From assembly GCA_937146805.1 (NCBI GenBank), contig CAKZRR010000036.1:62001-126000 (forward strand): DNA of 64,000 bases, read 5' to 3'. Made by a program: the position numbers and the translations under genes. This stretch comes from an uncultured Owenweeksia sp. (GTDB taxonomy: Bacteria > Bacteroidota > Bacteroidia > Flavobacteriales > Schleiferiaceae). Position 1 is the stretch's first letter. Each line of letters begins with the position of its first letter. Positions 1-64,000 of this stretch are shown in pieces. A model generated the notes under the pieces. It saw only the letters and a program-made list of their open reading frames with translations, did not search any database and was not told the DNA's origin.

Positions 1-1170
1 TTTGCTAATTCGTACGCCTGCTGCGGGTACAATTTCGTAAAGCGTAACGGTAGGGCCAATAGTGGCTTTAATCTTCGAAATCTCAATTTTATAGTTATTG
101 AGTGTTTCTACAATTTTGTTTTTGTTGGCCTCCAGCTCCTGCTGATTAATGCTAATGCCATTTTGCTTAAACTCTTTAAGCAACTCGATAGGAGGTAACT
201 TAAATTTGGAGAGCTCTAAAGTGGGGTCGTATTCACCAAACTCCTTAACCTTGCGGTTTACCTCTTTTTCGCTTAGCTGCTCTTCTTCAGGTTCTTTTTC
301 AATTTCAAGATCGGAGGTACTTTCTAAAACGGGCGTCTCTTCAACAGGAGGGGCGGGAGGTGGGGTAGCCGCTGGTTCTTCTTTAATGTCCAGCTCAAAA
401 GTTTCTTGCTTTACTTCAGGTTCTTTTGTCTCTGCTTCTTTTCCGTCTTCAAAATTCACCTGTACGGGATTAGGCTCCGGTTCCGTTGTAACTACCTCTT
501 GTACAGGTGCTGTCTCTGGCGTAGCATCACTAAAATCTTCTAGATCACTAGTTTCCTTTTTCTTAAATCGAGCAAACCACAGCTTAAAGGTTTCGGCAGT
601 CCATTTAAAACGAACCACTAAAAAAACCATAATACTTAGAAAAAGGGCCAATGCAGTTCCTACACCACCAATGGCATTGTGGAGCCACTGCTCCGTGAAA
701 AAGCCATTGGCACCTGCCCAAATACTTTTGCTAGGCCATAAAAAGGCCAAGCTGGTGGGTATCCAAAGTAAAAAGAAAATAACACCACCTAAATGTTTTA
801 ATAAGCGAACTTTAACAACGTTTAAACCTATTTTAACGCCTAAAAGAAACAAGAACCAGCTTATAAAAATAGCCGAAACCCCAAACCAATGAAAAACCAG
901 CTGATGCGCCAAAGCAGCGCCTATCTTGCCTAAAACGTTGTTTACTTTATACGAGTCGTTGCCAAGCAGTTCAAAAAAGTTACCGCGCAGCAGGTTTTGA
1001 TCTTCGGACCAATTATTGAAATAAGATACTACCGCACCGAAAATAAATAGCGCCAAAAAAATAAGCACAAAGCCAAAAATGGTGTGGTTACTTTTATTGC
1101 TGAAAAACCGCTGTGTAGCGGCTTTGGCATTGTTTAACTTTTGAGTGGTGGGCTTTTTCTTTTTCGCCAT
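1..1170 (-). CDS. ftsK: DNA translocase FtsK, N-terminal part (runs off the left edge)
   Basis: Translating the minus strand from the ATG at 1170 gives 390 codons with no stop before the window edge. It opens with a lysine-rich stretch (MAKKKKPTTQK), followed by four hydrophobic segments within roughly the first 190 residues. A long proline/glutamate-rich linker follows, then the beginning of the motor region (EYDPTLELSKFKLPP, and a GPTVTLYEIVPAAGV stretch at the edge). This is the FtsK/SpoIIIE arrangement: a membrane-anchored septal ATPase that pumps DNA during division. The Walker motifs and gamma domain would lie outside the window, so the assignment rests on the membrane, linker and alpha-domain sequence. 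Confidence 0.93.
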   Translation of the reverse strand, partial: MAKKKKPTTQKLNNAKAATQRFFSNKSNHTIFGFVLIFLALFIFGAVVSYFNNWSEDQNLLRGNFFELLGNDSYKVNNVLGKIGAALAHQLVFHWFGVSAIFISWFLFLLGVKIGLNVVKVRLLKHLGGVIFFLLWIPTSLAFLWPSKSIWAGANGFFTEQWLHNAIGGVGTALALFLSIMVFLVVRFKWTAETFKLWFARFKKKETSDLEDFSDATPETAPVQEVVTTEPEPNPVQVNFEDGKEAETKEPEVKQETFELDIKEEPAATPPPAPPVEETPVLESTSDLEIEKEPEEEQLSEKEVNRKVKEFGEYDPTLELSKFKLPPIELLKEFKQNGISINQQELEANKNKIVETLNNYKIEISKIKATIGPTVTLYEIVPAAGVRISK

Positions 1171-1264
1171 TCGGCTGATATGAATTAAGCCTCAAAAATA
1201 AGAACATTATCACTAAGCCGCCCAACAAAATACAGGAGTTATGAAGAGGGTGTTTTTGAAAGCC

Positions 1265-2167
1265 TTAAGGTTTTAATTCAATACTAATAGCTGTGGAGCT
1301 AGCAACTACTCCATAACCTCCTTGTATATTAGAGAATATTTGAACGGGTTCACCTATTACACCGAGAATTTCGTTTGAACGGGCAATATTCATGCTTTTA
1401 TCAAACTCGTAATAACCCTTAGAGATACGCGATATCCGTAGATATACCGTTGAGAGTATATTGTTTTCAAAAAAATAAGATTCAAGTGTTAATTGCACCT
1501 CCTTCAGTTGTCCATTGAAATATTGATCACGATAAACACCTCCATGCAATATGTTAGAATATTGGGGGGTAATACCTCCTAAAAATCCGTCAATGGCACT
1601 GAAATCTTCCATTGTAGGGTCAGGTGTCGCAAACTGTAGCGTTCGGTTCCGATCATTGGAGTCTTTAGAATACGGTTCAATTAGATAATAATCTGAAGTT
1701 TGTAAAGGATCAATTATTTTAAAAGAAACATGAACTTTTTCTTGAGCACTATCCCATTGTATAGAATAATCGGTAAATTGAACAGAGTCTGGTACCAAGG
1801 TGCTGCCTGTGGCATCATTAAATCCATTTCGTGAAACGGTTAGTTGGTAGATATGATTTTTTGTAATGGTATGATTGCCTCCATAGTATCCTAAACCATT
1901 TACGGGGAAAAGATTTTCAATAAACAGATTGTCTTCAAACAATTTCACAACAAAATTTGAGTCATTTATAGAGGTGCTGTCACTTGATATATGAACAGAA
2001 GTGCCAATTAAGGCCAATGGTTTTTCACCATTTTTGAGTTTGCATGAAATGGTAAGCCTGCCGGGCACCATTGGGATTTCGTAGTCTATTTTGTTCAAAA
2101 ACAAATCCTTTTTACAAGAAAGCAGTGCACTTATAATTAAAAGAATTAAAATGGTTTTTTTCTTCAT
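1265..2167 (-). CDS. DUF4249 family lipoprotein, copy 1
   Basis: This 300-residue protein begins with a lipoprotein signal (ILLIISALLSCKKD; lipobox cysteine at about residue 18), so it is probably an outer-membrane-anchored lipoprotein. The body (early PMVPGRLTISCKLKNGE stretch, late EPVQIFSNIQGGYG stretch) matches the DUF4249 family, which is typically encoded beside a TonB-dependent receptor in Bacteroidota. The receptor gene upstream ends four bases before this start, so the two are almost certainly co-transcribed. By analogy with receptor/lipoprotein pairs it may help capture a ligand, but the substrate is unknown. It is a paralogue of the protein encoded at 4543-5421. Confidence 0.9.
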   Translation of the reverse strand: MKKKTILILLIISALLSCKKDLFLNKIDYEIPMVPGRLTISCKLKNGEKPLALIGTSVHISSDSTSINDSNFVVKLFEDNLFIENLFPVNGLGYYGGNHTITKNHIYQLTVSRNGFNDATGSTLVPDSVQFTDYSIQWDSAQEKVHVSFKIIDPLQTSDYYLIEPYSKDSNDRNRTLQFATPDPTMEDFSAIDGFLGGITPQYSNILHGGVYRDQYFNGQLKEVQLTLESYFFENNILSTVYLRISRISKGYYEFDKSMNIARSNEILGVIGEPVQIFSNIQGGYGVVASSTAISIELKP

Positions 2168-2171
2168 TTTA

Positions 2172-4478
2172 CTAAAATTTAAAAATATAAGAAAAAGAGG
2201 GTATTATGGGAAACAGACTAACTTGTTGAAAGGATGGTTTTCTTCCATATCGATCCTTAGCGTAAATAAACATTGGGTTTCTTCTGCTATAAGCATTATA
2301 CACACTAATGTTCCATATTCGTTCGCCCCATTTTTTCTTTTTACGAAAATTGATACTAAGATCCAGTCGATGGTAGGAAGGTATTCGTAGTTCGTTTCTA
2401 TCGGTGTACCTCAGTACGTCTACGGGTGTATTACCATCTTGACCAACAGTGTAATAGCTTTGTGGGCCAGTAAAGGCATTACCTGTACTGTAAACCCAAG
2501 TGGCGCCAACATCAATACGCTTAGTAAGTTGATGATTTAAAACAATACTAAGGTCGTGTCTTCTATCGTATTTAAAAGGGAATGGGTTTCCCTCATTTAA
2601 ATTTTCAAACTGCCTGTTGCTCCAAGCTAGGGTATAGCCTATCCAACCAGTAGTTTTACCTTTTTGTTTTCTTAGTAAAAGCTCTAGCCCGTAGGCTTCT
2701 CCATTACCACCGGTTTCTACGTTGTCTTGCCAATCACTATTAGATATAAATGTAGCGCCAGGTTTATAAGCAATCAAGTGGTCCATCCATTTATAATAAA
2801 CTTCGGCAGTAAACTCAAACCTGTTTTCAAATAAATTATGGGTGCTACCCATAGCTATTTGATTAGATTGTTGCGGTTTTACATTATTGGTTGAAGACAC
2901 CCAAAGATCGGTAGGTAGTCCAATTCCCGAATTAGAAAGTAGATGAATGTATTGATTCATATTAGCGTAAGAAGCCTTTAAAGCCCAATTCTCATTAATT
3001 AAGTAAGCGGTGGAAAACCTAGGTTGTAATGATTGGTAGGTGGTGCCATTTACAAAGTAGGTAGAATAATGTAAGCCGTAATTCGCCTTCCAACGCTGGG
3101 TTATACGCCAATTGTCTTCCACATAAGCTGAAACATCATTGGCATTAATTATTGAAGATAATTGAAGTAAAGAGTCAACATCTTGCCAGTCAGATTCAGA
3201 CACCAATTGAATGCCGCCAGGTGTGAATGTGTGATAAACGTAATTAGCGCCAAATTTTATGTGATGTTTACTGTTTAAGCTATATTCAAAATCCATCTTG
3301 GCGCCATAGTCCTCAATTTTAGAAGTATACTCGTATTTATAAAAATCAGGCTCCCCTTTAAACTCGTACCCAACGTTATATTGATAATGTGTATAAGTAG
3401 CGCTAAGGTTTGCAAATAACTTATCGCCAAAAAGATGATTCCAACGAAGTGCTCCAGTTCGGTTCCCCCATTTTAGATATTGCTCATCCTCTTCAATCTT
3501 GTTGCCATAATAAATTTTACTCCCATTATAAAATTTATCCGCTCCACTATAAAAGCTCAAGTAGAGCCTATCTTTTTGGGAAATAATATGATTTATTTTA
3601 GCATTAAAATCACCAAAATAGTATCCCAGCTTAACCCCCTTTTGTAAAAATGGCCGTATTAATAAATCATGGTAGGTTCTTCTGCCAGATAGCATAAAGG
3701 ATGTTTTGTTTTTAAACAAAGGGCCTTCCAGCGTAAGTCTTGAAGAAATAAGACCCACTGATCCTGCGCCATGAAACTCTTTCATATTGCCTTCTTTCAT
3801 ACTAATATCTAACACCGAGCTTAGCCTGCCACCATACCTTGCCGGAAAACCGCCTTTGGTAAGTTGCACGTTTTTGATGGCATCACTATTAAAAACCGAA
3901 AAGAAACCAAATAGGTGCGAGGCGTTGTAAACGGGTACGCCATCAAGTAAAATGAGATTTTGGTCGGGTGAGCCCCCACGCACATAAAAGCCAGTAGTGC
4001 CTTCGGTACCTGATTGTACACCTGGTAATAATTGAATGGCTCTGATAATATCTACTTCTCCCATAAAGGCGGGCATTTTTTCAATTTCGGGTATACCCAG
4101 TGTTATGGTGCTCATTTGGGTTTGCTGCACGGCCGATTCTTCTGTACTAATCTCTACCTCATTTAATTGCGAAGTAGATACGCTAAGTTTGAAATTATGT
4201 GTTTGGTTACCTGTGCTTAAATCAAGGGTGTCATTTTTGGAGGCATAACCAATGTAAGATGCGGTTATTACCAAACTTTTATTCGGAATCGTAAGCGAGT
4301 AAAATCCAAACGAGTTGGTACTGGTACCGAAAGATGTTCCTGAAACATATATGTTTACACCAATTAGGCGCTCGCCAGTGGCTTCATCTTCTACGTAACC
4401 ATTAACCACACGTGGGGTTTGAGCTTGGCCTACAACAAAGGTGGCTAGAAATAGTAAAAGGCTAATGAGAAGTTTCAT
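2172..4478 (-). CDS. TonB-dependent outer-membrane receptor with carboxypeptidase-like domain, copy 1
   Basis: This 768-residue protein has a signal peptide (SLLLFLATFVVGQAQ), a CarboxypepD_reg-like beta domain at about residues 22-105 (VNGYVEDEATGERLIGVNIY), and a plug domain with GFYVRGGSPDQNLILLDGVP. The remainder is an outer-membrane beta barrel ending in an aromatic residue (FSYIFKF). It would import a ligand across the outer membrane using TonB energy. It is followed after four bases by a DUF4249 lipoprotein gene and preceded by a second receptor/DUF4249 pair in the same direction. The plug is nearly identical to that of the second receptor, while the barrel differs more, as expected if the pair duplicated and ligand specificity drifted. 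Confidence 0.95.
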   Translation of the reverse strand: MKLLISLLLFLATFVVGQAQTPRVVNGYVEDEATGERLIGVNIYVSGTSFGTSTNSFGFYSLTIPNKSLVITASYIGYASKNDTLDLSTGNQTHNFKLSVSTSQLNEVEISTEESAVQQTQMSTITLGIPEIEKMPAFMGEVDIIRAIQLLPGVQSGTEGTTGFYVRGGSPDQNLILLDGVPVYNASHLFGFFSVFNSDAIKNVQLTKGGFPARYGGRLSSVLDISMKEGNMKEFHGAGSVGLISSRLTLEGPLFKNKTSFMLSGRRTYHDLLIRPFLQKGVKLGYYFGDFNAKINHIISQKDRLYLSFYSGADKFYNGSKIYYGNKIEEDEQYLKWGNRTGALRWNHLFGDKLFANLSATYTHYQYNVGYEFKGEPDFYKYEYTSKIEDYGAKMDFEYSLNSKHHIKFGANYVYHTFTPGGIQLVSESDWQDVDSLLQLSSIINANDVSAYVEDNWRITQRWKANYGLHYSTYFVNGTTYQSLQPRFSTAYLINENWALKASYANMNQYIHLLSNSGIGLPTDLWVSSTNNVKPQQSNQIAMGSTHNLFENRFEFTAEVYYKWMDHLIAYKPGATFISNSDWQDNVETGGNGEAYGLELLLRKQKGKTTGWIGYTLAWSNRQFENLNEGNPFPFKYDRRHDLSIVLNHQLTKRIDVGATWVYSTGNAFTGPQSYYTVGQDGNTPVDVLRYTDRNELRIPSYHRLDLSINFRKKKKWGERIWNISVYNAYSRRNPMFIYAKDRYGRKPSFQQVSLFPIIPSFSYIFKF

Positions 4479-4542
4479 TTGAAAAGCGAAAACAATCTAA
4501 AGAGGTTGTTTTAAAATATTAAAGCGTTAAACACCTAAAAAA

Positions 4543-5421
4543 TCAAGGATAAAATTGCCTCTTAGAAACGGCAACTGTTCCTACTATGCCATACCCATTC
4601 TCAATATTTGAATAAATCTGAACTGGTTCGCTAAAAGGATTCTCAGATTCCCAAGCTACTGCTTTGGTTCGCTCATGGTCGTAAAGATCTTTATTTATTC
4701 TCCAAAGCTCTATGGTTAGTGGTACATTGTTAAATTGAAATCCTTCATCTAAGATGGTTATACGAATGGATTTGTCTTTTCCATTAAAGTATTGATCGGT
4801 GAAATATCCTTTGTCGCCATAATCTTCCTCATTTCCACCAAAGGGATCTGAAAAAGATTCATCAACAAAAAAATCAATGGATATATCATTTGTACTAAAG
4901 TAAATGGGGTAATTACTTTGAAAACCTGCACTAAGAGTAATCATATAGTAATCTCCTGCGGTGGGAGGGTCGTGAAATGTGAATTTAAGATTTCTATTTA
5001 TTGAATCGTATTCCGTGCTATTAATTGGAACAGGTTCTTTCAATAATCCTTCTCCAAAGGCATTGCTATAACCGTTAATGGCCGCTTCCACCTTATATAC
5101 CTGGTTAGTTTTTAGTTGATAGTTTGATGTGTAGGAGAAGTTAATTCCAGAGGTGTTTGGTGTAGGTATTAATTGAGAAACCGGAATGTTATTTTCGTAA
5201 AGCCAAACAGTGGCATCAAAGTTTAAGAACTCAGGATCTTTATTAGACAAGGCATATTTACTGGTTCCGACAATAACTGAAGCTGAATCACCAGCTGTTA
5301 ATCTGGTCTCAATTGTTATTCTGTCAGGTATTTGAGGCAAGTCATAGTCAATAGTAATCTCGCAGGCCGAAAATAGAATTGAGGCGAAAAATATTGAAAC
5401 GATATATTTTATTGAAGTCAT
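4543..5421 (-). CDS. DUF4249 family lipoprotein, copy 2
   Basis: This 292-residue lipoprotein has the signal VSIFFASILFSACEIT, with the lipobox cysteine near residue 20. The family body contains LPQIPDRITIETRLTAGD near the start and EPVQIYSNIENGYGIVG near the end, aligning with the copy at 1265-2167. It follows its partner receptor gene after four bases, the same gap as in the other pair. Ligand and exact role are unknown. Co-location with a TonB-dependent receptor suggests an accessory lipoprotein on the outer membrane. Confidence 0.9.
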   Translation of the reverse strand: MTSIKYIVSIFFASILFSACEITIDYDLPQIPDRITIETRLTAGDSASVIVGTSKYALSNKDPEFLNFDATVWLYENNIPVSQLIPTPNTSGINFSYTSNYQLKTNQVYKVEAAINGYSNAFGEGLLKEPVPINSTEYDSINRNLKFTFHDPPTAGDYYMITLSAGFQSNYPIYFSTNDISIDFFVDESFSDPFGGNEEDYGDKGYFTDQYFNGKDKSIRITILDEGFQFNNVPLTIELWRINKDLYDHERTKAVAWESENPFSEPVQIYSNIENGYGIVGTVAVSKRQFYP

Positions 5422-5425
5422 AATA

Positions 5426-7783
5426 TTAAAAGCTAAAAATGTAGGAAACTGAAGGAATAATAGGAAATAGACTTACCTGCTTTACAACCTTGTCATTATT
5501 TAGGCCATTTTCATTTGAAACATAAAGGTAGTAAGGGTTTTTACGATTGTACACATTATAGATGCTCACGTTCCAAGCTCTTTCTCCCCATTTCTTCTTT
5601 TTTCTAAAGTTAACACCTAAATCTAAGCGGTGATAAGCCGGTAATCTCAAAGAATTTCTATCCGAATAGGCCGTGTAAGTGCTGGAACCATGACCGTTGG
5701 TCAAATAGAAGTTGGCTTGCGGGGCGGTAAATGTATTACCGCTACCATACACCCATGTGGCACCTATATCAATTCGGTCATTAAACTTATGATTTACAAC
5801 AACACTCAAGTCGTGTCTTCGGTCGTACTTATAGGAGTATGTTTTTCCTTCATTTAAATTATCAAATGTTCGATTGGTCCAAGCAAGCGTATACCCAATC
5901 CAACCAGTAGTCTTCCCCTCGTTTTTTCGTATCAAAAACTCAAAACCATAGGCCTCTCCTTTACCATCAGTTTCTACCGTATTTTCCCAATCTGTATTAC
6001 TAATAAAACTAGCACCTTCCTTATACTCAATAAGGTTTTGCATTGCTTTATAGTATGTTTCAAAAGAAAACTCATACATACGTCCTTTAATGTTTTTGGA
6101 GGTTCCAAAAGCTACTTGTTGAGATTGTTGCGGCTTTACAATATCGGTAGAAGAAACCCAAAGATCTGTAGGTAAGCCAATTCCCGAATTAGATAATAAA
6201 TGAATATATTGAGTCATCGTTGCAAATGAACCCTTTATAGACCAAGTGTCATTGATTAAATACCTGGCAGAAACACGTGGTTGTAGGCTGTTGTAATTTG
6301 CTTCATTAGTAAAGTAATAAGAATAATGAAGGCCATAATTCATTCGCCACCTCTGATTTATTCGCCAGTCGTCTTCTACGTAAGCATATAAATCGTTAGC
6401 AAAAATAGGTTCCGAAAGGTTAAGGACAGAATCAATACTGATGTTGGAATATTGTTCCGAAAATTGCGCCACTCCGGGCTTGAAAGTGTGGTAGGTGTAA
6501 CTTCCACCAAAACGAAGCGTATGTTTAGCTGAAAGAGAGTAGTCCATGTCATACCTCAGTCCATAATCACGAATAAATGAAAAGTACTCAAAAGCATTAG
6601 ATTCTTCAGTAACCTGACCAAATGGTGTAGTCTCTTTATAGTAATCATCAAAGCCAATACTAAATTTATATTGAGTGTAAGTGGCCGTAAGATTTCCAAA
6701 CAATTTGTCGCTAAAAAGATGATTCCATCGAACAGAACCTGTATGATTACCCCATTTTAACTGAGACCCATCTTTATACTTTGTTTTATTTCCGGAGAAG
6801 TAGTCTGTGTCTTCTTCTTCGTTTTCCACATAAAACTTATCATTTCCTCCGTAATAACTAATATATAATCTATCCTTACGTGAAAATATATGATTCACCT
6901 TAGCATTAAAATCATAAAAATAATAGCCAGCCTTTGTCTCGCCATTTGTTTGACTTTTAATGATAGGAGCAGTGAGTATATCGTAATAGGTTCTTCTACC
7001 TGAAAGCATAAAGGAAGTTTTGTCTTTAACGAGGGGTCCTTCTAGCGTAAGCTTAGAAGAAATAAGCCCAATGCTACCCTCTCCTTGAAACTTTTTCATG
7101 TTGCCTTCCTTTAGATCAATTTCTAAAACAGAACTTAACCTGCCACCGTGGCGAGCGGGAAAACCTCCTTTGGTAAGTTTTACATTCTTAATTGCGTCTG
7201 CATTAAAAACCGAAAAGAAACCAAATAGGTGAGAGGCATTGTAAACAGGAACACCATCTAATAGAATTAAATTTTGATCGGGTGAACCGCCACGCACGTA
7301 AAAACCTGTTGTTCCTTCTCCACCTGATTGTACTCCAGGAAGAAGCTGAAGTGCCTTGATTATATCCACTTCACCAAGCATAGCTGGAATATTTTTTATG
7401 TCTCTTGGTGAAAGAGTTACGGTACTCATCTCAACACGCTGCGCTGCAATTTCCTCGGCCAAAACAACTACTTCGTTTAGTTTGTTAACTGACTCTGAAA
7501 TGCTGAAGTCGATAACGGTATCTCTAGTTAATGAAAATTTTTGACTAGATCCACTGTAGCCTATGTAGGATGCCTGAATAGAGTACTCCCCAGCAGGAAC
7601 CGTTAAAGAATAAAAACCATAGGTATTGGTGCTGGTTCCGTATAGCGTGCCTTCCATGTACACATTTACACCAATAAGCCGCTCCTTGCTACTACCATCT
7701 TCTACATAGCCGCTTACAGTTACTTTTTGTGCAATGACTAATCCCGATAGGCACAAAGAAAGAGTGAGAAAAAGGTTTTTCAT
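5426..7783 (-). CDS. TonB-dependent outer-membrane receptor with carboxypeptidase-like domain, copy 2
   Basis: This 785-residue receptor has the same domain order as the protein encoded at 2172-4478: signal peptide (LFLTLSLCLSGLVIAQ), carboxypeptidase-like regulatory domain (VSGYVEDGSSKERLIGVNVY), plug (GFYVRGGSPDQNLILLDGVP) and a beta barrel ending with IPSVSYIFSF. It is probably the first gene of a four-gene transcript running receptor, DUF4249, receptor, DUF4249. The upstream gap of about 247 bases separates it from the divergent arginase gene and must hold its promoter; I could not pick a convincing -7 box for it. The transported ligand is not apparent from sequence. Confidence 0.95.
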   Translation of the reverse strand: MKNLFLTLSLCLSGLVIAQKVTVSGYVEDGSSKERLIGVNVYMEGTLYGTSTNTYGFYSLTVPAGEYSIQASYIGYSGSSQKFSLTRDTVIDFSISESVNKLNEVVVLAEEIAAQRVEMSTVTLSPRDIKNIPAMLGEVDIIKALQLLPGVQSGGEGTTGFYVRGGSPDQNLILLDGVPVYNASHLFGFFSVFNADAIKNVKLTKGGFPARHGGRLSSVLEIDLKEGNMKKFQGEGSIGLISSKLTLEGPLVKDKTSFMLSGRRTYYDILTAPIIKSQTNGETKAGYYFYDFNAKVNHIFSRKDRLYISYYGGNDKFYVENEEEDTDYFSGNKTKYKDGSQLKWGNHTGSVRWNHLFSDKLFGNLTATYTQYKFSIGFDDYYKETTPFGQVTEESNAFEYFSFIRDYGLRYDMDYSLSAKHTLRFGGSYTYHTFKPGVAQFSEQYSNISIDSVLNLSEPIFANDLYAYVEDDWRINQRWRMNYGLHYSYYFTNEANYNSLQPRVSARYLINDTWSIKGSFATMTQYIHLLSNSGIGLPTDLWVSSTDIVKPQQSQQVAFGTSKNIKGRMYEFSFETYYKAMQNLIEYKEGASFISNTDWENTVETDGKGEAYGFEFLIRKNEGKTTGWIGYTLAWTNRTFDNLNEGKTYSYKYDRRHDLSVVVNHKFNDRIDIGATWVYGSGNTFTAPQANFYLTNGHGSSTYTAYSDRNSLRLPAYHRLDLGVNFRKKKKWGERAWNVSIYNVYNRKNPYYLYVSNENGLNNDKVVKQVSLFPIIPSVSYIFSF

Positions 7784-7994
7784 TAAATAGGTTTTGGTTT
7801 TTTATCCGAATAAAACGAGTTAGTAATATATTTAGTGCAATGGTAAGACATTAGTATTATAGAGTTTCTATGTTGTACCATCCAATAAGTCCTTTTAATC
7901 TTAGGAGGTCAGAATGGAGGGTTCTCAAAATTAGAAGGATTTCACACAATACTTGTTGATGGCTATTAACCGCCTAAATTGTAATTGCTTTGCC

Positions 7995-8002
7995 TAAATT
8001 TG
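7995..8002 (+). promoter_or_regulatory. Bacteroidota-type -7 promoter box for the arginase gene
   Basis: The sequence TAAATTTG fits the TAnnTTTG box recognised by the Bacteroidota housekeeping sigma factor and lies 28 bases before the arginase start codon. Transcription should start a few bases downstream, leaving a short leader that contains a six-codon open frame at 8018-8038. Confidence 0.6.
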
Positions 8003-8030
8003 CCGCCTCTAAAAAAAATGAAACCCGTTT

Positions 8031-8984
8031 ATGTTTAGTAAAACCCAAATCATAGCCGTTAAGTCTGAATTAGGAGCTGGAACCAGAGGCTCATCTCTAG
8101 GTTTTGATGCCTTGCGCATCGCCAGCTTACACCAAGAACCTTCTTTTTTCGAAAACCGTCCCATTGAGTCGGTGGAGACTGAAAACCGTCATTTATTTCA
8201 ACCTACCATATTTCAAACAGCCAAACGATTAAACGGTATTGTAAATATGTACGATCGTATTTCGGCCAAGTTGAACCAACAATACAGCAAAAGCCAATTA
8301 CCTATCATTATTTCGGGAGATCACAGTAATGCTGGAGGTACCATTGCTGGAATTAAAAAGTCTTTTCCACATAAACGTCTGGGCGTAGTTTGGGTAGATG
8401 CACATGCCGATTTGCATTCACCTTTTACCAGTCCATCGGGCAATGTACATGGTATGCCTTTGGCTACGGCTATTGCCGAAGACAATGTGGAAAGCCAAAA
8501 CAACGAGCCCGAAGCAGAAGCTATTAAGTTTTGGAACAAAATGAAAGGAGCAACGCAACGGGTTTTACCAAGCGATTTATTTTTTGTGGGGGTACGTGAT
8601 ACTGAAACTCCAGAAGATAATTTAATGGCCAAGTACGATATGCCTAATGTTACTACGGCTCAACTTCGCGAAATGGGTGCTACCGCTGTGGCCGAAAAAG
8701 CACTAAATCATTTAGGCGATTGTGATTTGATTTATGTATCCTTTGATGTAGATAGCTTAGATCCAAGCATAAGCATAGGCACCGGGACACCTGTACCTCA
8801 CGGTTTAACCGAAGAAGAGGCCCAAAGCCTATTATTACGCCTGGTAGAAGATGATAGACTTTGTTGTTTTGAAACCACCGAAATCAATCCACTTTTGGAT
8901 GATAAAGGGAATGCCATGGCTGAGGCAGCTTTTAGAGTAATTAAGCCAGTTATTGAAAAAATTGAAAAGAAAGTAAAAGCTTAA
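8031..8984 (+). CDS. Arginase family ureohydrolase (probable arginase)
   Basis: This 317-residue protein carries the manganese-binding motifs of the ureohydrolase superfamily: SGDHS at about residues 95-99, DAHADLH at 123-129 and SFDVDSLDP at 237-245. The GTGTPVPHGLT stretch is closest to true arginases, so arginine to ornithine plus urea is the most likely reaction. Formiminoglutamase or agmatinase is a less likely alternative. An ornithine aminotransferase gene lies about 12.6 kb away at 21573, which would complete an arginine-degradation route. The stop codon overlaps the argS start by one base (TAATG), so the arginine-consuming enzyme and arginyl-tRNA synthetase are translationally coupled. 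Confidence 0.85.
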   Translation: MFSKTQIIAVKSELGAGTRGSSLGFDALRIASLHQEPSFFENRPIESVETENRHLFQPTIFQTAKRLNGIVNMYDRISAKLNQQYSKSQLPIIISGDHSNAGGTIAGIKKSFPHKRLGVVWVDAHADLHSPFTSPSGNVHGMPLATAIAEDNVESQNNEPEAEAIKFWNKMKGATQRVLPSDLFFVGVRDTETPEDNLMAKYDMPNVTTAQLREMGATAVAEKALNHLGDCDLIYVSFDVDSLDPSISIGTGTPVPHGLTEEEAQSLLLRLVEDDRLCCFETTEINPLLDDKGNAMAEAAFRVIKPVIEKIEKKVKA

Positions 8985-10771
8985 TGAGTGCATTAAAACA
9001 AAATTTAGAACTTGAAGTAAAAAAGGCACTAAAGTCACTTTACTCACTAGATGCTAGCATTTTAGAAATACAACAAACTCGAAAGGATTTTGAAGGGGAT
9101 TTAACTTTAGTAGTTTTTCCTTTTTTACGGGCTAGTAGAAAAGGCCCCGAACAAACCGCTCAACAAATTGGCGAATACCTGCATGAAAATGTAGCACAGA
9201 TTTCGGGGTTTAATGTGGTAAAAGGTTTTTTAAACTTGGTGATAAGTAATGAAGTTTGGTTGCAAAATCTCCAAAATATTACGGAACATACCAACTACGG
9301 TTTGAAGCCTGTAGGTTCCGATACCATTATGGTGGAGTATTCATCTCCCAACACCAATAAACCACTGCACTTGGGCCACGTGCGTAATGTGTTGCTGGGT
9401 TACTCGGTAGCTAATATTTTAGAAGCCGCTGGTAACAAGGTGGTTAAAACACAAATTATAAACGATAGAGGTATTCATATTTGCAAAAGTATGTTAGCTT
9501 GGCAAAAGTGGGGAAATGGAGAAACGCCCCAATCTACCGGCCTTAAAGGCGATAAATTAGTGGGAAACTACTATGTACGCTTTGATAAGGAATATAAGCT
9601 GGAGATTGAGCAACTCCTATCTCAAGGTTTACCCGAAGAAAAGGCAAAAAACGAAGCTCCCATATTAGTAGAAGCACGCGAAATGCTGCAAAAGTGGGAG
9701 CAAGGCGATGCTGATGTATTGGCACTTTGGAATAAAATGAACGGCTGGGTATACGATGGTTTTGAAGCTACCTATGAGAAAATAGGCGTTGATTTTAATG
9801 AGATTTATTACGAAAGCAATACCTACCTGTTGGGTAAAAAAGTAGTAGAAGAAGGTTTAGCCAAGGGCGTATTTGAAAAAGATGAAGATGGCTCGGTTTG
9901 GATTGACTTAACCGATGAAGGCCTGGATCGTAAAATATTGTTGCGCAGCGATGGCACCAGTGTTTATATGACGCAGGACATCGGCACGGCCATTCAGCGA
10001 TCGGAGGATTACCACATTAATGGGATGATTTACACGGTGGGTAATGAGCAAGACTATCATTTTAAGGTGCTCTTTATTATTCTTAAAAAACTGGGTTTTG
10101 ATTGGGCCGAAAGACTTTTTCACCTTTCGTACGGTATGGTTGATTTACCCAGCGGTAAAATGAAATCGAGAGAGGGTACCGTAGTAGATGCGGACGACTT
10201 GATGCAGCAACAAATTGATACCGCTAAAGAGATTTCGGAGGAGTTGGGTAAAACCGAAGGTATGACCGAAATGGAGAAGGAGGAATTATATGAGATGGTA
10301 GGCTTAGGCGCGCTCAAATATTTTATCCTAAAAGTAGATCCTAAAAAACGCATTCTTTTCAATCCTGCGGAGTCTATTGATTTTCAAGGAAATACGGGGC
10401 CTTTTATTCAATACACCCATGCACGCATTAAATCGCTTTTGCGTAGAGCAGATTTAGACAATTTAGCTTGGAATGGTTTTGAAGTGGCCAGTTATACCGA
10501 ATTACAAGCAGAGGAGCGTGAGCTGACAAAACTACTCGCCCAGTATCCCGAAGTAATTCAATTGGCGGCCAGCGAATACAGCCCGGCTCAAATAGCCAAC
10601 TATGTATATGATTTGGTAAAAGGTTACAACGCTTTTTATCAAAAATGGCCCATTTTTATTGAAGAAAATAAAGACACCATTCTCTTTCGTTTACAGCTAT
10701 CAGCACAGGTGGCCAAGGTAATACAGTCGGGTATGAGTTTGCTGGGTATTAAGGTACCCGAACGTATGTAA
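8984..10771 (+). CDS. argS: Arginyl-tRNA synthetase
   Basis: This 595-residue class I aminoacyl-tRNA synthetase attaches arginine to its tRNA. Seen in order: an N-terminal ArgS additional domain, SSPNTNKPLHLGHVRN with the HIGH-like HLGH near residue 125, a KMSKS-like GKMKSREGT near residue 390, and a C-terminal DALR anticodon-binding domain starting around NTGPFIQYTHARIKSLL. Length is normal for the family. The start codon overlaps the stop of the arginase gene. Confidence 0.97.
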   Translation: MSALKQNLELEVKKALKSLYSLDASILEIQQTRKDFEGDLTLVVFPFLRASRKGPEQTAQQIGEYLHENVAQISGFNVVKGFLNLVISNEVWLQNLQNITEHTNYGLKPVGSDTIMVEYSSPNTNKPLHLGHVRNVLLGYSVANILEAAGNKVVKTQIINDRGIHICKSMLAWQKWGNGETPQSTGLKGDKLVGNYYVRFDKEYKLEIEQLLSQGLPEEKAKNEAPILVEAREMLQKWEQGDADVLALWNKMNGWVYDGFEATYEKIGVDFNEIYYESNTYLLGKKVVEEGLAKGVFEKDEDGSVWIDLTDEGLDRKILLRSDGTSVYMTQDIGTAIQRSEDYHINGMIYTVGNEQDYHFKVLFIILKKLGFDWAERLFHLSYGMVDLPSGKMKSREGTVVDADDLMQQQIDTAKEISEELGKTEGMTEMEKEELYEMVGLGALKYFILKVDPKKRILFNPAESIDFQGNTGPFIQYTHARIKSLLRRADLDNLAWNGFEVASYTELQAEERELTKLLAQYPEVIQLAASEYSPAQIANYVYDLVKGYNAFYQKWPIFIEENKDTILFRLQLSAQVAKVIQSGMSLLGIKVPERM

Positions 10772-10823
10772 ATAAAATTTTGGTAAACCCTATTGGGCGA
10801 TGGTAAAGGCCGTTTCTATTTGC

Positions 10824-10831
10824 TAATTTTG
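10824..10831 (+). promoter_or_regulatory. -7 promoter box for ffh
   Basis: TAATTTTG fits TAnnTTTG and lies 23 bases upstream of the ffh start, inside the 83-base gap after argS, so ffh probably has its own promoter. Confidence 0.6.
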
Positions 10832-10854
10832 CAGCCCTTTAAAAATAACAAAGC

Positions 10855-12192
10855 ATGTTTGATAATTTACAGGATAAGTTAGATAAAGCGTTTCACGTAC
10901 TAAAAGGCCATGGCCAAATTTCGGAGCTTAATGTGGCCGAAACGGTTAAGGAAATTAGACGAGCATTGGTAGATGCCGATGTGAGCTTTAAAATAGCTAA
11001 AGAAGTTACCGCGCGTATTAAGGATGAAGCCTTAGGTCAAAAGGTGCTTACCTCTTTGCAACCGGGGCAGTTAATGACTAAAATTGTCCGCGATCAAATT
11101 GCCGAGTTAATGGGTGGTGAGGTTGTTCCGTTAAATTTAGAAGCTTCGCCCAGTGTTATTTTAATGGCAGGTTTGCAGGGTTCGGGTAAAACAACCCACT
11201 CGGGTAAACTGGCTAATTACTTAAAACGCAAAAAAACTAAAAAACCACTTTTGGTAGCCTGTGATGTATATCGCCCAGCGGCTATTAACCAGCTAAAAGT
11301 AGTTGGTGAGCAAATAGGAGTAGAGGTTTACAGCGAAGAAGGAAACAACAACCCCGTAAGTATTGCCGAAAACGCCTTAGCACATGCTAAAGCCAATGGC
11401 TTTAATGTAGTAATTGTAGATACGGCTGGTAGATTGGCTATTGACGAGGCCATGATGAATGAGATACGAAATATCCATTCGGCTGTAAAGCCAGATGAAA
11501 CCTTGTTTGTGGTAGATTCTATGACGGGTCAAGATGCGGTAAATACTGCCAAAGCTTTTAACGAAGTACTGGATTACGAAGGGGTTATACTTACCAAATT
11601 AGATGGTGACACCCGCGGTGGTGCAGCTCTAACAGTACGTTCGGTGGTAAACAAACCGATTAAGTTTATTGGTACCGGGGAAAAAATGGACGCCCTAGAT
11701 GTGTTTTACCCGGAGCGTATGGCCGATCGTATTTTGGGCATGGGTGATGTGGTTTCGTTGGTAGAGCGTGCCCAAGAGCAGTTTAACGAAGAAGAAGCTC
11801 GAAAGGTTCAAAAGAAAATTGCCACCAATAAGTTCGACTTCAACGACTTTTTAGGTCAAATTTCTCAAATTAAAAAAATGGGAAATGTAAAGGACTTAAT
11901 GGGTATGATCCCAGGCATGGGTAAAATGATGAAGAATGTGGATATTGACAACGATGCCTTTAAGGGAGTTGAAGCCATTATTCAAAGTATGACACCCTAC
12001 GAACGCACAGAACCTAAGTTAATTAGCGGTAGCCGTAGAGCACGAATTGCCAAAGGAAGTGGTAAAACCATACAAGAGGTAAACCAATTGCTAAAGCAGT
12101 TTAATGAAATGAGTAAGATGATGAAGATGATGCAAGGTGGTGGCGCCAAAAAAATGGCCGGCATGATGCAAGGAATGAAAGGACAGCGCTAA
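10855..12192 (+). CDS. ffh: Signal recognition particle protein Ffh (SRP54)
   Basis: This 445-residue GTPase forms the signal recognition particle with 4.5S RNA and targets nascent membrane proteins. It has an N-terminal helical bundle, a G domain with GLQGSGKTTHSGKLA near residues 105-119, DTAGRLA near 190 and TKLDGDTRGGAA near 246, and a methionine-rich M domain (LMGMIPGMGKMMKN; SGSRRARIAKGSG) that binds RNA and signal peptides. The methionine-rich C-terminus (MMKMMQGGGAKKMAGMMQ) and the length are normal. Confidence 0.98.
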   Translation: MFDNLQDKLDKAFHVLKGHGQISELNVAETVKEIRRALVDADVSFKIAKEVTARIKDEALGQKVLTSLQPGQLMTKIVRDQIAELMGGEVVPLNLEASPSVILMAGLQGSGKTTHSGKLANYLKRKKTKKPLLVACDVYRPAAINQLKVVGEQIGVEVYSEEGNNNPVSIAENALAHAKANGFNVVIVDTAGRLAIDEAMMNEIRNIHSAVKPDETLFVVDSMTGQDAVNTAKAFNEVLDYEGVILTKLDGDTRGGAALTVRSVVNKPIKFIGTGEKMDALDVFYPERMADRILGMGDVVSLVERAQEQFNEEEARKVQKKIATNKFDFNDFLGQISQIKKMGNVKDLMGMIPGMGKMMKNVDIDNDAFKGVEAIIQSMTPYERTEPKLISGSRRARIAKGSGKTIQEVNQLLKQFNEMSKMMKMMQGGGAKKMAGMMQGMKGQR

Positions 12193-12212
12193 TTAGCTAA
12201 AAAACAAGCCCT

Positions 12213-13088
12213 ATGATACTGCTAGATGGAAAACAAACTTCTAAAGAGATACGCGAAGAAATTGCCATTGAGGTAAAATCTTTGAAAGAGAAAGGAGGGA
12301 AAACACCTCATTTAGCCGTAATACTGGTGGGCAACAACGGGGCTTCGGTAACCTATGTAAACGCCAAAATTAAAGATTGCGAAGAAGTGGGTTTTAATAC
12401 CACCTTTTTAAAATTGAGCGAAACTATTTCGGAGAAAGAGTTATTACAAGAAGTAGAAAAACTCAATACCAACCCGGATATAGACGGCTACATTGTACAG
12501 TTGCCTTTGCCTAAGCATATCAATGATCAAAAGGTGATTATGGCCATTGATCCAGAGAAAGATGTAGATGGTTTTCATCCGCAAAACTTGGGTAAAATGG
12601 CTTTAAACTTACCTACCTTTTTACCCGCCACGCCAATGGGTATGATGGATTTGCTGGATAGATATAATATTGAAACAGGAGGAAAGCACTGCGTAGTAGT
12701 AGGCCGTTCGCATATTGTAGGCTTGCCCGCCAGCATTTTAATGGGGCGCAACCACTACCCAGGCAATGCCACGGTAACATTGGCACACAGCCGCACCATT
12801 AATTTAGAAGAAATTTTGCGCGATGCCGATATTATTATTGCAGCCGTAGGTAAACCCGATTTTATTACAGCCGATATGGTAAAAGAAGGTGTGGTAATAT
12901 TAGATGTGGGCACCACCCGTGTAGTAGATAAAACTAAAAAATCGGGCTACCGCTTAAAAGGAGATGTAGAGTTTGCAGGTGTTTCTAAAAAGGCATCGTG
13001 TATAACCCCCGTGCCTGGAGGTGTTGGCCCTATGACGCGTGTGAGCTTGCTAAAGAATACTTTGCGTAGTGCGAGGGTGAAGTTGTAA
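12213..13088 (+). CDS. folD: Bifunctional methylenetetrahydrofolate dehydrogenase/methenyltetrahydrofolate cyclohydrolase
   Basis: This 291-residue protein interconverts methylene-, methenyl- and 10-formyl-tetrahydrofolate. Visible signatures are the YVNAKIKDCEEVG stretch with the catalytic lysine region, IVQLPLPKHI, DPEKDVDGFHPQNLG, VVGRSHIVGLPAS in the NAD(P)-binding half, and PVPGGVGPMT near the end. It follows ffh after about 20 bases and may share its transcript. Confidence 0.97.
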   Translation: MILLDGKQTSKEIREEIAIEVKSLKEKGGKTPHLAVILVGNNGASVTYVNAKIKDCEEVGFNTTFLKLSETISEKELLQEVEKLNTNPDIDGYIVQLPLPKHINDQKVIMAIDPEKDVDGFHPQNLGKMALNLPTFLPATPMGMMDLLDRYNIETGGKHCVVVGRSHIVGLPASILMGRNHYPGNATVTLAHSRTINLEEILRDADIIIAAVGKPDFITADMVKEGVVILDVGTTRVVDKTKKSGYRLKGDVEFAGVSKKASCITPVPGGVGPMTRVSLLKNTLRSARVKL

Positions 13089-13113
13089 ATGAATATGCTT
13101 GCAACATAAGCTA

Positions 13114-14382
13114 ATGAACAGAATTATCCTCATCGGTAATGGCTTTGACCTAGCACACGGAATGAAAACCAACTATGTTGACTTTTTAAAAAATTTTTGG
13201 GAGAATACAATAAAACTTATCCATAGATCAAAAGGCCAGGAGTTCTTTGAGAATGAAGATATTCTCGTCAGAAATATTCCACGAGAATTACCTTCTAGCT
13301 ATGACTACTTTGAGTTTAAGGGTATTCTCAAGGAGCTTAATGTAGAACTAAAGTTTAAAAATAAGTTTTTACATAAGATATCCGAATCCGCACTAACCTT
13401 GCAAAATTGGGTTGATATTGAGTATGAATATTATGAAGAGCTTAAGAAATTATTTGACATAAAGAACCGTTCGAATTATTCTATAGACCAATTAAACCAA
13501 GACTTTGTAAGAATAAAAAATTTACTAAACGATTACCTTTCTTTAGTTGAAAAGGATTTTAATAGAGAGCGTATTGGTTTAAATCCAACTACGGACAAAA
13601 TAGCTCAACACATATTCTCAAACTTTAAGTTAAGGGATTTTTCAGAACGGTTTATAAGCCAGGAAATTGAAAATTATTATAATAAATACCTATCCGATGT
13701 AGGTTTACTTGAACAACAGAAAATCACCCACTCCAATCTTTCAAAAAAGAGTTCAAAACTAATACGAGAGCTTGGGTTTTATGCTACTTTTTCAGTTTTT
13801 AAAAACCTGGTATTATCTAAAGAAATCTATTTCTTCGATTTGCTACCAGAGCGAACGCTATTTCTAAACTTTAACTATACTTCAACGGCACTCCTTTATA
13901 CTGAGGCTTATGACATGATTTTGGATGGTGCGAATATTTCGAACAAAGAATTTATCCATATTCATGGAACCATTGGTAAAGAAGATAATAACCCAATTAT
14001 TTTTGGGTTTGGTGATGAACTAGATGAAGATTATAACAAGATAGAAAGGCTGAATAACAATAAATACTTGGAGAACACAAAGTCTGTAAGATACTTAGAT
14101 ACGGCTAATTACAAGAGACTTCTTAAATTTATAAATAGTGGTAGTTATCAGATTTTAGTAATGGGCCACTCTTGTGGAATATCAGATAGAACTTTGTTAA
14201 ACACACTTTTTGAAAACGATAGTTGCGCCTCCATCAAAACATATTATTATCAAGAAAGTGTGAACAAGGATAATTTTGGTGACCTAATTAAAAACATATC
14301 GCGAAATTTTAACGATAAATCAAAGATGCGGGATAGGGTTGTCAATAAAATGTACTGCGATCCATTGGTTCCTAAAACTTGA
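13114..14382 (+). CDS. abiH: AbiH family abortive-infection (phage defence) protein
   Basis: About 422 residues from the ATG at 13114. This start gives [19 protein letters not shown], the standard AbiH opening; an in-frame TTG at 13099 is less likely. Other family hallmarks are [34 protein letters not shown] and a late MGHSCGISD stretch. AbiH was described in lactococci as an abortive-infection factor against phage; its mechanism is not settled. It sits alone between folD and smpB, is richer in A and T (long AAT/AAA runs) than its neighbours, and its 3' end overlaps the convergent smpB by 11 bases, all suggesting insertion into a housekeeping region. Partner genes are absent. Confidence 0.88.
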
Positions 14383-14827
14383 GCTTTCTATCGTGCTCGC
14401 GTTTTAAGTCTTTATCCTTAATGCTGTTGCGTTTATCGTAAAGCTTTTTACCGGTAGCTAAGCCAATTTCTAACTTGGCAATACCTTTATCATTTAAAAA
14501 TAACCGTAGCGGAATAATAGTATTGTTTCCACCTTTAGATAAGTTGCCTTCCAGTTTTTTAAGCTCACGTTTATGCAACAAAAGCTTCCTTTCTCTAAGG
14601 GGTTCGTGGTTGTTTATGTTACCGTGGCTGTACTCGGCAATGTGTAAACCCCTCACATACAGCTCCTCGTTTACAAAATAGCAGTAGCTCTCTACAAGGC
14701 TGGCCTTTCCATCTCGGATAGACTTTATTTCGGTACCCACCAATTTAATACCGGCTTCGTACACATCTATAATGGTGTATTCAAAGCGTGCCTTTTTATT
14801 CTTAATATTTATGTTTGTTTTTGACAT
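14372..14827 (-). CDS. smpB: SsrA-binding protein SmpB
   Basis: This 151-residue protein binds tmRNA and brings it to stalled ribosomes for trans-translation. Diagnostic stretches are [65 protein letters not shown] and the basic tail [20 protein letters not shown]. The last codons overlap the 3' end of the convergent AbiH gene. Confidence 0.97.
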
Positions 14828-14834
14828 GACGAGG

Positions 14835-14842
14835 CAAAGATA
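14835..14842 (-). promoter_or_regulatory. -7 promoter box for smpB
   Basis: Read on the minus strand the sequence is TATCTTTG, fitting TAnnTTTG, only seven bases upstream of the smpB ATG. The transcript would be nearly leaderless. Confidence 0.55.
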
Positions 14843-14881
14843 ATCCCTTTCTGTTGCTTAAATTAGCCCCAAATTAAAGGA

Positions 14882-15922
14882 ATGTATAAGACTTTTATTC
14901 GCCCATTTTTGTTTAGTGTAGATCCCGAGAAGGTTCATCACCTTACTTTTAACTTATTAAAGTGGCAGCGATACATTCCCGGGGCACCGGCCAACATACG
15001 CCATGCCTACCGCACGGTGCGCGAAGATTTGGAAACCGAGGCATTGGGTTTAACCTTTAAAAACCCGGTAGGTTTGGCCGCAGGCTTTGATAAGGATGGT
15101 AAGTTATTTAATGAATTGGGCAATTTTGGTTTCTCATTTATTGAGGTGGGTACTGTTACTCCAAAGCCCCAAGCAGGCAATCCAAAACCACGTTTATTTC
15201 GCCTTAAGGCAGATAATGGTCTTATTAACCGCATGGGTTTTAATAACGATGGTGTTGATGCCTTGGTTGAAAGACTTAAAAAGCGCAGCAAGCATGCCGA
15301 TGTACTAATTGGAGGGAATATTGGTAAAAATAAGGTTACCCCAAACAGCGATGCCTTGCAAGATTATTTGTATTGCTTTAGAAAGCTGTTTGACTATGTT
15401 GATTATTTTGTGGTGAATGTTTCTTCTCCCAATACACCTAACCTTAGGGAATTACAGGAGAAAGAGCCCTTGAAAAAATTATTGAGCGCGCTTCAAAAAG
15501 AAAATGAGCTTAAAGAGGATCCCAAACCTATTTTATTAAAAATAGCTCCTGATTTAACCGATAGTCAATTAGATGATATTGTGGAAATTGTGGGGGAGTC
15601 TAAAATTAAAGGAGTTATAGCAACCAATACTACTATAAGTAGGGAAGGTTTAAAAACACCTAAAGCGAAGGTTGAAGAGATAGGAGCTGGAGGTTTAAGT
15701 GGCAAGCCGGTGCAAAAGCGTGCAACTGAGGTTATTGGATACTTAAACCGTAAAGGAAAGGGGAGTTTTGATATAATTGCCGTGGGCGGAATTTTTACCG
15801 CTGCCGATGCGCAGGAAAAATTAGATGCAGGTGCTTCCTTGGTGCAGGTATACACAGGCTTTATTTACGAAGGCCCGCGTATTATTCAGCGAATTTGTAA
15901 AGGCTTAAAACCTAGGTTTTAA
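14882..15922 (+). CDS. pyrD: Dihydroorotate dehydrogenase (quinone), class 2
   Basis: This 346-residue FMN enzyme oxidises dihydroorotate to orotate in pyrimidine synthesis and passes electrons to membrane quinone. Evidence includes the N-terminal membrane-associating helix region, [15 protein letters not shown], GFGFxEVGTVTP-like [28 protein letters not shown]-like [29 protein letters not shown] and [10 protein letters not shown]. The N-terminal extension and catalytic serine context place it in class 2. Other pyrimidine genes (pyrB, pyrR) are at 31.5-33 kb. Confidence 0.97.
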
Positions 15923-16263
15923 GCAGCCGAAACGTTGTCTAGTAGGTCGTACAACTCATTATTAGATTTATCCCAAATGCAAAATTGTAAAACGGCCAAT
16001 GTCATATTTACATCTTTGGCGTAAAACTCAATCTGTGCCAAACGGTTTTCTTGAAACTGAAATTTAAGCAGCTCTAAGCGACCGAGGGCATTTTTGGCGG
16101 CTTCTTTGGCCTCTTGATTAACGTATAACTCATTTTTCTTTTCCTTTAAATAGGAAAGAGCTATGTCTACAAAAGTTACAAATTGTTCTCTTTGATTGGC
16201 GCCAGTGACGTTTTGCTTAAGTTGCTCAATTTGCACAATGCTATCTGATATAGTATGTAACAT
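15919..16263 (-). CDS. Small helical protein of unknown function
   Basis: From the ATG at 16263 the product is 114 residues; a TTG at 16290 would add nine residues but is less plausible. No signal peptide, transmembrane segment or cysteine cluster is visible. The sequence looks largely alpha-helical ([42 protein letters not shown]) and may form a helical bundle or coiled coil. Its stop overlaps that of pyrD by four bases in convergent orientation. I do not recognise the family. Confidence 0.7.
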
Positions 16264-16740
16264 AATATGGTTGGTATTAGCTAAAAGCAAACTAGGTTAA
16301 GTTACTTTTAAGATTACATCAAAGATAAGGCTATTGCCAAGGTTCCACAATCAAAACAGACTTGTAATTACTTCAAAATGAGTAAAATGTGTTAGCTTTT
16401 TCGTTCCGCATCAAGTACTTACACTTTCGTGTTTTTACAGGTAAAAGTATTTAACTATTTAGATACGAGTAACTTAAAATACTCTAAAATAGATACGATT
16501 AGAAATTTACGATTAGGACAAAAAAAAGTGTCTTTTGTTCATAACTTTCAAAGAAAATCAAGCAATCTAAACCATCTGATTTTGAATAGTATAGCGCTGT
16601 AATAATTTACCGTAAATTGTAACTAACTATAACCTAGCAAATAGGGCTTATCCAATTTCAACACAGTCATTTTTAAGTATAAGGACTACAAAAATGGAGT
16701 TCTTGGCGTTTTTTTGCCTATATTAGAGATATAACCATAA
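16264..16740. other. Intergenic stretch of 477 bases with no gene seen
   Basis: This AT-rich stretch contains no open frame with coding character on either strand. The nonamer TAGATACGA occurs twice, about 30 bases apart, near 16459 and 16490, within loosely similar surroundings. No RNA gene or terminator could be recognised. It probably contains the promoter of the gene at 15919-16263. Confidence 0.5.
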
Positions 16741-17382
16741 CTAAGCTTTCAATTCTGCCTCAATTAATGCAATAGTTTTTTCAATATTCTCTAGCGTATT
16801 ATATCCTCTGCTCAATACATAAGCCTTTTCGCCTTTTTGAAGGATAAGCGAAGGAAAGCCTTTGATGCCCCAATTGGCTACCACCTCAAATTCGCGTTGC
16901 ACCAGCTTGTGTAGTTCTTCCTTTTGAATGTCCTTGAGAAAGGCCGCTCGGTCTAAATCAAAGTCGGCTGCACAATTAGCATAGGTTTCCCAGTTGGCTG
17001 GAGGCCATCCTTGGTAATAAATGGCATTTTGAATACGAGATGCAAAGGCTACTTCTTTTTGGGGCAGTAATGTTCTAAAATGAGCCATGGCCATAGCGGC
17101 AGGTTCTGAGCTGTAAAGCTCCTGACTATCTGCCTCTAATTTTTTAATAAACTCGGGACCAAATTGTACATTGGTTTTTTCTTCTACATTTCTAAACGAA
17201 TCAATAATAAAAGAGGATACCTTTTCTAGCGTGGAAACTCGATCCCCGGTAACCATTCCTCCTGATAAAACTCTAAAGTTAAAGTCGTCATTGTATTTGC
17301 TTTCTAATTCCGAAACAACGGGGCTAAATCCATAACACCATCCACATAAGGCATCATATATATAGAATAGAGTGGGCTTCAT
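16741..17382 (-). CDS. DsbA-family thioredoxin-fold protein (FrnE/DSBA-like)
   Basis: This 213-residue protein has a thioredoxin-like fold with a CGWC active-site motif at residues 13-16 (YDALCGWCYGFSP), an inserted helical domain, and a late cis-proline region (WGIKGFPSLILQKGEKAYVL). There is no signal peptide, so it is probably cytoplasmic, like the FrnE-type group of DsbA-family proteins. A dithiol oxidoreductase or isomerase activity is likely, but the substrate is unknown. It is a single gene flanked by long intergenic gaps. Confidence 0.9.
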   Translation of the reverse strand: MKPTLFYIYDALCGWCYGFSPVVSELESKYNDDFNFRVLSGGMVTGDRVSTLEKVSSFIIDSFRNVEEKTNVQFGPEFIKKLEADSQELYSSEPAAMAMAHFRTLLPQKEVAFASRIQNAIYYQGWPPANWETYANCAADFDLDRAAFLKDIQKEELHKLVQREFEVVANWGIKGFPSLILQKGEKAYVLSRGYNTLENIEKTIALIEAELKA

Positions 17383-17557
17383 TATCTTTTTTTAATATTT
17401 AGAGACGGCAAATTTCCACTTATTTTACTAATTATGAACGCATAATATCTCAATACTTTACAATACGAGTAAATGCGTTAAAAGCAAACCATACCAAGTG
17501 CTGCTAGGAGCCAATTTCTTACTATCTTGCGCGGCTCTAAACAAAAAAACTGACCGC

Positions 17558-17938
17558 ATGGCTAAAGCGTCCCCAAAACAAGAATCAGAATCAATTATCA
17601 ACCAAGCTGTTTCTTACGTTCAAAGATTAGGTTTTGAAAGCATAAGAGCATTACATCCTGATTTTGAGGCACCTGCTATCTTAGAAAGAAAAGGGGAGGG
17701 AGAGTCTGTAGAACCTTGTATTACAGCCCTTAAAAATGGCGCTAAATTTTACTTCGAAATAGCGGATAAAACCATTAGCGAAAAGGAAACGGTAAGTAAA
17801 TGGAAGTTACTAGCTGCTTTAGCGGATATGAAAAAAGGGGAATTACGTATTTTTGTTCCTTACGGCAATATGAAGTTTACCACAGACGTTGTAGATCGTA
17901 AAAACATTAAAGCTCAGCTTATTAAGCTAAATAGGTAG
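17558..17938 (+). CDS. Conserved-looking hypothetical protein
   Basis: This 126-residue protein starts at the ATG at 17558 (MAKASPKQESESIINQAV). A GTG at 17498 in the same frame would add a short hydrophobic segment with a cysteine, but a TATCTTG promoter-like box at about 17525 lies inside that extension, which favours the later start. The protein has no signal peptide; charged and hydrophobic residues alternate as in a compact alpha/beta domain (GAKFYFEIADKTISEKETVSK; LRIFVPYGNMKFTTDVV). It precedes the lipoprotein gene at 17960 by 21 bases. Function unknown. Confidence 0.7.
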   Translation: MAKASPKQESESIINQAVSYVQRLGFESIRALHPDFEAPAILERKGEGESVEPCITALKNGAKFYFEIADKTISEKETVSKWKLLAALADMKKGELRIFVPYGNMKFTTDVVDRKNIKAQLIKLNR

Positions 17939-17959
17939 GGCTTTACTAAAAGGCACCTT

Positions 17960-18562
17960 ATGAAATACCGCTACCTTTTTTGGGTACTCTTAATTCCTAT
18001 TCTATTTGATTTTGGTTTTGTAAGCTGTACTCAATGTCACGATGTGGTTATTGAAGGAACCTTCTCCAATTGCGATATCTCCCTTGAGAATATTGATAAC
18101 TCAGGAGCGTCTTGGGTTTCAAGCGAAACAGATTCGATTGAAAAAGAAGCTTTTGGAATAGGGATTACTGTTAGCCGAAGCGAGTCCATCTGCTCTCATT
18201 TAATTTTAAAGGGCTTTGGTAGTAGCGCTTTTGCTTTTTCATGTGATTGTATAACAGAACCCTCTGTTTTAAGCAACGACTCCGTAGTGCGTTTTGAGAT
18301 TATCTCGCTTCATAACTTTAATGACACGATAGAAGCTTCTAGCGCTATTGGAGATTTATTCTTCTCTAGCAAGGGTTATCAAAACAATGATTACCTCCTG
18401 ACTGCATTAAACAGTGCCACACATACCTTAAACGAACCTTTTAAAGAAACCTTACTCTTAATGACAGCCCCTACAAAACCTGGGTATTACGGTTTTAAGG
18501 TGGAGATGGAAATGAGCGATGGAAGGATTCTAACGGATGAAACTACGGCATGGCTTTATTAA
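17960..18562 (+). CDS. Putative exported lipoprotein of unknown function
   Basis: This 200-residue protein starts with a signal sequence (YLFWVLLIPILFDFGFVSC) whose cysteine near residue 23 could be lipidated; five more cysteines (TQCHD, NCDIS, ICSHL, SCDCI) suggest disulfides or metal binding. The rest is beta-rich, in keeping with an immunoglobulin-like extracytoplasmic domain. It is one gene in a short plus-strand group and overlaps the next small open frame by 13 bases. I do not recognise a function. Confidence 0.7.
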   Translation: MKYRYLFWVLLIPILFDFGFVSCTQCHDVVIEGTFSNCDISLENIDNSGASWVSSETDSIEKEAFGIGITVSRSESICSHLILKGFGSSAFAFSCDCITEPSVLSNDSVVRFEIISLHNFNDTIEASSAIGDLFFSSKGYQNNDYLLTALNSATHTLNEPFKETLLLMTAPTKPGYYGFKVEMEMSDGRILTDETTAWLY

Positions 18563-18732
18563 AGCCTTTTACATATATTGTTGTAATTCAATTATGTATG
18601 ATGAGTCCGGACGGATTCTCTCAAGCCCCAGCAGAAGAGTACAAATGGGAGTTTAGAGGTGGAGCTGGTTTAGCAGCACATTGGGATTGTTTAAAAGAAA
18701 AAAAGAAGATCAGGTTTGTTTGCCATTGTTGA
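18550..18732 (+). pseudogene. Short exported-protein fragment, probably a truncated gene start
   Basis: The 60-codon open frame begins with a convincing signal peptide (MALLKPFTYIVVIQL, then DGFSQAPAEE) and a short mature stretch, EYKWEFRGGAGLAAHWD, that looks like the first strand of an outer-membrane beta-barrel protein. It then degenerates into KEKKKIRFVCHC and runs into the start of the exonuclease gene at 18716. The most economical reading is the 5' end of an exported-protein gene left by a deletion that joined it to the exonuclease gene. It might still be a genuine small secreted protein. Confidence 0.4.
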
Positions 18733-20047
18733 TGTAGAAACTACCGGAGGACACCCCTCTGGACACGGACTTACCGAGATTGGTATTGTAATTCACGATG
18801 GCATTGCAGTACAGCAAAGCTATTCCACTTTACTAAACCCTGGGCAACACATTCCGTTAACCATTCAAAGCCTTACCGGCATTAATAATGAGATGGTAGC
18901 CAGTGCACCAAGCTTTTCAGAAGTTTGCACTGAAATTCAAGAAATTTTGGCAGGGCATATTTTTGTAGCGCACAACGTAAATTTTGATTACTCCTTTATT
19001 AAGGCGGCCTTTAATCGAGAGCAGATAGAGTACAACCCTAGGCGCCTGTGTACCGTTCGCTACGCTCGAAAAATTGAGAAGGGTCTTAAATCCTATGCCT
19101 TGGGTAATTTATGCAAGCATTTTGGACTAACTAATAAAGCCGCCCACCGGGCATTGGGCGATGCAGAAGTGACGGCTCAAATTTTAGAAATATTACTTAC
19201 TAAGGACTTAGACGCACAGTGGCAGTATTTGGTTAAAAAGAACTCTGGAGAATTAAATTTACCTGCCAATTTACCCAGCAAAAAATACACGGAACTGCCT
19301 GAAAAACCGGGAGTTTATTATTTTTTAGGAGAAGATGGAAAACCAATTTACATTGGAAAAGCTAAAAACCTTAAAAAGCGTGTAGCAAGTCATTTTGTTA
19401 GCGATAAAGAAAGTAAAAAAAGCCAGTCGTTTAAACGCGATATATTTGATCTTAAACACGAGTTAACAGGCAGTGAATTAGTGGCTTCCTTATTGGAGGA
19501 TCACGAAATAAGACAGTATTGGCCCATTCATAATAAAGCACAAAAAAAGCCCAAAACTCGGTTTGGAGTTTTTAGCTTTTACAACCAAAAAGAGATTCCA
19601 AGTTTAGCGATTAATAAAATAAGCCACCAAACTGGCTATTTACGTGAGTTTTACCGTTTGCAAGATGCCCAAAGCTGGGTGCTTCAAATGGTGGATAAAT
19701 ACCGCTTAAATCCGGCCAAATGCGGTTTCCCGTTTAGTGAGGCCAGTTTTAATGAAGCGGTGGACAATCATCCGAATAATTTTGTTCGTTTTTTAAAGGA
19801 TCAAACCGAACAGCAGCAAAGTCGCTTGTTAAAGACCCAAGGGCGTACTTGGGATGAAGATGGCTTTATTTGGATAAAAGACGGCCAATTGGCTGGTTAT
19901 GGGTTCGTTCCTCATAGCGATAACTTACACGAAAGTGAAGAAGTATTGCGCTATGCAATACCGCTAAAAAGCAGCATTACCACAGTGGCTATTTTAAGAA
20001 AAGAATTGGAAAAAGAGTCGGATAATTGGATTGCCCTAAAATCCTAA
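18716..20047 (+). CDS. DEDDh exonuclease fused to a GIY-YIG nuclease domain
   Basis: This 443-residue protein begins with a DnaQ-type 3'-5' exonuclease domain (residues 1-165): FAIVDVETTGG has the DxE pair, FVAHNVNFDYSFI the second aspartate, and HRALGDAEVT the final histidine/aspartate. It is followed by a GIY-YIG domain near residues 195-275 (KPGVYYFLGEDGKPIYIGKAKNLKKRV), as in UvrC. Such fusions are widespread in Bacteroidota and probably act in DNA repair. The start is a TTG at 18716, because the family normally opens M(Y/F)AIVD(I/V)ETTGG; the absence of an ATG and the overlap with the preceding fragment point to a rearranged 5' end. Its stop overlaps the rlmD stop by four bases. Confidence 0.9.
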   Translation: MFAIVDVETTGGHPSGHGLTEIGIVIHDGIAVQQSYSTLLNPGQHIPLTIQSLTGINNEMVASAPSFSEVCTEIQEILAGHIFVAHNVNFDYSFIKAAFNREQIEYNPRRLCTVRYARKIEKGLKSYALGNLCKHFGLTNKAAHRALGDAEVTAQILEILLTKDLDAQWQYLVKKNSGELNLPANLPSKKYTELPEKPGVYYFLGEDGKPIYIGKAKNLKKRVASHFVSDKESKKSQSFKRDIFDLKHELTGSELVASLLEDHEIRQYWPIHNKAQKKPKTRFGVFSFYNQKEIPSLAINKISHQTGYLREFYRLQDAQSWVLQMVDKYRLNPAKCGFPFSEASFNEAVDNHPNNFVRFLKDQTEQQQSRLLKTQGRTWDEDGFIWIKDGQLAGYGFVPHSDNLHESEEVLRYAIPLKSSITTVAILRKELEKESDNWIALKS

Positions 20048-21486
20048 TCTTTTTCAAAAAGCACCACACTCTCAACATGTGATGTGTGTGGAAACTGATC
20101 TACCAAACTGTACTTTTTAACGCTGTAACCAGCTTCTTTAAGTGTTTCCATATCACGTGCTTGCGTAGCAGGATTGCACGAAATGTACACCATTCTTTTA
20201 GCTTTTAGGCGAATAACTTTTCGTAAAGTTTTAGGTGCTATTCCCGCTCTTGGCGGATCCATTACCAAAGTGTCTATTTGATCGGTAAACTCGGGGTGCT
20301 CCAACAAAAACTTACCTACATCAGCAGCATAAAACTCTAAATCGGGGAAACCATTGGCTAATGCTGCCTTTTTGGCATCGGCTACAGCCTGTGCCACTAG
20401 CTCAACACCAATAATTCGTTTATCCTTGCTTCGTTGCGCTAACAACTGAGTAATAGTACCTGTACCTGAAAACAAATCCAACACCACAGGATGGCTGGTT
20501 TCTTCTGATTCAAAAACATAATCCAAGGCTCTTTGGTAAAGGCGTTCGGCACTTTTGGGATTAGTTTGAAAAAAGCTTTCTAAGCTTATATTAAAATCAA
20601 GGCCACAAATATTTTCAGTAATAAACTCATTTCCTAAAAGCACTTTTTGGCTACCATCGGTAGTTAATGGTCTATCACCAATGTCATCATTTAAGGTGTG
20701 AACTAAACCCAATAGTCTCTCACCCAAAATACTTTGCATAAAGCCGGTAAAATCATTGCTATCAAATCGATCTAGCTCAGTAGAGGTGGTTACTAAGTTT
20801 AGCAGTAAGCCATTTTGTTTAAAGGATCGTTTTGCTGTTAAAAAACGACAAAACCCTTCTCGTTTAAGTCCATGCCAGGCGCTAAAGCCTTTATCTCTAA
20901 AATAATCGGCTATTTGAGGTAAAGCATTTTCCAGTTGCGCATCAAATAAACCAGAGTCTTTTTCTAGCTGCTCTACTGATAACCATTGCCCACGTTTTTT
21001 AAATCCCAAAACAAAGCCATTAAACTCTTCATCTATGGTACGCTGGTAGCCCACTGCAGAAAACGAATATTCCATTTTATTGCGGTAATGATACGCTTCG
21101 GGAGATGGTATAAACTCATGTAAAAGCGTTTCGGCTTCTTCTAATTTACCAATGCGTTTGAACAACTCTATGGTTGTTTTCTTTTTATAAAAGTGCTGTT
21201 TATCAATAGGTAAACTAATATATGGGGCACCTGGTATGGGGTGATAGGGGTGACTTACTTCTAGATCACTAGTAGCTAATATGCGGACAAGCTTGGCCTC
21301 GGCAAAACTATTTTTGGGTTTAATAATACGCGCTTCTACCTGTTGGCCAGGAATAGCGTTGGGCACAAAAACAACATATTTTCCATCTTCGGTATCTACG
21401 CGAGCAATGCCTTTTCCCTCAAAGCCAAGGTCTTCGATTATTAATTGTACAATTTGATTTTTTTTGAAGGGTCTCTGTGCACTCAT
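20044..21486 (-). CDS. rlmD: 23S rRNA (uracil-5-)-methyltransferase, RumA/RlmD-like
   Basis: From the ATG at 21486 the product is about 480 residues. It has an N-terminal TRAM domain (KKNQIVQLIIEDLGFEGKGIARV), a SAM-binding domain (VLDLFSGTGTITQLLA) and the catalytic region VMDPPRAGIAPK with VYISCNPATQARD, the motif containing the catalytic cysteine. It methylates uracil in rRNA or possibly tRNA; paralogues differ in target. An upstream TTG at 21495 falls inside the promoter box and is unlikely to be used. Confidence 0.93.
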   Translation of the reverse strand: MSAQRPFKKNQIVQLIIEDLGFEGKGIARVDTEDGKYVVFVPNAIPGQQVEARIIKPKNSFAEAKLVRILATSDLEVSHPYHPIPGAPYISLPIDKQHFYKKKTTIELFKRIGKLEEAETLLHEFIPSPEAYHYRNKMEYSFSAVGYQRTIDEEFNGFVLGFKKRGQWLSVEQLEKDSGLFDAQLENALPQIADYFRDKGFSAWHGLKREGFCRFLTAKRSFKQNGLLLNLVTTSTELDRFDSNDFTGFMQSILGERLLGLVHTLNDDIGDRPLTTDGSQKVLLGNEFITENICGLDFNISLESFFQTNPKSAERLYQRALDYVFESEETSHPVVLDLFSGTGTITQLLAQRSKDKRIIGVELVAQAVADAKKAALANGFPDLEFYAADVGKFLLEHPEFTDQIDTLVMDPPRAGIAPKTLRKVIRLKAKRMVYISCNPATQARDMETLKEAGYSVKKYSLVDQFPHTSHVESVVLFEKD

Positions 21487-21492
21487 AGCCGG

Positions 21493-21500
21493 CAAAATTA
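21493..21500 (-). promoter_or_regulatory. -7 promoter box for the rRNA methyltransferase gene
   Basis: On the minus strand the sequence is TAATTTTG (TAnnTTTG), six bases before the ATG at 21486. Transcription would begin practically at the start codon, suggesting a leaderless mRNA and deciding against the upstream TTG start. Confidence 0.6.
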
Positions 21501-21572
21501 GCTTAATTTAGACCCCCGCAAAGCGAAAATTTCATTTCGTAGGCATGATTAATTTTAATACTATTTAGAAGC

Positions 21573-22847
21573 ATGAGTGTGATAGAACAAAGCCTTAATT
21601 CGGCACAAGCCATAGAGCTAGAAAACAAGTACGGAGCGCATAACTACCATCCATTACCGGTGGTATTAGATAGAGGAGAAGGGGTACATGTTTGGGATTT
21701 GGAAGGAAAAAAGTACTATGATTTTTTATCGGCCTATTCCGCTATTAATCAGGGTCATTGCCATCCTCGAATTATAGGGGCACTTAAATCACAAGCAGAG
21801 CGAATGACTTTGACTTCAAGAGCGTTTTATAACTCGCGATTGGGCGAATTTGAAAAATACGCCTGTGAGTTTTTTGGCTTTGATAAATTATTACCCATGA
21901 ACAGTGGAGCCGAGGCCGTAGAAACAGCGCTTAAGGTAAGTCGTAAATGGGGTTATGAGAAAAAAGGAATAGCCGAAAATGAGGCAGTAATTGTAGTTTG
22001 TGAAAATAACTTTCACGGACGTACAACCACGGTAGTGTCTTTTTCAAACGATCCCGATGCACGCAAAAATTTTGGGCCTTATACTCCAGGTTTTATTTCG
22101 ATACCGTATAATGATAGTAAAGCATTGGCTAAAGTATTGGTAGATGTGCCTAATGTAGTAGCCTTTTTAGTAGAACCAATACAAGGTGAAGCAGGTGTTT
22201 TTGTTCCTAATGATGGTTACCTTTTAGAGGCTAGTAAAATTTGCGCTGCTAATAATGTATTGTTTATTGCTGATGAAATTCAAACGGGAATTGCCCGTAC
22301 AGGAGATATGCTGGCAGTAGAGCATGACGGTGTTAAGCCTGATGTACTTATCCTAGGAAAGGCTTTAAGTGGTGGTGCTTACCCAGTTTCGGCAGTGCTC
22401 GCCAACGATACGGTAATGGAGGTAATAAAACCTGGTCAGCATGGATCTACTTTTGGAGGGAACCCTATTGCTGCAGCCGTAGCAATGGAGGCACTTGAAG
22501 TGGTAAAGGATGAGGATTTAGCAAACAATGCCAAAAAAATGGGGGAGTTGTTTCGCTCTGAGTTGCAAAGTTTTATCGATCAGTGTGATTTGGTTTCTGC
22601 CGTAAGAGGTAGAGGTTTATTAAACGCCATTTTGATTAATGATACACCGGATAGCAGCACGGCTTGGGATATTTGTGTACAGTTAAAAGAAAATGGTTTG
22701 CTTGCCAAGCCTACGCATGGTAATATTATCCGTTTTGCTCCGCCTTTGGTTATTACCGAAGAACAACTACGTGATTGCGTAGCTATTATTAAAACTACTT
22801 TAAACCAACATTGTCTGAGCAAGGGCTTAAGTTGTGGAAATAGCTAA
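21573..22847 (+). CDS. rocD: Ornithine aminotransferase (ornithine--oxo-acid transaminase)
   Basis: This 424-residue class III PLP enzyme converts ornithine and 2-oxoglutarate to glutamate semialdehyde and glutamate. Evidence includes the [18 protein letters not shown] start typical of ornithine aminotransferases, [25 protein letters not shown], the [11 protein letters not shown] segment and the PLP lysine in [16 protein letters not shown]. With the arginase at 8031 it could degrade arginine to glutamate. prmC follows directly. Confidence 0.95.
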
Positions 22848-23696
22848 ATGAAATTAGAACAATTAAAAAAATACAGCCAAGCAGAGTTAAGCTTGGTTTA
22901 TGATAAAAAGGAGGCCGAAAGCCTCTTTTTTATTTTGTTGGAGGCCTATGCAGGTATATCTAAAATGGATTACTTAATGGATAGCTCCAAGGAGTTTTCG
23001 CAGGTAGAACCTCTTTTTAAAGAGGCTATTAATCAGCTAAAAAGGAATGTACCCTATCAATATGTTTTGGGCTACTGCTACTTTTATGGGCTTAAACTAG
23101 CTGTAAACTCATCGGTATTAATACCAAGACCTGAAACTGAAGAACTAGTAGATTGGATACTAAAGGATTATGCGAATGAATCTATTCCATTACGCATTTT
23201 GGATTTGGGTTGTGGTAGTGGCTGCATTAGCTTGGCTTTGGCTAAGCATTTTAAGCAGAGTACCGTTTGGGGTGTTGATGTTTCGGAGGGAGCATTGGAG
23301 GTGGCAAAAAGCAATGCAAAGGCACTAGGTATTAATAACGTACACTTTGAAAAACGAGATATGCTGAACGAAGGGGAGTGGCCAGACCTTAGCTTTGATT
23401 TAATAGTAAGCAACCCTCCTTATATAGCCGCTAACGAAGCTGTAGAAATGGAGGCCAATGTTTTAAACTTTGAACCTCATACCGCTCTTTTTGTAGAGGA
23501 TGAAAGTCCTTTGCTATTTTATAAGGTATTGGCAAGTTTGGCTGAGAAGCAGCTTAGCGATAATGGGAAAATGTTTTTAGAGATAAACCAACAGCTAGGT
23601 GATGAAACACTGCTTTTATACAAAGATACATTCCGCGAAAGCGAACTGCGAAAGGACCTAAGCGGTAACGACCGGTTTATAAGGGTACTGCGCTAA
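22848..23696 (+). CDS. prmC: Peptide chain release factor N5-glutamine methyltransferase
   Basis: This 282-residue SAM-dependent enzyme methylates the GGQ glutamine of release factors. Motifs are LDLGCGSGCISLAL (SAM site) and VSNPPYIAANE (the NPPY catalytic loop), after an N-terminal helical substrate-binding domain. The start codon directly abuts the stop of rocD, so it depends on that transcript. A strong hairpin follows the stop. Confidence 0.96.
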   Translation: MKLEQLKKYSQAELSLVYDKKEAESLFFILLEAYAGISKMDYLMDSSKEFSQVEPLFKEAINQLKRNVPYQYVLGYCYFYGLKLAVNSSVLIPRPETEELVDWILKDYANESIPLRILDLGCGSGCISLALAKHFKQSTVWGVDVSEGALEVAKSNAKALGINNVHFEKRDMLNEGEWPDLSFDLIVSNPPYIAANEAVEMEANVLNFEPHTALFVEDESPLLFYKVLASLAEKQLSDNGKMFLEINQQLGDETLLLYKDTFRESELRKDLSGNDRFIRVLR

Positions 23697-23700
23697 ATAA

Positions 23701-23736
23701 AAAAAGCCTCTAAGTTTTCACTTAGAGGCTTTTAAT
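23701..23736. terminator. Bidirectional intrinsic terminator between prmC and HU
   Basis: AAAAAGCCTCTAAG and CTTAGAGGCTTTT form a perfect inverted repeat around a short TTTTCA loop, with A and T tracts on either side. It sits between the convergent prmC and HU genes and can end both transcripts. Confidence 0.88.
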
Positions 23737-23753
23737 TTTTTGATTTCCGCTAA

Positions 23754-24023
23754 TTACAGTTTACCTGTAAGCTCAGAACCTGCTTTAAATTTAGCAACAG
23801 TTTTAGCTGGAATCTGAATGGTTTTTCCAGTTTGTGGATTTCTACCCTCACGAGCAGCTCTTTCTGAAGTTGAGAATGTACCGAAACCTACTAAAGAAAC
23901 ACGACCACCTTTAGCCATTGTGTTACCTACGTTATCGGTAAAAGAATCTAATGCTTTTTTAGCAGCTGCTTTTGAAATGCCGGCATCTGCAGCCATAGCA
24001 TCGATCAAATCTGATTTGTTCAT
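23754..24023 (-). CDS. hup: HU family DNA-binding protein
   Basis: This 89-residue nucleoid protein bends and compacts DNA. Family signatures are MNKSDLIDAMAADAGISK at the start, VGFGTFSTSERAAREGRNP and the beta-arm stretch QTGKTIQIPAKTV. Length is standard for the HU/IHF family. It is monocistronic, ending at the shared terminator. Confidence 0.97.
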   Translation of the reverse strand: MNKSDLIDAMAADAGISKAAAKKALDSFTDNVGNTMAKGGRVSLVGFGTFSTSERAAREGRNPQTGKTIQIPAKTVAKFKAGSELTGKL

Positions 24024-24169
24024 AATTTCGAAATTATAATATTAGTTAAACAGTTAACAAACTCTCACAAAGTTAGACTAATAGCGGGATTGCGCAAGAT
24101 TAGGCCTGAAAATTTTTCACTTAGTTGATAAATCCTACATTATTGTCAATAACTGGGCTTTATAAGCCT

Positions 24170-25126
24170 CTAATCCTTGTTAAATAGTACCATTTTGGCA
24201 TTATTTTCCAATTTAGAGCCATTTAGGAACTCTTTTATAGCTACTCTTTTCTTTCCTGCTAGCTGTAAACTTTGGATGGAAAGGGTAGTATCGGCACATT
24301 TAACGTTCAAAAACGTCTTATTATCTGTATAAATATCACCTGCTTTTAAGTCAGGTTTTGGTTCTGAAAGGCGCGTTTCAAAAATTTTGAGTTTATAATT
24401 ATCTCCGTTATTATTCAAAACAGCTTGTGCTGCTGGGTAGGGAGAAAGCCCTCTAATAAGGTTGTGCGCCTGATTCGCATCCTTTGAAAAATCAATACTA
24501 CAGGTTTCTTTAAAAATTTTAGGAGCCTCTTTAGTGCTTGCATCATTTTGTTGCGGTAAAGCTTTTGCTATTCCGTCTCTAATTAAACAGGTGCTGTGTT
24601 CTAGTAATTTGGCACCTACCTTCATTAGTCTGTCATGCAACTCGCCTGCGGTTTCGTTTTCACCAATATTTAATTCTTCGCGCTCAATAATAGCTCCTGT
24701 GTCTATTTTCTCATTTATAAAAAAGGTGCTTACACCGGTTTTAGTTTCACCATTAATAATGGCCCAGTTAATAGGAGCGGCTCCGCGGTAATTTGGCAAT
24801 AACGAAGCATGTAAATTAAAGGTGCCCTTAGGCGGCATTTGCCAAACCACTTGAGGCAACATTCTAAAAGCTACCACTATTTGTAAATCAGCTTTATAAG
24901 AAGCTAACTCTTTAATAAAAGCCTCATCCTTTAAATTAGTGGGTTGTAAAATGGGTAAGTCCTTACTTAAAGCGAATTCCTTTATAGCCGAAAATTGAAT
25001 TTTTCGTCCACGTCCTGCTGGTCTATCGGGAGCTGTAATTACCGCTACCACCTGATGCTCATTTTCTATAAGCTTTTGTAAAGAGGCTACCGCAAAATCG
25101 GGGGTACCCATAAAAATGATGCGCAT
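24170..25126 (-). CDS. fmt: Methionyl-tRNA formyltransferase
   Basis: This 318-residue enzyme formylates initiator Met-tRNA using 10-formyl-tetrahydrofolate. Seen: MRIIFMGTPDFAVASL, TAPDRPAGRGRK, the catalytic LHASLLPNYRGAAPINW and VSTFFINEKIDTGAII, then a C-terminal OB-like domain (KAGDIYTDNKTFLNVKC). It lies 38 bases downstream of recQ and appears to have a promoter in that gap. Confidence 0.97.
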   Translation of the reverse strand: MRIIFMGTPDFAVASLQKLIENEHQVVAVITAPDRPAGRGRKIQFSAIKEFALSKDLPILQPTNLKDEAFIKELASYKADLQIVVAFRMLPQVVWQMPPKGTFNLHASLLPNYRGAAPINWAIINGETKTGVSTFFINEKIDTGAIIEREELNIGENETAGELHDRLMKVGAKLLEHSTCLIRDGIAKALPQQNDASTKEAPKIFKETCSIDFSKDANQAHNLIRGLSPYPAAQAVLNNNGDNYKLKIFETRLSEPKPDLKAGDIYTDNKTFLNVKCADTTLSIQSLQLAGKKRVAIKEFLNGSKLENNAKMVLFNKD

Positions 25127-25151
25127 AATAGTATAATGTTATAATGTGGCG

Positions 25152-25159
25152 CAAAAATA
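25152..25159 (-). promoter_or_regulatory. -7 promoter box for fmt
   Basis: TATTTTTG on the minus strand fits TAnnTTTG and lies 25 bases upstream of the fmt start, in the short gap behind recQ. Confidence 0.5.
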
Positions 25160-25164
25160 CAAGC

Positions 25165-27093
25165 CTAATTGAGCTTATTATTCTTCTCGCTAATTTTGAT
25201 GAATCTATTTTCCTGTTTAGTCACTTCCTTATTATCAATCATCCAGCGTAAAGCGGAAAGGCAGCTTAATTTATCCTGCTTTACTTGTTTTATAATTTGA
25301 TCTATTTCAATTCCCTCGTTGTCCGATAAGAGAGTTCGTAGAGCTTCTATAAGCTGATGCAATTGACTGTTAGAGAGAGCCGTTTGATTGGATTTGCGGC
25401 AAACATCACACTGACCACAATTATTGGTTGATTGTTCTCCAAAATAATGGAGTAGTTGTTTGCTTCTACAAACGTTTTGCTCTTTTGTAAAGGCGATTAC
25501 CGCTTCTATTCGTTTTTTGCGATCCTCAAAACGTTGCTCTAAATTTTCTTTGCTTATGGTAAAGGATTTAGTTTGAAGCCTAGCCACCACAAAACTGATT
25601 TCGGTATTTCCCTTACTTTCTAAATACACCAATACATTCCTTTTTTGTAATTCCTTTAGGCATTTCTTTACTTCTTGCACACTTAAATTGGCGCGTTTAG
25701 CAATCAGTTCTTCATTTATAGAGGTAAACTCAACTTGCAATCCACCGTAACTACGCACCAAGGTTTTTATCAACTTATCCCAGGTGCTGTTACTTAGCTG
25801 TAGCTGATACAATTGAGCGGCCTCCATTTTTAACCAAAGCTTAGAACGTTTGTTGAGGGATTCATTTAGACAAATCAAACCTTCTTTTTCTAAAATAGTA
25901 AGTGCCTCATTAGTAGTAAAAGGGGGCAGGTGGTATTGGTCGCAAAAATCACCAAAATCAAATTGAAAAGTGCTTCCTTCTCCCATACCAATAATTAACT
26001 GATAGTAGTTGGATAGGGCTTCGTACACACGCTTAACTTCCTTTAAAGACGGAAAGTTGTCAAGATACTTTTTGCGTAAATTAGCTCCATCACTTGGTGA
26101 AACTAACATTACGGCAAAAGCTTTTTGTTCATTTCGGCCGGCTCGGCCTGCCTCTTGAAAATAGGCTTCTAATGAATCTGGTAAATCCAAGTGAATCACC
26201 AATCGCACATCTGCTTTGTCAATACCCATCCCAAAGGCATTGGTACAAACAATTATTTGAGTTTTATTATTTATCCAACTTTGCTGCTTGGCCAAACGCG
26301 CTTTTACCCCTAAACCGGCATGGTAATAATCTGCCGAAAGGCCATTTCTAGCCAACCATTGTGCTACTTGAACGGTTTGTTTACGGCTACGCAGATATAT
26401 TAAAGTACTGCCCTTAATGCGATTTATTATTTGCAGCGTTTTCGCCCATTTGTTTTCGGTAAGGTTTATATTATAGGACAGGTTTTTTCGCAAAAAGCTT
26501 TTTTGCAGCACATGAGGCGCATTAAAAGCTAAATGTTTTTGAATGTCTACTGCAACTTTTGGCGTAGCCGTAGCGGTAAGTGCTAAAACCGAGCAATCGG
26601 GTAAAATTTCACGTACTTCCTTAATTTGGGTATAGGCGGGTCTAAAATCGTAACCCCATTGCGATATACAATGTGCCTCATCTACCACCAACAGATTTAC
26701 ATCCATTCGTTTAAGTCGCTCTTGCACTAAGCTACTTTGCAACCTTTCGGGCGATAGGTATAGAAATTTATAAAGACCGTTTACACAATTTTCGAGACCA
26801 ATATCAAGCTCCTTAGCGGTAAGGCCAGCACTTATTGACAAGGCTCTTATGCCTCGATTTTTTAGGTTTTCAACCTGATCATTCATCAAGGCTATTAAAG
26901 GCGAAATAACGAGCCCGATACCCGGCTTGGCTAAGATGGGCACTTGAAAACAAATAGACTTTCCACCACCGGTAGGTAAAAGAGCTAGTGTATCTTTTTT
27001 TTGAATGGCCGCATTTATAATATCCTCCTGTAAAGGTCTAAACTCATTAAAGCCCCAATAATCTTTTAAAATTTTATGAATATCAGCCGTCAT
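25165..27093 (-). CDS. recQ: ATP-dependent DNA helicase RecQ
   Basis: This 642-residue superfamily 2 helicase unwinds DNA during repair and recombination. Motifs in order: FRPLQEDII, Walker A LLPTGGGKSICFQVP, the DEAH box in VVDEAHCISQWGYDFRPAY, LALTATATPKV, motif V/VI TNAFGMGIDKADVR and QEAGRAGRNEQK. A zinc-binding region (CRSKQLLHYFG, then CGQCDVC) and a winged-helix tail follow. No HRDC domain is evident, as in many shorter RecQ proteins. Confidence 0.95.
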   Translation of the reverse strand: MTADIHKILKDYWGFNEFRPLQEDIINAAIQKKDTLALLPTGGGKSICFQVPILAKPGIGLVISPLIALMNDQVENLKNRGIRALSISAGLTAKELDIGLENCVNGLYKFLYLSPERLQSSLVQERLKRMDVNLLVVDEAHCISQWGYDFRPAYTQIKEVREILPDCSVLALTATATPKVAVDIQKHLAFNAPHVLQKSFLRKNLSYNINLTENKWAKTLQIINRIKGSTLIYLRSRKQTVQVAQWLARNGLSADYYHAGLGVKARLAKQQSWINNKTQIIVCTNAFGMGIDKADVRLVIHLDLPDSLEAYFQEAGRAGRNEQKAFAVMLVSPSDGANLRKKYLDNFPSLKEVKRVYEALSNYYQLIIGMGEGSTFQFDFGDFCDQYHLPPFTTNEALTILEKEGLICLNESLNKRSKLWLKMEAAQLYQLQLSNSTWDKLIKTLVRSYGGLQVEFTSINEELIAKRANLSVQEVKKCLKELQKRNVLVYLESKGNTEISFVVARLQTKSFTISKENLEQRFEDRKKRIEAVIAFTKEQNVCRSKQLLHYFGEQSTNNCGQCDVCRKSNQTALSNSQLHQLIEALRTLLSDNEGIEIDQIIKQVKQDKLSCLSALRWMIDNKEVTKQENRFIKISEKNNKLN

Positions 27094-27096
27094 CCG

Positions 27097-27630
27097 CTAA
27101 TTTAATTCACCTAGTATAAACTTTACCCGTTTGGGGTTGCTCATCTTTGCTACTTCAATTATTTCATAACCAAAGCTTTGGTAGGTTTTTACCAGCGATT
27201 CATGAATTTCACGCATAGCGGCTAAGTCTTCGCGCCTCTCGTTATCGGTGGCATATATCTCTGGCCATGGGGGTGTTACAAACACCTTATTAAAAAAGGT
27301 GTATTGCTTTGCCTTTACATCCCAATCTTGGGTGTTAATTCCGTCTAAGCGCAGATAGGCAATTACATCTATCAACGATCTATCGTAAAAATTGGTAACA
27401 GCCTTAGTAGCGAGATTATATTGTTCAATTTGTTCGGTAAATACCACTTTACTAAATCCCTCTAGGTCTTTCCATGGTTGCAAATCACTTCCTTTATCTA
27501 ATTCACGTTTTATTACCGCCCTCGATATTTCGTGATGGCAAGGGTAACCCATATTGCTAAAGGAATCAATTAGGGTAGATTTCCCCGTACCTGGCCCGCC
27601 TGTTATTATTACCCTTTGGGTTTTATTCAT
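27097..27630 (-). CDS. P-loop ATPase/kinase-like protein (AAA_28 type)
   Basis: This 177-residue protein has an N-terminal Walker A motif (VIITGGPGTGKSTLIDSF), a mid-region FYDRSLIDVIAYLRL that resembles the nucleotide-kinase-like lid/aspartate motif, and an ERREDLAAMREIHESLVKTY helix typical of the AAA_28/NadR-like kinase family. Substrate unknown. Its stop is separated from the recQ start by three bases, suggesting co-transcription with recQ. Confidence 0.85.
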   Translation of the reverse strand: MNKTQRVIITGGPGTGKSTLIDSFSNMGYPCHHEISRAVIKRELDKGSDLQPWKDLEGFSKVVFTEQIEQYNLATKAVTNFYDRSLIDVIAYLRLDGINTQDWDVKAKQYTFFNKVFVTPPWPEIYATDNERREDLAAMREIHESLVKTYQSFGYEIIEVAKMSNPKRVKFILGELN

Positions 27631-27756
27631 GATTTAGTTAAAAAGTAAAAGTAGTAATTGGGCTTAGCAAAATGCGTGCTTAAAGAATCAAATTAGAATC
27701 AAATACAGCGCAGCACAATGAAAACCGAAATAGGCCTCCAAATTAAAACAAGCTGC

Positions 27757-27764
27757 TTAATTTT
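27757..27764 (+). promoter_or_regulatory. -7 promoter box for the DUF493 gene
   Basis: TAATTTTG fits TAnnTTTG, 21 bases upstream of the ATG at 27786. Confidence 0.55.
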
Positions 27765-27785
27765 GCCTATCTATTTTTTCAAATT

Positions 27786-28067
27786 ATGAGTGATACTAAC
27801 GATAAGTACGAAAAGCTTAAGAAACAGCTGGTAGAGGGATTTTCTTGGCCTACGGTTTACATGTTTAAGTTTATTGTGCCTGCCCAAAACAAAAATTTGG
27901 CGCAGCTAGAGTCTTTGTTTAATAGCGAAGAGTCCGAAATAAGTATTCGCCAATCTAAAACTGGCAAGTTTATAAGCCTTACGGCTAAAGAAATGATGCT
28001 TGATGCCGATAAGGTGATAGACCGCTATATAGCAGCCGAAAGTATAGAGGGTATTATTGCCCTATAG
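27786..28067 (+). CDS. DUF493 family protein (YbeD-like)
   Basis: This 93-residue cytoplasmic protein fits the DUF493/YbeD family, small alpha-beta proteins with a ferredoxin-like fold resembling ACT-type regulatory domains. Family-like stretches are FSWPTVYMFKFIVPA and SKTGKFISLTAKEMM. The exact role is unknown. The 3' end overlaps the convergent cysteine-rich gene by 14 bases. Confidence 0.88.
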   Translation: MSDTNDKYEKLKKQLVEGFSWPTVYMFKFIVPAQNKNLAQLESLFNSEESEISIRQSKTGKFISLTAKEMMLDADKVIDRYIAAESIEGIIAL

Positions 28068-28236
28068 GTTGTACCTCAAATTGTTCTAAATCCTGGCCAT
28101 TGGAAACTATAAATCTAAATTCCAATGGATTACAACAACGTTCGCAGTCTTCGATAAAGCTTTGGTGCGGTACCGAAATGTCTATTAATATAGAGACATT
28201 ACTAAAGCAGTGCGGGCAATTATAAAAGTGTTCCAT
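28054..28236 (-). CDS. CPXCG-motif cysteine-rich small protein
   Basis: This 60-residue protein has two cysteine pairs, FYNCPHCFSN near the start and EDCERCCNP in the middle, in the spacing of a zinc ribbon. It resembles the CPXCG-motif family of small cysteine-rich proteins. Function is unknown; zinc binding is inferred from the cysteines. Its stop overlaps the 3' end of the DUF493 gene. Confidence 0.85.
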   Translation of the reverse strand: MEHFYNCPHCFSNVSILIDISVPHQSFIEDCERCCNPLEFRFIVSNGQDLEQFEVQPIGQ

Positions 28237-28304
28237 TGTAACGTTGTGCTTGTTTTAACCAATTTTTAACGTACTAGTTAACTTTTAACCAGCACTTTAA
28301 AATC

Positions 28305-28312
28305 TAAATTTG
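28305..28312 (+). promoter_or_regulatory. -7 promoter box for the PDZ/type IX protein gene
   Basis: TAAATTTG fits TAnnTTTG and lies 24 bases upstream of the ATG at 28337. It covers an alternative TTG start at 28310, which argues for the ATG. Confidence 0.6.
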
Positions 28313-28336
28313 GTTAAAATTAAAACAATAAGCACC

Positions 28337-29362
28337 ATGAAGAAACTAAAACACATCGCGCTAAGCTTAGTATTAAGTTTAGGAACCACTGCCTTTTTAC
28401 AGGCTCAAACGGGTTCAGGACAAAATCAAACCATGAAAATTAAAGTAGTGGTAAATGAAAATGGCGAAGAACGGATTGTTGAAAAAGAGATTGTACTTAA
28501 GGATGGCGAAGATTTAAATAGCCTTTTGCAGGATTTGGAGGGATTGGAGCACTTAGATCTAGAATCGTTAAAGGACTTTGATATTGATGTAAAGGTAGAA
28601 ACCAATGGAAATGGAGTTAATCACCCATCGGTAATGATAGACAAAATATCCTGTGGAGACTTTCCGCACAACGGAGAATCTGTAACACGTCCGTTTTTAG
28701 GAGTGGTAGGCTATACCACCAATGCCCATAATGATGGTAATAAGCAAGTGCGTATTACCAAAGTTGTGGAAAACTCGGCTGCCAGTAAAACAGGCTTACA
28801 GAGTGAAGACCTTATTTTAAATGCAGATGGTGTTGATCTTGATACCTACCAGCAATTAGTAGAAATTATTCATGGTAAAAAGGCCGGTGACCAGCTAAAG
28901 ATGAAGGTAAACCGAAATGGTAAGACCTTTAATTTAACAGCCACTTTAGGTGAGAAAACCTTTAAACAGTATAGCTTTAGCAATAGCTTTGAAGGAAAAG
29001 ATTTTCCGCATAAAGCCCATGCCTGGTTGAATAGCACCTATGACGTGGACGAGGAAACCAAAGCAAAATTGGAAAAGGCTTTAAACCCAAAAGGGGTTAA
29101 AACATTTAATGATGTAAACTTTCAAATTTTCCCAAATCCTTCTAGCGGATCTTATAAGTACGAATTGACCATTGAGGAGGCAAAAGAATTGGACTTGCAA
29201 GTACTTAGCCTAACGGGAGAAACTGTTTACAGCGAAAAACTAAAAAATAAAAGCGGTAAGTTTAACGGAAGCATAGATATATCAAACGCTCCTAATGGCG
29301 CCTATATCTTAATTTTTAAGCAAGGAGAGAAAAGCCTACTCGAGAAAATTGTGAAGCAGTAG
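28337..29362 (+). CDS. Secreted PDZ-domain protein with type IX secretion sorting domain
   Basis: About 341 residues from the ATG at 28337. A signal peptide (HIALSLVLSLGTTAFLQAQ) is followed by a charged region rich in glutamate and leucine repeats, a PDZ domain (RPFLGVVGYTTNA; VVENSAASKTGLQSEDLIL), and a C-terminal sorting domain beginning FQIFPNPSSGSYKYEL and ending with GAYILIFKQGEKSLLEKIVK. It should be exported through the type IX system to the surface. The PDZ domain suggests binding of peptide C-termini, but no protease domain is present. Confidence 0.9.
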   Translation: MKKLKHIALSLVLSLGTTAFLQAQTGSGQNQTMKIKVVVNENGEERIVEKEIVLKDGEDLNSLLQDLEGLEHLDLESLKDFDIDVKVETNGNGVNHPSVMIDKISCGDFPHNGESVTRPFLGVVGYTTNAHNDGNKQVRITKVVENSAASKTGLQSEDLILNADGVDLDTYQQLVEIIHGKKAGDQLKMKVNRNGKTFNLTATLGEKTFKQYSFSNSFEGKDFPHKAHAWLNSTYDVDEETKAKLEKALNPKGVKTFNDVNFQIFPNPSSGSYKYELTIEEAKELDLQVLSLTGETVYSEKLKNKSGKFNGSIDISNAPNGAYILIFKQGEKSLLEKIVKQ

Positions 29363-29392
29363 ATTTCAACTCTGGGATTTCTTTTAGCAAAT

Positions 29393-29420
29393 ACGCCTCG
29401 CCATAATGGTGGGGCGTTTT
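29393..29420. terminator. Bidirectional terminator hairpin between the PDZ gene and rnz
   Basis: ACGCCTCGCC and GGTGGGGCGT pair around ATAAT, with two wobble pairs, and are followed by TTTT. It lies between two convergent genes. Confidence 0.65.
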
Positions 29421-29437
29421 GATGTTAATAGGATTCA

Positions 29438-30391
29438 TTACTTATTAGGTGTTACTTGTGTAAACTTACCCTTGGCATCAATTTGTGTCGTTCCGTTTTC
29501 TTGCGCCAAGTAACTGTTTTTAAATACCGTTTTGGCCTCATCTAACAAGGCATCAAAACGAGTATAGCGGGCTGAAAAATGTCCCAGTAGCAAGTGTTTG
29601 GCTTCTACATCAATGGCTACCTGAGCAGCTTGCGTTGCCGTGCTGTGTTTTGTTTTTTTGGCTCTTTGTATTTGATCATTAGCAAAAGTAGCCTCATGAT
29701 AGAGTAGGGTAGGCGAAAGCCCCAATCGCTCTTTTAGATCTGGCAAGGGCAAAGTATCGGTACAGTAGGCATAGGAAATTGGTTCTCCTCCGCTGCTGGT
29801 TAATTCTTCGTTTTTCACGATACTACCATCTTCCTGTTGCCAATCAGCTCCCATTTTAATGGCATTAAGCTCAAATTTTGATACCCCGTACTTTTTAATT
29901 GCATCTACGTTTATTTTACGTGGTCTTATTTTTTCTTGAAACAAAAACCCACAGCAGGCAATACTGTGTTTTAATGGAAAGGAATGTACACTTACTTTAT
30001 CATCATCATAAATCAGTTCACGAGCCTTCATGTTTAAAGCATGAAAAACAATGGGATAACGTAAAGATGCTCTGGAAAGGCAGAGCATATCTTTTAAGCC
30101 TTGCTCCAATTCTGGCGGGCCGTATAAATGCAACTCGCTGTATCTATCTAAAAGATGAAGTGTGTTGAGCAAGGGTAGGAGCCCATAAAAGTGGTCGCCA
30201 TGTAAATGGCTAATTAAAATATGCTTTATACGGCCAAAGCCTACCTTATTACGCCTTAGCTGTAACTGACAACCCTCGCCACAATCAATTAAAAATTGAC
30301 GGCTGGCGAGGGTTAAAAACTGTGAAGTTGGGTTACGTCCGCTTAACGGAATAGCCGAACTAGCTCCTAATATTTGAAGCGATAGCTGCAT
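29438..30391 (-). CDS. rnz: Ribonuclease Z
   Basis: This 317-residue metallo-beta-lactamase-fold endonuclease trims tRNA 3' ends. Metal ligands appear in LISHLHGDHFYGLLPLL (HxHxDH), with later histidines in FPLKHSIACCGF, YCTDT and LLLGHFSARY. The opening LQILGASSAIPLSGRNPTSQ is characteristic. The start abuts the stop of the preceding type IX protein gene. Confidence 0.95.
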   Translation of the reverse strand: MQLSLQILGASSAIPLSGRNPTSQFLTLASRQFLIDCGEGCQLQLRRNKVGFGRIKHILISHLHGDHFYGLLPLLNTLHLLDRYSELHLYGPPELEQGLKDMLCLSRASLRYPIVFHALNMKARELIYDDDKVSVHSFPLKHSIACCGFLFQEKIRPRKINVDAIKKYGVSKFELNAIKMGADWQQEDGSIVKNEELTSSGGEPISYAYCTDTLPLPDLKERLGLSPTLLYHEATFANDQIQRAKKTKHSTATQAAQVAIDVEAKHLLLGHFSARYTRFDALLDEAKTVFKNSYLAQENGTTQIDAKGKFTQVTPNK

Positions 30392-31147
30392 TTAGCGATT
30401 TACACTAAAGCGGCCCGAATATGTTTGATTGTTAAGCGTAATTTGATATAAATAGATACCTACATTAAAGTTTTGTACAGCTACACTAAAAGGGTTTGTT
30501 CCTTTACCTACACTAAACTCATTGGAGTAAATTTCGGTGCCCACCAAATTGCTAACACTAATACTTGCGCTACCATTCTTTTGAGTCGGCACATCAAAAT
30601 TAATTACATCGTTTGCCGGGTTTGGAAATACACGTACTTCATTTTTTGAAGCTACTAATTCGTTTAAACCAATATGCGGCCTAACTGGCAAAAAATACCC
30701 TCCTAGAGTATCTTTAAGTGGTGTAGGTAAACCACCAATAGTAATTCGGTATTCAATGGCAATTCGAAGTGCAATAGAGTCTACCATTGTTGGTGACCCC
30801 ATAAGCTCGGCACAACCAAAGCTACCGCCTGGAAATTTACAACCAACCGCATTGCAATTCAAGGTAAAACCGGCAGGTAAACCCAAAATATCATCTAATT
30901 TAACATAGTCAATAGGTATTTGGTTTCCGGCTATATTAGTATCCGCAGGCACCCTAAAAAACATTACCTCATTATAAGGCATACCTACAAATGCTGGCGG
31001 CAAAACCACTTCTTCGTTTAGAGTATCAATTATACTGTTGGCAGGTGGTACTACTAAAGCTGTAATTGTGGTATCAGGAACACACTGTGCATGAGCACTA
31101 AAGCTTATAGCAGTTCCAATAAATAGGGAAAGTAGAATTTTCTTCAT
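30392..31147 (-). CDS. Secreted protein with type IX secretion sorting domain
   Basis: This 251-residue protein has a signal peptide (LLSLFIGTAISFSAHAQ), a beta-rich region of unknown function with three cysteines in the middle (FTLNCNAVGCKFPGGSFGCAE), and a C-terminal type A sorting domain (VRVFPNPANDVINFDVP to YSGRFSVNR). It should be delivered to the cell surface or medium by the type IX system. It sits between rnz and a small putative STAS-like gene on the same strand. Confidence 0.85.
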   Translation of the reverse strand: MKKILLSLFIGTAISFSAHAQCVPDTTITALVVPPANSIIDTLNEEVVLPPAFVGMPYNEVMFFRVPADTNIAGNQIPIDYVKLDDILGLPAGFTLNCNAVGCKFPGGSFGCAELMGSPTMVDSIALRIAIEYRITIGGLPTPLKDTLGGYFLPVRPHIGLNELVASKNEVRVFPNPANDVINFDVPTQKNGSASISVSNLVGTEIYSNEFSVGKGTNPFSVAVQNFNVGIYLYQITLNNQTYSGRFSVNR

Positions 31148-31164
31148 AATAAGGGTTTTAATAA

Positions 31165-31491
31165 TTATTGTCTTTCTAATTCTTGCATTTGTAAAATCTC
31201 TAAGGCACCGGTTTCGGTACTCGCCTTGCTAATTTCGTCACTTAAGTCTTCTAATACATCGTATTTGGCTAAAATAATGAAACTCAAATCACGCTTTTGC
31301 CAGCTGTCATGCAGCTTCTTAAGTGCATTTGAATGTCGGATACTTCGCACCAGAAAGAGTTGCAAAATAATATTTTCTTTTGGATATTCTTCTAAAAACT
31401 CTTCCAATACGCGGATATCATCATCGATTAACCTTTCATTTAAAAATTGAATCAGAATATGATTTTCGCGCTCTTCTATTTGATAACGCAT
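31165..31491 (-). CDS. Small cytoplasmic protein, possibly STAS-like
   Basis: This 108-residue protein lacks a signal or transmembrane segment. Alternating strands and helices (ENHILIQFLNERLIDDDIRVLEEFL, then a SFIILAKYDVLEDLSDE stretch) suggest an alpha/beta fold reminiscent of STAS or anti-sigma-antagonist domains, but no phosphorylatable serine motif is obvious. It lies seven bases downstream of pyrB, so it is probably in the pyrR-pyrB transcript. Function unknown. Confidence 0.75.
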   Translation of the reverse strand: MRYQIEERENHILIQFLNERLIDDDIRVLEEFLEEYPKENIILQLFLVRSIRHSNALKKLHDSWQKRDLSFIILAKYDVLEDLSDEISKASTETGALEILQMQELERQ

Positions 31492-31498
31492 AGCATTA

Positions 31499-32440
31499 TT
31501 AATCTTTAAAGTTCATTTTATTTTTAGAGGCCAAAAGATACAAAACTGCCATACGAATGGCTACCCCATTTTCTACTTGGTTAAGAATAATGGAATAATC
31601 GCTATCCGCCACTTCACTACTAATTTCAACGCCTCTATTTATAGGGCCTGGATGCATTATGGTAATCTCCTTATCCAACCTCTCTAGGTGATTCATTGTA
31701 ATACCATATTGCTGGCTGTATTCCCTTATAGAGGGGAAATATTGCAATTCTTGCCTTTCGTGCTGTACTCTAAGCATGTTGGCTACGTCACACCATGCTA
31801 GGCTTTCCTCCAAACTATGGCTTACCGCCACGCCTAAACCTTTTATGTATTTAGGTATTAGGGTTGTTGGGCCGCAAACTTGTACTTCGGCTCCTAGTTT
31901 TTGTAGACAAAAAATATTGGACAGCGCAACCCGCGAATGCAGAATGTCACCCACAATCACCACTTTTTTGCCTTCTAAGTTTTTATGCTTTTCGCGAATG
32001 GAATAGGCATCTAAAAGCGCTTGAGTAGGATGTTCATGAGCTCCGTCTCCAGCATTAATAATGGTGCTATCCACGTTTCGCGAAAGGAACTCTGCGGCTC
32101 CAGGGTTAGGATGACGCATCACTACCATATCCACTTTCATGGATAAAATATTATTAACCGTATCTATTAATGTTTCTCCTTTTTTAACGGAGGAGGAAGA
32201 TGCTGAAAAGTTGAGCGTGTCCGCTGACAACCTTTTTTCGGCCAACTCAAAAGATAGTCTAGTACGTGTACTGTTTTCAAAAAACAGATTTACAATGGTA
32301 ATATCCCGTAAGGAAGGCACCTTTTTTATAGGACGATTAATCACATCCTTAAACTGATCGGCCGTATTAAATATTAGCTCAATATCCGAACGGCTTAAGT
32401 CTTTTATCCCCAATAAATGGTTTACACTTAATTCGCTCAT
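31499..32440 (-). CDS. pyrB: Aspartate carbamoyltransferase catalytic subunit
   Basis: This 313-residue enzyme makes carbamoyl-aspartate in pyrimidine synthesis. Motifs: FFENSTRTRLSFE (carbamoyl-phosphate site), GDGAHEHPTQALLD, VVIVGDILHSRVA and IMHPGPINRGVEI. The start overlaps the stop of pyrR by four bases, giving a pyrR-pyrB operon. No regulatory subunit gene (pyrI) is nearby, consistent with a form regulated by PyrR. Confidence 0.97.
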   Translation of the reverse strand: MSELSVNHLLGIKDLSRSDIELIFNTADQFKDVINRPIKKVPSLRDITIVNLFFENSTRTRLSFELAEKRLSADTLNFSASSSSVKKGETLIDTVNNILSMKVDMVVMRHPNPGAAEFLSRNVDSTIINAGDGAHEHPTQALLDAYSIREKHKNLEGKKVVIVGDILHSRVALSNIFCLQKLGAEVQVCGPTTLIPKYIKGLGVAVSHSLEESLAWCDVANMLRVQHERQELQYFPSIREYSQQYGITMNHLERLDKEITIMHPGPINRGVEISSEVADSDYSIILNQVENGVAIRMAVLYLLASKNKMNFKD

Positions 32441-32979
32441 GCTTTAGGTTTTATTAGGTAAACACAATCCTTTTTGGCTTCCTCTTTCCATTCCACTAAA
32501 ACTCTTTGAGAGTCTAAAGAATCAACACGTTTACCAGTATAATTGGGCTGAATAGGTAATTGTCTAGAAAACCTTCTATCAATCAACACCAATAATTCAA
32601 TTTCGGCCGGCCTTCCAAAACTTTGAATGGCATCTAAAGCAGATCGTACGCTTCTGCCTGAGTACAAAACATCATCAACAAAGACTATTTTTTTACCCTC
32701 CAGTAATACATCAATTTTGGTTTGATTGGCCAATAAAGGCTCATCTCTTCGCCTAAAGTCATCTCTAAAAAAGGTGGTATCTAGTGCGCCATGTGCCAGG
32801 GTATTCCCCGTGGTCTTTTGCAGGAGATCTACAATTCTGTTTAATACAAAAAGTCCTCGGGGTTGTAAGCCTATTAATACCGAATTGGAAAAGTCTCCGT
32901 GATTTTCAATCAGCTCACAAGCCAAACGATTTAAAATCACCTCAATGAGAGCGCTGTTGAGTAATTCTTTTTTTATCAT
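32437..32979 (-). CDS. pyrR: Pyrimidine operon regulator/uracil phosphoribosyltransferase PyrR
   Basis: This 180-residue protein has the PRPP-binding motif IVFVDDVLYSGRSVRSALDAI (key residues in VFVDDVLYSGRS) and the opening LIGLQPRGLFVLNRI typical of PyrR. PyrR binds pyr mRNA in response to UMP in other bacteria and also has uracil phosphoribosyltransferase activity. It heads the pyrB transcript. I saw no PyrR-binding attenuator in the very short leader, so regulation here may differ. Confidence 0.94.
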   Translation of the reverse strand: MIKKELLNSALIEVILNRLACELIENHGDFSNSVLIGLQPRGLFVLNRIVDLLQKTTGNTLAHGALDTTFFRDDFRRRDEPLLANQTKIDVLLEGKKIVFVDDVLYSGRSVRSALDAIQSFGRPAEIELLVLIDRRFSRQLPIQPNYTGKRVDSLDSQRVLVEWKEEAKKDCVYLIKPKA

Positions 32980-32995
32980 ATGGCCACCAGTTGAG

Positions 32996-33003
32996 CAAAT
33001 GTA
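32996..33003 (-). promoter_or_regulatory. -7 promoter box for the pyrR-pyrB operon
   Basis: On the minus strand the sequence is TACATTTG (TAnnTTTG), 16 bases upstream of the pyrR start. Confidence 0.55.
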
Positions 33004-33033
33004 CTTAATGATTTAAACACCATTTGTTTTGTT

Positions 33034-34380
33034 TTACAAATTTGTCCAATCAATACCATCAAAATTTCCTGAACTCATTACCAATAAAATAACCTTTTCA
33101 TTGCTGGCAAGCTCTTCTTTAATACGTTGCAGTAATTTTTGATTGTTTTCAAAAACCTCTAAACCTGGCTCATTGAACTTTTGTTGAACCGCGTCAACGC
33201 TTAGGGAGGGAAGCTTTTTATGCGCCACTACATCCGGATTAAAATAGACCATAGGCTTATCTGCCGCGGCCAAACTTCCTTTGTATTGATCCATAAATTC
33301 AATGTTTAGGCTGCTAAAAGTGTGTAATTCAAAACAGGCTATGAACTTGGCTTTAGGAAAGTTTTCGCGCACAGCGTTTACCGTGGCGCTTACCTTTGAA
33401 GGTGCATGGGCAAAGTCACGGTAAACGTTCAACCGCTCTGATTTTTTAACGCATTCCAAACGATTAGAGGCTCCTTTAAAAGTTGGGATGGCCTCATAAA
33501 ACTGAGCGTCCGTTAACCCCATCTGGTTGCAAATCCAACGAGCCCCATCCAAATTATTCATGTTATGCCTTCCAAATATAGAAAGCTCCACATCTCCTTC
33601 AGGTGTAGGTAAACTTACTTCTCCATCCTTTACAATATAATCAGGCATACCATATGCAAACTTCTTTATTTCATGACAGTTAGCTTCTGTTACTTTAACA
33701 ACTTCATTATCTTCTTTATTGTAAATTAATGCTCCACCTGATTCCATACTACTGATAAACAAATCAAACTGATGGTAGTAATCTTCATAAGTTGGGAATA
33801 CATTATAATGATCCCAGCTAATACCCGAAATAAGCGCAATATTCGGCTTGTAGTGTAAAAATTTAGGTCTTAAATCGATAGGAGAGGATAGGTATTCATC
33901 GGCTTCTAAAAGAACAAACTCGTTGTGATCGGTGAGCTGTACCATGGTATCAAAACCCTCTAACTGTGCTCCAACCATAAAATCGCAATCCATTTTATGA
34001 AAATGAAGAACGTGTAATATCATAGCAGTAATCGAAGTCTTACCATGACTTCCGGCAATAGCCACCCTTGTTTTAGTTTTGCATTGCTCGTAAATAAACT
34101 CGGGGTAGGAGTACACCTTTAATCCCAGCTCTTGGGCACGCAACAACTCCGGATTATCCGGTCTGGCATGCATTCCAAGGATGATGTAGTCTAATGTGTC
34201 GTTTATTTTATCGGGAGTCCAACCAAATTTTTCGGGCAATAACCCTTTGGAGCTTAACCTTGACTTTGAAGGTTCAAAAATTTCGTCATCGCTTCCGCTA
34301 ATCTGATATCCCTTACTGTGAAGGGCCAATGCCAAGTTATGCATGGCGCTACCGCCAATGGCAATAAAGTGTACTTTCAT
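33034..34380 (-). CDS. mpl: UDP-MurNAc:L-Ala-gamma-D-Glu-meso-DAP ligase (Mpl)
   Basis: This 448-residue Mur-ligase family enzyme attaches recycled tripeptide to UDP-MurNAc in peptidoglycan recycling. Seen: an N-terminal Rossmann part (VHFIAIGGSAMHNLALAL), the ATP site IAGSHGKTSITAMIL, and a C-terminal DFAHAPSKVSATVNA region. MurC is a related alternative, but the GGSAMHNLA opening and the DFAHAP segment favour Mpl. No other cell-wall gene is adjacent. Confidence 0.88.
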   Translation of the reverse strand: MKVHFIAIGGSAMHNLALALHSKGYQISGSDDEIFEPSKSRLSSKGLLPEKFGWTPDKINDTLDYIILGMHARPDNPELLRAQELGLKVYSYPEFIYEQCKTKTRVAIAGSHGKTSITAMILHVLHFHKMDCDFMVGAQLEGFDTMVQLTDHNEFVLLEADEYLSSPIDLRPKFLHYKPNIALISGISWDHYNVFPTYEDYYHQFDLFISSMESGGALIYNKEDNEVVKVTEANCHEIKKFAYGMPDYIVKDGEVSLPTPEGDVELSIFGRHNMNNLDGARWICNQMGLTDAQFYEAIPTFKGASNRLECVKKSERLNVYRDFAHAPSKVSATVNAVRENFPKAKFIACFELHTFSSLNIEFMDQYKGSLAAADKPMVYFNPDVVAHKKLPSLSVDAVQQKFNEPGLEVFENNQKLLQRIKEELASNEKVILLVMSSGNFDGIDWTNL

Positions 34381-34398
34381 GAAAATCTGCTTACGCTA

Positions 34399-34406
34399 CA
34401 AAGCTA
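34399..34406 (-). promoter_or_regulatory. -7 promoter box for mpl
   Basis: On the minus strand the sequence is TAGCTTTG (TAnnTTTG), 18 bases upstream of the mpl start. Confidence 0.5.
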
Positions 34407-34424
34407 ACAATCCCCACTAAAAAC

Positions 34425-35180
34425 TTAGGATTTACTTATTAAGGTTGCAGCCGCTGCCAGATTTATCATAAATTTTCGGGCTATTTCCATATCCGAACCC
34501 GGGTTACTATGTGTTTGATTTTCGGTTGCTAAATCAATAATACCAGCGGGACCATTAAATATTTTATTGAGATCAATATGCAATTCAAACTCTTTGGTTT
34601 GATTGGCTTGATTCAAATTAAAAGGTAAGTTAAATACTTTAGTTTGATAGATTGAATCACGACCCGGGTGGTAGGCAACTAAACTTTGATTGCCTGTACT
34701 TGTTTCAATAGCCATTCCTTCAAATTTGGCGAAACGGTATTTTAACATATCCCAATACATACCTTGGTATGAGGCTAGAGGATGCGTATTATCAAAGCTT
34801 ATTGGATCTGAGTCATTTTGAGTGGCGTCCAAACCAAAACCCACTTGTAGTCCACTAAAGGTTCCTAAATTATTTGAAAAGGTAAACTGATTATCTCCTA
34901 ATTTCCCAGGGCTCAATAGAATCACATCCTCCTTAATATTACTAGTTCCGTTGCCTAGTAGCGTAACGTTACTTAAATAAAGTCTGAAAAGGGCTAGATG
35001 AAGTTTATAGCCATTATTAAGATATGCGGTATCTCCTATATGAACAAAGCCTGAGTCAGTTTTAAGAACGACCGAAACCTCTACATTACCAGTTCCAGTT
35101 TCTTTTTTATCGTCCTCACAACTTGTTATACTTAATCCAACAAGGGCTAAAATCGCAATTAAAAGATTTTTACGAGACAT
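34425..35180 (-). CDS. MbnP-like family lipoprotein
   Basis: This 251-residue protein has a lipoprotein signal (LLIAILALVGLSITSCEDD). The body shows MbnP-like features: an early strand pair, LHLALFRLYLSNVTLL, a GLDATQNDSDP segment and MYWDMLKYRFAKFEG, which corresponds to the family MYW...Y.F.K.EG pattern. MbnP proteins are periplasmic partners in methanobactin/copper handling in other bacteria; the role in Bacteroidota is not established. The start overlaps the stop of the preceding lipoprotein gene by one base. Confidence 0.75.
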   Translation of the reverse strand: MSRKNLLIAILALVGLSITSCEDDKKETGTGNVEVSVVLKTDSGFVHIGDTAYLNNGYKLHLALFRLYLSNVTLLGNGTSNIKEDVILLSPGKLGDNQFTFSNNLGTFSGLQVGFGLDATQNDSDPISFDNTHPLASYQGMYWDMLKYRFAKFEGMAIETSTGNQSLVAYHPGRDSIYQTKVFNLPFNLNQANQTKEFELHIDLNKIFNGPAGIIDLATENQTHSNPGSDMEIARKFMINLAAAATLISKS

Positions 35181-35929
35181 TAAAATATATCAATTTCAAC
35201 CTTATCGGCCATCTCCTTGCTTAAGGCAAAATCAGTAGGGTCGGTAAAAGTGCTGTTTAGGGTAGGGGTATTAAAAAAGTTAAAGTCCTCCAAGGCTTCT
35301 TCAAAGTCTACTTGTAAAATAATCTTCATTTTGTTGGTAAGACCCACGGAGAAATTTTGATTCACACCAATTAAATCACGCGCAATGAAATAAGTCCCAA
35401 TATTATAAGATAAGGGAATCGTGCCAGTAGAATCGTCTACATTGGTAGGATCGAAAAGCCTTCCGGTAATTACTAATTGATTAACTCCAAAACCGTCATT
35501 TCGGTATAAACCATTTGAAACCAATTCTTCTACACCAGTTTTGCTGGGTTGAATCAAATTCCATGACGCCAATGAGTCAACACCAAATGTTAAACCAAAG
35601 TTTCCAGAATATCCCCCAGGAGGCATTGTCATTGCTGGGGCTATTGGCTCCGAAAGAGTCGTTATAACCGATCTATCATCGTAGATAACGGTATCTCCTT
35701 TATAACTAAAATACAATTCTGACCATACCATTTTAATATCTTCAATAATATATCGCTGACCTAGACTGTTCATTCGAATGGAATCTTTCATTATGCCCTC
35801 ATCTCCATAAATAAAGCTGGTGGCCACCACCACATTGCTAGGGTCTGGCTCTGGATTTTCTTTGGTTAAGTCACTTTCTTTGCAACCAACTAAGGCGAGC
35901 AATAGGGATAGTCCCAAAATTTTTTTCAT
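35180..35929 (-). CDS. Lipoprotein, probably MbnP-related
   Basis: From the ATG at 35929 it is 249 residues with a lipoprotein signal (ILGLSLLLALVGCKESD). Its layout parallels the downstream protein (IIEDIKMVWSELYFSYKG versus LHLALFRLYLSNVTLL; a PGGYSGNFGLTFGVDSLASWN segment matching the FSGLQVGFGLDATQN region), so the two are probably divergent relatives encoded in one transcript. No catalytic motif is visible. The upstream TTG at 35950 overlaps the promoter box and is unlikely to be used. Confidence 0.7.
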   Translation of the reverse strand: MKKILGLSLLLALVGCKESDLTKENPEPDPSNVVVATSFIYGDEGIMKDSIRMNSLGQRYIIEDIKMVWSELYFSYKGDTVIYDDRSVITTLSEPIAPAMTMPPGGYSGNFGLTFGVDSLASWNLIQPSKTGVEELVSNGLYRNDGFGVNQLVITGRLFDPTNVDDSTGTIPLSYNIGTYFIARDLIGVNQNFSVGLTNKMKIILQVDFEEALEDFNFFNTPTLNSTFTDPTDFALSKEMADKVEIDIF

Positions 35930-35947
35930 AACTGTAAAGGATTTGGA

Positions 35948-35955
35948 CAAATATA
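35948..35955 (-). promoter_or_regulatory. -7 promoter box for the two-gene lipoprotein transcript
   Basis: On the minus strand the sequence is TATATTTG (TAnnTTTG), 18 bases upstream of the ATG at 35929. Confidence 0.55.
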
Positions 35956-36024
35956 ACGCTACAAATTAGAGTGTGTGTATATTTTTATTTTAACGTTAGA
36001 TATAAGTTAGTAAACGTTTGTCAA

Positions 36025-36801
36025 TCAGCTAATTTTAACGGACTCTACTTTAATCTTTTTTTTTACACCGCGAAATTTTTCGCTTTGCTCGATACTGTCC
36101 ATAATTTGATCTAAAATTTCAGAGGAGCTTTGATTGTAATCAATGTTTAAAGGTTGCTTAAAGCGAATACTTAATTCCACACCTTTCTTCTTTAGAAAAA
36201 GTCCTTTTTTATCAAAAGCTCTTCTAAAACCATCTACAACTACTGGTATTACTATGGGTTGAGTTTCTTTAATAATATGTGCGGTACCTCTTCGGCCTGG
36301 CTCAAATGGTGTGGTAGTGCCTTGTGGAAACGTGATTACCCAGCCATCATTTAAAGCCTTATAAATCTTTTTAATATCTCCCGGGTCTACGCCTCTGTCT
36401 ACCATTTTACCCGCCAGTCTCCAACTCCTTTTTATAGATACTGAGCCAACGTAGGCAAACAGCTTAGGCAAAAGGCCAGCTTTCATGGTTTCTTGAGCAG
36501 CTACAAAGTACACGTTAAGCTTCGGGTTTAGGAGGTAGCGCGCTTTATCAATCCTATCAAAAACACCCCACTTTGTAGAGCAAAAAACTTGAATTAAACC
36601 CGTAACATCGGCAAAATAGGTTTGATGATTACTAACAAAAATGACGTTGTTATTGGGAAGGTCTTTTAAAACCTTGCTACCGCTAACCTTTGTTTTGTTG
36701 GCTATGTTAAAGCGATAAAAAGCCACACTTCCAAACACAATTATCAAAAAGCGCTTAATTAAAAGTGAATTGCCAAAAGCGTCTGATAATCGTACTTTCA
36801 T
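36025..36801 (-). CDS. Lysophospholipid acyltransferase (PlsC-like)
   Basis: This 258-residue protein has an N-terminal hydrophobic segment (LLIKRFLIIVFGSVAFYRF) and the acyltransferase motifs FVSNHQTYFADV (HX4D) and VITFPQGTTTPFEPGRRG. It probably acylates lysophosphatidic acid or a related glycerolipid at the inner membrane. The genuine acceptor cannot be decided; ornithine-lipid or other lysolipid acyltransferases share these motifs. Confidence 0.9.
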   Translation of the reverse strand: MKVRLSDAFGNSLLIKRFLIIVFGSVAFYRFNIANKTKVSGSKVLKDLPNNNVIFVSNHQTYFADVTGLIQVFCSTKWGVFDRIDKARYLLNPKLNVYFVAAQETMKAGLLPKLFAYVGSVSIKRSWRLAGKMVDRGVDPGDIKKIYKALNDGWVITFPQGTTTPFEPGRRGTAHIIKETQPIVIPVVVDGFRRAFDKKGLFLKKKGVELSIRFKQPLNIDYNQSSSEILDQIMDSIEQSEKFRGVKKKIKVESVKIS

Positions 36802-36821
36802 TGATTGCTGCTGCTTGACGG

Positions 36822-36829
36822 CAAATATA
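36822..36829 (-). promoter_or_regulatory. -7 promoter box for the acyltransferase gene
   Basis: On the minus strand the sequence is TATATTTG (TAnnTTTG), 20 bases upstream of the start. Confidence 0.55.
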
Positions 36830-36852
36830 TAATTAATAAACAGGCCTCAAAT

Positions 36853-37479
36853 TTAAGAGGTCAATACCATTTGTTTAAGTTCACTTAAAATCATGGCTGT
36901 AGCACCCCAAACAATTTTTTCCTTTAAAACAAAAGTGGGAACGCTCATAGAAAACCCACGAACGTTTACCTTTTGATTTTTGTAGTTTTCATTATTCAAT
37001 AGCTCTAAGAAGGGCACCTCCAATATTTCAGCTACCTCACGGTCCTCTTTCTTAAAAACGGGAGGTGCCATAGCCTGTGCCACATAAGGATTTACTAAGA
37101 AGTTGCTAGGAGGAATATAGACGGGGCTCAGCTCTTTTATGATTTCAACTTCTTGTAAGTTTACGCCAATCTCTTCCTGAGCCTCGCGTAATGCGGTGTT
37201 TTTTAACGATTTGTCGTGAGGTTCAGCTTTGCCTCCCGGAAGACTCACCTGACCAGAATGCACACCTTTGTACTCTTTGCGTAGTGTTAATACAAAATGT
37301 GCTTGTTGGTTTTTTGGGTAAAGCAAAACAAGTACTCCCGCTTTTTTCGCCTTGACAAGAACAGAGTCATCGGGTAATGTTATTTGACGTGAACTTGGTG
37401 CTGCTAAGGAATGTGCTGAGGCACCTATAGGTTTTGTCAGCTCAACTATTTGAGTGAGTTTTTCAAAAGTCATTGGCAT
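36853..37479 (-). CDS. Nudix hydrolase, CoA pyrophosphatase-like
   Basis: From the ATG at 37479 (a second ATG lies at 37473) it is about 208 residues. The Nudix box is seen as SLPGGKAEPHDKSLKNTALR followed by EAQEEIG, with an LSPVYIPPSNFLVNPYVAQA segment typical of the CoA pyrophosphatase (NudL/YeaB) subgroup. It probably hydrolyses CoA or related nucleotide diphosphates. The opening TTG at 37515 is not a likely start. The gene is divergent from oxyR. Confidence 0.88.
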   Translation of the reverse strand: MPMTFEKLTQIVELTKPIGASAHSLAAPSSRQITLPDDSVLVKAKKAGVLVLLYPKNQQAHFVLTLRKEYKGVHSGQVSLPGGKAEPHDKSLKNTALREAQEEIGVNLQEVEIIKELSPVYIPPSNFLVNPYVAQAMAPPVFKKEDREVAEILEVPFLELLNNENYKNQKVNVRGFSMSVPTFVLKEKIVWGATAMILSELKQMVLTS

Positions 37480-37542
37480 ATTTGTAAAGTGGGAAAGTAG
37501 TATATACTTAGCCAAAAGTGGTGAACTATAAATATAATTTAT

Positions 37543-37550
37543 TACTTTTG
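37543..37550 (+). promoter_or_regulatory. -7 promoter box for oxyR
   Basis: TACTTTTG fits TAnnTTTG and lies 25 bases upstream of the oxyR start. Confidence 0.55.
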
Positions 37551-37575
37551 CAATTCAATATACAAAAACTATATA

Positions 37576-38520
37576 ATGACTATTACGCAACTCCAATATT
37601 TAATAGCAGTAGATAATCACCGTCATTTTGCTAGGGCGGCAGAAGCTTGTTTTGTTACGCAACCCACCTTAAGTATGCAGGTGCAAAAATTAGAAGAGGA
37701 GCTGGGTGTTCTACTTTTTGATCGTAGTAAGCATCCTGTAAGACCTACTAATATTGGAGAGAAAATTATTAAGCAAGCTCGCTCGGTTGTAAATGAAACA
37801 CATCGCATAGATGAAATTTTACAAGCCGGCAAAAATCAATTAGAGGGCTTGTTTAAATTAGGTGTAATCCCCACAGTAGCATCGTCTTTAATACCGCGAT
37901 TTGTGAAGTCCTTTCATCAAAAATTCCCTAAAATAAAACTTCAAATACAGGAGCTACAAACGGAGGAAATAATTGATAAACTAAGAATGGATGAATTAGA
38001 CGCAGGTATTGCTTCTACGCCATTAAATGAGAAAGGTATTTTAGAAAAACCTTTATTCTACGAACCTTTCATGGCGTTTATCCCTAAGGAACATAGACTG
38101 GGTAAAGAATCGTTTATTACAAATTCGGAATTAAATATTGAAGACATTTTACTGCTTAACCAAGGGCATTGTTTTAGAAACAGTGTGGTAAATATTTGTA
38201 AATATCGCAATCAAGCTTCAGAGCAAGCTATAGAGTTGGAAAGTGGCAACTTTGAAACATTAATTGGTTTGAGCAAGCAGGGGTTTGGTATGACGCTTGT
38301 GCCATACCTGCACGCATTAAATCTATCTGAGGAGGACCAAACCTTGGTTAAACCCATTGCAGATCCAAAACCAACCAGAGAAATTAGCCTGATTTACACA
38401 AGAGCAGAGTTGAAAATAAAGGTGATTGAAGAGTTGCATCGCGTTATCCGCGAAAGTGTTCCTGAAAAATTATTGAGTGAAAATCAGGAGGTGGTGAGCC
38501 CTTTACCTGATTTGGTTTGA
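37576..38520 (+). CDS. oxyR: Hydrogen-peroxide sensing LysR-type regulator OxyR
   Basis: This 314-residue LysR-family regulator has an N-terminal winged helix (FARAAEACFVTQPTLSMQVQ) and a substrate-binding domain. By my count cysteines fall at residues 199 and 208 (NQGHCFRNSVVNICKY), the same numbers as the redox pair Cys199/Cys208 of the E. coli protein, supporting direct peroxide sensing through a disulfide. No catalase or peroxiredoxin gene is adjacent in this window. Confidence 0.93.
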   Translation: MTITQLQYLIAVDNHRHFARAAEACFVTQPTLSMQVQKLEEELGVLLFDRSKHPVRPTNIGEKIIKQARSVVNETHRIDEILQAGKNQLEGLFKLGVIPTVASSLIPRFVKSFHQKFPKIKLQIQELQTEEIIDKLRMDELDAGIASTPLNEKGILEKPLFYEPFMAFIPKEHRLGKESFITNSELNIEDILLLNQGHCFRNSVVNICKYRNQASEQAIELESGNFETLIGLSKQGFGMTLVPYLHALNLSEEDQTLVKPIADPKPTREISLIYTRAELKIKVIEELHRVIRESVPEKLLSENQEVVSPLPDLV

Positions 38521-38524
38521 CAGG

Positions 38525-39259
38525 CTATTTTACATAAAATGGCCTTGGACTATACGAAACATTGCCACTAACATCTGTCACTTTCAATACTACCGAGTAA
38601 TTTAAAAGGCCTTGCCAAGTATTGGTTAGGGATATGGATTTGGTTAACAATGTGGTTGGTGCTCCACTGATTTGCTCAGTAACTTCGTCTCTAACATTTA
38701 TTAAATCTCCACTGGGTCCGGTTTCCCAAAGCTTAGCCGAAATTTCTGCAATACCTCCGGCATCCTGCATCTCATATGTAATGATAACGGGGCCCGTGTT
38801 GGCATTAAAAACATTCACACTGTCAAAATTAATAACCTTAACAAAAGGAGCTCTCAAGTCACCAACTTCAAAACTTTGATTCACCTCCGTCATATTTCCA
38901 TCAAGATCTGAGCAAATAACATTAATGGTATTTGTACCTTGAATATTAATTCCAGTCGGAACCTTTACGGAATATCGTATCTCATCCCATGTGCCCTCTA
39001 GATCACGTAATATTATATCATAAACATCAGCACCTGTTGATGTGTTACTTAGCCTGACTTCTGTGTTTTTCAATCCACTTTCATCCGAGTAACTCACAAT
39101 AACTTCAACGGTATCACCAATATTGACAGCATTATTAGGACTTTTAATAGTAACAAATGGGTTTTTCTGTTCCTTGCTTTTTTTATCCTTGCAGCCACTG
39201 GTGATTGCCATGAAGGTCGTTAAAATAACGAAAACGGAGATACAAGAAGTACGAAACAT
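38525..39259 (-). CDS. Lipoprotein with immunoglobulin-like domains, unknown function
   Basis: This 244-residue protein has a lipoprotein signal (VFVILTTFMAITSGCKDKK). The rest consists of two repeats of an Ig/cadherin-like beta-sandwich pattern: PFVTIKSPNNAVNIGDTVEV and APFVKVINFDSVNVF, each followed by a 'DESGLKNTEVRL' / 'DAGGIAEISAKLW' strand and a TDVSGN-like loop. It is probably anchored on a cell surface or in the periplasm. It ends four bases after the convergent oxyR. Confidence 0.75.
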   Translation of the reverse strand: MFRTSCISVFVILTTFMAITSGCKDKKSKEQKNPFVTIKSPNNAVNIGDTVEVIVSYSDESGLKNTEVRLSNTSTGADVYDIILRDLEGTWDEIRYSVKVPTGINIQGTNTINVICSDLDGNMTEVNQSFEVGDLRAPFVKVINFDSVNVFNANTGPVIITYEMQDAGGIAEISAKLWETGPSGDLINVRDEVTEQISGAPTTLLTKSISLTNTWQGLLNYSVVLKVTDVSGNVSYSPRPFYVK

Positions 39260-39332
39260 AATAGTAGTATTTGAACTGCTAAATTTATAAAAATAGATGC
39301 ATAAAAAACCTTGGACAGAACTCTTTTAAAAG

Positions 39333-39367
39333 AAAGCCTCATTTCTATGACAGAAATGAGGCTTTTT
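39333..39367 (-). terminator. Intrinsic terminator downstream of the SulP gene
   Basis: AAAGCCTCATTTCT and AGAAATGAGGCTTT are perfect inverted repeats around ATGAC with A/T tracts on both sides. It lies 28 bases beyond the SulP stop on the minus strand. Confidence 0.85.
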
Positions 39368-39395
39368 AATTTACAGCAATATCTGCAATACCTGT

Positions 39396-41273
39396 CTAAG
39401 CAGGAGTAGTAGCTTCCAGTCTTGGGTTTTGAGCATTTAACACTTGAGACAGCCATTGCTGACAATCGATAAAGGTTTCAAATACTTGCGATGCTGGAAT
39501 CATTTGTGGAACAATTTCCATGTTTTCTAGGGTTTCGCGGACCTGAGGTACAGGACCCGAAATGGCTAGTATTACATCTTTCTGTGCTAAATCTTCTAAC
39601 ACCTGAATCAAAGCATTTACACCTGATTGATCCATAAACGGAACTTTCTCCATGCGGATAACTACCAATTTAGCATCTGGTACATGGCTTAGCATCTCCT
39701 TAAATTCCGATACGAATCCAAAAAACAGTGGACCTCTTAAGTCTTTAAAAATTACTTTCTCACGTATTTCCTTGCTTACTTCCAATTCTTCCAACCAGCT
39801 GGCGTCATGCTCTTTATGGTCATCTAAACTACAAACAGTAGCTTCAGAGGCCGTCATATCTCCCATACGTTTCATAAATACAAAGGCCGCCATTACCAGA
39901 CCAATACCTACTGCATATACCAACTGCCAAAATACAGTAAGCAAAAGCACCACAAGGAATATCGCTTTCTCTGAGTTCTCCATTTTAGGAAATGCCTTTA
40001 ATCCCTTGTAATCCATAACACCAATACCCACTGTAATTAAAATACCTGCAAGCACGGCTGCTGGAATTTTAGAAGCTAAAGGTCCTAATGAAATAACCAT
40101 GGCAAATAGTAATAAACCGGCTATCATTCCCGATAATTTAGTTTTACCACCTGATTGAATGTTTACTACGGTTCTGATGGTAGCACCTGCACCCGGAATT
40201 CCACCGAACATGGAGGCTAACGAGTTACCTATGCCTTGACCAATTAATTCTTTATTAGAATTGTGTTTTGTTTTGGTCATGTTATCCGCCACCACGGAGG
40301 TTAACAATGAGTCAATTGCTCCTAACAAGGCTAATAAAAGAGCCGTAACGAAGTAAGGAGCCATGGAAGAAATAGAAAATTCGCTAAAAATACTGCTGTA
40401 AAATACAGGATAACCTCCGGGTATTTCTTTGATTAGGAGATAATCGAGTTGTAAAAAATAGGCCCCGCCAGAAACCACAAAAAGAGCCACTAAAGCACTG
40501 GGAATAATGGTTGTTATTTTTTTAAAACCATAAATAATTACAATGGTAATAAGGCAAATGAGTAGTTCGGTTGTGTTTATGGAACGAAAACCATTTAACA
40601 AGTAATTAATGGAGCCATTAACTCCCTTGGAGGCATTGGTAGCCAACAATACTGCTTCGGTGTGAATTTCCTCTTGAGTAATTTGCTCCGACCTACTAAT
40701 TGTTTCCTTAAATTCTTCTAAAACCAAAATTCCATCTTGCGCCTCTTCCGCTAAAATTCTGTCCAAAATAAGTTCTTCGGCATGAGGTTTAAATCGCTCT
40801 ACCACTTCGGGGTCGGTGCCCGAATAATAACCAATGGCAGGCAAAATTTGGGTTATTAATATGATAACTCCAATTCCCGTCATAAAGCCAGACACCACCG
40901 TACTGGGAATGTATTTAATAAAGGAACCAGCCTTTATTACCCCTAGTAGAATTTGAAAAATACCGGCTAGTAAAAACACGGCTAAAATTATAGGAAGGGC
41001 TCTTTCAATATTGCCTTCAAAGTTTTGTAAAACGCCACCAACAAGCACCATGCTTAGGGCTGTCATGGGAGCTGTTGGACCACTTATTTGCGTAGAGGTA
41101 CCTCCAAATAATGCAGCAAAAAATGCTAAAAACGCTGCTCCATACAATCCAGCACCGGCTCCTAAGCCTGATTGTTCGCCAAAGGCTAAGGCAAGTGGAA
41201 GGGCTACAATACCTGCAGTAAGACCACCAAATAGGTTGCCTTTAAAATATTTAAAGGTGAAGAAATTCTTCAT
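39396..41273 (-). CDS. SulP family anion transporter with STAS domain
   Basis: From the ATG at 41273 (MKNFFTFKYFKGNLFGGLTAG) it is 625 residues. It shows 10 or more membrane segments, family motifs (GGTSTQISGPTAPM, FMTGIGVIILITQI, GGIPGAGATIRT) and a C-terminal STAS domain (DAKLVVIRMEKVPFMDQSGVNAL). It probably moves bicarbonate, sulfate or another anion. A hydrophilic insertion of about 80 residues (about 152-232) lies between the fifth and sixth membrane segments. The neighbouring small gene at 41368 is upstream on the same strand. Confidence 0.93.
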   Translation of the reverse strand: MKNFFTFKYFKGNLFGGLTAGIVALPLALAFGEQSGLGAGAGLYGAAFLAFFAALFGGTSTQISGPTAPMTALSMVLVGGVLQNFEGNIERALPIILAVFLLAGIFQILLGVIKAGSFIKYIPSTVVSGFMTGIGVIILITQILPAIGYYSGTDPEVVERFKPHAEELILDRILAEEAQDGILVLEEFKETISRSEQITQEEIHTEAVLLATNASKGVNGSINYLLNGFRSINTTELLICLITIVIIYGFKKITTIIPSALVALFVVSGGAYFLQLDYLLIKEIPGGYPVFYSSIFSEFSISSMAPYFVTALLLALLGAIDSLLTSVVADNMTKTKHNSNKELIGQGIGNSLASMFGGIPGAGATIRTVVNIQSGGKTKLSGMIAGLLLFAMVISLGPLASKIPAAVLAGILITVGIGVMDYKGLKAFPKMENSEKAIFLVVLLLTVFWQLVYAVGIGLVMAAFVFMKRMGDMTASEATVCSLDDHKEHDASWLEELEVSKEIREKVIFKDLRGPLFFGFVSEFKEMLSHVPDAKLVVIRMEKVPFMDQSGVNALIQVLEDLAQKDVILAISGPVPQVRETLENMEIVPQMIPASQVFETFIDCQQWLSQVLNAQNPRLEATTPA

Positions 41274-41367
41274 AATGATGTAAAATGTAATGGATGAAAA
41301 TAGTAGTCTGGCTGTAGCCAAAATAGAGTTTAACTAAAGCCTACGAATAGAAAGTGACAAGTGAATT

Positions 41368-41721
41368 TTAAACCTCGGGAGGAGGGGAGACAATCTCCGA
41401 AAAATGGGAAGGAACCTTTAAAAATTGAGTGGGCGTAGCGGCTGATGTTAGAAATGCCATGGATTTAGCATCGGTATTTGATTGTTTAAAAAGCGGAAAA
41501 AAGTCAATAGACGGAGCTTCTTCGTCCATGTCACATTCTTTTTCTTGGAGCTCTTCTAGTGTATTGGCATAACACCAGCTAAGTATAGGATTACTAGAAT
41601 GTAAAACCGAAACCATTGCAGGAAATAGCAAACCGAAACTTAACAAAAGTGGCCAAAAAATAGAGATTCCTTTGCGCTTGCATAATAATCTAAACCCGGC
41701 ATGTGTTAAAATTCCTTTCAT
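41368..41721 (-). CDS. Small membrane-associated protein of unknown function
   Basis: This 117-residue protein has one hydrophobic segment near the N-terminus (IFWPLLLSFGLLFPAMVSVL), a cysteine in the following loop, an acidic stretch (EKECDMDEEAPSIDFF) and a proline-rich end (VSPPPEV). It lies 94 bases upstream of the SulP gene in the same orientation and may be transcribed with it. No domain is recognised. A wide open frame on the opposite strand at 41672-41866 is not convincing. Confidence 0.65.
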   Translation of the reverse strand: MKGILTHAGFRLLCKRKGISIFWPLLLSFGLLFPAMVSVLHSSNPILSWCYANTLEELQEKECDMDEEAPSIDFFPLFKQSNTDAKSMAFLTSAATPTQFLKVPSHFSEIVSPPPEV

Positions 41722-41921
41722 CGTTGTAAACGGTAAAGTTAACGGAAAATACAGCGCCTTAGAAATGGGTTTTTATGTCATTTTTGAGTCTCCCATTATT
41801 TTACAAATAGCATTACCACTGCTCAACGGATTACTTGAAGAAAATCCTAGTTATTCAAATCAGTAAAATCCTTACATTACACCAACTCTTTTACTCAGGG
41901 TTTTGACTTAAATAATTTGAA

Positions 41922-42503
41922 ATGAAAATCATATTTCAGTTCTCTCTTGTAATAACATTTATACTTTTAACTGCTTTTTCATGTGGTAAAAAAAAGAAAG
42001 ACCCTGAAAGTTTACCGGCAATTACCCAAACAGGCAAAGGTACTTTTGGTTGCCTAATAGATGGTGAATTATGGTGGCCCAGGCATTACTCCAATAGTTT
42101 TATGGCTCCTAGGGTGTTGAGTACCATGTATGAATGGAATAAAGAAAACGAACGAATACTTACCATTAACGCGAATTATCGTGGACGAAATGATAATTAC
42201 CCTAAAGAATATCTTAATATGGTAATTAACACTGACGCTATTGAGGAGAAGGTATATTTAGATGTATCCTTTTTGGGAGACAGCCTAGCTCGGTCAGGTA
42301 CAATTTATACTGCCATGGATTATAGAGGCGGCCCATGCAGTACTTACAGATCCATTTTAGGTGATAATTCTTGGGTACTGTTCTCGCGATTTGATACAAC
42401 AGCCCACATAGCTGCAGGAACCTTCTCTTTAAACCTTTTAAATATGGAAGATGAAATGGACACGGTTAAAATACGTGATGGTAGATTTGATCTTTATTTT
42501 TAA
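41922..42503 (+). CDS. Lipoprotein of the TQTGxxTFGC type (DUF6252-like)
   Basis: This 193-residue protein has a lipoprotein signal (FSLVITFILLTAFSCGKKK), followed by LPAITQTGKGTFGCLIDGE, a signature of DUF6252-like surface lipoproteins. A second cysteine in GGPCSTYRSI could pair with the one in TFGC. The protein is beta-rich. It is a single gene on the plus strand; no partner is obvious. Function unknown. Confidence 0.8.
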   Translation: MKIIFQFSLVITFILLTAFSCGKKKKDPESLPAITQTGKGTFGCLIDGELWWPRHYSNSFMAPRVLSTMYEWNKENERILTINANYRGRNDNYPKEYLNMVINTDAIEEKVYLDVSFLGDSLARSGTIYTAMDYRGGPCSTYRSILGDNSWVLFSRFDTTAHIAAGTFSLNLLNMEDEMDTVKIRDGRFDLYF

Positions 42504-42612
42504 ACAGTGCCAAAAGTTTACTAATACCTGTTGCCTTGCTAATGCAGGATTAAACCAACATTGGTGCAGAGATAATATTAACTACACCATAGTATTAGGT
42601 GTTAAGCCAACA

Positions 42613-42816
42613 TAAGCTCATTTACCTTATCTAAATGCAAGTCAACATTTTGCATGCTGTCATTTATAGTGTATTCAACCGTATGCTGCGGTAATAAGCC
42701 TTGATTGTCAGTGTTTTGTACGCTATAAGTTCATTTGAATGGCGCTCAAAATGGGGGTTATGTAGCTGTAAGGCCGGGTTGTATTTTTTAATGCCATCCT
42801 GCAGCTGCTCTAAATC
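42613..42816 (-). pseudogene. Internally deleted remnant of a second S41 peptidase gene
   Basis: Two segments correspond to the downstream S41 gene. Bases 42613-42706 match 42917-43011 (C-terminal codons; 9 mismatches in about 93 by eye), and 42723-42816 match 44071-44164 (N-terminal codons; 4 mismatches in 94). On the minus strand they still encode LEQLQDGIKKYNPALQLHN and NQGLLPQHTVEYT. More than 1 kb of the middle of the gene is missing and there is no start or stop of its own. This is a relic of a tandem duplication followed by an internal deletion. Confidence 0.85.
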
Positions 42817-42880
42817 ACCAATATAAGGGGAGAAGTGGCCAATACCAGGATAGTAGTGTATTAAACGAAGTTCAGCTATC

Positions 42881-44248
42881 TTATTTTTTCAATAATGATT
42901 GTTTATGGCTATGGATAAGCTCATTTACCTTATCTAAATGTAAATCAACATTTTGCATGCTGTGATTCATCGTGTATTCAACCGTATGCTGGGGTAACAA
43001 ACCTTGGTTACTAGTAAGCTGGAAGTTGGAAGTTGGAAATGCAAAACGATACCTTGGAATACCAATTTCTAACTGACTATTAGCTAAGGTGATGTATTGC
43101 TTAGAACCTGCCGCAAAACCCTCGTAGCGCGTGCCCGTTTCTTCGCCAATAATAATAGCGCCATTATATTCTTTTAAATAACGCGCTAGCATACTGCCAG
43201 CTGAATAAGTTCTACCGTTTACCAGCACATATATTTTTCCGGTAAAGGCCAACTTACTAGGTTTAGGGCTTTTGTAAACTTTTTCTTTCCCTTCCCAAGA
43301 AACGGTTTTCTTTAAAAATGGCGCTTGATACAGCCCCGTATGGATAAAAGGCACTATATCATCTGCCAATTCATTTCTACCTCCTGTATTTCCTCTAAGG
43401 TCAATCACCAAATACTTTGTATCTCGCTGCTGCAGCTCCATAAAAATAGACTTGTAAAGCGCTCTTGACTTTATGCCGTGCTTTTCAATTTTAGCAGCGC
43501 TAAAAGAGGGCAGGGTTAAATAGCTAATATCTGCTTGGTGTTTTAAGGTGTAAAAAACATCTTCTTTGGCTTTAGTAGTTGGCGCGGCCATTTTTTTATG
43601 ATTGGCAAACTGCGCGTCTCTTAGTAAAGCAGTCACCGTTGTTTCAACTTCCTGCCCTAAGTTGTTTTTAACGGTAATTTTGAAAGTGCCCGCTTGACTT
43701 ACATACAGGTAATACATCCACGAAAAACCAAGCTCTATACTTTGATTACTGTATGTTTTTATAGTGCCATCCGAAGGAGTACAAGAGCGGATTAGTTCCA
43801 ATATAGACTTTGCCTCTAAACCATTAATGGTTAGTATTTCATTTCCTCTGGTTAATCTTTGCTCATTGGAGTTATCATGCCAAACATACATTTTGCCTTG
43901 CCTAATTCTTATACTTAGCGGAAGGTAATGATACTCATTTTTTAAAAAACCGGCATGTACCGAATCCTTCCAATTACCCAAGGCAAAATGCCCCTCATTG
44001 CTTAAAGCACAAAGTTGACTCACATATTTAAAAGCCTCCACTAAACTAAGCGAATCACCTTTTAGCCCCGCTATAAGTTCATCTGAATGGCGCTCAAAAT
44101 GGGGGTTATGTAGGTGTAAGGCGGGGTTGTATTTTTTAATACCATCCTGCAGCTGCTCTAAATCCGCCTTAATTTGCGCATGCGAGAGATACTGCGCATT
44201 AGTAACTACGCTGATTAAAAATAAAAATAGACCGAAAAGGTTTTTCAT
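42881..44248 (-). CDS. S41 family peptidase (tail-specific protease type), exported
   Basis: From the ATG at 44248 it is 455 residues with a signal peptide (NLFGLFLFLISVVTNAQ). The catalytic half contains VIDLRGNTGGRNELAD, the nucleophile region VNGRTYSAGSMLARYL, and GEETGTRYEGFAAGSKQY. Tricorn/CtpA-like S41 enzymes cleave peptides from their C-termini in the periplasm. A GTG at 44278 would add a non-signal extension and is rejected. A deleted copy of this gene lies directly downstream (42613-42816). Confidence 0.9.
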   Translation of the reverse strand: MKNLFGLFLFLISVVTNAQYLSHAQIKADLEQLQDGIKKYNPALHLHNPHFERHSDELIAGLKGDSLSLVEAFKYVSQLCALSNEGHFALGNWKDSVHAGFLKNEYHYLPLSIRIRQGKMYVWHDNSNEQRLTRGNEILTINGLEAKSILELIRSCTPSDGTIKTYSNQSIELGFSWMYYLYVSQAGTFKITVKNNLGQEVETTVTALLRDAQFANHKKMAAPTTKAKEDVFYTLKHQADISYLTLPSFSAAKIEKHGIKSRALYKSIFMELQQRDTKYLVIDLRGNTGGRNELADDIVPFIHTGLYQAPFLKKTVSWEGKEKVYKSPKPSKLAFTGKIYVLVNGRTYSAGSMLARYLKEYNGAIIIGEETGTRYEGFAAGSKQYITLANSQLEIGIPRYRFAFPTSNFQLTSNQGLLPQHTVEYTMNHSMQNVDLHLDKVNELIHSHKQSLLKK

Positions 44249-44660
44249 TTTGGTATTCGGGTATTTTGCAAAAGCCACATGCTGCGAGTTTAAAAGCTAA
44301 AAAGGTACGTTGCACATTGGGTAGTACAAATCTATAAATTGTTAGGTGGTAACAAAAAGGACTTTTTTGACGAAAACATAGAAGGAGGGGAGAGAATACC
44401 TTATTAATTCCGTCTTTCCAGCTAAATTACGTATTTGCTAAGGTGTTAATATGGCAACCTGACAGGGATTGACGATAAAGCATTATTTTAATTTCATAAA
44501 AACTGCCAATATGACCATTACGAACACCAATGTCAGTTGATAAAATGTGGATAAATAAAGTCTTCAATGCGCTAACCTTTACGACCAGTGATACTCGTAA
44601 GATATTTGAATATTTTATAAGAAACTGATTACTATTTTGGCACGACCCTTGAAAAGCAAA

Positions 44661-44684
44661 CAGTCGCTAACAACTGAGCGACTG
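44661..44684. repeat. Inverted repeat upstream of the five-gene operon
   Basis: CAGTCGCT and AGCGACTG are perfect 8-base inverted complements separated by 8 bases. No T-tract follows, so it is not a standard terminator. It may be a regulatory stem-loop or a remnant of an insertion. Confidence 0.6.
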
Positions 44685-44823
44685 AAGCTAGGTTTAACTG
44701 GGCACTAAAGATTTGACGGTCAATATGCACAGTTATTTTGAGGCTGCAAATGTAAGCGCATTTTCTATTTGTGCAACATTTTTTTTCTCTTCCCCATTTC
44801 AGTTTAATCTCGGTTGATTAGCA

Positions 44824-44843
44824 ACTAAGGTATTGACCTTAGT
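44824..44843. promoter_or_regulatory. Palindrome in the operon leader, possible operator
   Basis: ACTAAGGT and ACCTTAGT are perfect inverted complements separated by ATTG. The site ends 32 bases before the first ATG of the operon, where a repressor or attenuating hairpin would act. No regulator gene is present within the operon itself. Confidence 0.5.
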
Positions 44844-44875
44844 ACATTAATTATTAATCCCTTAAAACATTAAAA

Positions 44876-45106
44876 ATGGGAAAAAATCAACACGTAGTAA
44901 AACATCAGGAAGGGTGGGCTGTGAAAGGCGCAGGTAATGAAAAAGCCACTAAGGTTACATCAACTCAAAAGGAAGCTATTGAAGCGGCCAGGGAAATTGC
45001 AATAAATCAGCGATCCGAAGTTGTAATTCATGGTAGGGATGGCAAAATCAGAGATAAGGATAGTTACGGTAATGATCCCTTTCCTCCTAAAGACAAAAAG
45101 CACTAG
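44876..45106 (+). CDS. DUF2188 family small protein
   Basis: This 76-residue protein matches DUF2188: HVVKHQEGWAVKGAGNEKAT, then TQKEAIEAAREIA, then SEVVIHGRDGKIRDKDSYGNDP. The family has a small alpha/beta fold; its function is unknown. It is the first gene of a five-gene operon; the next start is two bases after its stop. It does not end in glycine, so it does not look like a ubiquitin-type modifier. It could be an accessory, sensor or antitoxin-like subunit of the system, which is speculative. Confidence 0.88.
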   Translation: MGKNQHVVKHQEGWAVKGAGNEKATKVTSTQKEAIEAAREIAINQRSEVVIHGRDGKIRDKDSYGNDPFPPKDKKH

Positions 45107-45108
45107 TT

Positions 45109-46116
45109 ATGGCAATAGATAGAAACCAGCACCTTAAAAAAGTTTTGGATACACACGACATCCAAAAACTACCAGAATTACCTACGTACATTGAGAAAAA
45201 GAATAAAGTTAAGAAAGCTCTCTCGGCAAAATTTGCCAGTGAGAAGGCTTCGATGCCTATTGATTCGGGATCGTACGCGAAAGGTACAAGCATCAATACC
45301 AAGTTTGATATTGATTGCTGTATTCCTTTTAGGAAAAAGATCTCTGACTCTGATAAAGGCTTTAGTTCTCTCGAAAAAATGTACAATGCTGTACATGATT
45401 ATCTAAGAAACGAATATGTTGATGAAGATGATGATATTGTCAAAGAGGATGTTCGGAAGCAGAAGGTTTCAATAGGTATGAAATTTAAATTCGATGATGG
45501 AGATGAATTTGAACTAGATGTAGTTCCGGGTAGGGAAAGGCCAAACAATGGAAGTTATAATGATGAAAGTACGGACCTAAGTCTTTATATCAAGCCATCC
45601 CAAAGAACCAAAAAAGAAGAGGAGGATAACAAAACAAGGATCCGGACAAATGTTAAAAAGCATGTTGAACTCTTAAAAGGTGAGTCTCGCAAGCATGAAA
45701 GGAAGATAGCGAGATTACTGAAGGTCTGGAAAACGGAAAGAAAAAATAAAAATGGAGGGAAGCTTATAAAGTCTTTTGTAATGGAGGTTTACACTAGAGA
45801 TGCGTTTGATGCCTGCGATAATTTACCAAGTGGACTTTGGGAAAAAACTAAAATGGTGATGACATATATTATTGAGAGGATAGAATCTACCAAGTTAGAA
45901 GACCCAGCCAATTCGAGTAATATAATATCGGACTCCATGAGTTCCACAGCCAAAACTGACACGAGAAGGGCTATGGAGAAAACCATCTCGGATATTGACG
46001 AGGATGGTGATACGATCAAGGATTACTTTCCAATTAATGAAGAATACGATGTTGAAGAGGAGGATACGTCTTCATCCAATTCTGCATCTTATCTATCTAC
46101 AAATAAGTTTGGTTAA
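45109..46116 (+). CDS. OAS/CD-NTase-like nucleotidyltransferase with C-terminal glycine tail
   Basis: This 335-residue protein has the polymerase-beta-type nucleotidyltransferase signature: GSYAKGT (G54, S55), FDIDCCI (D67, D69) and ELDVVPGRE (D137), with a helical C-terminal domain (RLLKVWK, YIIERIES) containing LEDPANSSNI, which resembles the conserved OAS/CD-NTase segment. All catalytic residues appear present, so it could make a nucleotide second messenger; nucleotidylation of another target is an alternative. The end (about residues 308-335) is acidic and serine-rich, ending NKFG. In type II CBASS a C-terminal glycine of the cyclase is the residue conjugated by Cap2; the E2-E1 protein encoded next would do the same here. 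Confidence 0.87.
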   Translation: MAIDRNQHLKKVLDTHDIQKLPELPTYIEKKNKVKKALSAKFASEKASMPIDSGSYAKGTSINTKFDIDCCIPFRKKISDSDKGFSSLEKMYNAVHDYLRNEYVDEDDDIVKEDVRKQKVSIGMKFKFDDGDEFELDVVPGRERPNNGSYNDESTDLSLYIKPSQRTKKEEEDNKTRIRTNVKKHVELLKGESRKHERKIARLLKVWKTERKNKNGGKLIKSFVMEVYTRDAFDACDNLPSGLWEKTKMVMTYIIERIESTKLEDPANSSNIISDSMSSTAKTDTRRAMEKTISDIDEDGDTIKDYFPINEEYDVEEEDTSSSNSASYLSTNKFG

Positions 46117-46119
46117 GCA

Positions 46120-48267
46120 TTGGAAGAACTACTATCGAACAAAATCCATAGACTATTGGGAGAGGATGAGGATTTGAAGATCACATCCCCTTTTACTATG
46201 GAGGATTATTGGTGCATAGGGACAATTCAAGTTAGCTACCTAACTGCCAAACTTGATTTTGAAACCTGGGTACCTCATAACTATCCTCTAACTCTCCCCA
46301 ATGCTGATAATATTTCCATCGTTTTTAAAAACGCTGATTTGATTGGCTTTGACCATATCAATATGGATGGGTCAGTTTGCTTTCACCCAGAAAAAGATTC
46401 TGACTTTGAACGTAAGTTTTTAGAGGAGATTAAAGGGCTGAAGGATTGGATCCAAAAGTTTTACATTCTCAATAGTGAATCAGAAAGGTATGATTACTTA
46501 ATCCATCCTGTAAACCCCAATAATAGGGTGCAAGTGTTTTTCTCAGATTTGGATAGGTCGTTTAGAAAGCATGAGTACGGAGGATTTCTTTATTCTCCTT
46601 TTGACAAGAGCATAGTCCATACGAGGTTTGAGCAAAATCAAAGATTAGACAGCTACTTCAGAATTGGCTTTGGGAAAAATCAAGAGGATCAATGGTCAAA
46701 GTCATTTCTGGCAATCCTTAGTGAAGAATATGTAAGGAAAGGCATTTGGTACTTTATTGAAGATGAACCGTTAATCCCTAGTGAAAGAAAGCGAAAACCA
46801 GTTAAATCCTGGAAAGATATACAAAGATATTTTTCCCAAGAGTTTATGCAGTATTTATACGATGGTCTTAAAAGGAACTTCAACAAAAGTTTTTTTACTG
46901 ATGACCTTTTGTTTCTCACAATCGGCTATAGAATTCCTTCTGACGAGGGTTATGAAGTGCATTGGGATTTAATTTTAATTAGCAAGGACTCAATCCCGAT
47001 TGAAACAGAACGAATTCCCAAGGATGAGCAAGTAGGAGGAAAGAAATACAGGGGTGCTGCTAAGGAAGTAGAAATCAACTGGGGCTTAACCACCAACATG
47101 AGCTATGATCGTTTTTTTGGAAGAGGTCGTTTTTGTGATACTCTTATTAACTCAAGGGTTTTATTGATTGGCTGTGGTGCGTTGGGCTCAACGATAGCGG
47201 AGACATTGGTGCGTGGCGGGCTAAAGAAACTATTTATTGAGGACTTCGATAACGTTGCTAGTGGTAACATTTGCCGGGCCAAGTTCAATTTAAATGATGT
47301 GGGTAAACAGAAAGTTTCTGTGTTAGCTGAAAAACTAAATCAGATTTCGCCTCACGTTGAGATTGTACCTTTTGACGTGAAGCTAAATCTATTTAAAAAT
47401 TCCACGCTCGAAAGCGATTTAGAAAAATCTGTGGATTTAATAATCGACTGTAGTACTGACCCTGAAGTGACCTTTATACTTGACTCGCTTGAAAAGCGGC
47501 CAAGGGTTTTTAGTCTGGCCCTGACCAATAAGGCAAAATCACTAATAAGTATTACTGGTCAGGATTTGACTGTGAACGCACATAATTTATTCTCTCACTT
47601 TGAGAATGAACTACCATCATATTATGAAGGTGCTGGTTGTGGCTATGCTACTTTTGAAGCAAGCTTCAATGATATAGGTGCATTGGTGCACCCTGTTTTT
47701 AAAAGAATCAATAGGCAGCTGCAGCTACAGGAAAGCACAAACTCCCAAACCCTGGTAGCAAAAGATCTTTCTGATACCAAAGGAATAGAGCTAATCACTT
47801 ACACACAGCTATTTCAACGAGACTTAAAATCCTACCTGTATATAGCTGATTCTGTATTTCCTGAAATTGAAAAAGCGGTTAAAGATCATTACCCAAAAGA
47901 GTTTGGAGGTGTATTTATAGGAAACTCAACTTCCAGTCACTCTCTATTGATAGAAGATATTTTGATACCAGATGCCTATGAAAATGGTAGGACTGTCTTT
48001 GTCCGTCACCCAGGCTCACTGAATGATAGGCTAAAACTAATTCATCAAGAATCTGATGGCAGAATTGATTATGTAGGAGAGTGGCATTCTCATCCTGACG
48101 CAGCGGTTGTCCCAAGTTCAACAGATAAAAAAGCGATGGATATTATCTCTAAAAACAAAGATATTAATACTACCAGCCCCATAATGGCAATAATGGAGGT
48201 TAGGAAAGACCACACAAGCATAGGATTCTATATTTATAAAGACAATAAGATTTACAGTTATGAGTGA
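46120..48267 (+). CDS. Single-chain E2-E1-JAB protein (ubiquitin-like conjugation and deconjugation)
   Basis: This 715-residue protein has three parts. (1) An E2-like domain, about residues 1-115, with GFDHINMDGSVCFHPE, where Cys87 is the likely catalytic residue. (2) A ThiF/E1 adenylyltransferase, about 340-540, with LLIGCGALGSTIAETL (G351-S357), DNVASGNICRAKF and a candidate catalytic Cys507 in GAGCGYATFEAS. (3) A JAB/JAMM protease, about 580-715, with Glu594, His656, His658 and Asp669 (EWHSHPDAAVVPSSTD), matching HxHx10D. In type II CBASS, Cap2 (E2-E1) and Cap3 (JAB) are separate; here they are fused. The start is a TTG at 46120, four bases after the previous stop; the next ATG (46198) would remove the first helix. 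Confidence 0.93.
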   Translation: MEELLSNKIHRLLGEDEDLKITSPFTMEDYWCIGTIQVSYLTAKLDFETWVPHNYPLTLPNADNISIVFKNADLIGFDHINMDGSVCFHPEKDSDFERKFLEEIKGLKDWIQKFYILNSESERYDYLIHPVNPNNRVQVFFSDLDRSFRKHEYGGFLYSPFDKSIVHTRFEQNQRLDSYFRIGFGKNQEDQWSKSFLAILSEEYVRKGIWYFIEDEPLIPSERKRKPVKSWKDIQRYFSQEFMQYLYDGLKRNFNKSFFTDDLLFLTIGYRIPSDEGYEVHWDLILISKDSIPIETERIPKDEQVGGKKYRGAAKEVEINWGLTTNMSYDRFFGRGRFCDTLINSRVLLIGCGALGSTIAETLVRGGLKKLFIEDFDNVASGNICRAKFNLNDVGKQKVSVLAEKLNQISPHVEIVPFDVKLNLFKNSTLESDLEKSVDLIIDCSTDPEVTFILDSLEKRPRVFSLALTNKAKSLISITGQDLTVNAHNLFSHFENELPSYYEGAGCGYATFEASFNDIGALVHPVFKRINRQLQLQESTNSQTLVAKDLSDTKGIELITYTQLFQRDLKSYLYIADSVFPEIEKAVKDHYPKEFGGVFIGNSTSSHSLLIEDILIPDAYENGRTVFVRHPGSLNDRLKLIHQESDGRIDYVGEWHSHPDAAVVPSSTDKKAMDIISKNKDINTTSPIMAIMEVRKDHTSIGFYIYKDNKIYSYE

Positions 48268-49066
48268 TAAAATTAATATTGGTGATTTGTTTGCTGGCCT
48301 TCAAAGTCAAATTCAAGCTAGGTTCAGTACTAATCGTAAGTTTATCGGACATGCGGTATCAAAAGGAGATTCATTGGAAAACGTATGGATAGAATGGCTT
48401 CGTCAATACCTCCCAAATCGTTATTGTGTCGACAAAGCTTTTGTCATAGACTCAAAGGGACAAGTCAGTCAGCAGCTTGACTTGGTGATTTACGACCAAC
48501 ATTTTACTCCTTTTGTATTTAAGCAGGATGGTGTCATCTACATACCCGCAGAAGGGGTTTATGCAGTTTTTGAAGTAAAGCCAGAAATTACAAAGGGATA
48601 TATTGAATACGCTGGAGAAAAAATAGCTAGTGTGCGCAAGCTACATCGTACTTCCACAAACATTATTGATCGGGGAAAACAATACGACCCTCGTCCACTA
48701 ACTAAGATAATTGGGGGGCTACTGGCTGTGGAAAGTTCAATTTCAGAAGAAACGGTAAAAAAGCATATTAAAGCGCTTAAACCATTAGAAGCCTTTGATA
48801 TGGGGTGTGGTGTTTCTACTGGTAGTTTTTATGTGAACTATGAGGGAAAGGAAGACCCCGACATTCAGGATTTCAATAAGCGCATTAGTGAATACTACAA
48901 AAACCGGGAAATAAGCGAAGTCGAATTCAGTGCCGCCAAACATTCATTAGTCACTTTTTTTCTACAGCTATCCCGATATCTGCAACAATCAATAGGTAGC
49001 GTGGCAGCCATTGATCTTGGAGCATATGCCAAGGCTATTAAATTTGAAATTGATGAAGAATTATGA
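48260..49066 (+). CDS. DUF6602 family protein, possible PD-(D/E)XK nuclease
   Basis: This 268-residue protein resembles DUF6602: KGDSLENVWIEWLRQYLPNR, then FVIDSKGQVSQQLDLVIYD and IYIPAEGVYAVFEVKPEI. Asp74 in QLDLVIYD and Glu105-x-Lys107 in FEVK have the order and spacing of a PD-(D/E)XK nuclease core, with Glu40 in the preceding helix. DNA cleavage is plausible but unproven. It overlaps the E2-E1-JAB gene by eight bases and the next gene by four, so translation is coupled. As the only visible nuclease candidate it may be an effector or a processing subunit. Confidence 0.82.
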   Translation: MSDKINIGDLFAGLQSQIQARFSTNRKFIGHAVSKGDSLENVWIEWLRQYLPNRYCVDKAFVIDSKGQVSQQLDLVIYDQHFTPFVFKQDGVIYIPAEGVYAVFEVKPEITKGYIEYAGEKIASVRKLHRTSTNIIDRGKQYDPRPLTKIIGGLLAVESSISEETVKKHIKALKPLEAFDMGCGVSTGSFYVNYEGKEDPDIQDFNKRISEYYKNREISEVEFSAAKHSLVTFFLQLSRYLQQSIGSVAAIDLGAYAKAIKFEIDEEL

Positions 49067-50142
49067 GTAAAGCTGTTAAATACGCACAAAATGGGGCAGT
49101 CATTTTCGGGATAACTAATGCCTTGCTAAACGCTTTGAATCAGCTTGAAGAAAAAAAAGGCAATCTCAATTTGAAGTTTGATTGGTCAAGGCTCTTGCAA
49201 GCTGGGGGCAAAGGAGCATTGGTAGGTGGAGTAGGGGGAGCTGTGATAGGTGGTATAATAGATTGGGAGAATAGCAGAGAAGAGCCACTTAATACGAATG
49301 CTATAATGAACAGGATTATCACAGATTTAAAATTATCAAGTGAAGATCCTGTTTACCAGACGCTTTCGGCCAAGGCAGCGGTTATTGTAAAGCTCATTCA
49401 ATCGCGATTTAAAAGTCAATTAGGTGGAAAGCTGATAAAAATAGGATCAACAGAGGAAAATACAGCCCTTCAGGAAGACTTCGATATTGACATCACAATA
49501 CCCTTCAAGCCCAACAGCTTTGCTTCAACTTCAATTATGTTTGAAGAACTATTCTCATTTTTGGAGAGTGAATACGATGACAAGGACTTGGTTAAAATAA
49601 GGAAGCAGAAGAAATCAATCGGAATTTTATATCAAATAGGAGATTACGATTGCAAGATTGATCTAGTTCCATATAAGCAGAGTAAAACGCAGGATAAGAC
49701 TATTGGCTACCTTTTTGTAAACAATAATTCATTGTTCAGAGAAGACAGCTACACTAAAACAGATATTTCCGCGCTCAAAAGCATAAACCTGACGCCAACT
49801 CAGCAAAAGCTAGTTGTAGCTTTTAAAGGTTGGAAAAGAAAGTTGGATCTCCCACTTAGTTCGCATCTTCTAAAGCTGCTTATAGTAGAGGCCTACAAAA
49901 AACAACCTAACCCCATACCAAGAGCTTTCACAGGTAAAGTTCTGATGGTAGCGAGATATATAGAGGATAATATCGAAGAGAGAAGAGTCGTAAGTCTTGA
50001 GAATACAAATAATGTTTTAACCCAAATGCCTTATAGTGAAAAGAGGCAAATTCGAACAGCCTGTAGAAGACTTCGTGAGGACTATGATTATCAGCCAAAT
50101 TCAATGTTAGAATATTTTGAACCGACTACTAGTTTGATTTGA
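49063..50142 (+). CDS. Second nucleotidyltransferase with N-terminal glycine-zipper membrane segment
   Basis: This 359-residue protein has an amphipathic N-terminal stretch (AVIFGITNALLNAL) and a glycine-zipper segment at about residues 48-66 (GGKGALVGGVGGAVIGGII), likely membrane-inserting. It then has a nucleotidyltransferase domain: KIGST (G128, S129), DFDIDITI (D141, D143) and CKIDLVPY (D200). The C-terminal helical part (VVAFKGWKRK, VARYIEDNIEE, CRRLREDYDYQPNS) parallels the protein encoded at 45109, so they are paralogues. It does not end in glycine. The membrane segment could make it an effector or membrane-tethered synthase; this is inference. Its start overlaps the previous stop by four bases (ATGA). 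Confidence 0.87.
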   Translation: MSKAVKYAQNGAVIFGITNALLNALNQLEEKKGNLNLKFDWSRLLQAGGKGALVGGVGGAVIGGIIDWENSREEPLNTNAIMNRIITDLKLSSEDPVYQTLSAKAAVIVKLIQSRFKSQLGGKLIKIGSTEENTALQEDFDIDITIPFKPNSFASTSIMFEELFSFLESEYDDKDLVKIRKQKKSIGILYQIGDYDCKIDLVPYKQSKTQDKTIGYLFVNNNSLFREDSYTKTDISALKSINLTPTQQKLVVAFKGWKRKLDLPLSSHLLKLLIVEAYKKQPNPIPRAFTGKVLMVARYIEDNIEERRVVSLENTNNVLTQMPYSEKRQIRTACRRLREDYDYQPNSMLEYFEPTTSLI

Positions 50143-50252
50143 AAGGTCTTTAAAATATTAGATTTCTGATATCAACGTGACTATGTATTACGGACATTTC
50201 TTTATTTTTCCTATAATTAATATTATGTAAAATTATAGTTTCTAAAACAAAA

Positions 50253-50278
50253 AAGGGAACAGTTAAAACCGCTCCCTT
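50253..50278 (-). terminator. Terminator of the TPR-protein gene
   Basis: Read on the minus strand, AAGGGA and TCCCTT form a six-base stem followed by TTTTTGTTTT. It lies 29 bases past the stop at 50307 and also separates this gene from the convergent end of the five-gene operon. Confidence 0.65.
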
Positions 50279-50306
50279 CCTTGGCATCTATCCAACAAGT
50301 AACAAC

Positions 50307-51614
50307 TTATCCTAAACCATCCAATTTGGCTTGGGTATCTTTCGCTTCTTGATACATCTTAAGCTTATAATACACTTCTTTAAGCGCTTTTAAAGTATCT
50401 TCATCCTTAGGCTCTAAACTGTGTGCTTTTTCAAAATACGGTAACGCCAATTTAAATTCAGCATCCTGCTTCTTTTTAAATGCATTGTACTTGGTAGTTT
50501 CGTTAAAGCCCAATTTGTTCATGTCTTCGGTAAATGCATTGGCTTTCTCTACATGTATTAATCCACGCATGTAAATGGGGTCCATATAATCTTCATCCAA
50601 AGCAATGGCTTTATCATATGCTACCACCGCCTTCTCGGCATCTTTTATATCGGTTTGATAAATAAAACCCATAATATAATGCAGCATTTTGCTGTTAGGA
50701 TCTTTAACAATGGCTGCTTCTAAGTTTACCAAAGCTTTGTCAAACTCTTCCTTTTCTAAATAGGTTTGTAATTCGGCTCGTAATAAAGTTTCATCTTCCG
50801 GAAAAGCGGCTCTACCTTTTTTAATATAAGAATCGTAACCCGCTTGGTCGTCTTTCTTTAAACTCAAATTGGCCAATGTTACATACAATGAAGCACGAAT
50901 ATCACCTTCCACACGCGGATCCTTGTATTTTTCTAATCTAACCAAACGATCCATTTGTTTACGGCTAGCAAACTCTCGCTCTTCTCCGTTTTCTATGCTG
51001 GTGGCAAAGTACTGGCGACCTTGATAATTCAAAGCAACCAATTCTTTATTAATAGCAATGGCTTCATCAATACTTCCTGCATTTTGCGCCATTACAGCCG
51101 CATTATATAGCATACTGGTATCGGTGCCCATTTCCATTTCCTTTTTAAGATCGTAGCAACGTTTAAAGCTCATATAAGCCTCGGCAAACTCTTTATTGTT
51201 GTTTTGAGTTATTCCTTGGTTGCCATAAATCGCAGCAATGCCTGATAAATCTGTACGAGCGGCATCACTCTTAGAGCCTTTACCTGTGCTGCTCTCAAAA
51301 GCAATTAATTTTTTATAGGATTCGGTAGCTTTCGTCAAGGCATCTGCATCCAACGCTTTAATCGTAGCATCCTGACTGGTGGCAATTTGGTAATTTATTT
51401 TTCCATTGTAAAAGTAAAACTTGGCTAGGTCTTTCGATTTTATGGCAGATACCTCTTTAGTTTCAATTAGCTGGCTGGCTTCATCTATGTATTGCTTCGC
51501 TTCAGGTATATCCTGACGGTTAAAAGCAATAATAGCGCTCGAAATTTTGGGTCCTTCTTGTGCATTGATAAACCCGGCAAATAATAGGGTTAAAATAACT
51601 ATGGTACGTTTCAT
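50307..51614 (-). CDS. Exported TPR-repeat protein
   Basis: From the ATG at 51614 it is 435 residues, with a signal peptide (TIVILTLLFAGFINAQ) and a series of TPR-like helical repeats (DEAIAINKELVALNYQ, EFDKALVNLEAAIVKDP, DAEKAVVAYDKAIALDE, LPYFEKAHSLEPKDE). It is likely a periplasmic protein-protein scaffold. An in-frame upstream start at 51683 would place a non-signal extension ahead of the signal and is rejected. Role unknown; it is monocistronic. Confidence 0.85.
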   Translation of the reverse strand: MKRTIVILTLLFAGFINAQEGPKISSAIIAFNRQDIPEAKQYIDEASQLIETKEVSAIKSKDLAKFYFYNGKINYQIATSQDATIKALDADALTKATESYKKLIAFESSTGKGSKSDAARTDLSGIAAIYGNQGITQNNNKEFAEAYMSFKRCYDLKKEMEMGTDTSMLYNAAVMAQNAGSIDEAIAINKELVALNYQGRQYFATSIENGEEREFASRKQMDRLVRLEKYKDPRVEGDIRASLYVTLANLSLKKDDQAGYDSYIKKGRAAFPEDETLLRAELQTYLEKEEFDKALVNLEAAIVKDPNSKMLHYIMGFIYQTDIKDAEKAVVAYDKAIALDEDYMDPIYMRGLIHVEKANAFTEDMNKLGFNETTKYNAFKKKQDAEFKLALPYFEKAHSLEPKDEDTLKALKEVYYKLKMYQEAKDTQAKLDGLG

Positions 51615-51634
51615 CTTGTTTATTTGATTTAGGG

Positions 51635-51642
51635 CAAAAATA
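51635..51642 (-). promoter_or_regulatory. -7 promoter box for the TPR-protein gene
   Basis: TATTTTTG on the minus strand fits TAnnTTTG, 20 bases upstream of the ATG at 51614. This also supports the shorter start. Confidence 0.55.
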
Positions 51643-51769
51643 AAATTATTTCCAATCTTCAATGATGTAATCATAAAATTCAATATTGTAGAATTTTTCG
51701 TGCATTGAAATGAAAACTTTGCGTTACTTTACCTCTTATTATATTACTAAAAACTTAATTCTTTTTTGA

Positions 51770-52069
51770 ATGAAAATGGATATTCAAACTGTTGGTTTTA
51801 ACGCTCAAGCAGAGCTAACTGACTTCGCCAAGGAAAAAACTGAAAAGTTAAGTCACTATTTTGATCAAATTGTAGGAGCGGAAATTTATCTTAAACAAGA
51901 TAATAACGACAAACAACAAACCAAAGTAGCCGAAATCAAGCTCAATATTCCGGGAAACGATTTATTTGCCGAAAGCCGTTCGCACAAATTTGAAATTGCG
52001 ATAAACGAAACAACCGAAAAATTAAAAGGTCAAATCCGAAAGTTAAAAACCAAGTACGCCACGCGATAG
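51770..52069 (+). CDS. hpf: Ribosome hibernation-promoting factor (short HPF/RaiA type)
   Basis: This 99-residue protein has the HPF/RaiA fold signature: DIQTVGFNAQAELTDFAKEK, EIYLKQDNNDKQQTKVAEIKL and a conserved basic helix RKLKTKYATR at the end. It binds the 30S subunit during stationary phase. The short form lacks a C-terminal dimerisation domain. It is followed by a strong hairpin shared with the convergent pyrophosphohydrolase gene. Confidence 0.95.
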   Translation: MKMDIQTVGFNAQAELTDFAKEKTEKLSHYFDQIVGAEIYLKQDNNDKQQTKVAEIKLNIPGNDLFAESRSHKFEIAINETTEKLKGQIRKLKTKYATR

Positions 52070-52104
52070 CACTGTGTTTTTGACTACAACATTGGTACTA
52101 AGTT

Positions 52105-52139
52105 GCCCAACTCCTTTAAAGGTGTTGGGCATTTTTTTG
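52105..52139. terminator. Bidirectional terminator between hpf and the pyrophosphohydrolase gene
   Basis: GCCCAAC and GTTGGGC flank CCTTTAAAGG, itself a perfect palindrome, so the whole forms a long hairpin followed by ATTTTTTT. It lies between the convergent hpf and pyrophosphohydrolase genes. Confidence 0.88.
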
Positions 52140-52140
52140 T

Positions 52141-52530
52141 TTAAGCCTTTTCCAAAACCTTGCCAATATTAGGCTTAAAGTATAATTCGCTTTTTAAAAT
52201 TTTCCCATCCTCTCGGTAAATAGCATTACCATCAGCATCTAGCTTGCTCATATTACTTTCTTGTATTTCATCAAATACTTTTTCAATTACCTCTTGCAAA
52301 CCATGCTTTAATATGGTGCCGCATAAAATGTACATCATATCACCCAAGGCATCGGCAATCTCTACCAAGTCGCCATTTTTAGCGGCTTCCAGGTATTCTT
52401 CATTTTCTTCTTGCATCAATCGGTGGCGCAGCTCATACGTATCGCTGCCGGCCTGGGCTTTGGGACGTTCCTCATTGCCAATTCCAAATACTTCGTGAAA
52501 GTGGGCTACCTTTTCTATTTGTTTCTTCAT
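52141..52530 (-). CDS. MazG-like nucleoside triphosphate pyrophosphohydrolase
   Basis: This 129-residue all-alpha protein shows the MazG/HisE-type metal-binding pattern: EENEEYLEAAKNGDLVEIADALGDMMYIL, with glutamates in two helices. It probably hydrolyses noncanonical nucleoside triphosphates. Such enzymes are often annotated as phosphoribosyl-ATP diphosphatase-like; no his gene is nearby, so a house-cleaning role is more likely. Confidence 0.85.
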   Translation of the reverse strand: MKKQIEKVAHFHEVFGIGNEERPKAQAGSDTYELRHRLMQEENEEYLEAAKNGDLVEIADALGDMMYILCGTILKHGLQEVIEKVFDEIQESNMSKLDADGNAIYREDGKILKSELYFKPNIGKVLEKA

Positions 52531-52536
52531 GCTGGG

Positions 52537-52544
52537 TATATTTG
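52537..52544 (+). promoter_or_regulatory. -7 promoter box for the small membrane protein gene
   Basis: TATATTTG fits TAnnTTTG, 16 bases upstream of the ATG at 52561. It supports this small open frame as a real gene. Confidence 0.6.
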
Positions 52545-52560
52545 CTAAAAATTAATTTTA

Positions 52561-52752
52561 ATGGAAAACATTACAACAGGCCACTGGATTTTTGCCTCTT
52601 TATTTTTAATCGTTTTTGTGGGCTTTCTTATTTGGAGTTACCGTAAAGAGGCTTCTTTACATAAACTTCAGTTTGGCAGTGCCTCGGTGGTATTAGTAGG
52701 TATTGTAGTTGTTTTGTTTGTGTTTTATGTGTTAAAGCAGATTTTCAGTTAA
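52561..52752 (+). CDS. Small integral membrane protein with two hydrophobic segments
   Basis: This 63-residue protein has two predicted membrane helices, HWIFASLFLIVFVGFLIWSY and VVLVGIVVVLFVFYVLK, separated by a basic loop (RKEASLHK). It is preceded by a promoter box and overlaps the 3' end of the M14 peptidase gene by 21 bases on the opposite strand. I do not recognise the family. Confidence 0.75.
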   Translation: MENITTGHWIFASLFLIVFVGFLIWSYRKEASLHKLQFGSASVVLVGIVVVLFVFYVLKQIFS

Positions 52753-53928
52753 TCCTTTTTCAAAAATAAGAGTTTGCCTCTCCTCTATTTGTAAAATAAA
52801 ATGAGCGGGTTCTTGCAGCTTCAAAGCGAATGTATCGGCATTTAAAACCCCTCCCATTTGCTCCACTAAACCATATTGCTCTGATAAATCCCCTACTGCT
52901 TCCAGTATAAAGTGGGTTTGTAGTTGATCCGTTTCATGATCTAGAACTTCCTTTCGCATCAAACCTATATCGGCTTTGGTAGTGGTTTCTCCCCTTTGTA
53001 ATTCGCAATTGCGCAGTATCAAATCCAAGTGGTTTTTTTCGTTTTCCGGAATTTGATGGTACTCCTCTATCCTTTTGCTATTAGCTACCAAACCATCTGC
53101 CAGTAGCTCTAAACTATAAAGAAGGCTTAAAAAATTCAATCTTCTGGCAGTATCACGGTAATCGTCTTTGGGGTGGGCTCCCGATTCTATCAAAACACAA
53201 GGAATATCGTTTTCCATAAAGTGTTCGCCCAAAGCCCTTGGATAAAACGCATCGCTGTACTTAGCCACATGTTTAGGTAATTCAGTTTCTACCAACTCTG
53301 CCAAATGAGCAATTAAGGTCATGGCCCTTTTACGAGCCTTATTGTTGGGTTCCTCTTTACTAGCCGCGGCTGCCAAAAAACTAAACGTAGCGGGCTTTGA
53401 AGTGGCACCCACCGAAAAAATAGCACGTTGATCGTGCAAATTAAAAGCCCATTGCGGCTTAAACACCTTTATATGTCTTACAAAGTGCCCCATCTCTAAA
53501 GAGGCCTGGCTGCGTGCGTCCCTGTTTAAGTCAATTCCCAAAGCGTTTACCCTTGTAAAGGCTTCCGATCCATCGGGATTTAACATGGGAATAAAAGAAA
53601 GCTTTAAAGACTTCTTTAGTTTATCTCGCAAGGCATTGTAATCATCATTAGCGGTTAAAAATGCCAACAAATCAATTAGAGCCATTGTGGCGGTTGGCTC
53701 ATTCCCGTGCATTTGCGACCAAAGACAAACGGTTATTGCTCCCTCTCCAAATTCGATGGATTCTATTTTTCGTCCCTCGGTACTGTTTCCTATAGTAGCG
53801 AATTTTAAATCTGGGTGATTTCTAAAAGCTCGCAGCTGCTCTTGCAAATTTTGAGGTCGCAACCAGCGAAACCTAAAGGCACTTTGAAAATAATTTGAAT
53901 AATCTTTTGATGAAAAAGTGAAGTTCAT
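52732..53928 (-). CDS. M14 family zinc carboxypeptidase
   Basis: This 398-residue protein has the zinc-binding motif WSQMHGNEPTATMALID (HxxE), a second histidine in AFNLHDQRA, and a candidate catalytic glutamate in VLIESGAHPKDDYRD. NPDGSEAFTRVNALGIDLNRD is a further family hallmark. There is no N-terminal signal peptide, so it is probably cytoplasmic. It may remove C-terminal residues or amidated groups from peptides; the exact substrate is unknown. Confidence 0.92.
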   Translation of the reverse strand: MNFTFSSKDYSNYFQSAFRFRWLRPQNLQEQLRAFRNHPDLKFATIGNSTEGRKIESIEFGEGAITVCLWSQMHGNEPTATMALIDLLAFLTANDDYNALRDKLKKSLKLSFIPMLNPDGSEAFTRVNALGIDLNRDARSQASLEMGHFVRHIKVFKPQWAFNLHDQRAIFSVGATSKPATFSFLAAAASKEEPNNKARKRAMTLIAHLAELVETELPKHVAKYSDAFYPRALGEHFMENDIPCVLIESGAHPKDDYRDTARRLNFLSLLYSLELLADGLVANSKRIEEYHQIPENEKNHLDLILRNCELQRGETTTKADIGLMRKEVLDHETDQLQTHFILEAVGDLSEQYGLVEQMGGVLNADTFALKLQEPAHFILQIEERQTLIFEKGLTENLL

Positions 53929-53944
53929 GAGTCTTGTTGTAGGG

Positions 53945-53952
53945 CAAATTTA
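53945..53952 (-). promoter_or_regulatory. -7 promoter box for the M14 peptidase gene
   Basis: TAAATTTG on the minus strand fits TAnnTTTG, 16 bases upstream of the start at 53928. Confidence 0.6.
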
Positions 53953-54157
53953 GCGGTAAACACAGCACAAATACTTAGCAAACAACCCGCGATTTGTTTT
54001 GTTTAAAAAATACAATTGAAAATATTGTCTATTAACTAACTTGTTTCCAGCATTTTAATATTCACAACTTAACTTTTTAATTCACAATATTAATCTTAGT
54101 TACTTCAAATAAATGTTGACTTTTTAGCTACTATGTCAATTTTGATTTTACATTTGT

Positions 54158-54171
54158 TTTACAATTGTAAA
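54158..54171. promoter_or_regulatory. Perfect 14-base palindrome upstream of the XRE regulator, likely operator
   Basis: TTTACAATTGTAAA is a perfect palindrome ending 13 bases before the ATG of a helix-turn-helix gene, a classic location for autoregulation. A related half-site, TTTTACATTTG, lies just upstream at 54146-54156. Confidence 0.6.
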
Positions 54172-54184
54172 TACAATTTGAATC

Positions 54185-54655
54185 ATGACAAATGTAGCCC
54201 CACGCATAAAAGAGCTTATTGAATCACTTGGTTACAGCAATACCGATTTCGCCAAAGAAATTGGCCTTAATCCCGCTATAGTTAGCCATATACTAAGTGG
54301 GCGAAACAAACCAAGTCTACAGGTAATTGAGCGAATCAAGACGAATTTCACAAATGTAAATCTGGATTATTTACTATTGGGACAAGGTATGCTTTTTGCA
54401 AATGTAAAAAAAGAAGTTTCGGAAGTAAACATGGGTGGATTTTCGGGCTTACCTAACGAAGGTGTGCGCATCGCATCGGTACAAGGCGCGCCACCTCCCG
54501 CTGAAATAATCAATACAGAACCGATAGAAACAAATGTAAAAAAGGAAGAGCCCATCGAAAAATCGATTATCGATAACAGCAGTCCAAACAAAGCGGTAGA
54601 AAGAGTACTTATCTTTTATAAAGATGGAACTTTTAGTAGCTATACGCCACAATAG
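54185..54655 (+). CDS. XRE-family transcriptional regulator
   Basis: This 156-residue protein has an N-terminal lambda-repressor-like helix-turn-helix (YSNTDFAKEIGLNPAIVSHI then SGRNKPSLQVIERI) and a linker rich in acidic and polar residues ending in a short beta-like VLIFYKDGTFSSYTPQ. No ligand-binding or protease domain is seen. A perfect palindrome lies upstream. Target genes are unknown; it is followed by the DUF6580 membrane protein gene, which has its own promoter. Confidence 0.88.
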   Translation: MTNVAPRIKELIESLGYSNTDFAKEIGLNPAIVSHILSGRNKPSLQVIERIKTNFTNVNLDYLLLGQGMLFANVKKEVSEVNMGGFSGLPNEGVRIASVQGAPPPAEIINTEPIETNVKKEEPIEKSIIDNSSPNKAVERVLIFYKDGTFSSYTPQ

Positions 54656-54678
54656 TTTTGCGGTTGTAAAAGCTTTAG

Positions 54679-54686
54679 TAATTTTG
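54679..54686 (+). promoter_or_regulatory. -7 promoter box for the DUF6580 gene
   Basis: TAATTTTG fits TAnnTTTG, 20 bases upstream of the ATG at 54707, with a TTTG at 54657-54660 in a suitable -33 position. Confidence 0.65.
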
Positions 54687-54706
54687 CAGCACCGCATACG
54701 TTGATT

Positions 54707-55261
54707 ATGAAAAATACAAACAGAACCATCGCCATTTTAACTCTTATTGTTTTAGGAGTAGCTACTCGCTTCCTCCCCCACCCTCCTAACTTTACAGCGG
54801 TAGGAGCAGCGGCTTTGCTGGGTGGCGCTCTTTTTAAGAATGGCTTTAAAGCTCTTCTAATTCCTTTTGCAACCATATTTATTAGCGATTTGTGTTTAAA
54901 CAACTTGATATACGCTGGCACAGAGGGGTTTACGTGGTTTACCGAAGGAGCTCTGTTTCTATATGGCGCTTACCTTTTAATTTCTCTTTTAGGACGACTG
55001 ATGGCTAAGAACCAAAACTTGCTTAACGTAGGTCTAACATCTGTTGTAGCGGCATTGGTTTTCTTTTTAGTAAGCAATATCGGCTCTTGGTTGGTTTTAC
55101 CCATATATGCCAAAAACCTTAGCGGGCTAATGCAAGCCTATGTAGCTGGCTTACCCTTTTTAGGAGCGCAAGTAGCCAGCATGGTAGTTTATAGCTTGGC
55201 ACTTTTTACGATAGCCAAATTGTGGATTAAGCAACCTAGCCTCACTACAGAGCATGCTTAG
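54707..55261 (+). CDS. DUF6580-like membrane protein, probable transporter substrate-binding subunit
   Basis: From the ATG at 54707 it is 184 residues with about five to six membrane segments (TIAILTLIVLGVATRFLPHP, PNFTAVGAAALLGGALF, GLTSVVAALVFFLVSNIGSW, QVASMVVYSLALFTIA). It resembles DUF6580/ECF-type substrate-specific (S) components. With CobT and the propeller lipoprotein gene adjacent, cobalamin or a precursor is a candidate ligand, inferred from context only. Its stop overlaps the oxidoreductase start by eight bases. Confidence 0.8.
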   Translation: MKNTNRTIAILTLIVLGVATRFLPHPPNFTAVGAAALLGGALFKNGFKALLIPFATIFISDLCLNNLIYAGTEGFTWFTEGALFLYGAYLLISLLGRLMAKNQNLLNVGLTSVVAALVFFLVSNIGSWLVLPIYAKNLSGLMQAYVAGLPFLGAQVASMVVYSLALFTIAKLWIKQPSLTTEHA

Positions 55262-56378
55262 CCTTTGGCAAAAGCAAAGTTTTTCATCTCCTTTTTTTGA
55301 TATTGTAATTGTTGGAAGCGGACTTTCGGGTTTGCTCACAGCTTATTACCTTAAAAAAGAACAACCCAAACTAAAAATTGTAATTCTAGAAAAAGGCGCC
55401 TTTCCCGAAGGTGCCTCGGCTAAAAACGCGGGTTTTGCTTGTTTTGGTAGCGTTTCTGAATTACTAGACGACCAAGCAAATGAGGGTTTAGATTTTGCTC
55501 TGCAACGTGTTTTTAATCGCTACAGCGGATTACAAAAGCTGCGCGCCATTATAGGCGATAAAGCCATGAACCTTCAAACAAATGGTGGCTTTGAAGTTTT
55601 TACCCCTGATGAAGAAACACTCTTTAAAGAAAGCAGCCAATCTATTGAACCTTTAAATCAGGCTATTGCCGAGAAATTGAAATTTGAGCCTTACTCACTG
55701 GTAAACAATAACTTTGGTATTAAATCACTTCCTCAGCTTATTAAGATTAAAGGCGAGTCCGCCATTAATAGCGGCAAATTATTAGAAAGTCTGCTCAATC
55801 TGGTGCAAACCATGGGTGTTACTGTACGGTTTAATAGCAACGTAAACGGATTTAATCCCAGTGGCAGCCTTTGGGAAACGGCTACAAACAAAACACTTTA
55901 CCGTAGCTCTAAATTGATATTTGCCACCAACGGCTTTAGTCAATCACTATTTCCCAAATTAAATATTATACCTGGGCGTGGGCAAGTACTGCTAACCAGT
56001 CCCTTGAGTAAGCTTCCTTTTAAAGGTAACTTTCATATAAAGCAGGGCTATTTCTATTTTAGACCCTTCCAAAACAGAGTATTGTTGGGAGGCGGACGCC
56101 ATTTATTTAGAGAACAAGAAACAACCACCAGTCAAGAAACTACAAGCGAGCTGCAAACTGTACTAGAGGACTTATTGCATGAAGTGATTTTACCTGGACA
56201 AAATTTTACCATAGAACAACGCTGGGCAGGCACCATGGCCTTTGGTGCTCATAACGAAAAGGAAGTTTTAGTAAAAGAGTTAGAGCCGGGTCTTTACATA
56301 AATGCTCGATTTGGCGGCATGGGAATCGCACTGGCGGCTCATTCGGCCGAAAGGCTAAGCAAGCAACTGCTTAAATAG
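55254..56378 (+). CDS. FAD-dependent oxidoreductase (DAO-like)
   Basis: This 374-residue protein has the FAD-binding motif IVIVGSGLSGLLTAYYLKK near residues 18-36 and the DAO-fold sequence GASAKNAGFACFGSVSELL, with a C-terminal RWAGTMAFGAHNEKEVLV and GLYINARFGGMGIALAAHSA. It likely oxidises an amine or amino-acid-like substrate, but the substrate is unknown. It overlaps the DUF6580 gene upstream and the convergent cobT downstream (eight bases each). Confidence 0.85.
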   Translation: MLSLWQKQSFSSPFFDIVIVGSGLSGLLTAYYLKKEQPKLKIVILEKGAFPEGASAKNAGFACFGSVSELLDDQANEGLDFALQRVFNRYSGLQKLRAIIGDKAMNLQTNGGFEVFTPDEETLFKESSQSIEPLNQAIAEKLKFEPYSLVNNNFGIKSLPQLIKIKGESAINSGKLLESLLNLVQTMGVTVRFNSNVNGFNPSGSLWETATNKTLYRSSKLIFATNGFSQSLFPKLNIIPGRGQVLLTSPLSKLPFKGNFHIKQGYFYFRPFQNRVLLGGGRHLFREQETTTSQETTSELQTVLEDLLHEVILPGQNFTIEQRWAGTMAFGAHNEKEVLVKELEPGLYINARFGGMGIALAAHSAERLSKQLLK

Positions 56379-57420
56379 ATTCGTCTTTTGATTGCCTTAA
56401 TAACAGTAAGGACTTTTGTAGCATTGGTAACGCAAATGAGAAACCTGTACCCTCGCTGGGGCTGAGCTCTAAATTGAGTAATGGATTAATGCCTATTCGT
56501 TTAGCTAACGATTGCTGCAAGGCGCCTCCACAGTCGCTTAAAAGACAATACTCCTTTGCCAAGGGATTTATTTTTTGAGCTACTAACAAGGCAGCTATAG
56601 CCGAAAGGCCATCTAAAATAATTAACATTTGATTTTTGGCTGCTGTTAAAATGGCACCGCAAATTGCAGCTATTTCAAAACCTCCGTATAAACTTAAATT
56701 GGTAACTACATCGTGCGTAAGCGGATGACTGCGTAAAGCCTTATTCACCAATTGTTTTACTAATTCACTTTTTGGATCAGATTCTTCTACAACATCTTCA
56801 GGCTTAAGATTGTATAGTGCGCAGGTGAGCGCCACTACGCTACAGGTATTCCCCTCGGCAATGGCACTTAAGCCAATGGTATTACTTTCCGTGCGTAAAT
56901 GGCTTTCGGTGATTTTTTTGCCGGTCTCCATCGCTTTTAAGGTGGCCGCACTTTGCATGGCCGGGAATTTTAAAAAACTTTGGCTACCCATTGCCATTTT
57001 ACGACTAAGTACTTTAGAGCCGTGATGCAGCCAGTAGCTCAGCGTGCCTTCGAACGAATGAGCTACCCCTACATCAATAATTTTTATTTCAGGATTGTTT
57101 TCTTGTGTGTTACTAAACAGCTGAGAAGGTGCCGTATCATGCAAAAATTTGAGCACTCGAATAGCCGTAGTTTCTTTGCTCTGCAACACTTTGTAGTATT
57201 CAGCAATACCATGATCGGCCGCAAAAAGATGCAATACGGGGTGCATTATAAAAGGTCTGCTTGATCCAAAAACTTGGCCAATACGAAACACTAATTCGGT
57301 TAAGGTTCCTAAGCTATTGTTAGGAACCACTGCTACCGCTAAATTTTCTTGAAGTTTATTACTTAGGTGTTTACTTTGTGGCTTAACCACCGATATTTGA
57401 TACCAATCACTTGAATCCAA
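56371..57420 (-). CDS. cobT: Nicotinate-nucleotide--dimethylbenzimidazole phosphoribosyltransferase-like protein (CobT)
   Basis: This 349-residue protein has LFAADHGIAEY, LSAIAEGNTCSVVALTC (corresponding to the GxGNT region), LYGGFEIAAICGAILTAA, LSDCGGALQQS and PSEGTGFSFALPML, matching CobT/CobU-type enzymes that activate the lower ligand of cobalamin. The GNT segment reads AEGNT rather than the usual G(I/M)GNT, so activity is probable rather than certain. It overlaps the upstream propeller lipoprotein gene by 14 bases, implying one transcript. Confidence 0.85.
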   Translation of the reverse strand: MDSSDWYQISVVKPQSKHLSNKLQENLAVAVVPNNSLGTLTELVFRIGQVFGSSRPFIMHPVLHLFAADHGIAEYYKVLQSKETTAIRVLKFLHDTAPSQLFSNTQENNPEIKIIDVGVAHSFEGTLSYWLHHGSKVLSRKMAMGSQSFLKFPAMQSAATLKAMETGKKITESHLRTESNTIGLSAIAEGNTCSVVALTCALYNLKPEDVVEESDPKSELVKQLVNKALRSHPLTHDVVTNLSLYGGFEIAAICGAILTAAKNQMLIILDGLSAIAALLVAQKINPLAKEYCLLSDCGGALQQSLAKRIGINPLLNLELSPSEGTGFSFALPMLQKSLLLLRQSKDESI

Positions 57421-58498
57421 AGCTACTTGGAATTATACCTACTGTTTGTACGTCAATTTGACCACCATCTTTATCATAACGCAGTACTTCACCATTTTCA
57501 ATACGATCTTTATCATCCGAAAGGTAAATCTCATGGCGACTTAAATCAACACCCAATCCGTAAAATGAACCAGCAATGTACGGGCTAGTAGGTGCAAAAC
57601 TCATGGCGGTATCATAACGCATCAGATTGGCGTCTTGTACATTATCTAAAAAGTACAAATATTGTCCGTCAGGCCCCATTTTAAGCTGCTTTGGACGCAT
57701 CAGGTTGTCTGAGAAAGTCAAAGCATTTACTTTGTTTACGGAATCGATTTCATACTCGATTGAATCCATATCCAAATTAAAACTTACCAACTCGCCAGGA
57801 ATGCTAGCTGAAGGATTTTGATCCGCAATACCACTGCATAAAACCCATAATTGGTTATCTTCAGTTAATTGCATGGAATTGGGGTTGTTGCCAGCTCTAA
57901 TAAAGTCAATTACCGTGTCTACATCGGTATTAATAAAGGTAAGATTGCTGTCAATAAGTCCATCACCTCCGTTGGCTACAATAGCTATATTATCCTTAAG
58001 CACCATGCTCTCCGGTCCTAAGCCCGTCCAAAGTGTTTTTTTGATATTACCATTACTTGGGTTTAACACATGGATACCCTCGATTTGCCAATCGGTAACA
58101 TAAAATTTATTGTCAGCAACTTTCATGATTTGGCGTGGTGCTCCAAAACCTTTTATTTTTCGCACAAAGGTGAAATCATCCGACTTCACTACAATTATTT
58201 CTGCACTTCCGTTTAATACCAGATACGTTAAATCTCCATCTACCAAAAAGCTTTGAAGAATATTACCCATGGTGTAGGTATTTGTTTTTTGGAAAATATT
58301 ACGCTCCATTACTTTTTGCATAGGATCGTAAAAATTCATGGTGCCAGTACCTCCTATCTCTAATCCTTCTGCTCCCATTAAAATTCTAGAAGCACTGGTG
58401 GGCTCTGGAGTGGGTTTAGGATCGTCTTTACATGCGCTAAAAACCAAAACGCCAAGTGCCACTGTGGTTAACTTTAAATAAGAGTGTAAATGTTTCAT
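57407..58498 (-). CDS. Beta-propeller surface lipoprotein (DUF5074/YncE-like), possibly BtuG-like
   Basis: This 363-residue protein has a lipoprotein signal (LTTVALGVLVFSACKDDPK) and repeated blades of the YncE-like propeller type, for example GFGAPRQIMKVADNKFYVTD, GLGPESMVLKDNIAIVANGG and PKQLKMGPDGQYLYFLDN. In gut Bacteroides, BtuG is a surface propeller lipoprotein that captures cobalamin; co-transcription with cobT makes this an attractive homologue, inferred from fold and context. It starts the propeller-cobT transcript. No cobalamin riboswitch is visible in the 160-base gap upstream. Confidence 0.8.
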   Translation of the reverse strand: MKHLHSYLKLTTVALGVLVFSACKDDPKPTPEPTSASRILMGAEGLEIGGTGTMNFYDPMQKVMERNIFQKTNTYTMGNILQSFLVDGDLTYLVLNGSAEIIVVKSDDFTFVRKIKGFGAPRQIMKVADNKFYVTDWQIEGIHVLNPSNGNIKKTLWTGLGPESMVLKDNIAIVANGGDGLIDSNLTFINTDVDTVIDFIRAGNNPNSMQLTEDNQLWVLCSGIADQNPSASIPGELVSFNLDMDSIEYEIDSVNKVNALTFSDNLMRPKQLKMGPDGQYLYFLDNVQDANLMRYDTAMSFAPTSPYIAGSFYGLGVDLSRHEIYLSDDKDRIENGEVLRYDKDGGQIDVQTVGIIPSSFGFK

Positions 58499-58658
58499 AG
58501 GTACCGTATTGAAAAGCTATTTTACTAGCTATTTTTAGTGATAGTAAGCCGTAAATTTAAGAGCCTTGAACTTAAAAAGAAAGAAATGCGGGCTCTAAAC
58601 AACATTTTCGTTTTTAATTGACCGAATATCAATTAATTAGGACGGATATTTTTACGTT

Positions 58659-60314
58659 TTAGCCCAATAAACTTTCAGCATTAGCCAAGGCTGCTGCCGA
58701 TATTTGCTCGCCACTTAGCAAACGAGCCACTTCTTGAAGCCTTTGCTCCTTACTTAACGTTGTTATTTGGGTTAGCGTTTTTTGCTCCTTACTTTCTTTT
58801 AAAACTTTGTAATGATACGAACCTTTGCTGGCTATTTGCGGCAAATGACTAATGGCAATAACCTGCATGTTTTGCCCCATATCGGTTAAGATATCTCCAA
58901 TTTTATGAGCGGTTTCACCACTAACACCTGTATCGATCTCGTCAAAAATAATAGCGGCTAAATCACTTTTTTGCGCCATAATAGCTTTTAAAGCCAGCAT
59001 AACTCTACTTAGCTCCCCTCCCGAAGCTACCTTTTGCAGCGGTTGAAGGGCTTGCCCGCTATTAGCCGAAAAATCGAATGAAATAGTATCACTTCCGTTT
59101 AGTTGAAATGGCTGATTGGACTTTAAGGAAACCTCAAATTTAGCCGCAGCCATGTTGAGCTCAGCCAAAAGTTTTTCGATAGCCTTTTTTAGCAAAGGCG
59201 CTACTTTTTTACGTGTAGTACTTAAGGCCGCTGCTTTTATTTGTAAAAGTGCCTCTTGCTCCTTTATTGTCTCTTTTAACTTTAGCTGCTTCTCCTCTAT
59301 CGAGCTTACATCCAGCAATTGCTGATTCATTTTATCGAGCAAGGCTATTAGCTCTGCATTACTCTGCACATGATGCTTTTGCTGCAAATGCATTAATGTG
59401 CTAAGTCGTGATTCAACCTTTTGCAAGCGATTTGGATCCAAATCCATAGCAGAGCCATCGGTCTCTACCTCCATCATTACATCCGATAATTCAATTGTCA
59501 AACTTTGTACTCGCTCCGAAAGCTGTTTGTAGTGACTTTGATAGCCACCTATTTTATCCAACTTAAGTTGCACTTCACGTAAAGCCTGTTGTAGGCCTAG
59601 GGGTTGCTCACTATTATTCAGTTGGTTTATTTCGCTAATTAGAGCGGCAATTTCCTCCGCATTAGCGAGTACAGCTACCTCTTGCTCCAACTCTTCTTGC
59701 TCTTGTGGCTCTAATTTAGCATTCGCCAATTCTTCAATCTGAAAACGCAGGTAATCCAAACCACCAACATCCGTGGATGCTAACTGTTGAAGCGTTTCGA
59801 GCTCTTTGTAGTATTTTTTTAAGATGATAAATTGAGATTGATATACCGCTCGTTGCTTTTCATTATTCGCAAAAGCATCTACCAACTCCAACTGATATGC
59901 AGGGCTCGTTAATAAACGGCTATCATGCTGACTGTGAATGTCAATAAGGTTTTTGGACAAGGCCTGAAGCACTTGCAATTTTACTGGGCTATCATTAACA
60001 AAGGCCCGTGATTTTCCGGCCGGGGTTATTTCCCTTCTGATTAGCGTGATTTCCTCAAAATCCAAATCCTGCTCTGTGAAAAAGGGCAGAAATTGCTTTT
60101 TACTAATTTTAAAAGAAGCTTCAACAATACATTTCTTGTCCGAATTTTTAAAATGTTTGCTTTCCGATCGCTGCCCAAGAACTAAACCTAAGGCGCCCAA
60201 AATAATAGACTTACCCGCTCCTGTTTCTCCCGTAATCACACTTAAGCCTTCATGAAGATCAAGCTCTAAGCTATCAATTAAAGCAAAATTTGCGATGGAT
60301 AAATGTTGCAGCAT
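58659..60314 (-). CDS. recN: DNA repair protein RecN
   Basis: This 551-residue SMC-like ATPase acts in double-strand break repair. Motifs: VITGETGAGKSIILGALGL (Walker A), a long coiled-coil middle, QKVASGGELSRVMLALKAI (signature) and AIIFDEIDTGVSGETAHKIG (Walker B), ending with an ISHLPQIASKGSYHYK segment. It is the last gene of the bamD-rpoZ-coaBC-porD-recN cluster. Confidence 0.96.
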   Translation of the reverse strand: MLQHLSIANFALIDSLELDLHEGLSVITGETGAGKSIILGALGLVLGQRSESKHFKNSDKKCIVEASFKISKKQFLPFFTEQDLDFEEITLIRREITPAGKSRAFVNDSPVKLQVLQALSKNLIDIHSQHDSRLLTSPAYQLELVDAFANNEKQRAVYQSQFIILKKYYKELETLQQLASTDVGGLDYLRFQIEELANAKLEPQEQEELEQEVAVLANAEEIAALISEINQLNNSEQPLGLQQALREVQLKLDKIGGYQSHYKQLSERVQSLTIELSDVMMEVETDGSAMDLDPNRLQKVESRLSTLMHLQQKHHVQSNAELIALLDKMNQQLLDVSSIEEKQLKLKETIKEQEALLQIKAAALSTTRKKVAPLLKKAIEKLLAELNMAAAKFEVSLKSNQPFQLNGSDTISFDFSANSGQALQPLQKVASGGELSRVMLALKAIMAQKSDLAAIIFDEIDTGVSGETAHKIGDILTDMGQNMQVIAISHLPQIASKGSYHYKVLKESKEQKTLTQITTLSKEQRLQEVARLLSGEQISAAALANAESLLG

Positions 60315-60326
60315 AGCTTGGGAATT

Positions 60327-61241
60327 TTAAGATTTCCCCATTTTTTGATATTTGCTGGCATTGGAATTATCCAACTCAATCAATACTTCTTTGAGGTCTG
60401 CCAAAGGCATAGGTTCTCCTCCTCCAAAAGTATTTATTATCTCCTGTCCCTTAGCGTCAAAAAACAACTGCATTAAATACGAGTTTCGCCTTTGTTTATG
60501 TACTTTCTCAAGGCTTATTAAAGAACTTTTCATAATGTTTTTAGCCGTTTTTTGCTGACTAGCTTCATGCATCATATCCAAACCTAAACGGTGGTATTGG
60601 TATAAGCAGCTGCGCATATTATCAAATGCCGGGCTGGTAAGGTTGTCCATTAGCCAAAAACGATTTTTATTGTTTTCAAAGCTACTCCAACCGCCATAGG
60701 AGCCACTTTGCGCGTTGTTTACAATCTTCTGCGCATTTTCATAATAGGGATCTCCTCCTCGTAAAGAGTAAGTATCGTGATCGAGACCAATAATAGTATA
60801 GGCGTAAAAAGCCAAAATAGATGTAAGGTTGGAAAGATTGGTGTTCAATGAAAAGTCCAATCTATCAAATTCCAGGTATTGAAATTCCAATTTATCATCA
60901 CGCATAACAAGTACTGGCGAATTGTAGCCCGACTTATAAACAGGACGACTGTAAGAGATTTGAAGGTCTCCGCTAAATTGATCGCTGTTCCATTTAGTAA
61001 TGTTTAATATAAACTGACAACTAATCCGTTCTTCAGGCGCATAGGTTTCGTTGGTCCATTTTCGGGCATTCAAAAATTCGCGAATGGCCGTTTCTAGGGT
61101 GGTGAAAACCTGTTTATTGGTAGCCTGTATGCTGCTACTAATTATTTGCACTTGCGCATTTAACTCTTGACCTAAAACTTTAGATGGAGCCTGCAATGCG
61201 CTTATAAACAATATGCTGTAAAATATCTTTTGCAACTTCAA
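60327..61241 (-). CDS. porD: Type IX secretion system protein PorD (DUF4835)
   Basis: This 304-residue protein has a signal peptide (IFYSILFISALQAPSKVLGQ) and DUF4835 features: LNAQVQIISSSIQATNKQVF, CQFILNITKWNSDQFSGDLQ, SYSRPVYKSGYNSPVLV and GGDPYYENAQKIVNNAQ. Genetic work in Porphyromonas places PorD among genes needed for type IX secretion. Its first 62 bases overlap the 3' end of coaBC in another frame; the signal peptide supports this start. Confidence 0.88.
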   Translation of the reverse strand: MKLQKIFYSILFISALQAPSKVLGQELNAQVQIISSSIQATNKQVFTTLETAIREFLNARKWTNETYAPEERISCQFILNITKWNSDQFSGDLQISYSRPVYKSGYNSPVLVMRDDKLEFQYLEFDRLDFSLNTNLSNLTSILAFYAYTIIGLDHDTYSLRGGDPYYENAQKIVNNAQSGSYGGWSSFENNKNRFWLMDNLTSPAFDNMRSCLYQYHRLGLDMMHEASQQKTAKNIMKSSLISLEKVHKQRRNSYLMQLFFDAKGQEIINTFGGGEPMPLADLKEVLIELDNSNASKYQKMGKS

Positions 61242-62394
61242 TTTTGCTTTTTAGTTTAATTTCAATAGGTTCATTTTTACCGTCAATAATCCAGACGCTG
61301 TTGGTGTTAGCACCAAAACCCGTATTGGCGCTGGGCGAATTTAAAACGATAAAATCACAATTTTTCTTGTGTAGTTTTTTTTCTGCGTTTTCCAAGCCAT
61401 TTTGAGTTTCTAAGGCAAAGCCTACCAACACTTGATCAGAGCGCTTTGCAGCTCCTAAGCCCGCTAAAATATCTGGGTTTTCAATCAGTTTTATCTCTAA
61501 GGGCGCACTGGTCTTTTTAATTTTTTGATCTACAAAATCAGCGGGGCGGTAATCGGCAATGGCTGCGGCTAAAATGGTTACATCGGCATTGTCAAATTTA
61601 GCAGCAACAGATTCCTGCATTTGCAGAGCGCTCTGTACATGGCTTACTTTGATGCTGGCACTTTTAGGAACAACCGAATTAGGCCCTAACACCAGTTCAA
61701 CCTCTGCGCCTAAATTCAAAGCTGCTTCGGCTAGAGCTACACCCATTTTGCCGCTGCTATGGTTCCCAATAAACCGAACAGGATCAATGGCTTCGTAGGT
61801 TGGCCCTGCGTTAATAAGCACCTTTTTTCCCGTTAAGGGTAAACCTTGCTTGAGTTGCTCCTCTAAAAAAGAAACAATTTCCTCGGGCTCGGCCATTCGT
61901 CCTTCTCCTTCTAAACCACTCGCCAATTCACCACTTCCTGCGGGAATCACAAAATTCCCGAATTGCTTAAGCTGGCTTAAATTATGTTGAGTTGAAGGAT
62001 GTTGATACATATCTAAATCCATTGCAGGCGCTATGTAAACAGGACATTTGGCGGATAAATAACAACCCATTAAAAGGTTGTCGCAATTACCGCTTACCAA
62101 CTTTGAAAGGGTTTTAGCCGTGGCGGGAGCAATCAGCATTAAATCAGCCCAAAGGCCAAAGTCAACATGATTATTCCATTTCCCTTCAGGATCATTCTCT
62201 CCAAAATATTCCCATTGCACAGGGTTTTTAGAAAGCGTAGCTAAGGTAAGCGGGGTAACAAACGAACGAGCCGAGGGTGTGAGTATTACTCGCACCTCGG
62301 CTCCTTGTTTTATTAGTAAACGAACTAAGAAACTCGCTTTGTAAGCGGCAATGCTACCGGTAACTCCAAGCAACACTTTTTTTCCGCTTAGCAT
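61180..62394 (-). CDS. coaBC: Bifunctional phosphopantothenoylcysteine decarboxylase/phosphopantothenate--cysteine ligase
   Basis: This 404-residue coenzyme A biosynthesis protein has the flavin domain CoaC (LLGVTGSIAAYKASFLVRLL, CYLSAKCPVYIAPAMDLDMY) and the CoaB ligase (LINAGPTYEAIDPVRFIGNH, then a VGFALETQNGLENAEKKL segment). Both halves and their motifs are intact. The 3' end overlaps porD. Confidence 0.97.
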   Translation of the reverse strand: MLSGKKVLLGVTGSIAAYKASFLVRLLIKQGAEVRVILTPSARSFVTPLTLATLSKNPVQWEYFGENDPEGKWNNHVDFGLWADLMLIAPATAKTLSKLVSGNCDNLLMGCYLSAKCPVYIAPAMDLDMYQHPSTQHNLSQLKQFGNFVIPAGSGELASGLEGEGRMAEPEEIVSFLEEQLKQGLPLTGKKVLINAGPTYEAIDPVRFIGNHSSGKMGVALAEAALNLGAEVELVLGPNSVVPKSASIKVSHVQSALQMQESVAAKFDNADVTILAAAIADYRPADFVDQKIKKTSAPLEIKLIENPDILAGLGAAKRSDQVLVGFALETQNGLENAEKKLHKKNCDFIVLNSPSANTGFGANTNSVWIIDGKNEPIEIKLKSKIEVAKDILQHIVYKRIAGSI

Positions 62395-62399
62395 AACTC

Positions 62400-62738
62400 T
62401 TATGCTTCGTTGTTATCTTGTTTCACTTCGGTACGTCTAAAATATACCTGTCCATCTTTCCATTCTTGAACGGCTAACGAAACCGGCTTGGGTAATGCTT
62501 CGTAAAACCTAGACACCTCAATTTGCTCTTTATTTTCGAAAATTTCTTCTAAACTTTCAGTATTGGTAGCAAACTCATCCAACTTATCGTGAAGCTCTAC
62601 TTTTATTTCTTCGCCAATCTGCTCCGCTCTTTTCGAAATAATGGCCAAAGCTTCATAGATGTTCTCTGTTGGGGAATCTAATTCATTCTGACTCTGTGTG
62701 ATGGTGCTCTTAGGCGCTTCCATTTTCTTGTAGTCCAT
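62400..62738 (-). CDS. rpoZ: RNA polymerase omega subunit, Bacteroidota type
   Basis: This 112-residue protein has the omega core NIYEALAIISKRAEQIGEEI, followed by EEIKVELHDKLDEF and a variable, acidic C-terminus (YFRRTEVKQ). It is placed between bamD and coaBC as in many relatives. A family weak in sequence conservation; position and core motif decide the call. Confidence 0.88.
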   Translation of the reverse strand: MDYKKMEAPKSTITQSQNELDSPTENIYEALAIISKRAEQIGEEIKVELHDKLDEFATNTESLEEIFENKEQIEVSRFYEALPKPVSLAVQEWKDGQVYFRRTEVKQDNNEA

Positions 62739-62750
62739 AATTATATGATG

Positions 62751-63563
62751 TTACTCTGATTTATTCTCTATTAATCCTATTTGTCTTCTTATTTCCATCG
62801 AAATCGCATCCGCATCTGCTTTCCATTCGCTTTCGGGATAAAGATCGCTAAACTCAAAATAAGCCGTTTTGGCTTCAATAAAACGCTGTAATTGTTTTGA
62901 CTCTACGCTACTACTCGCTAATTCGTAGGCAGATTGCAAACGTAAAAACATGGCCTCCTCTCTATACTGGGTGTCCGGAAAATCGTTTAAGGTACTATTA
63001 AAAGCAACAACAGCCGCTTTGTAAAATGTTGTTTTGTGGTATTGCTTGGCTCTTTCAAAAGATTTAGTCTCCAATTTTTGACGCAATTCCTTCATATAAT
63101 CATTGCACTCCAATAACTTATCGCTGTTAGGATACGTATTTACAAAAAGCTGCATTTCGTTAATGGCCTTGTAGGTGTACGATTGATCTAAGCTATATAC
63201 TGGAGACTCCAAGTAATAACAATAACCCACCATAAAGGCACATTCTTCTGCCTTTTTACTACTAGGAAAAGTATTATTGAAGTTTTTAAAATGGTAAGCC
63301 GCTAGTAAATAATCGGCTCTATGAAAATTGGTGTAGGCGTAGTAATAATAAACATCTGCTGCTTTACTACTTCCGCGGTACAGCGTTAGTAACTCATCAA
63401 ACAAAGGATAGGCCTTGTTGTACTTCTCGTCCTCAAAGTATTCCACCGCTTTGGTGTACTTCAAATCAAGGTCGGTACTTTTTAATACCTTTTGATATTC
63501 GCTGCAAGAGCCCATTATAAGGCCAACAACTAAAACGTAAAATATACGGGTGCTTGTTTTCAT
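62751..63563 (-). CDS. bamD: Outer-membrane assembly lipoprotein BamD
   Basis: From the ATG at 63563 it is 270 residues with a lipoprotein signal (IFYVLVVGLIMGSCSEYQK) and TPR-like repeats: AVEYFEDEKYNKAYPLFDEL, KAADVYYYYAYTNFHRADYL, ADYLLAAYHFKNFNNTFP, and FNSTLNDFPDTQYREEAMF. BamD is part of the Bam complex that inserts beta-barrel proteins into the outer membrane. It heads the five-gene cluster; an upstream start at 63578 is less likely because the promoter box lies there. Confidence 0.94.
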   Translation of the reverse strand: MKTSTRIFYVLVVGLIMGSCSEYQKVLKSTDLDLKYTKAVEYFEDEKYNKAYPLFDELLTLYRGSSKAADVYYYYAYTNFHRADYLLAAYHFKNFNNTFPSSKKAEECAFMVGYCYYLESPVYSLDQSYTYKAINEMQLFVNTYPNSDKLLECNDYMKELRQKLETKSFERAKQYHKTTFYKAAVVAFNSTLNDFPDTQYREEAMFLRLQSAYELASSSVESKQLQRFIEAKTAYFEFSDLYPESEWKADADAISMEIRRQIGLIENKSE

Positions 63564-63575
63564 AAAATAATCGCG

Positions 63576-63583
63576 CAAAAGTA
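63576..63583 (-). promoter_or_regulatory. -7 promoter box for the bamD-rpoZ-coaBC-porD-recN cluster
   Basis: On the minus strand the sequence is TACTTTTG (TAnnTTTG), 12 bases upstream of the ATG at 63563, with TTTG at a suitable -33 distance (complement of 63601-63604). Confidence 0.6.
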
Positions 63584-63678
63584 CAAATAAGCTCGCTAAC
63601 CAAACGAAAAAAGTGCGGCTTAGGTATGCTATTTTTTTGTGCTTAATATTTGAGCCGCAATCAATTAAAATTTGCCCT

Positions 63679-63686
63679 TATTTTTG
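63679..63686 (+). promoter_or_regulatory. -7 promoter box for the fabH-like gene
   Basis: TATTTTTG fits TAnnTTTG, 18 bases upstream of the ATG at 63705. Confidence 0.55.
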
Positions 63687-63704
63687 TTGAAATATTTAAG
63701 ATAG

Positions 63705-64000
63705 ATGCAGCAGACTAAAATTGCCGGAACCGGTCACTACGTACCTGATAATGTGGTTACTAATAATGATTTGTCTCAGTTAATGGATACCAACGATGAG
63801 TGGATTCAGGAGCGAACAGGAATTGTGGAGCGCAGATGGATACAACCCGGCAGTGGCGATAGCCCCTCCACAATGGGCACAAAGGCGGCTTTAAAAGCAA
63901 TTGAAAAAGCTGGAATTGACAAAACAGAAATCGATTTTATCATTTTTGCTACCCTCTCTCCCGATTATTATTTTCCAGGCCCAGGGGTAATGGTGCAAGA
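63705..64000 (+). CDS. 3-oxoacyl-ACP synthase III (FabH-like), N-terminal part (runs off the right edge)
   Basis: The reading frame from the ATG at 63705 remains open to the window edge and encodes about 98 residues. KIAGTGHYVPDNVVTNNDLS, NDEWIQERTGIVERRW and IIFATLSPDYYFPGPGVMVQ are characteristic of ketoacyl synthase III. The catalytic cysteine lies beyond the window. It likely starts fatty-acid synthesis, but other FabH-like thiolase-fold enzymes share this part. Confidence 0.9.
   Translation, partial: MQQTKIAGTGHYVPDNVVTNNDLSQLMDTNDEWIQERTGIVERRWIQPGSGDSPSTMGTKAALKAIEKAGIDKTEIDFIIFATLSPDYYFPGPGVMVQ

Follow-up and report, generated by a model that had tools for sequence, protein, structure and literature searches.

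A predicted type II CBASS operon with fused Cap2 and Cap3, a CD-NTase ending in an invariant Phe-Gly dipeptide and a tailless second CD-NTase

The window, i.e., the whole stretch of 64,000 nucleotides analysed here, carries a tight row of five genes on the + strand at positions 44876-50142, which by their sequences are assigned to an anti-phage operon of CBASS type II that has a Cap2-Cap3 fusion. ORFs were called mechanically. The first gene of the probable operon (44876..45106) encodes a small DUF2188 protein of 76 aa (Pfam DUF2188, 1.7e-26; PADLOC PDC-S16, 1.1e-39). It is followed by CD-NTase1, a tailed cyclase of 335 aa (45109..46116), the Cap2-Cap3 fusion with its E2, E1 and JAB parts (46120..48267), the NucC endonuclease effector of 268 aa (48260..49066) and CD-NTase2, a tailless paralogue of 359 aa (49063..50142) whose first 4 bases are shared with the end of the NucC gene. 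Both nucleotidyltransferases were recognised by PADLOC as CBASS cyclases with model PDLC00803 (4.7e-66 and 7.3e-35, respectively). General libraries responded more weakly, and both cyclases fell below the cut-offs of the Pfam SMODS and NCBIfam CBASS cyclase models (for CD-NTase1, 19.5 of 26.5 bits with SMODS and 55.2 of 200 with CBASS_cyclase_b). Type II CBASS operons usually contain one CD-NTase each, which is not a strict criterion; the operon in the window has two, with a part added and no defining part lost.

The NucC protein matched E. coli NucC 6p7o (1.1e-46), the PADLOC NucC model (4.5e-93) and Pfam DUF6602 (1.4e-32). It aligned to 6p7o over residues 6-224, with D74, E105 and K107, which we take to be the NucC active-site positions, in register; judged by these matches, the effector gene of a type II CBASS is present in the operon. 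In the Cap2-Cap3 protein (PADLOC E1-E2 model PDLC00827, 2.5e-201, residues 7-715), the E2 Cys87 is encoded at 46378-46380, the ThiF/E1 Cys507 at 47638-47640, and a JAB peptidase occupies approximately residues 570-715. Its ORF has a TTG start, as called mechanically, and lies in frame with CD-NTase1, with TAA GCA between the two. Pfam matches were obtained for ThiF (1.1e-22) and Prok-JAB (3.5e-12), and for Prok-E2_B at just 0.0078, below the cut-off; the E2 part is assigned from the PADLOC model together with conservation of H79...C87. The protein matched the Cap2 structure 7to3 at 1.1e-17, and at 7.4e-32 by profile. C507 aligns with residue 548 of 7to3 (position counted by hand in the alignment), an Ala in the crystallised chain that is presumably the mutated catalytic Cys.

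Relatives were collected by scanning 84,980 species genomes with a Cap2 alignment (A1) and two peptide patterns, which detected 84 relatives, of which 80 loci were retained; a scan of genome contigs with the single protein found nothing, whereas the alignment scan did. The CD-NTase1 C-terminus was readable in 77 of these loci, which together with the window gave 78 loci and 77 distinct proteins, as L067 and L070 are identical and were counted once. For the frameshifted L061 the tail was taken from the second fragment. L022, L091 and L094, which have no CD-NTase1 match, were left out of the C-terminus count, and L005-L009, located on the same contigs as L080, L057, L058, L043 and L036, were counted once. 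The 75-row alignment of CD-NTase1 (A3) leaves out L061, L070 and L084, the last of which lacks its N-terminus at a contig end. By phylum, the loci besides the window belong to Bacteroidota (72), Campylobacterota (2), Pseudomonadota (2) and Myxococcota (1).

The E2 Cys (C87) is present in 79/79 Cap2 proteins and the E1 Cys (C507) in 77/79, the latter count being biased, with losses under-sampled, because one of the two search patterns contains that Cys. The JAB residues E594, H656, H658 and D669 are each conserved in 78/78. The two totals refer to proteins passing length filters; L091 and L094 contain a partial Cap2. On these residues, the protein is predicted to combine a Cap2, with E2 and E1 domains and the catalytic cysteines C87 and C507, with a fused Cap3, a JAB peptidase that has its Glu, HxHP and Asp. 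The fusion of Cap2 with Cap3 seen in the window recurs in 7 of the 77 other CD-NTase1-containing loci. The 6A-MBL Cap2_3 fusion (NCBIfam NF058523) likewise has both parts in one protein; unlike it, the fusion in the window reaches 158.3 bits against a cut-off of 320, and no Pfam match to a metallo-beta-lactamase, the partner required of 6A-MBL, was found among the five operon proteins. The JAB domain is fused to one or the other of its neighbours, to Cap2 in the clade of the window and to NucC in ten loci in which one ORF matches both (L025, L051, L060, L061, L064, L066, L067, L070, L076 and L079). L022 has a Cap2-Cap3 fusion with approximately 6 kb of upstream sequence, in which no CD-NTase1 match was found.

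CD-NTase1 was modelled with AlphaFold from a 75-sequence alignment at a mean pLDDT of 90.3, with values of at least 90 at 261 of the 335 residues. The core matched B. fragilis CdnB 7ljo (Z 23.8, rmsd 2.6 over 267 residues), tied with E. coli CdnC 6u7b (Z 23.7, rmsd 3.3 over 274). G54, S55, D67, D69 and D137, presumably the active-site residues, are invariant in the 75-row alignment, and with this GS...DxD...D site and the predicted fold the protein can be classed as a CD-NTase. In 49 of the 50 structural alignments listed, the match ends at model residues 308-318 (at 324 with Serratia CdnG 8hsb), which indicates that what follows is an addition after a complete CD-NTase.

The preliminary description had singled out this addition as a flexible, acidic and Ser-rich tail of about 28 residues, ending NKFG at the stop. 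Positions 46033-46116 correspond to codons 309-335 and the TAA of the ORF; residues 309-335 read INEEYDVEEEDTSSSNSASYLSTNKFG, with 5 E, 2 D, 6 S and one K, and the stop directly follows the GGT codon of Gly335. The tail and its composition are thus as described, and only the length needs correction, to 27 residues plus the stop. Flexibility is supported by the model, in which residues 317-335 (46057..46113) are the sole segment of CD-NTase1 with pLDDT below 50. A wrong stop or a frameshift was rejected as the origin of the tail, since the ORF is open and the homologues end at the same dipeptide. The beta-grasp fold and di-glycine end of ubiquitin-like modifiers are replaced here by a CD-NTase fold and a single Gly; CD-NTase1 is not a ubiquitin-like modifier by fold and may function like one.

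The terminal Phe334-Gly335 dipeptide (46108..46113) was the most uniform part of the tail: FG occurs within the last 6 residues of all 77 distinct CD-NTase1 proteins from the 78 Cap2-linked loci and forms the exact C-terminus in 73 of them, counts that are not independent, the loci being related, many of them close kin, and all collected via Cap2. As every sampled locus is Cap2-linked, paralogues and the published set serve as the outside control. Among other ORFs of at least 200 aa in the same loci (mechanical calls, antisense included), 15/533 end in G and 1/533 in FG, and a chance Gly was rejected on comparison with these ORFs. F334 and G335 are found among the 29 invariant columns of the 75-row alignment, together with the catalytic residues. 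Five operon homologues from the same order end in NQFG, ERFG (three times) and QQFG, and position -3 is R, N or K in 67/77. The tails vary away from the FG end, many being Pro-rich and those of the window's clade Ser-rich. With Gly335, CD-NTase1 has the terminal Gly or Ala of type II CBASS. The preliminary description had staked its reading of the tail, as a configuration fit for Cap2, on conservation of the Gly in homologues that keep the operon. The Gly is kept, and the invariant FG and the conserved catalytic residues of the Cap2-Cap3 neighbour support that reading at the level of sequence.

Four CD-NTase1 proteins continue past FG by 1-4 residues, namely L017 (+Y), L021 (+EIE), L073 (+RGIE) and L089 (+L). 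L073, from Mesonia mobilis (CD-NTase1 4896-5858, Cap2 5839-7512), has the sole intact-frame Cap2 among the 79 without the E1 Cys C507; GY takes the place of GC, and the rest of the motif is normal. The other Cap2 without this Cys, in L025, is frameshifted, and the CD-NTase1 of L025 still ends FG. The chance that L073 falls among the extended tails is 4 in 77, or approximately 1 in 19. Having neither the E1 Cys nor a free Gly, L073 would be consistent with conjugation through the Gly, as a single case, and may represent a natural loss of conjugation.

CD-NTase2 was correctly described earlier as ending in TTSLI, as read from ORF 49063-50142. Over model residues 74-355 its predicted fold matched CdnD 6p8u (Z 18.9, rmsd 3.7), in a weaker model with a mean pLDDT of 67.6. 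Of the 78 loci, 14 have a second CD-NTase, which is of a hairpin type in 12 and lacks the hairpin in two (L023, 8865-9716; L032, 8795-9601); among the 63 loci whose sequence extends 3 kb or more past the JAB gene, the number is 13. In the hairpin type, G128, S129, D141, D143 and D200 are invariant (12/12). Frames are open in all 14 second CD-NTases and none ends in Gly, in agreement with the earlier view that just the first enzyme looks like a modifier substrate. CD-NTase2 ends 3-9 residues past a Tyr-Phe pair, where CD-NTase1 has 26-38 more; because it stops where the CD-NTase1 tail begins, a modifier role of this type is ruled out for it.

The N-terminal ~70 residues of CD-NTase2 contain two predicted helices (3-33 and 41-71) forming a Gly-rich hairpin (residues 3-71, 49069..49275), whose glycines G11, G16, G51 and G55 are invariant in 12/12. 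In the window protein the two helices reach best 19-residue hydropathy values of 0.94 and 1.37; the highest values among relatives are 1.75 and 2.46, and a usual threshold for membrane segments is 1.6. For the second helix the other 11 proteins span 1.17-2.46, and 6 of the 12, the window not among them, exceed 1.6. In L057 and L037 the hydropathy of the cyclase core equals or exceeds that of the hairpin. A membrane role of the hairpin appears likely for half of the 12 and only possible for the window, and the element may serve either membrane association or oligomerisation.

NucC is present in 9/14 two-cyclase loci. L047 and L075 have no NucC match and carry CD-NTase2 right after Cap3, with a protein of 290-295 aa containing hydrophobic stretches (by eye) just upstream of CD-NTase1; in L037, L055 and L057 a protein with hydrophobic stretches (by eye) precedes CD-NTase2. 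The absence of NucC from L047 and L075 had made CD-NTase2 a candidate effector. This candidate was lowered, as both loci have the hydrophobic-stretch protein upstream of CD-NTase1, and CD-NTase2 is probably an added part and not the effector.

CD-NTase2 shares 23% identity with CD-NTase1, and the copy in the window has diverged (end branch 3.18). On the CD-NTase1 tree, a quick tree with long branches, the two-cyclase state requires 8 changes, 7 of them forced by starred branches, which points to exchange or repeated loss. The branch separating CD-NTase2 has a value of 95 by SH-aLRT only and is not taken to prove a single origin. None of the 7 other fused Cap2-Cap3 loci with CD-NTase1 has CD-NTase2. 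In a sample of 395 order-level genomes, full-length proteins of the CD-NTase2 type were found three times, all in Cap2 operons (3/3). One more distant match was observed in genome G490 (L101).

The terminal Gly rule in Cap2/Cap3 operons is already published (Jenson 2023, PMC10097602), and the main result adds a new member to what is already known. According to that work, 1,583 Cap2/Cap3-linked cGAS proteins end in Gly or Ala with a varying penultimate residue, and the terminal Gly/Ala was not found to be conserved where an operon lacks Cap2 and Cap3 or the E2 domain. In E. coli, deletion of the terminal Gly abolishes conjugation and, with T4, cGAMP production (PMC10097602; commentary PMC10449767), and the E. 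coli study describes the physiological targets of such conjugation as undetermined (PMC10097602). In B. cereus, Cap2 joins the cyclase via Ala331 to PspA and Cap3 reverses this (PMC11153139). The operon in the window shares with the type II CBASS of E. coli TW11681, V. cholerae, P. aeruginosa and E. cloacae (PMC10097602) a CD-NTase with terminal Gly, an E1-E2 protein, a JAB protein and an effector of the nucleotide-activated kind. It differs from those systems in the fusion of Cap2 with Cap3, the fixed penultimate Phe, NucC and the second, tailless CD-NTase. As in the B. cereus system (PMC11153139), the cyclase would be joined by Cap2 through its C-terminal residue with reversal by Cap3; unlike CD-NTase1 with its Gly335, the B. 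cereus cyclase ends in Ala331 and targets PspA. The CdnC/NucC CBASS of E. coli MS115-1 (6p80, 6u7b, 6p7o) is similar in NucC (1.1e-46) and CD-NTase fold (Z 23.7); it uses HORMA and Trip13, according to the structure titles, whereas the window has Cap2-Cap3.

The known Gly rule is hereby extended to mostly Bacteroidota operons (72/77 loci outside the window) and sharpened, as Phe-Gly is fixed and not Gly alone, a pattern suggestive of a specific pocket in Cap2 proteins of this family. A fixed Phe preceding the Gly in this group was not met in the open-licence literature, in searches that did not have the Phe as a subject. Also absent from the open-licence literature searched were tails that continue beyond the Gly, operons of this sort with a second, tailless CD-NTase, and the pairing seen in L073 of an intact-frame Cap2 lacking its E1 Cys with a Gly covered by further residues. 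A companion Cap2 study, an E1-E2 fusion paper, may cover part of these points.

The genes, catalytic residues, predicted fold and disorder, invariant Phe-Gly and tailless paralogues observed here are, with high probability, best explained by a CD-NTase1 that is a modifier conjugated via Gly335 by Cap2, with reversal by Cap3, NucC as the executioner and CD-NTase2 acting independently of Cap2. The CD-NTase1 core would present the terminal Phe-Gly on 19 disordered residues as a modifier handle. The E1 part of Cap2 would adenylate Gly335, take CD-NTase1 as a thioester on C507 and pass it to the E2 Cys C87, and Cap2 would join it to amino groups of target molecules, thereby priming the cyclase; the fused JAB domain (Cap3) would cleave the bond between CD-NTase1 and target. 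After infection the cyclase would synthesise a cyclic oligonucleotide, probably cA3, that switches on the NucC nuclease and results in cell death; cA3 is the ligand of NucC. CD-NTase2, with its complete catalytic site, would most likely be a second, Cap2-independent signal source, possibly membrane-associated. For the window operon, the chemical steps, the nucleotide, the targets and the role of CD-NTase2 are inferred.

The Phe-Gly end might instead be a docking peptide for Cap2 or another partner that is joined to nothing, with conservation reflecting binding alone. The Phe is indeed as invariant as the Gly (77/77), beyond what conjugation chemistry alone needs, and the penultimate residue varies among the 1,583 published cGAS proteins (PMC10097602). 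However, docking alone has no need of the conserved E1, E2 and JAB catalytic residues, the Gly stands exactly at the stop in 73/77, and conjugation as published requires the terminal Gly (PMC10097602), so that pure docking is very improbable. Docking and conjugation may both be true, the Phe serving E1 binding and the Gly the chemistry. L017, L021 and L089 keep the E2 Cys, the E1 Cys and the JAB HxHP...D motif, and their extended tails could be precursors trimmed by Cap3, which would then be a precursor-processing enzyme, as for ubiquitin. That all four extended proteins carry inactive tails is a reasonable second option, though not the one we favour: it agrees with the missing E1 Cys of L073, one of the four, and is opposed by the intact motifs of the other three.

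A different division of roles would have CD-NTase2, not CD-NTase1, drive NucC, with conjugation of CD-NTase1, possibly onto CD-NTase2, coupling both. The CD-NTase2 gene directly follows NucC with the 4-base overlap, the 14/78 second CD-NTases are of two types and lie behind Cap3 or an effector gene, and full-length matches in the 395 order-level genomes are confined to Cap2 operons (3/3); an acceptor, PspA, is on record for B. cereus CBASS (PMC11153139). Nevertheless, 64/78 loci (50/63 with at least 3 kb to the right of the JAB gene) show no second CD-NTase, which is therefore not needed in general, and we regard this scheme as unlikely. Somewhat less likely still, CD-NTase2 would be a passenger derived from some other defence module, or a duplicate undergoing decay. 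Its low identity to CD-NTase1, the long end branch of the window copy, the 8 changes of state on the CD-NTase1 tree (7 forced) and its absence from all 7 other fused Cap2-Cap3 loci would suit such an origin, but the catalytic residues and the four hairpin glycines are invariant in 12/12, the frames are open in 14/14 and the gene overlaps NucC. Returning to CD-NTase1 as the modifier, we tentatively put forward, at a rather low probability, a two-cyclase CBASS with divided labour, in which CD-NTase1 is the conjugatable modifier with an obligatory Phe-Gly and CD-NTase2 a tailless, hairpin-bearing, possibly membrane-bound independent sensor or dedicated acceptor of CD-NTase1. If CD-NTase2 is the acceptor, modifier and target would both be nucleotide synthases of one operon. 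Where an operon has a tailless second CD-NTase, that enzyme provides both a candidate acceptor encoded on the spot and a natural control.

Cap2 proteins of this family are uncommon: they were found in 1/88 genomes of the taxonomic family (E 1e-10), the window's own, and in 6/395 genomes of the order (E 1e-60), the window's own included. Viral relatives were absent from the search with alignment A4, and one weak locus (L105), left out of further use, was obtained with A1. The plasmid search gave two weak CD-NTase matches, which were not used. The gene order from 50307 rightward is kept in the same-genus genome G026; in the 15 kb of G026 examined, nothing matches the ORFs at 36000-50300 of the window, among them the CBASS genes, as expected of an accessory island. 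No tRNA was found in the 64,000-nt window, nor were direct repeats of at least 16 nt flanking the operon within 42400-51000. Promoter and terminator searches were near the shuffled level (21 versus a shuffled mean of 17.2, and 4 versus 4.3, respectively) and were not used.

Small proteins of differing make are encoded directly before CD-NTase1, the DUF2188 protein in the window (44876-45106) and a 104-aa protein in L057, L058 and L062. A homologue of the DUF2188 protein (phmmer, E 1e-4) was detected upstream of CD-NTase1 in 1/80 loci of the Cap2 scan, L032. In L019 (4360-4983) and L020 (4296-4955), relatives from the window's clade, LexA-like repressor genes (by eye) take this position, which suggests damage-linked control. 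Farther upstream in the window, partial repeats were observed at 42612-44164 (120 nt at 83% and 96 nt at 96%), and stretches of the minus-strand gene 42881-44278 recur past its 3' end, like a decayed tandem copy.
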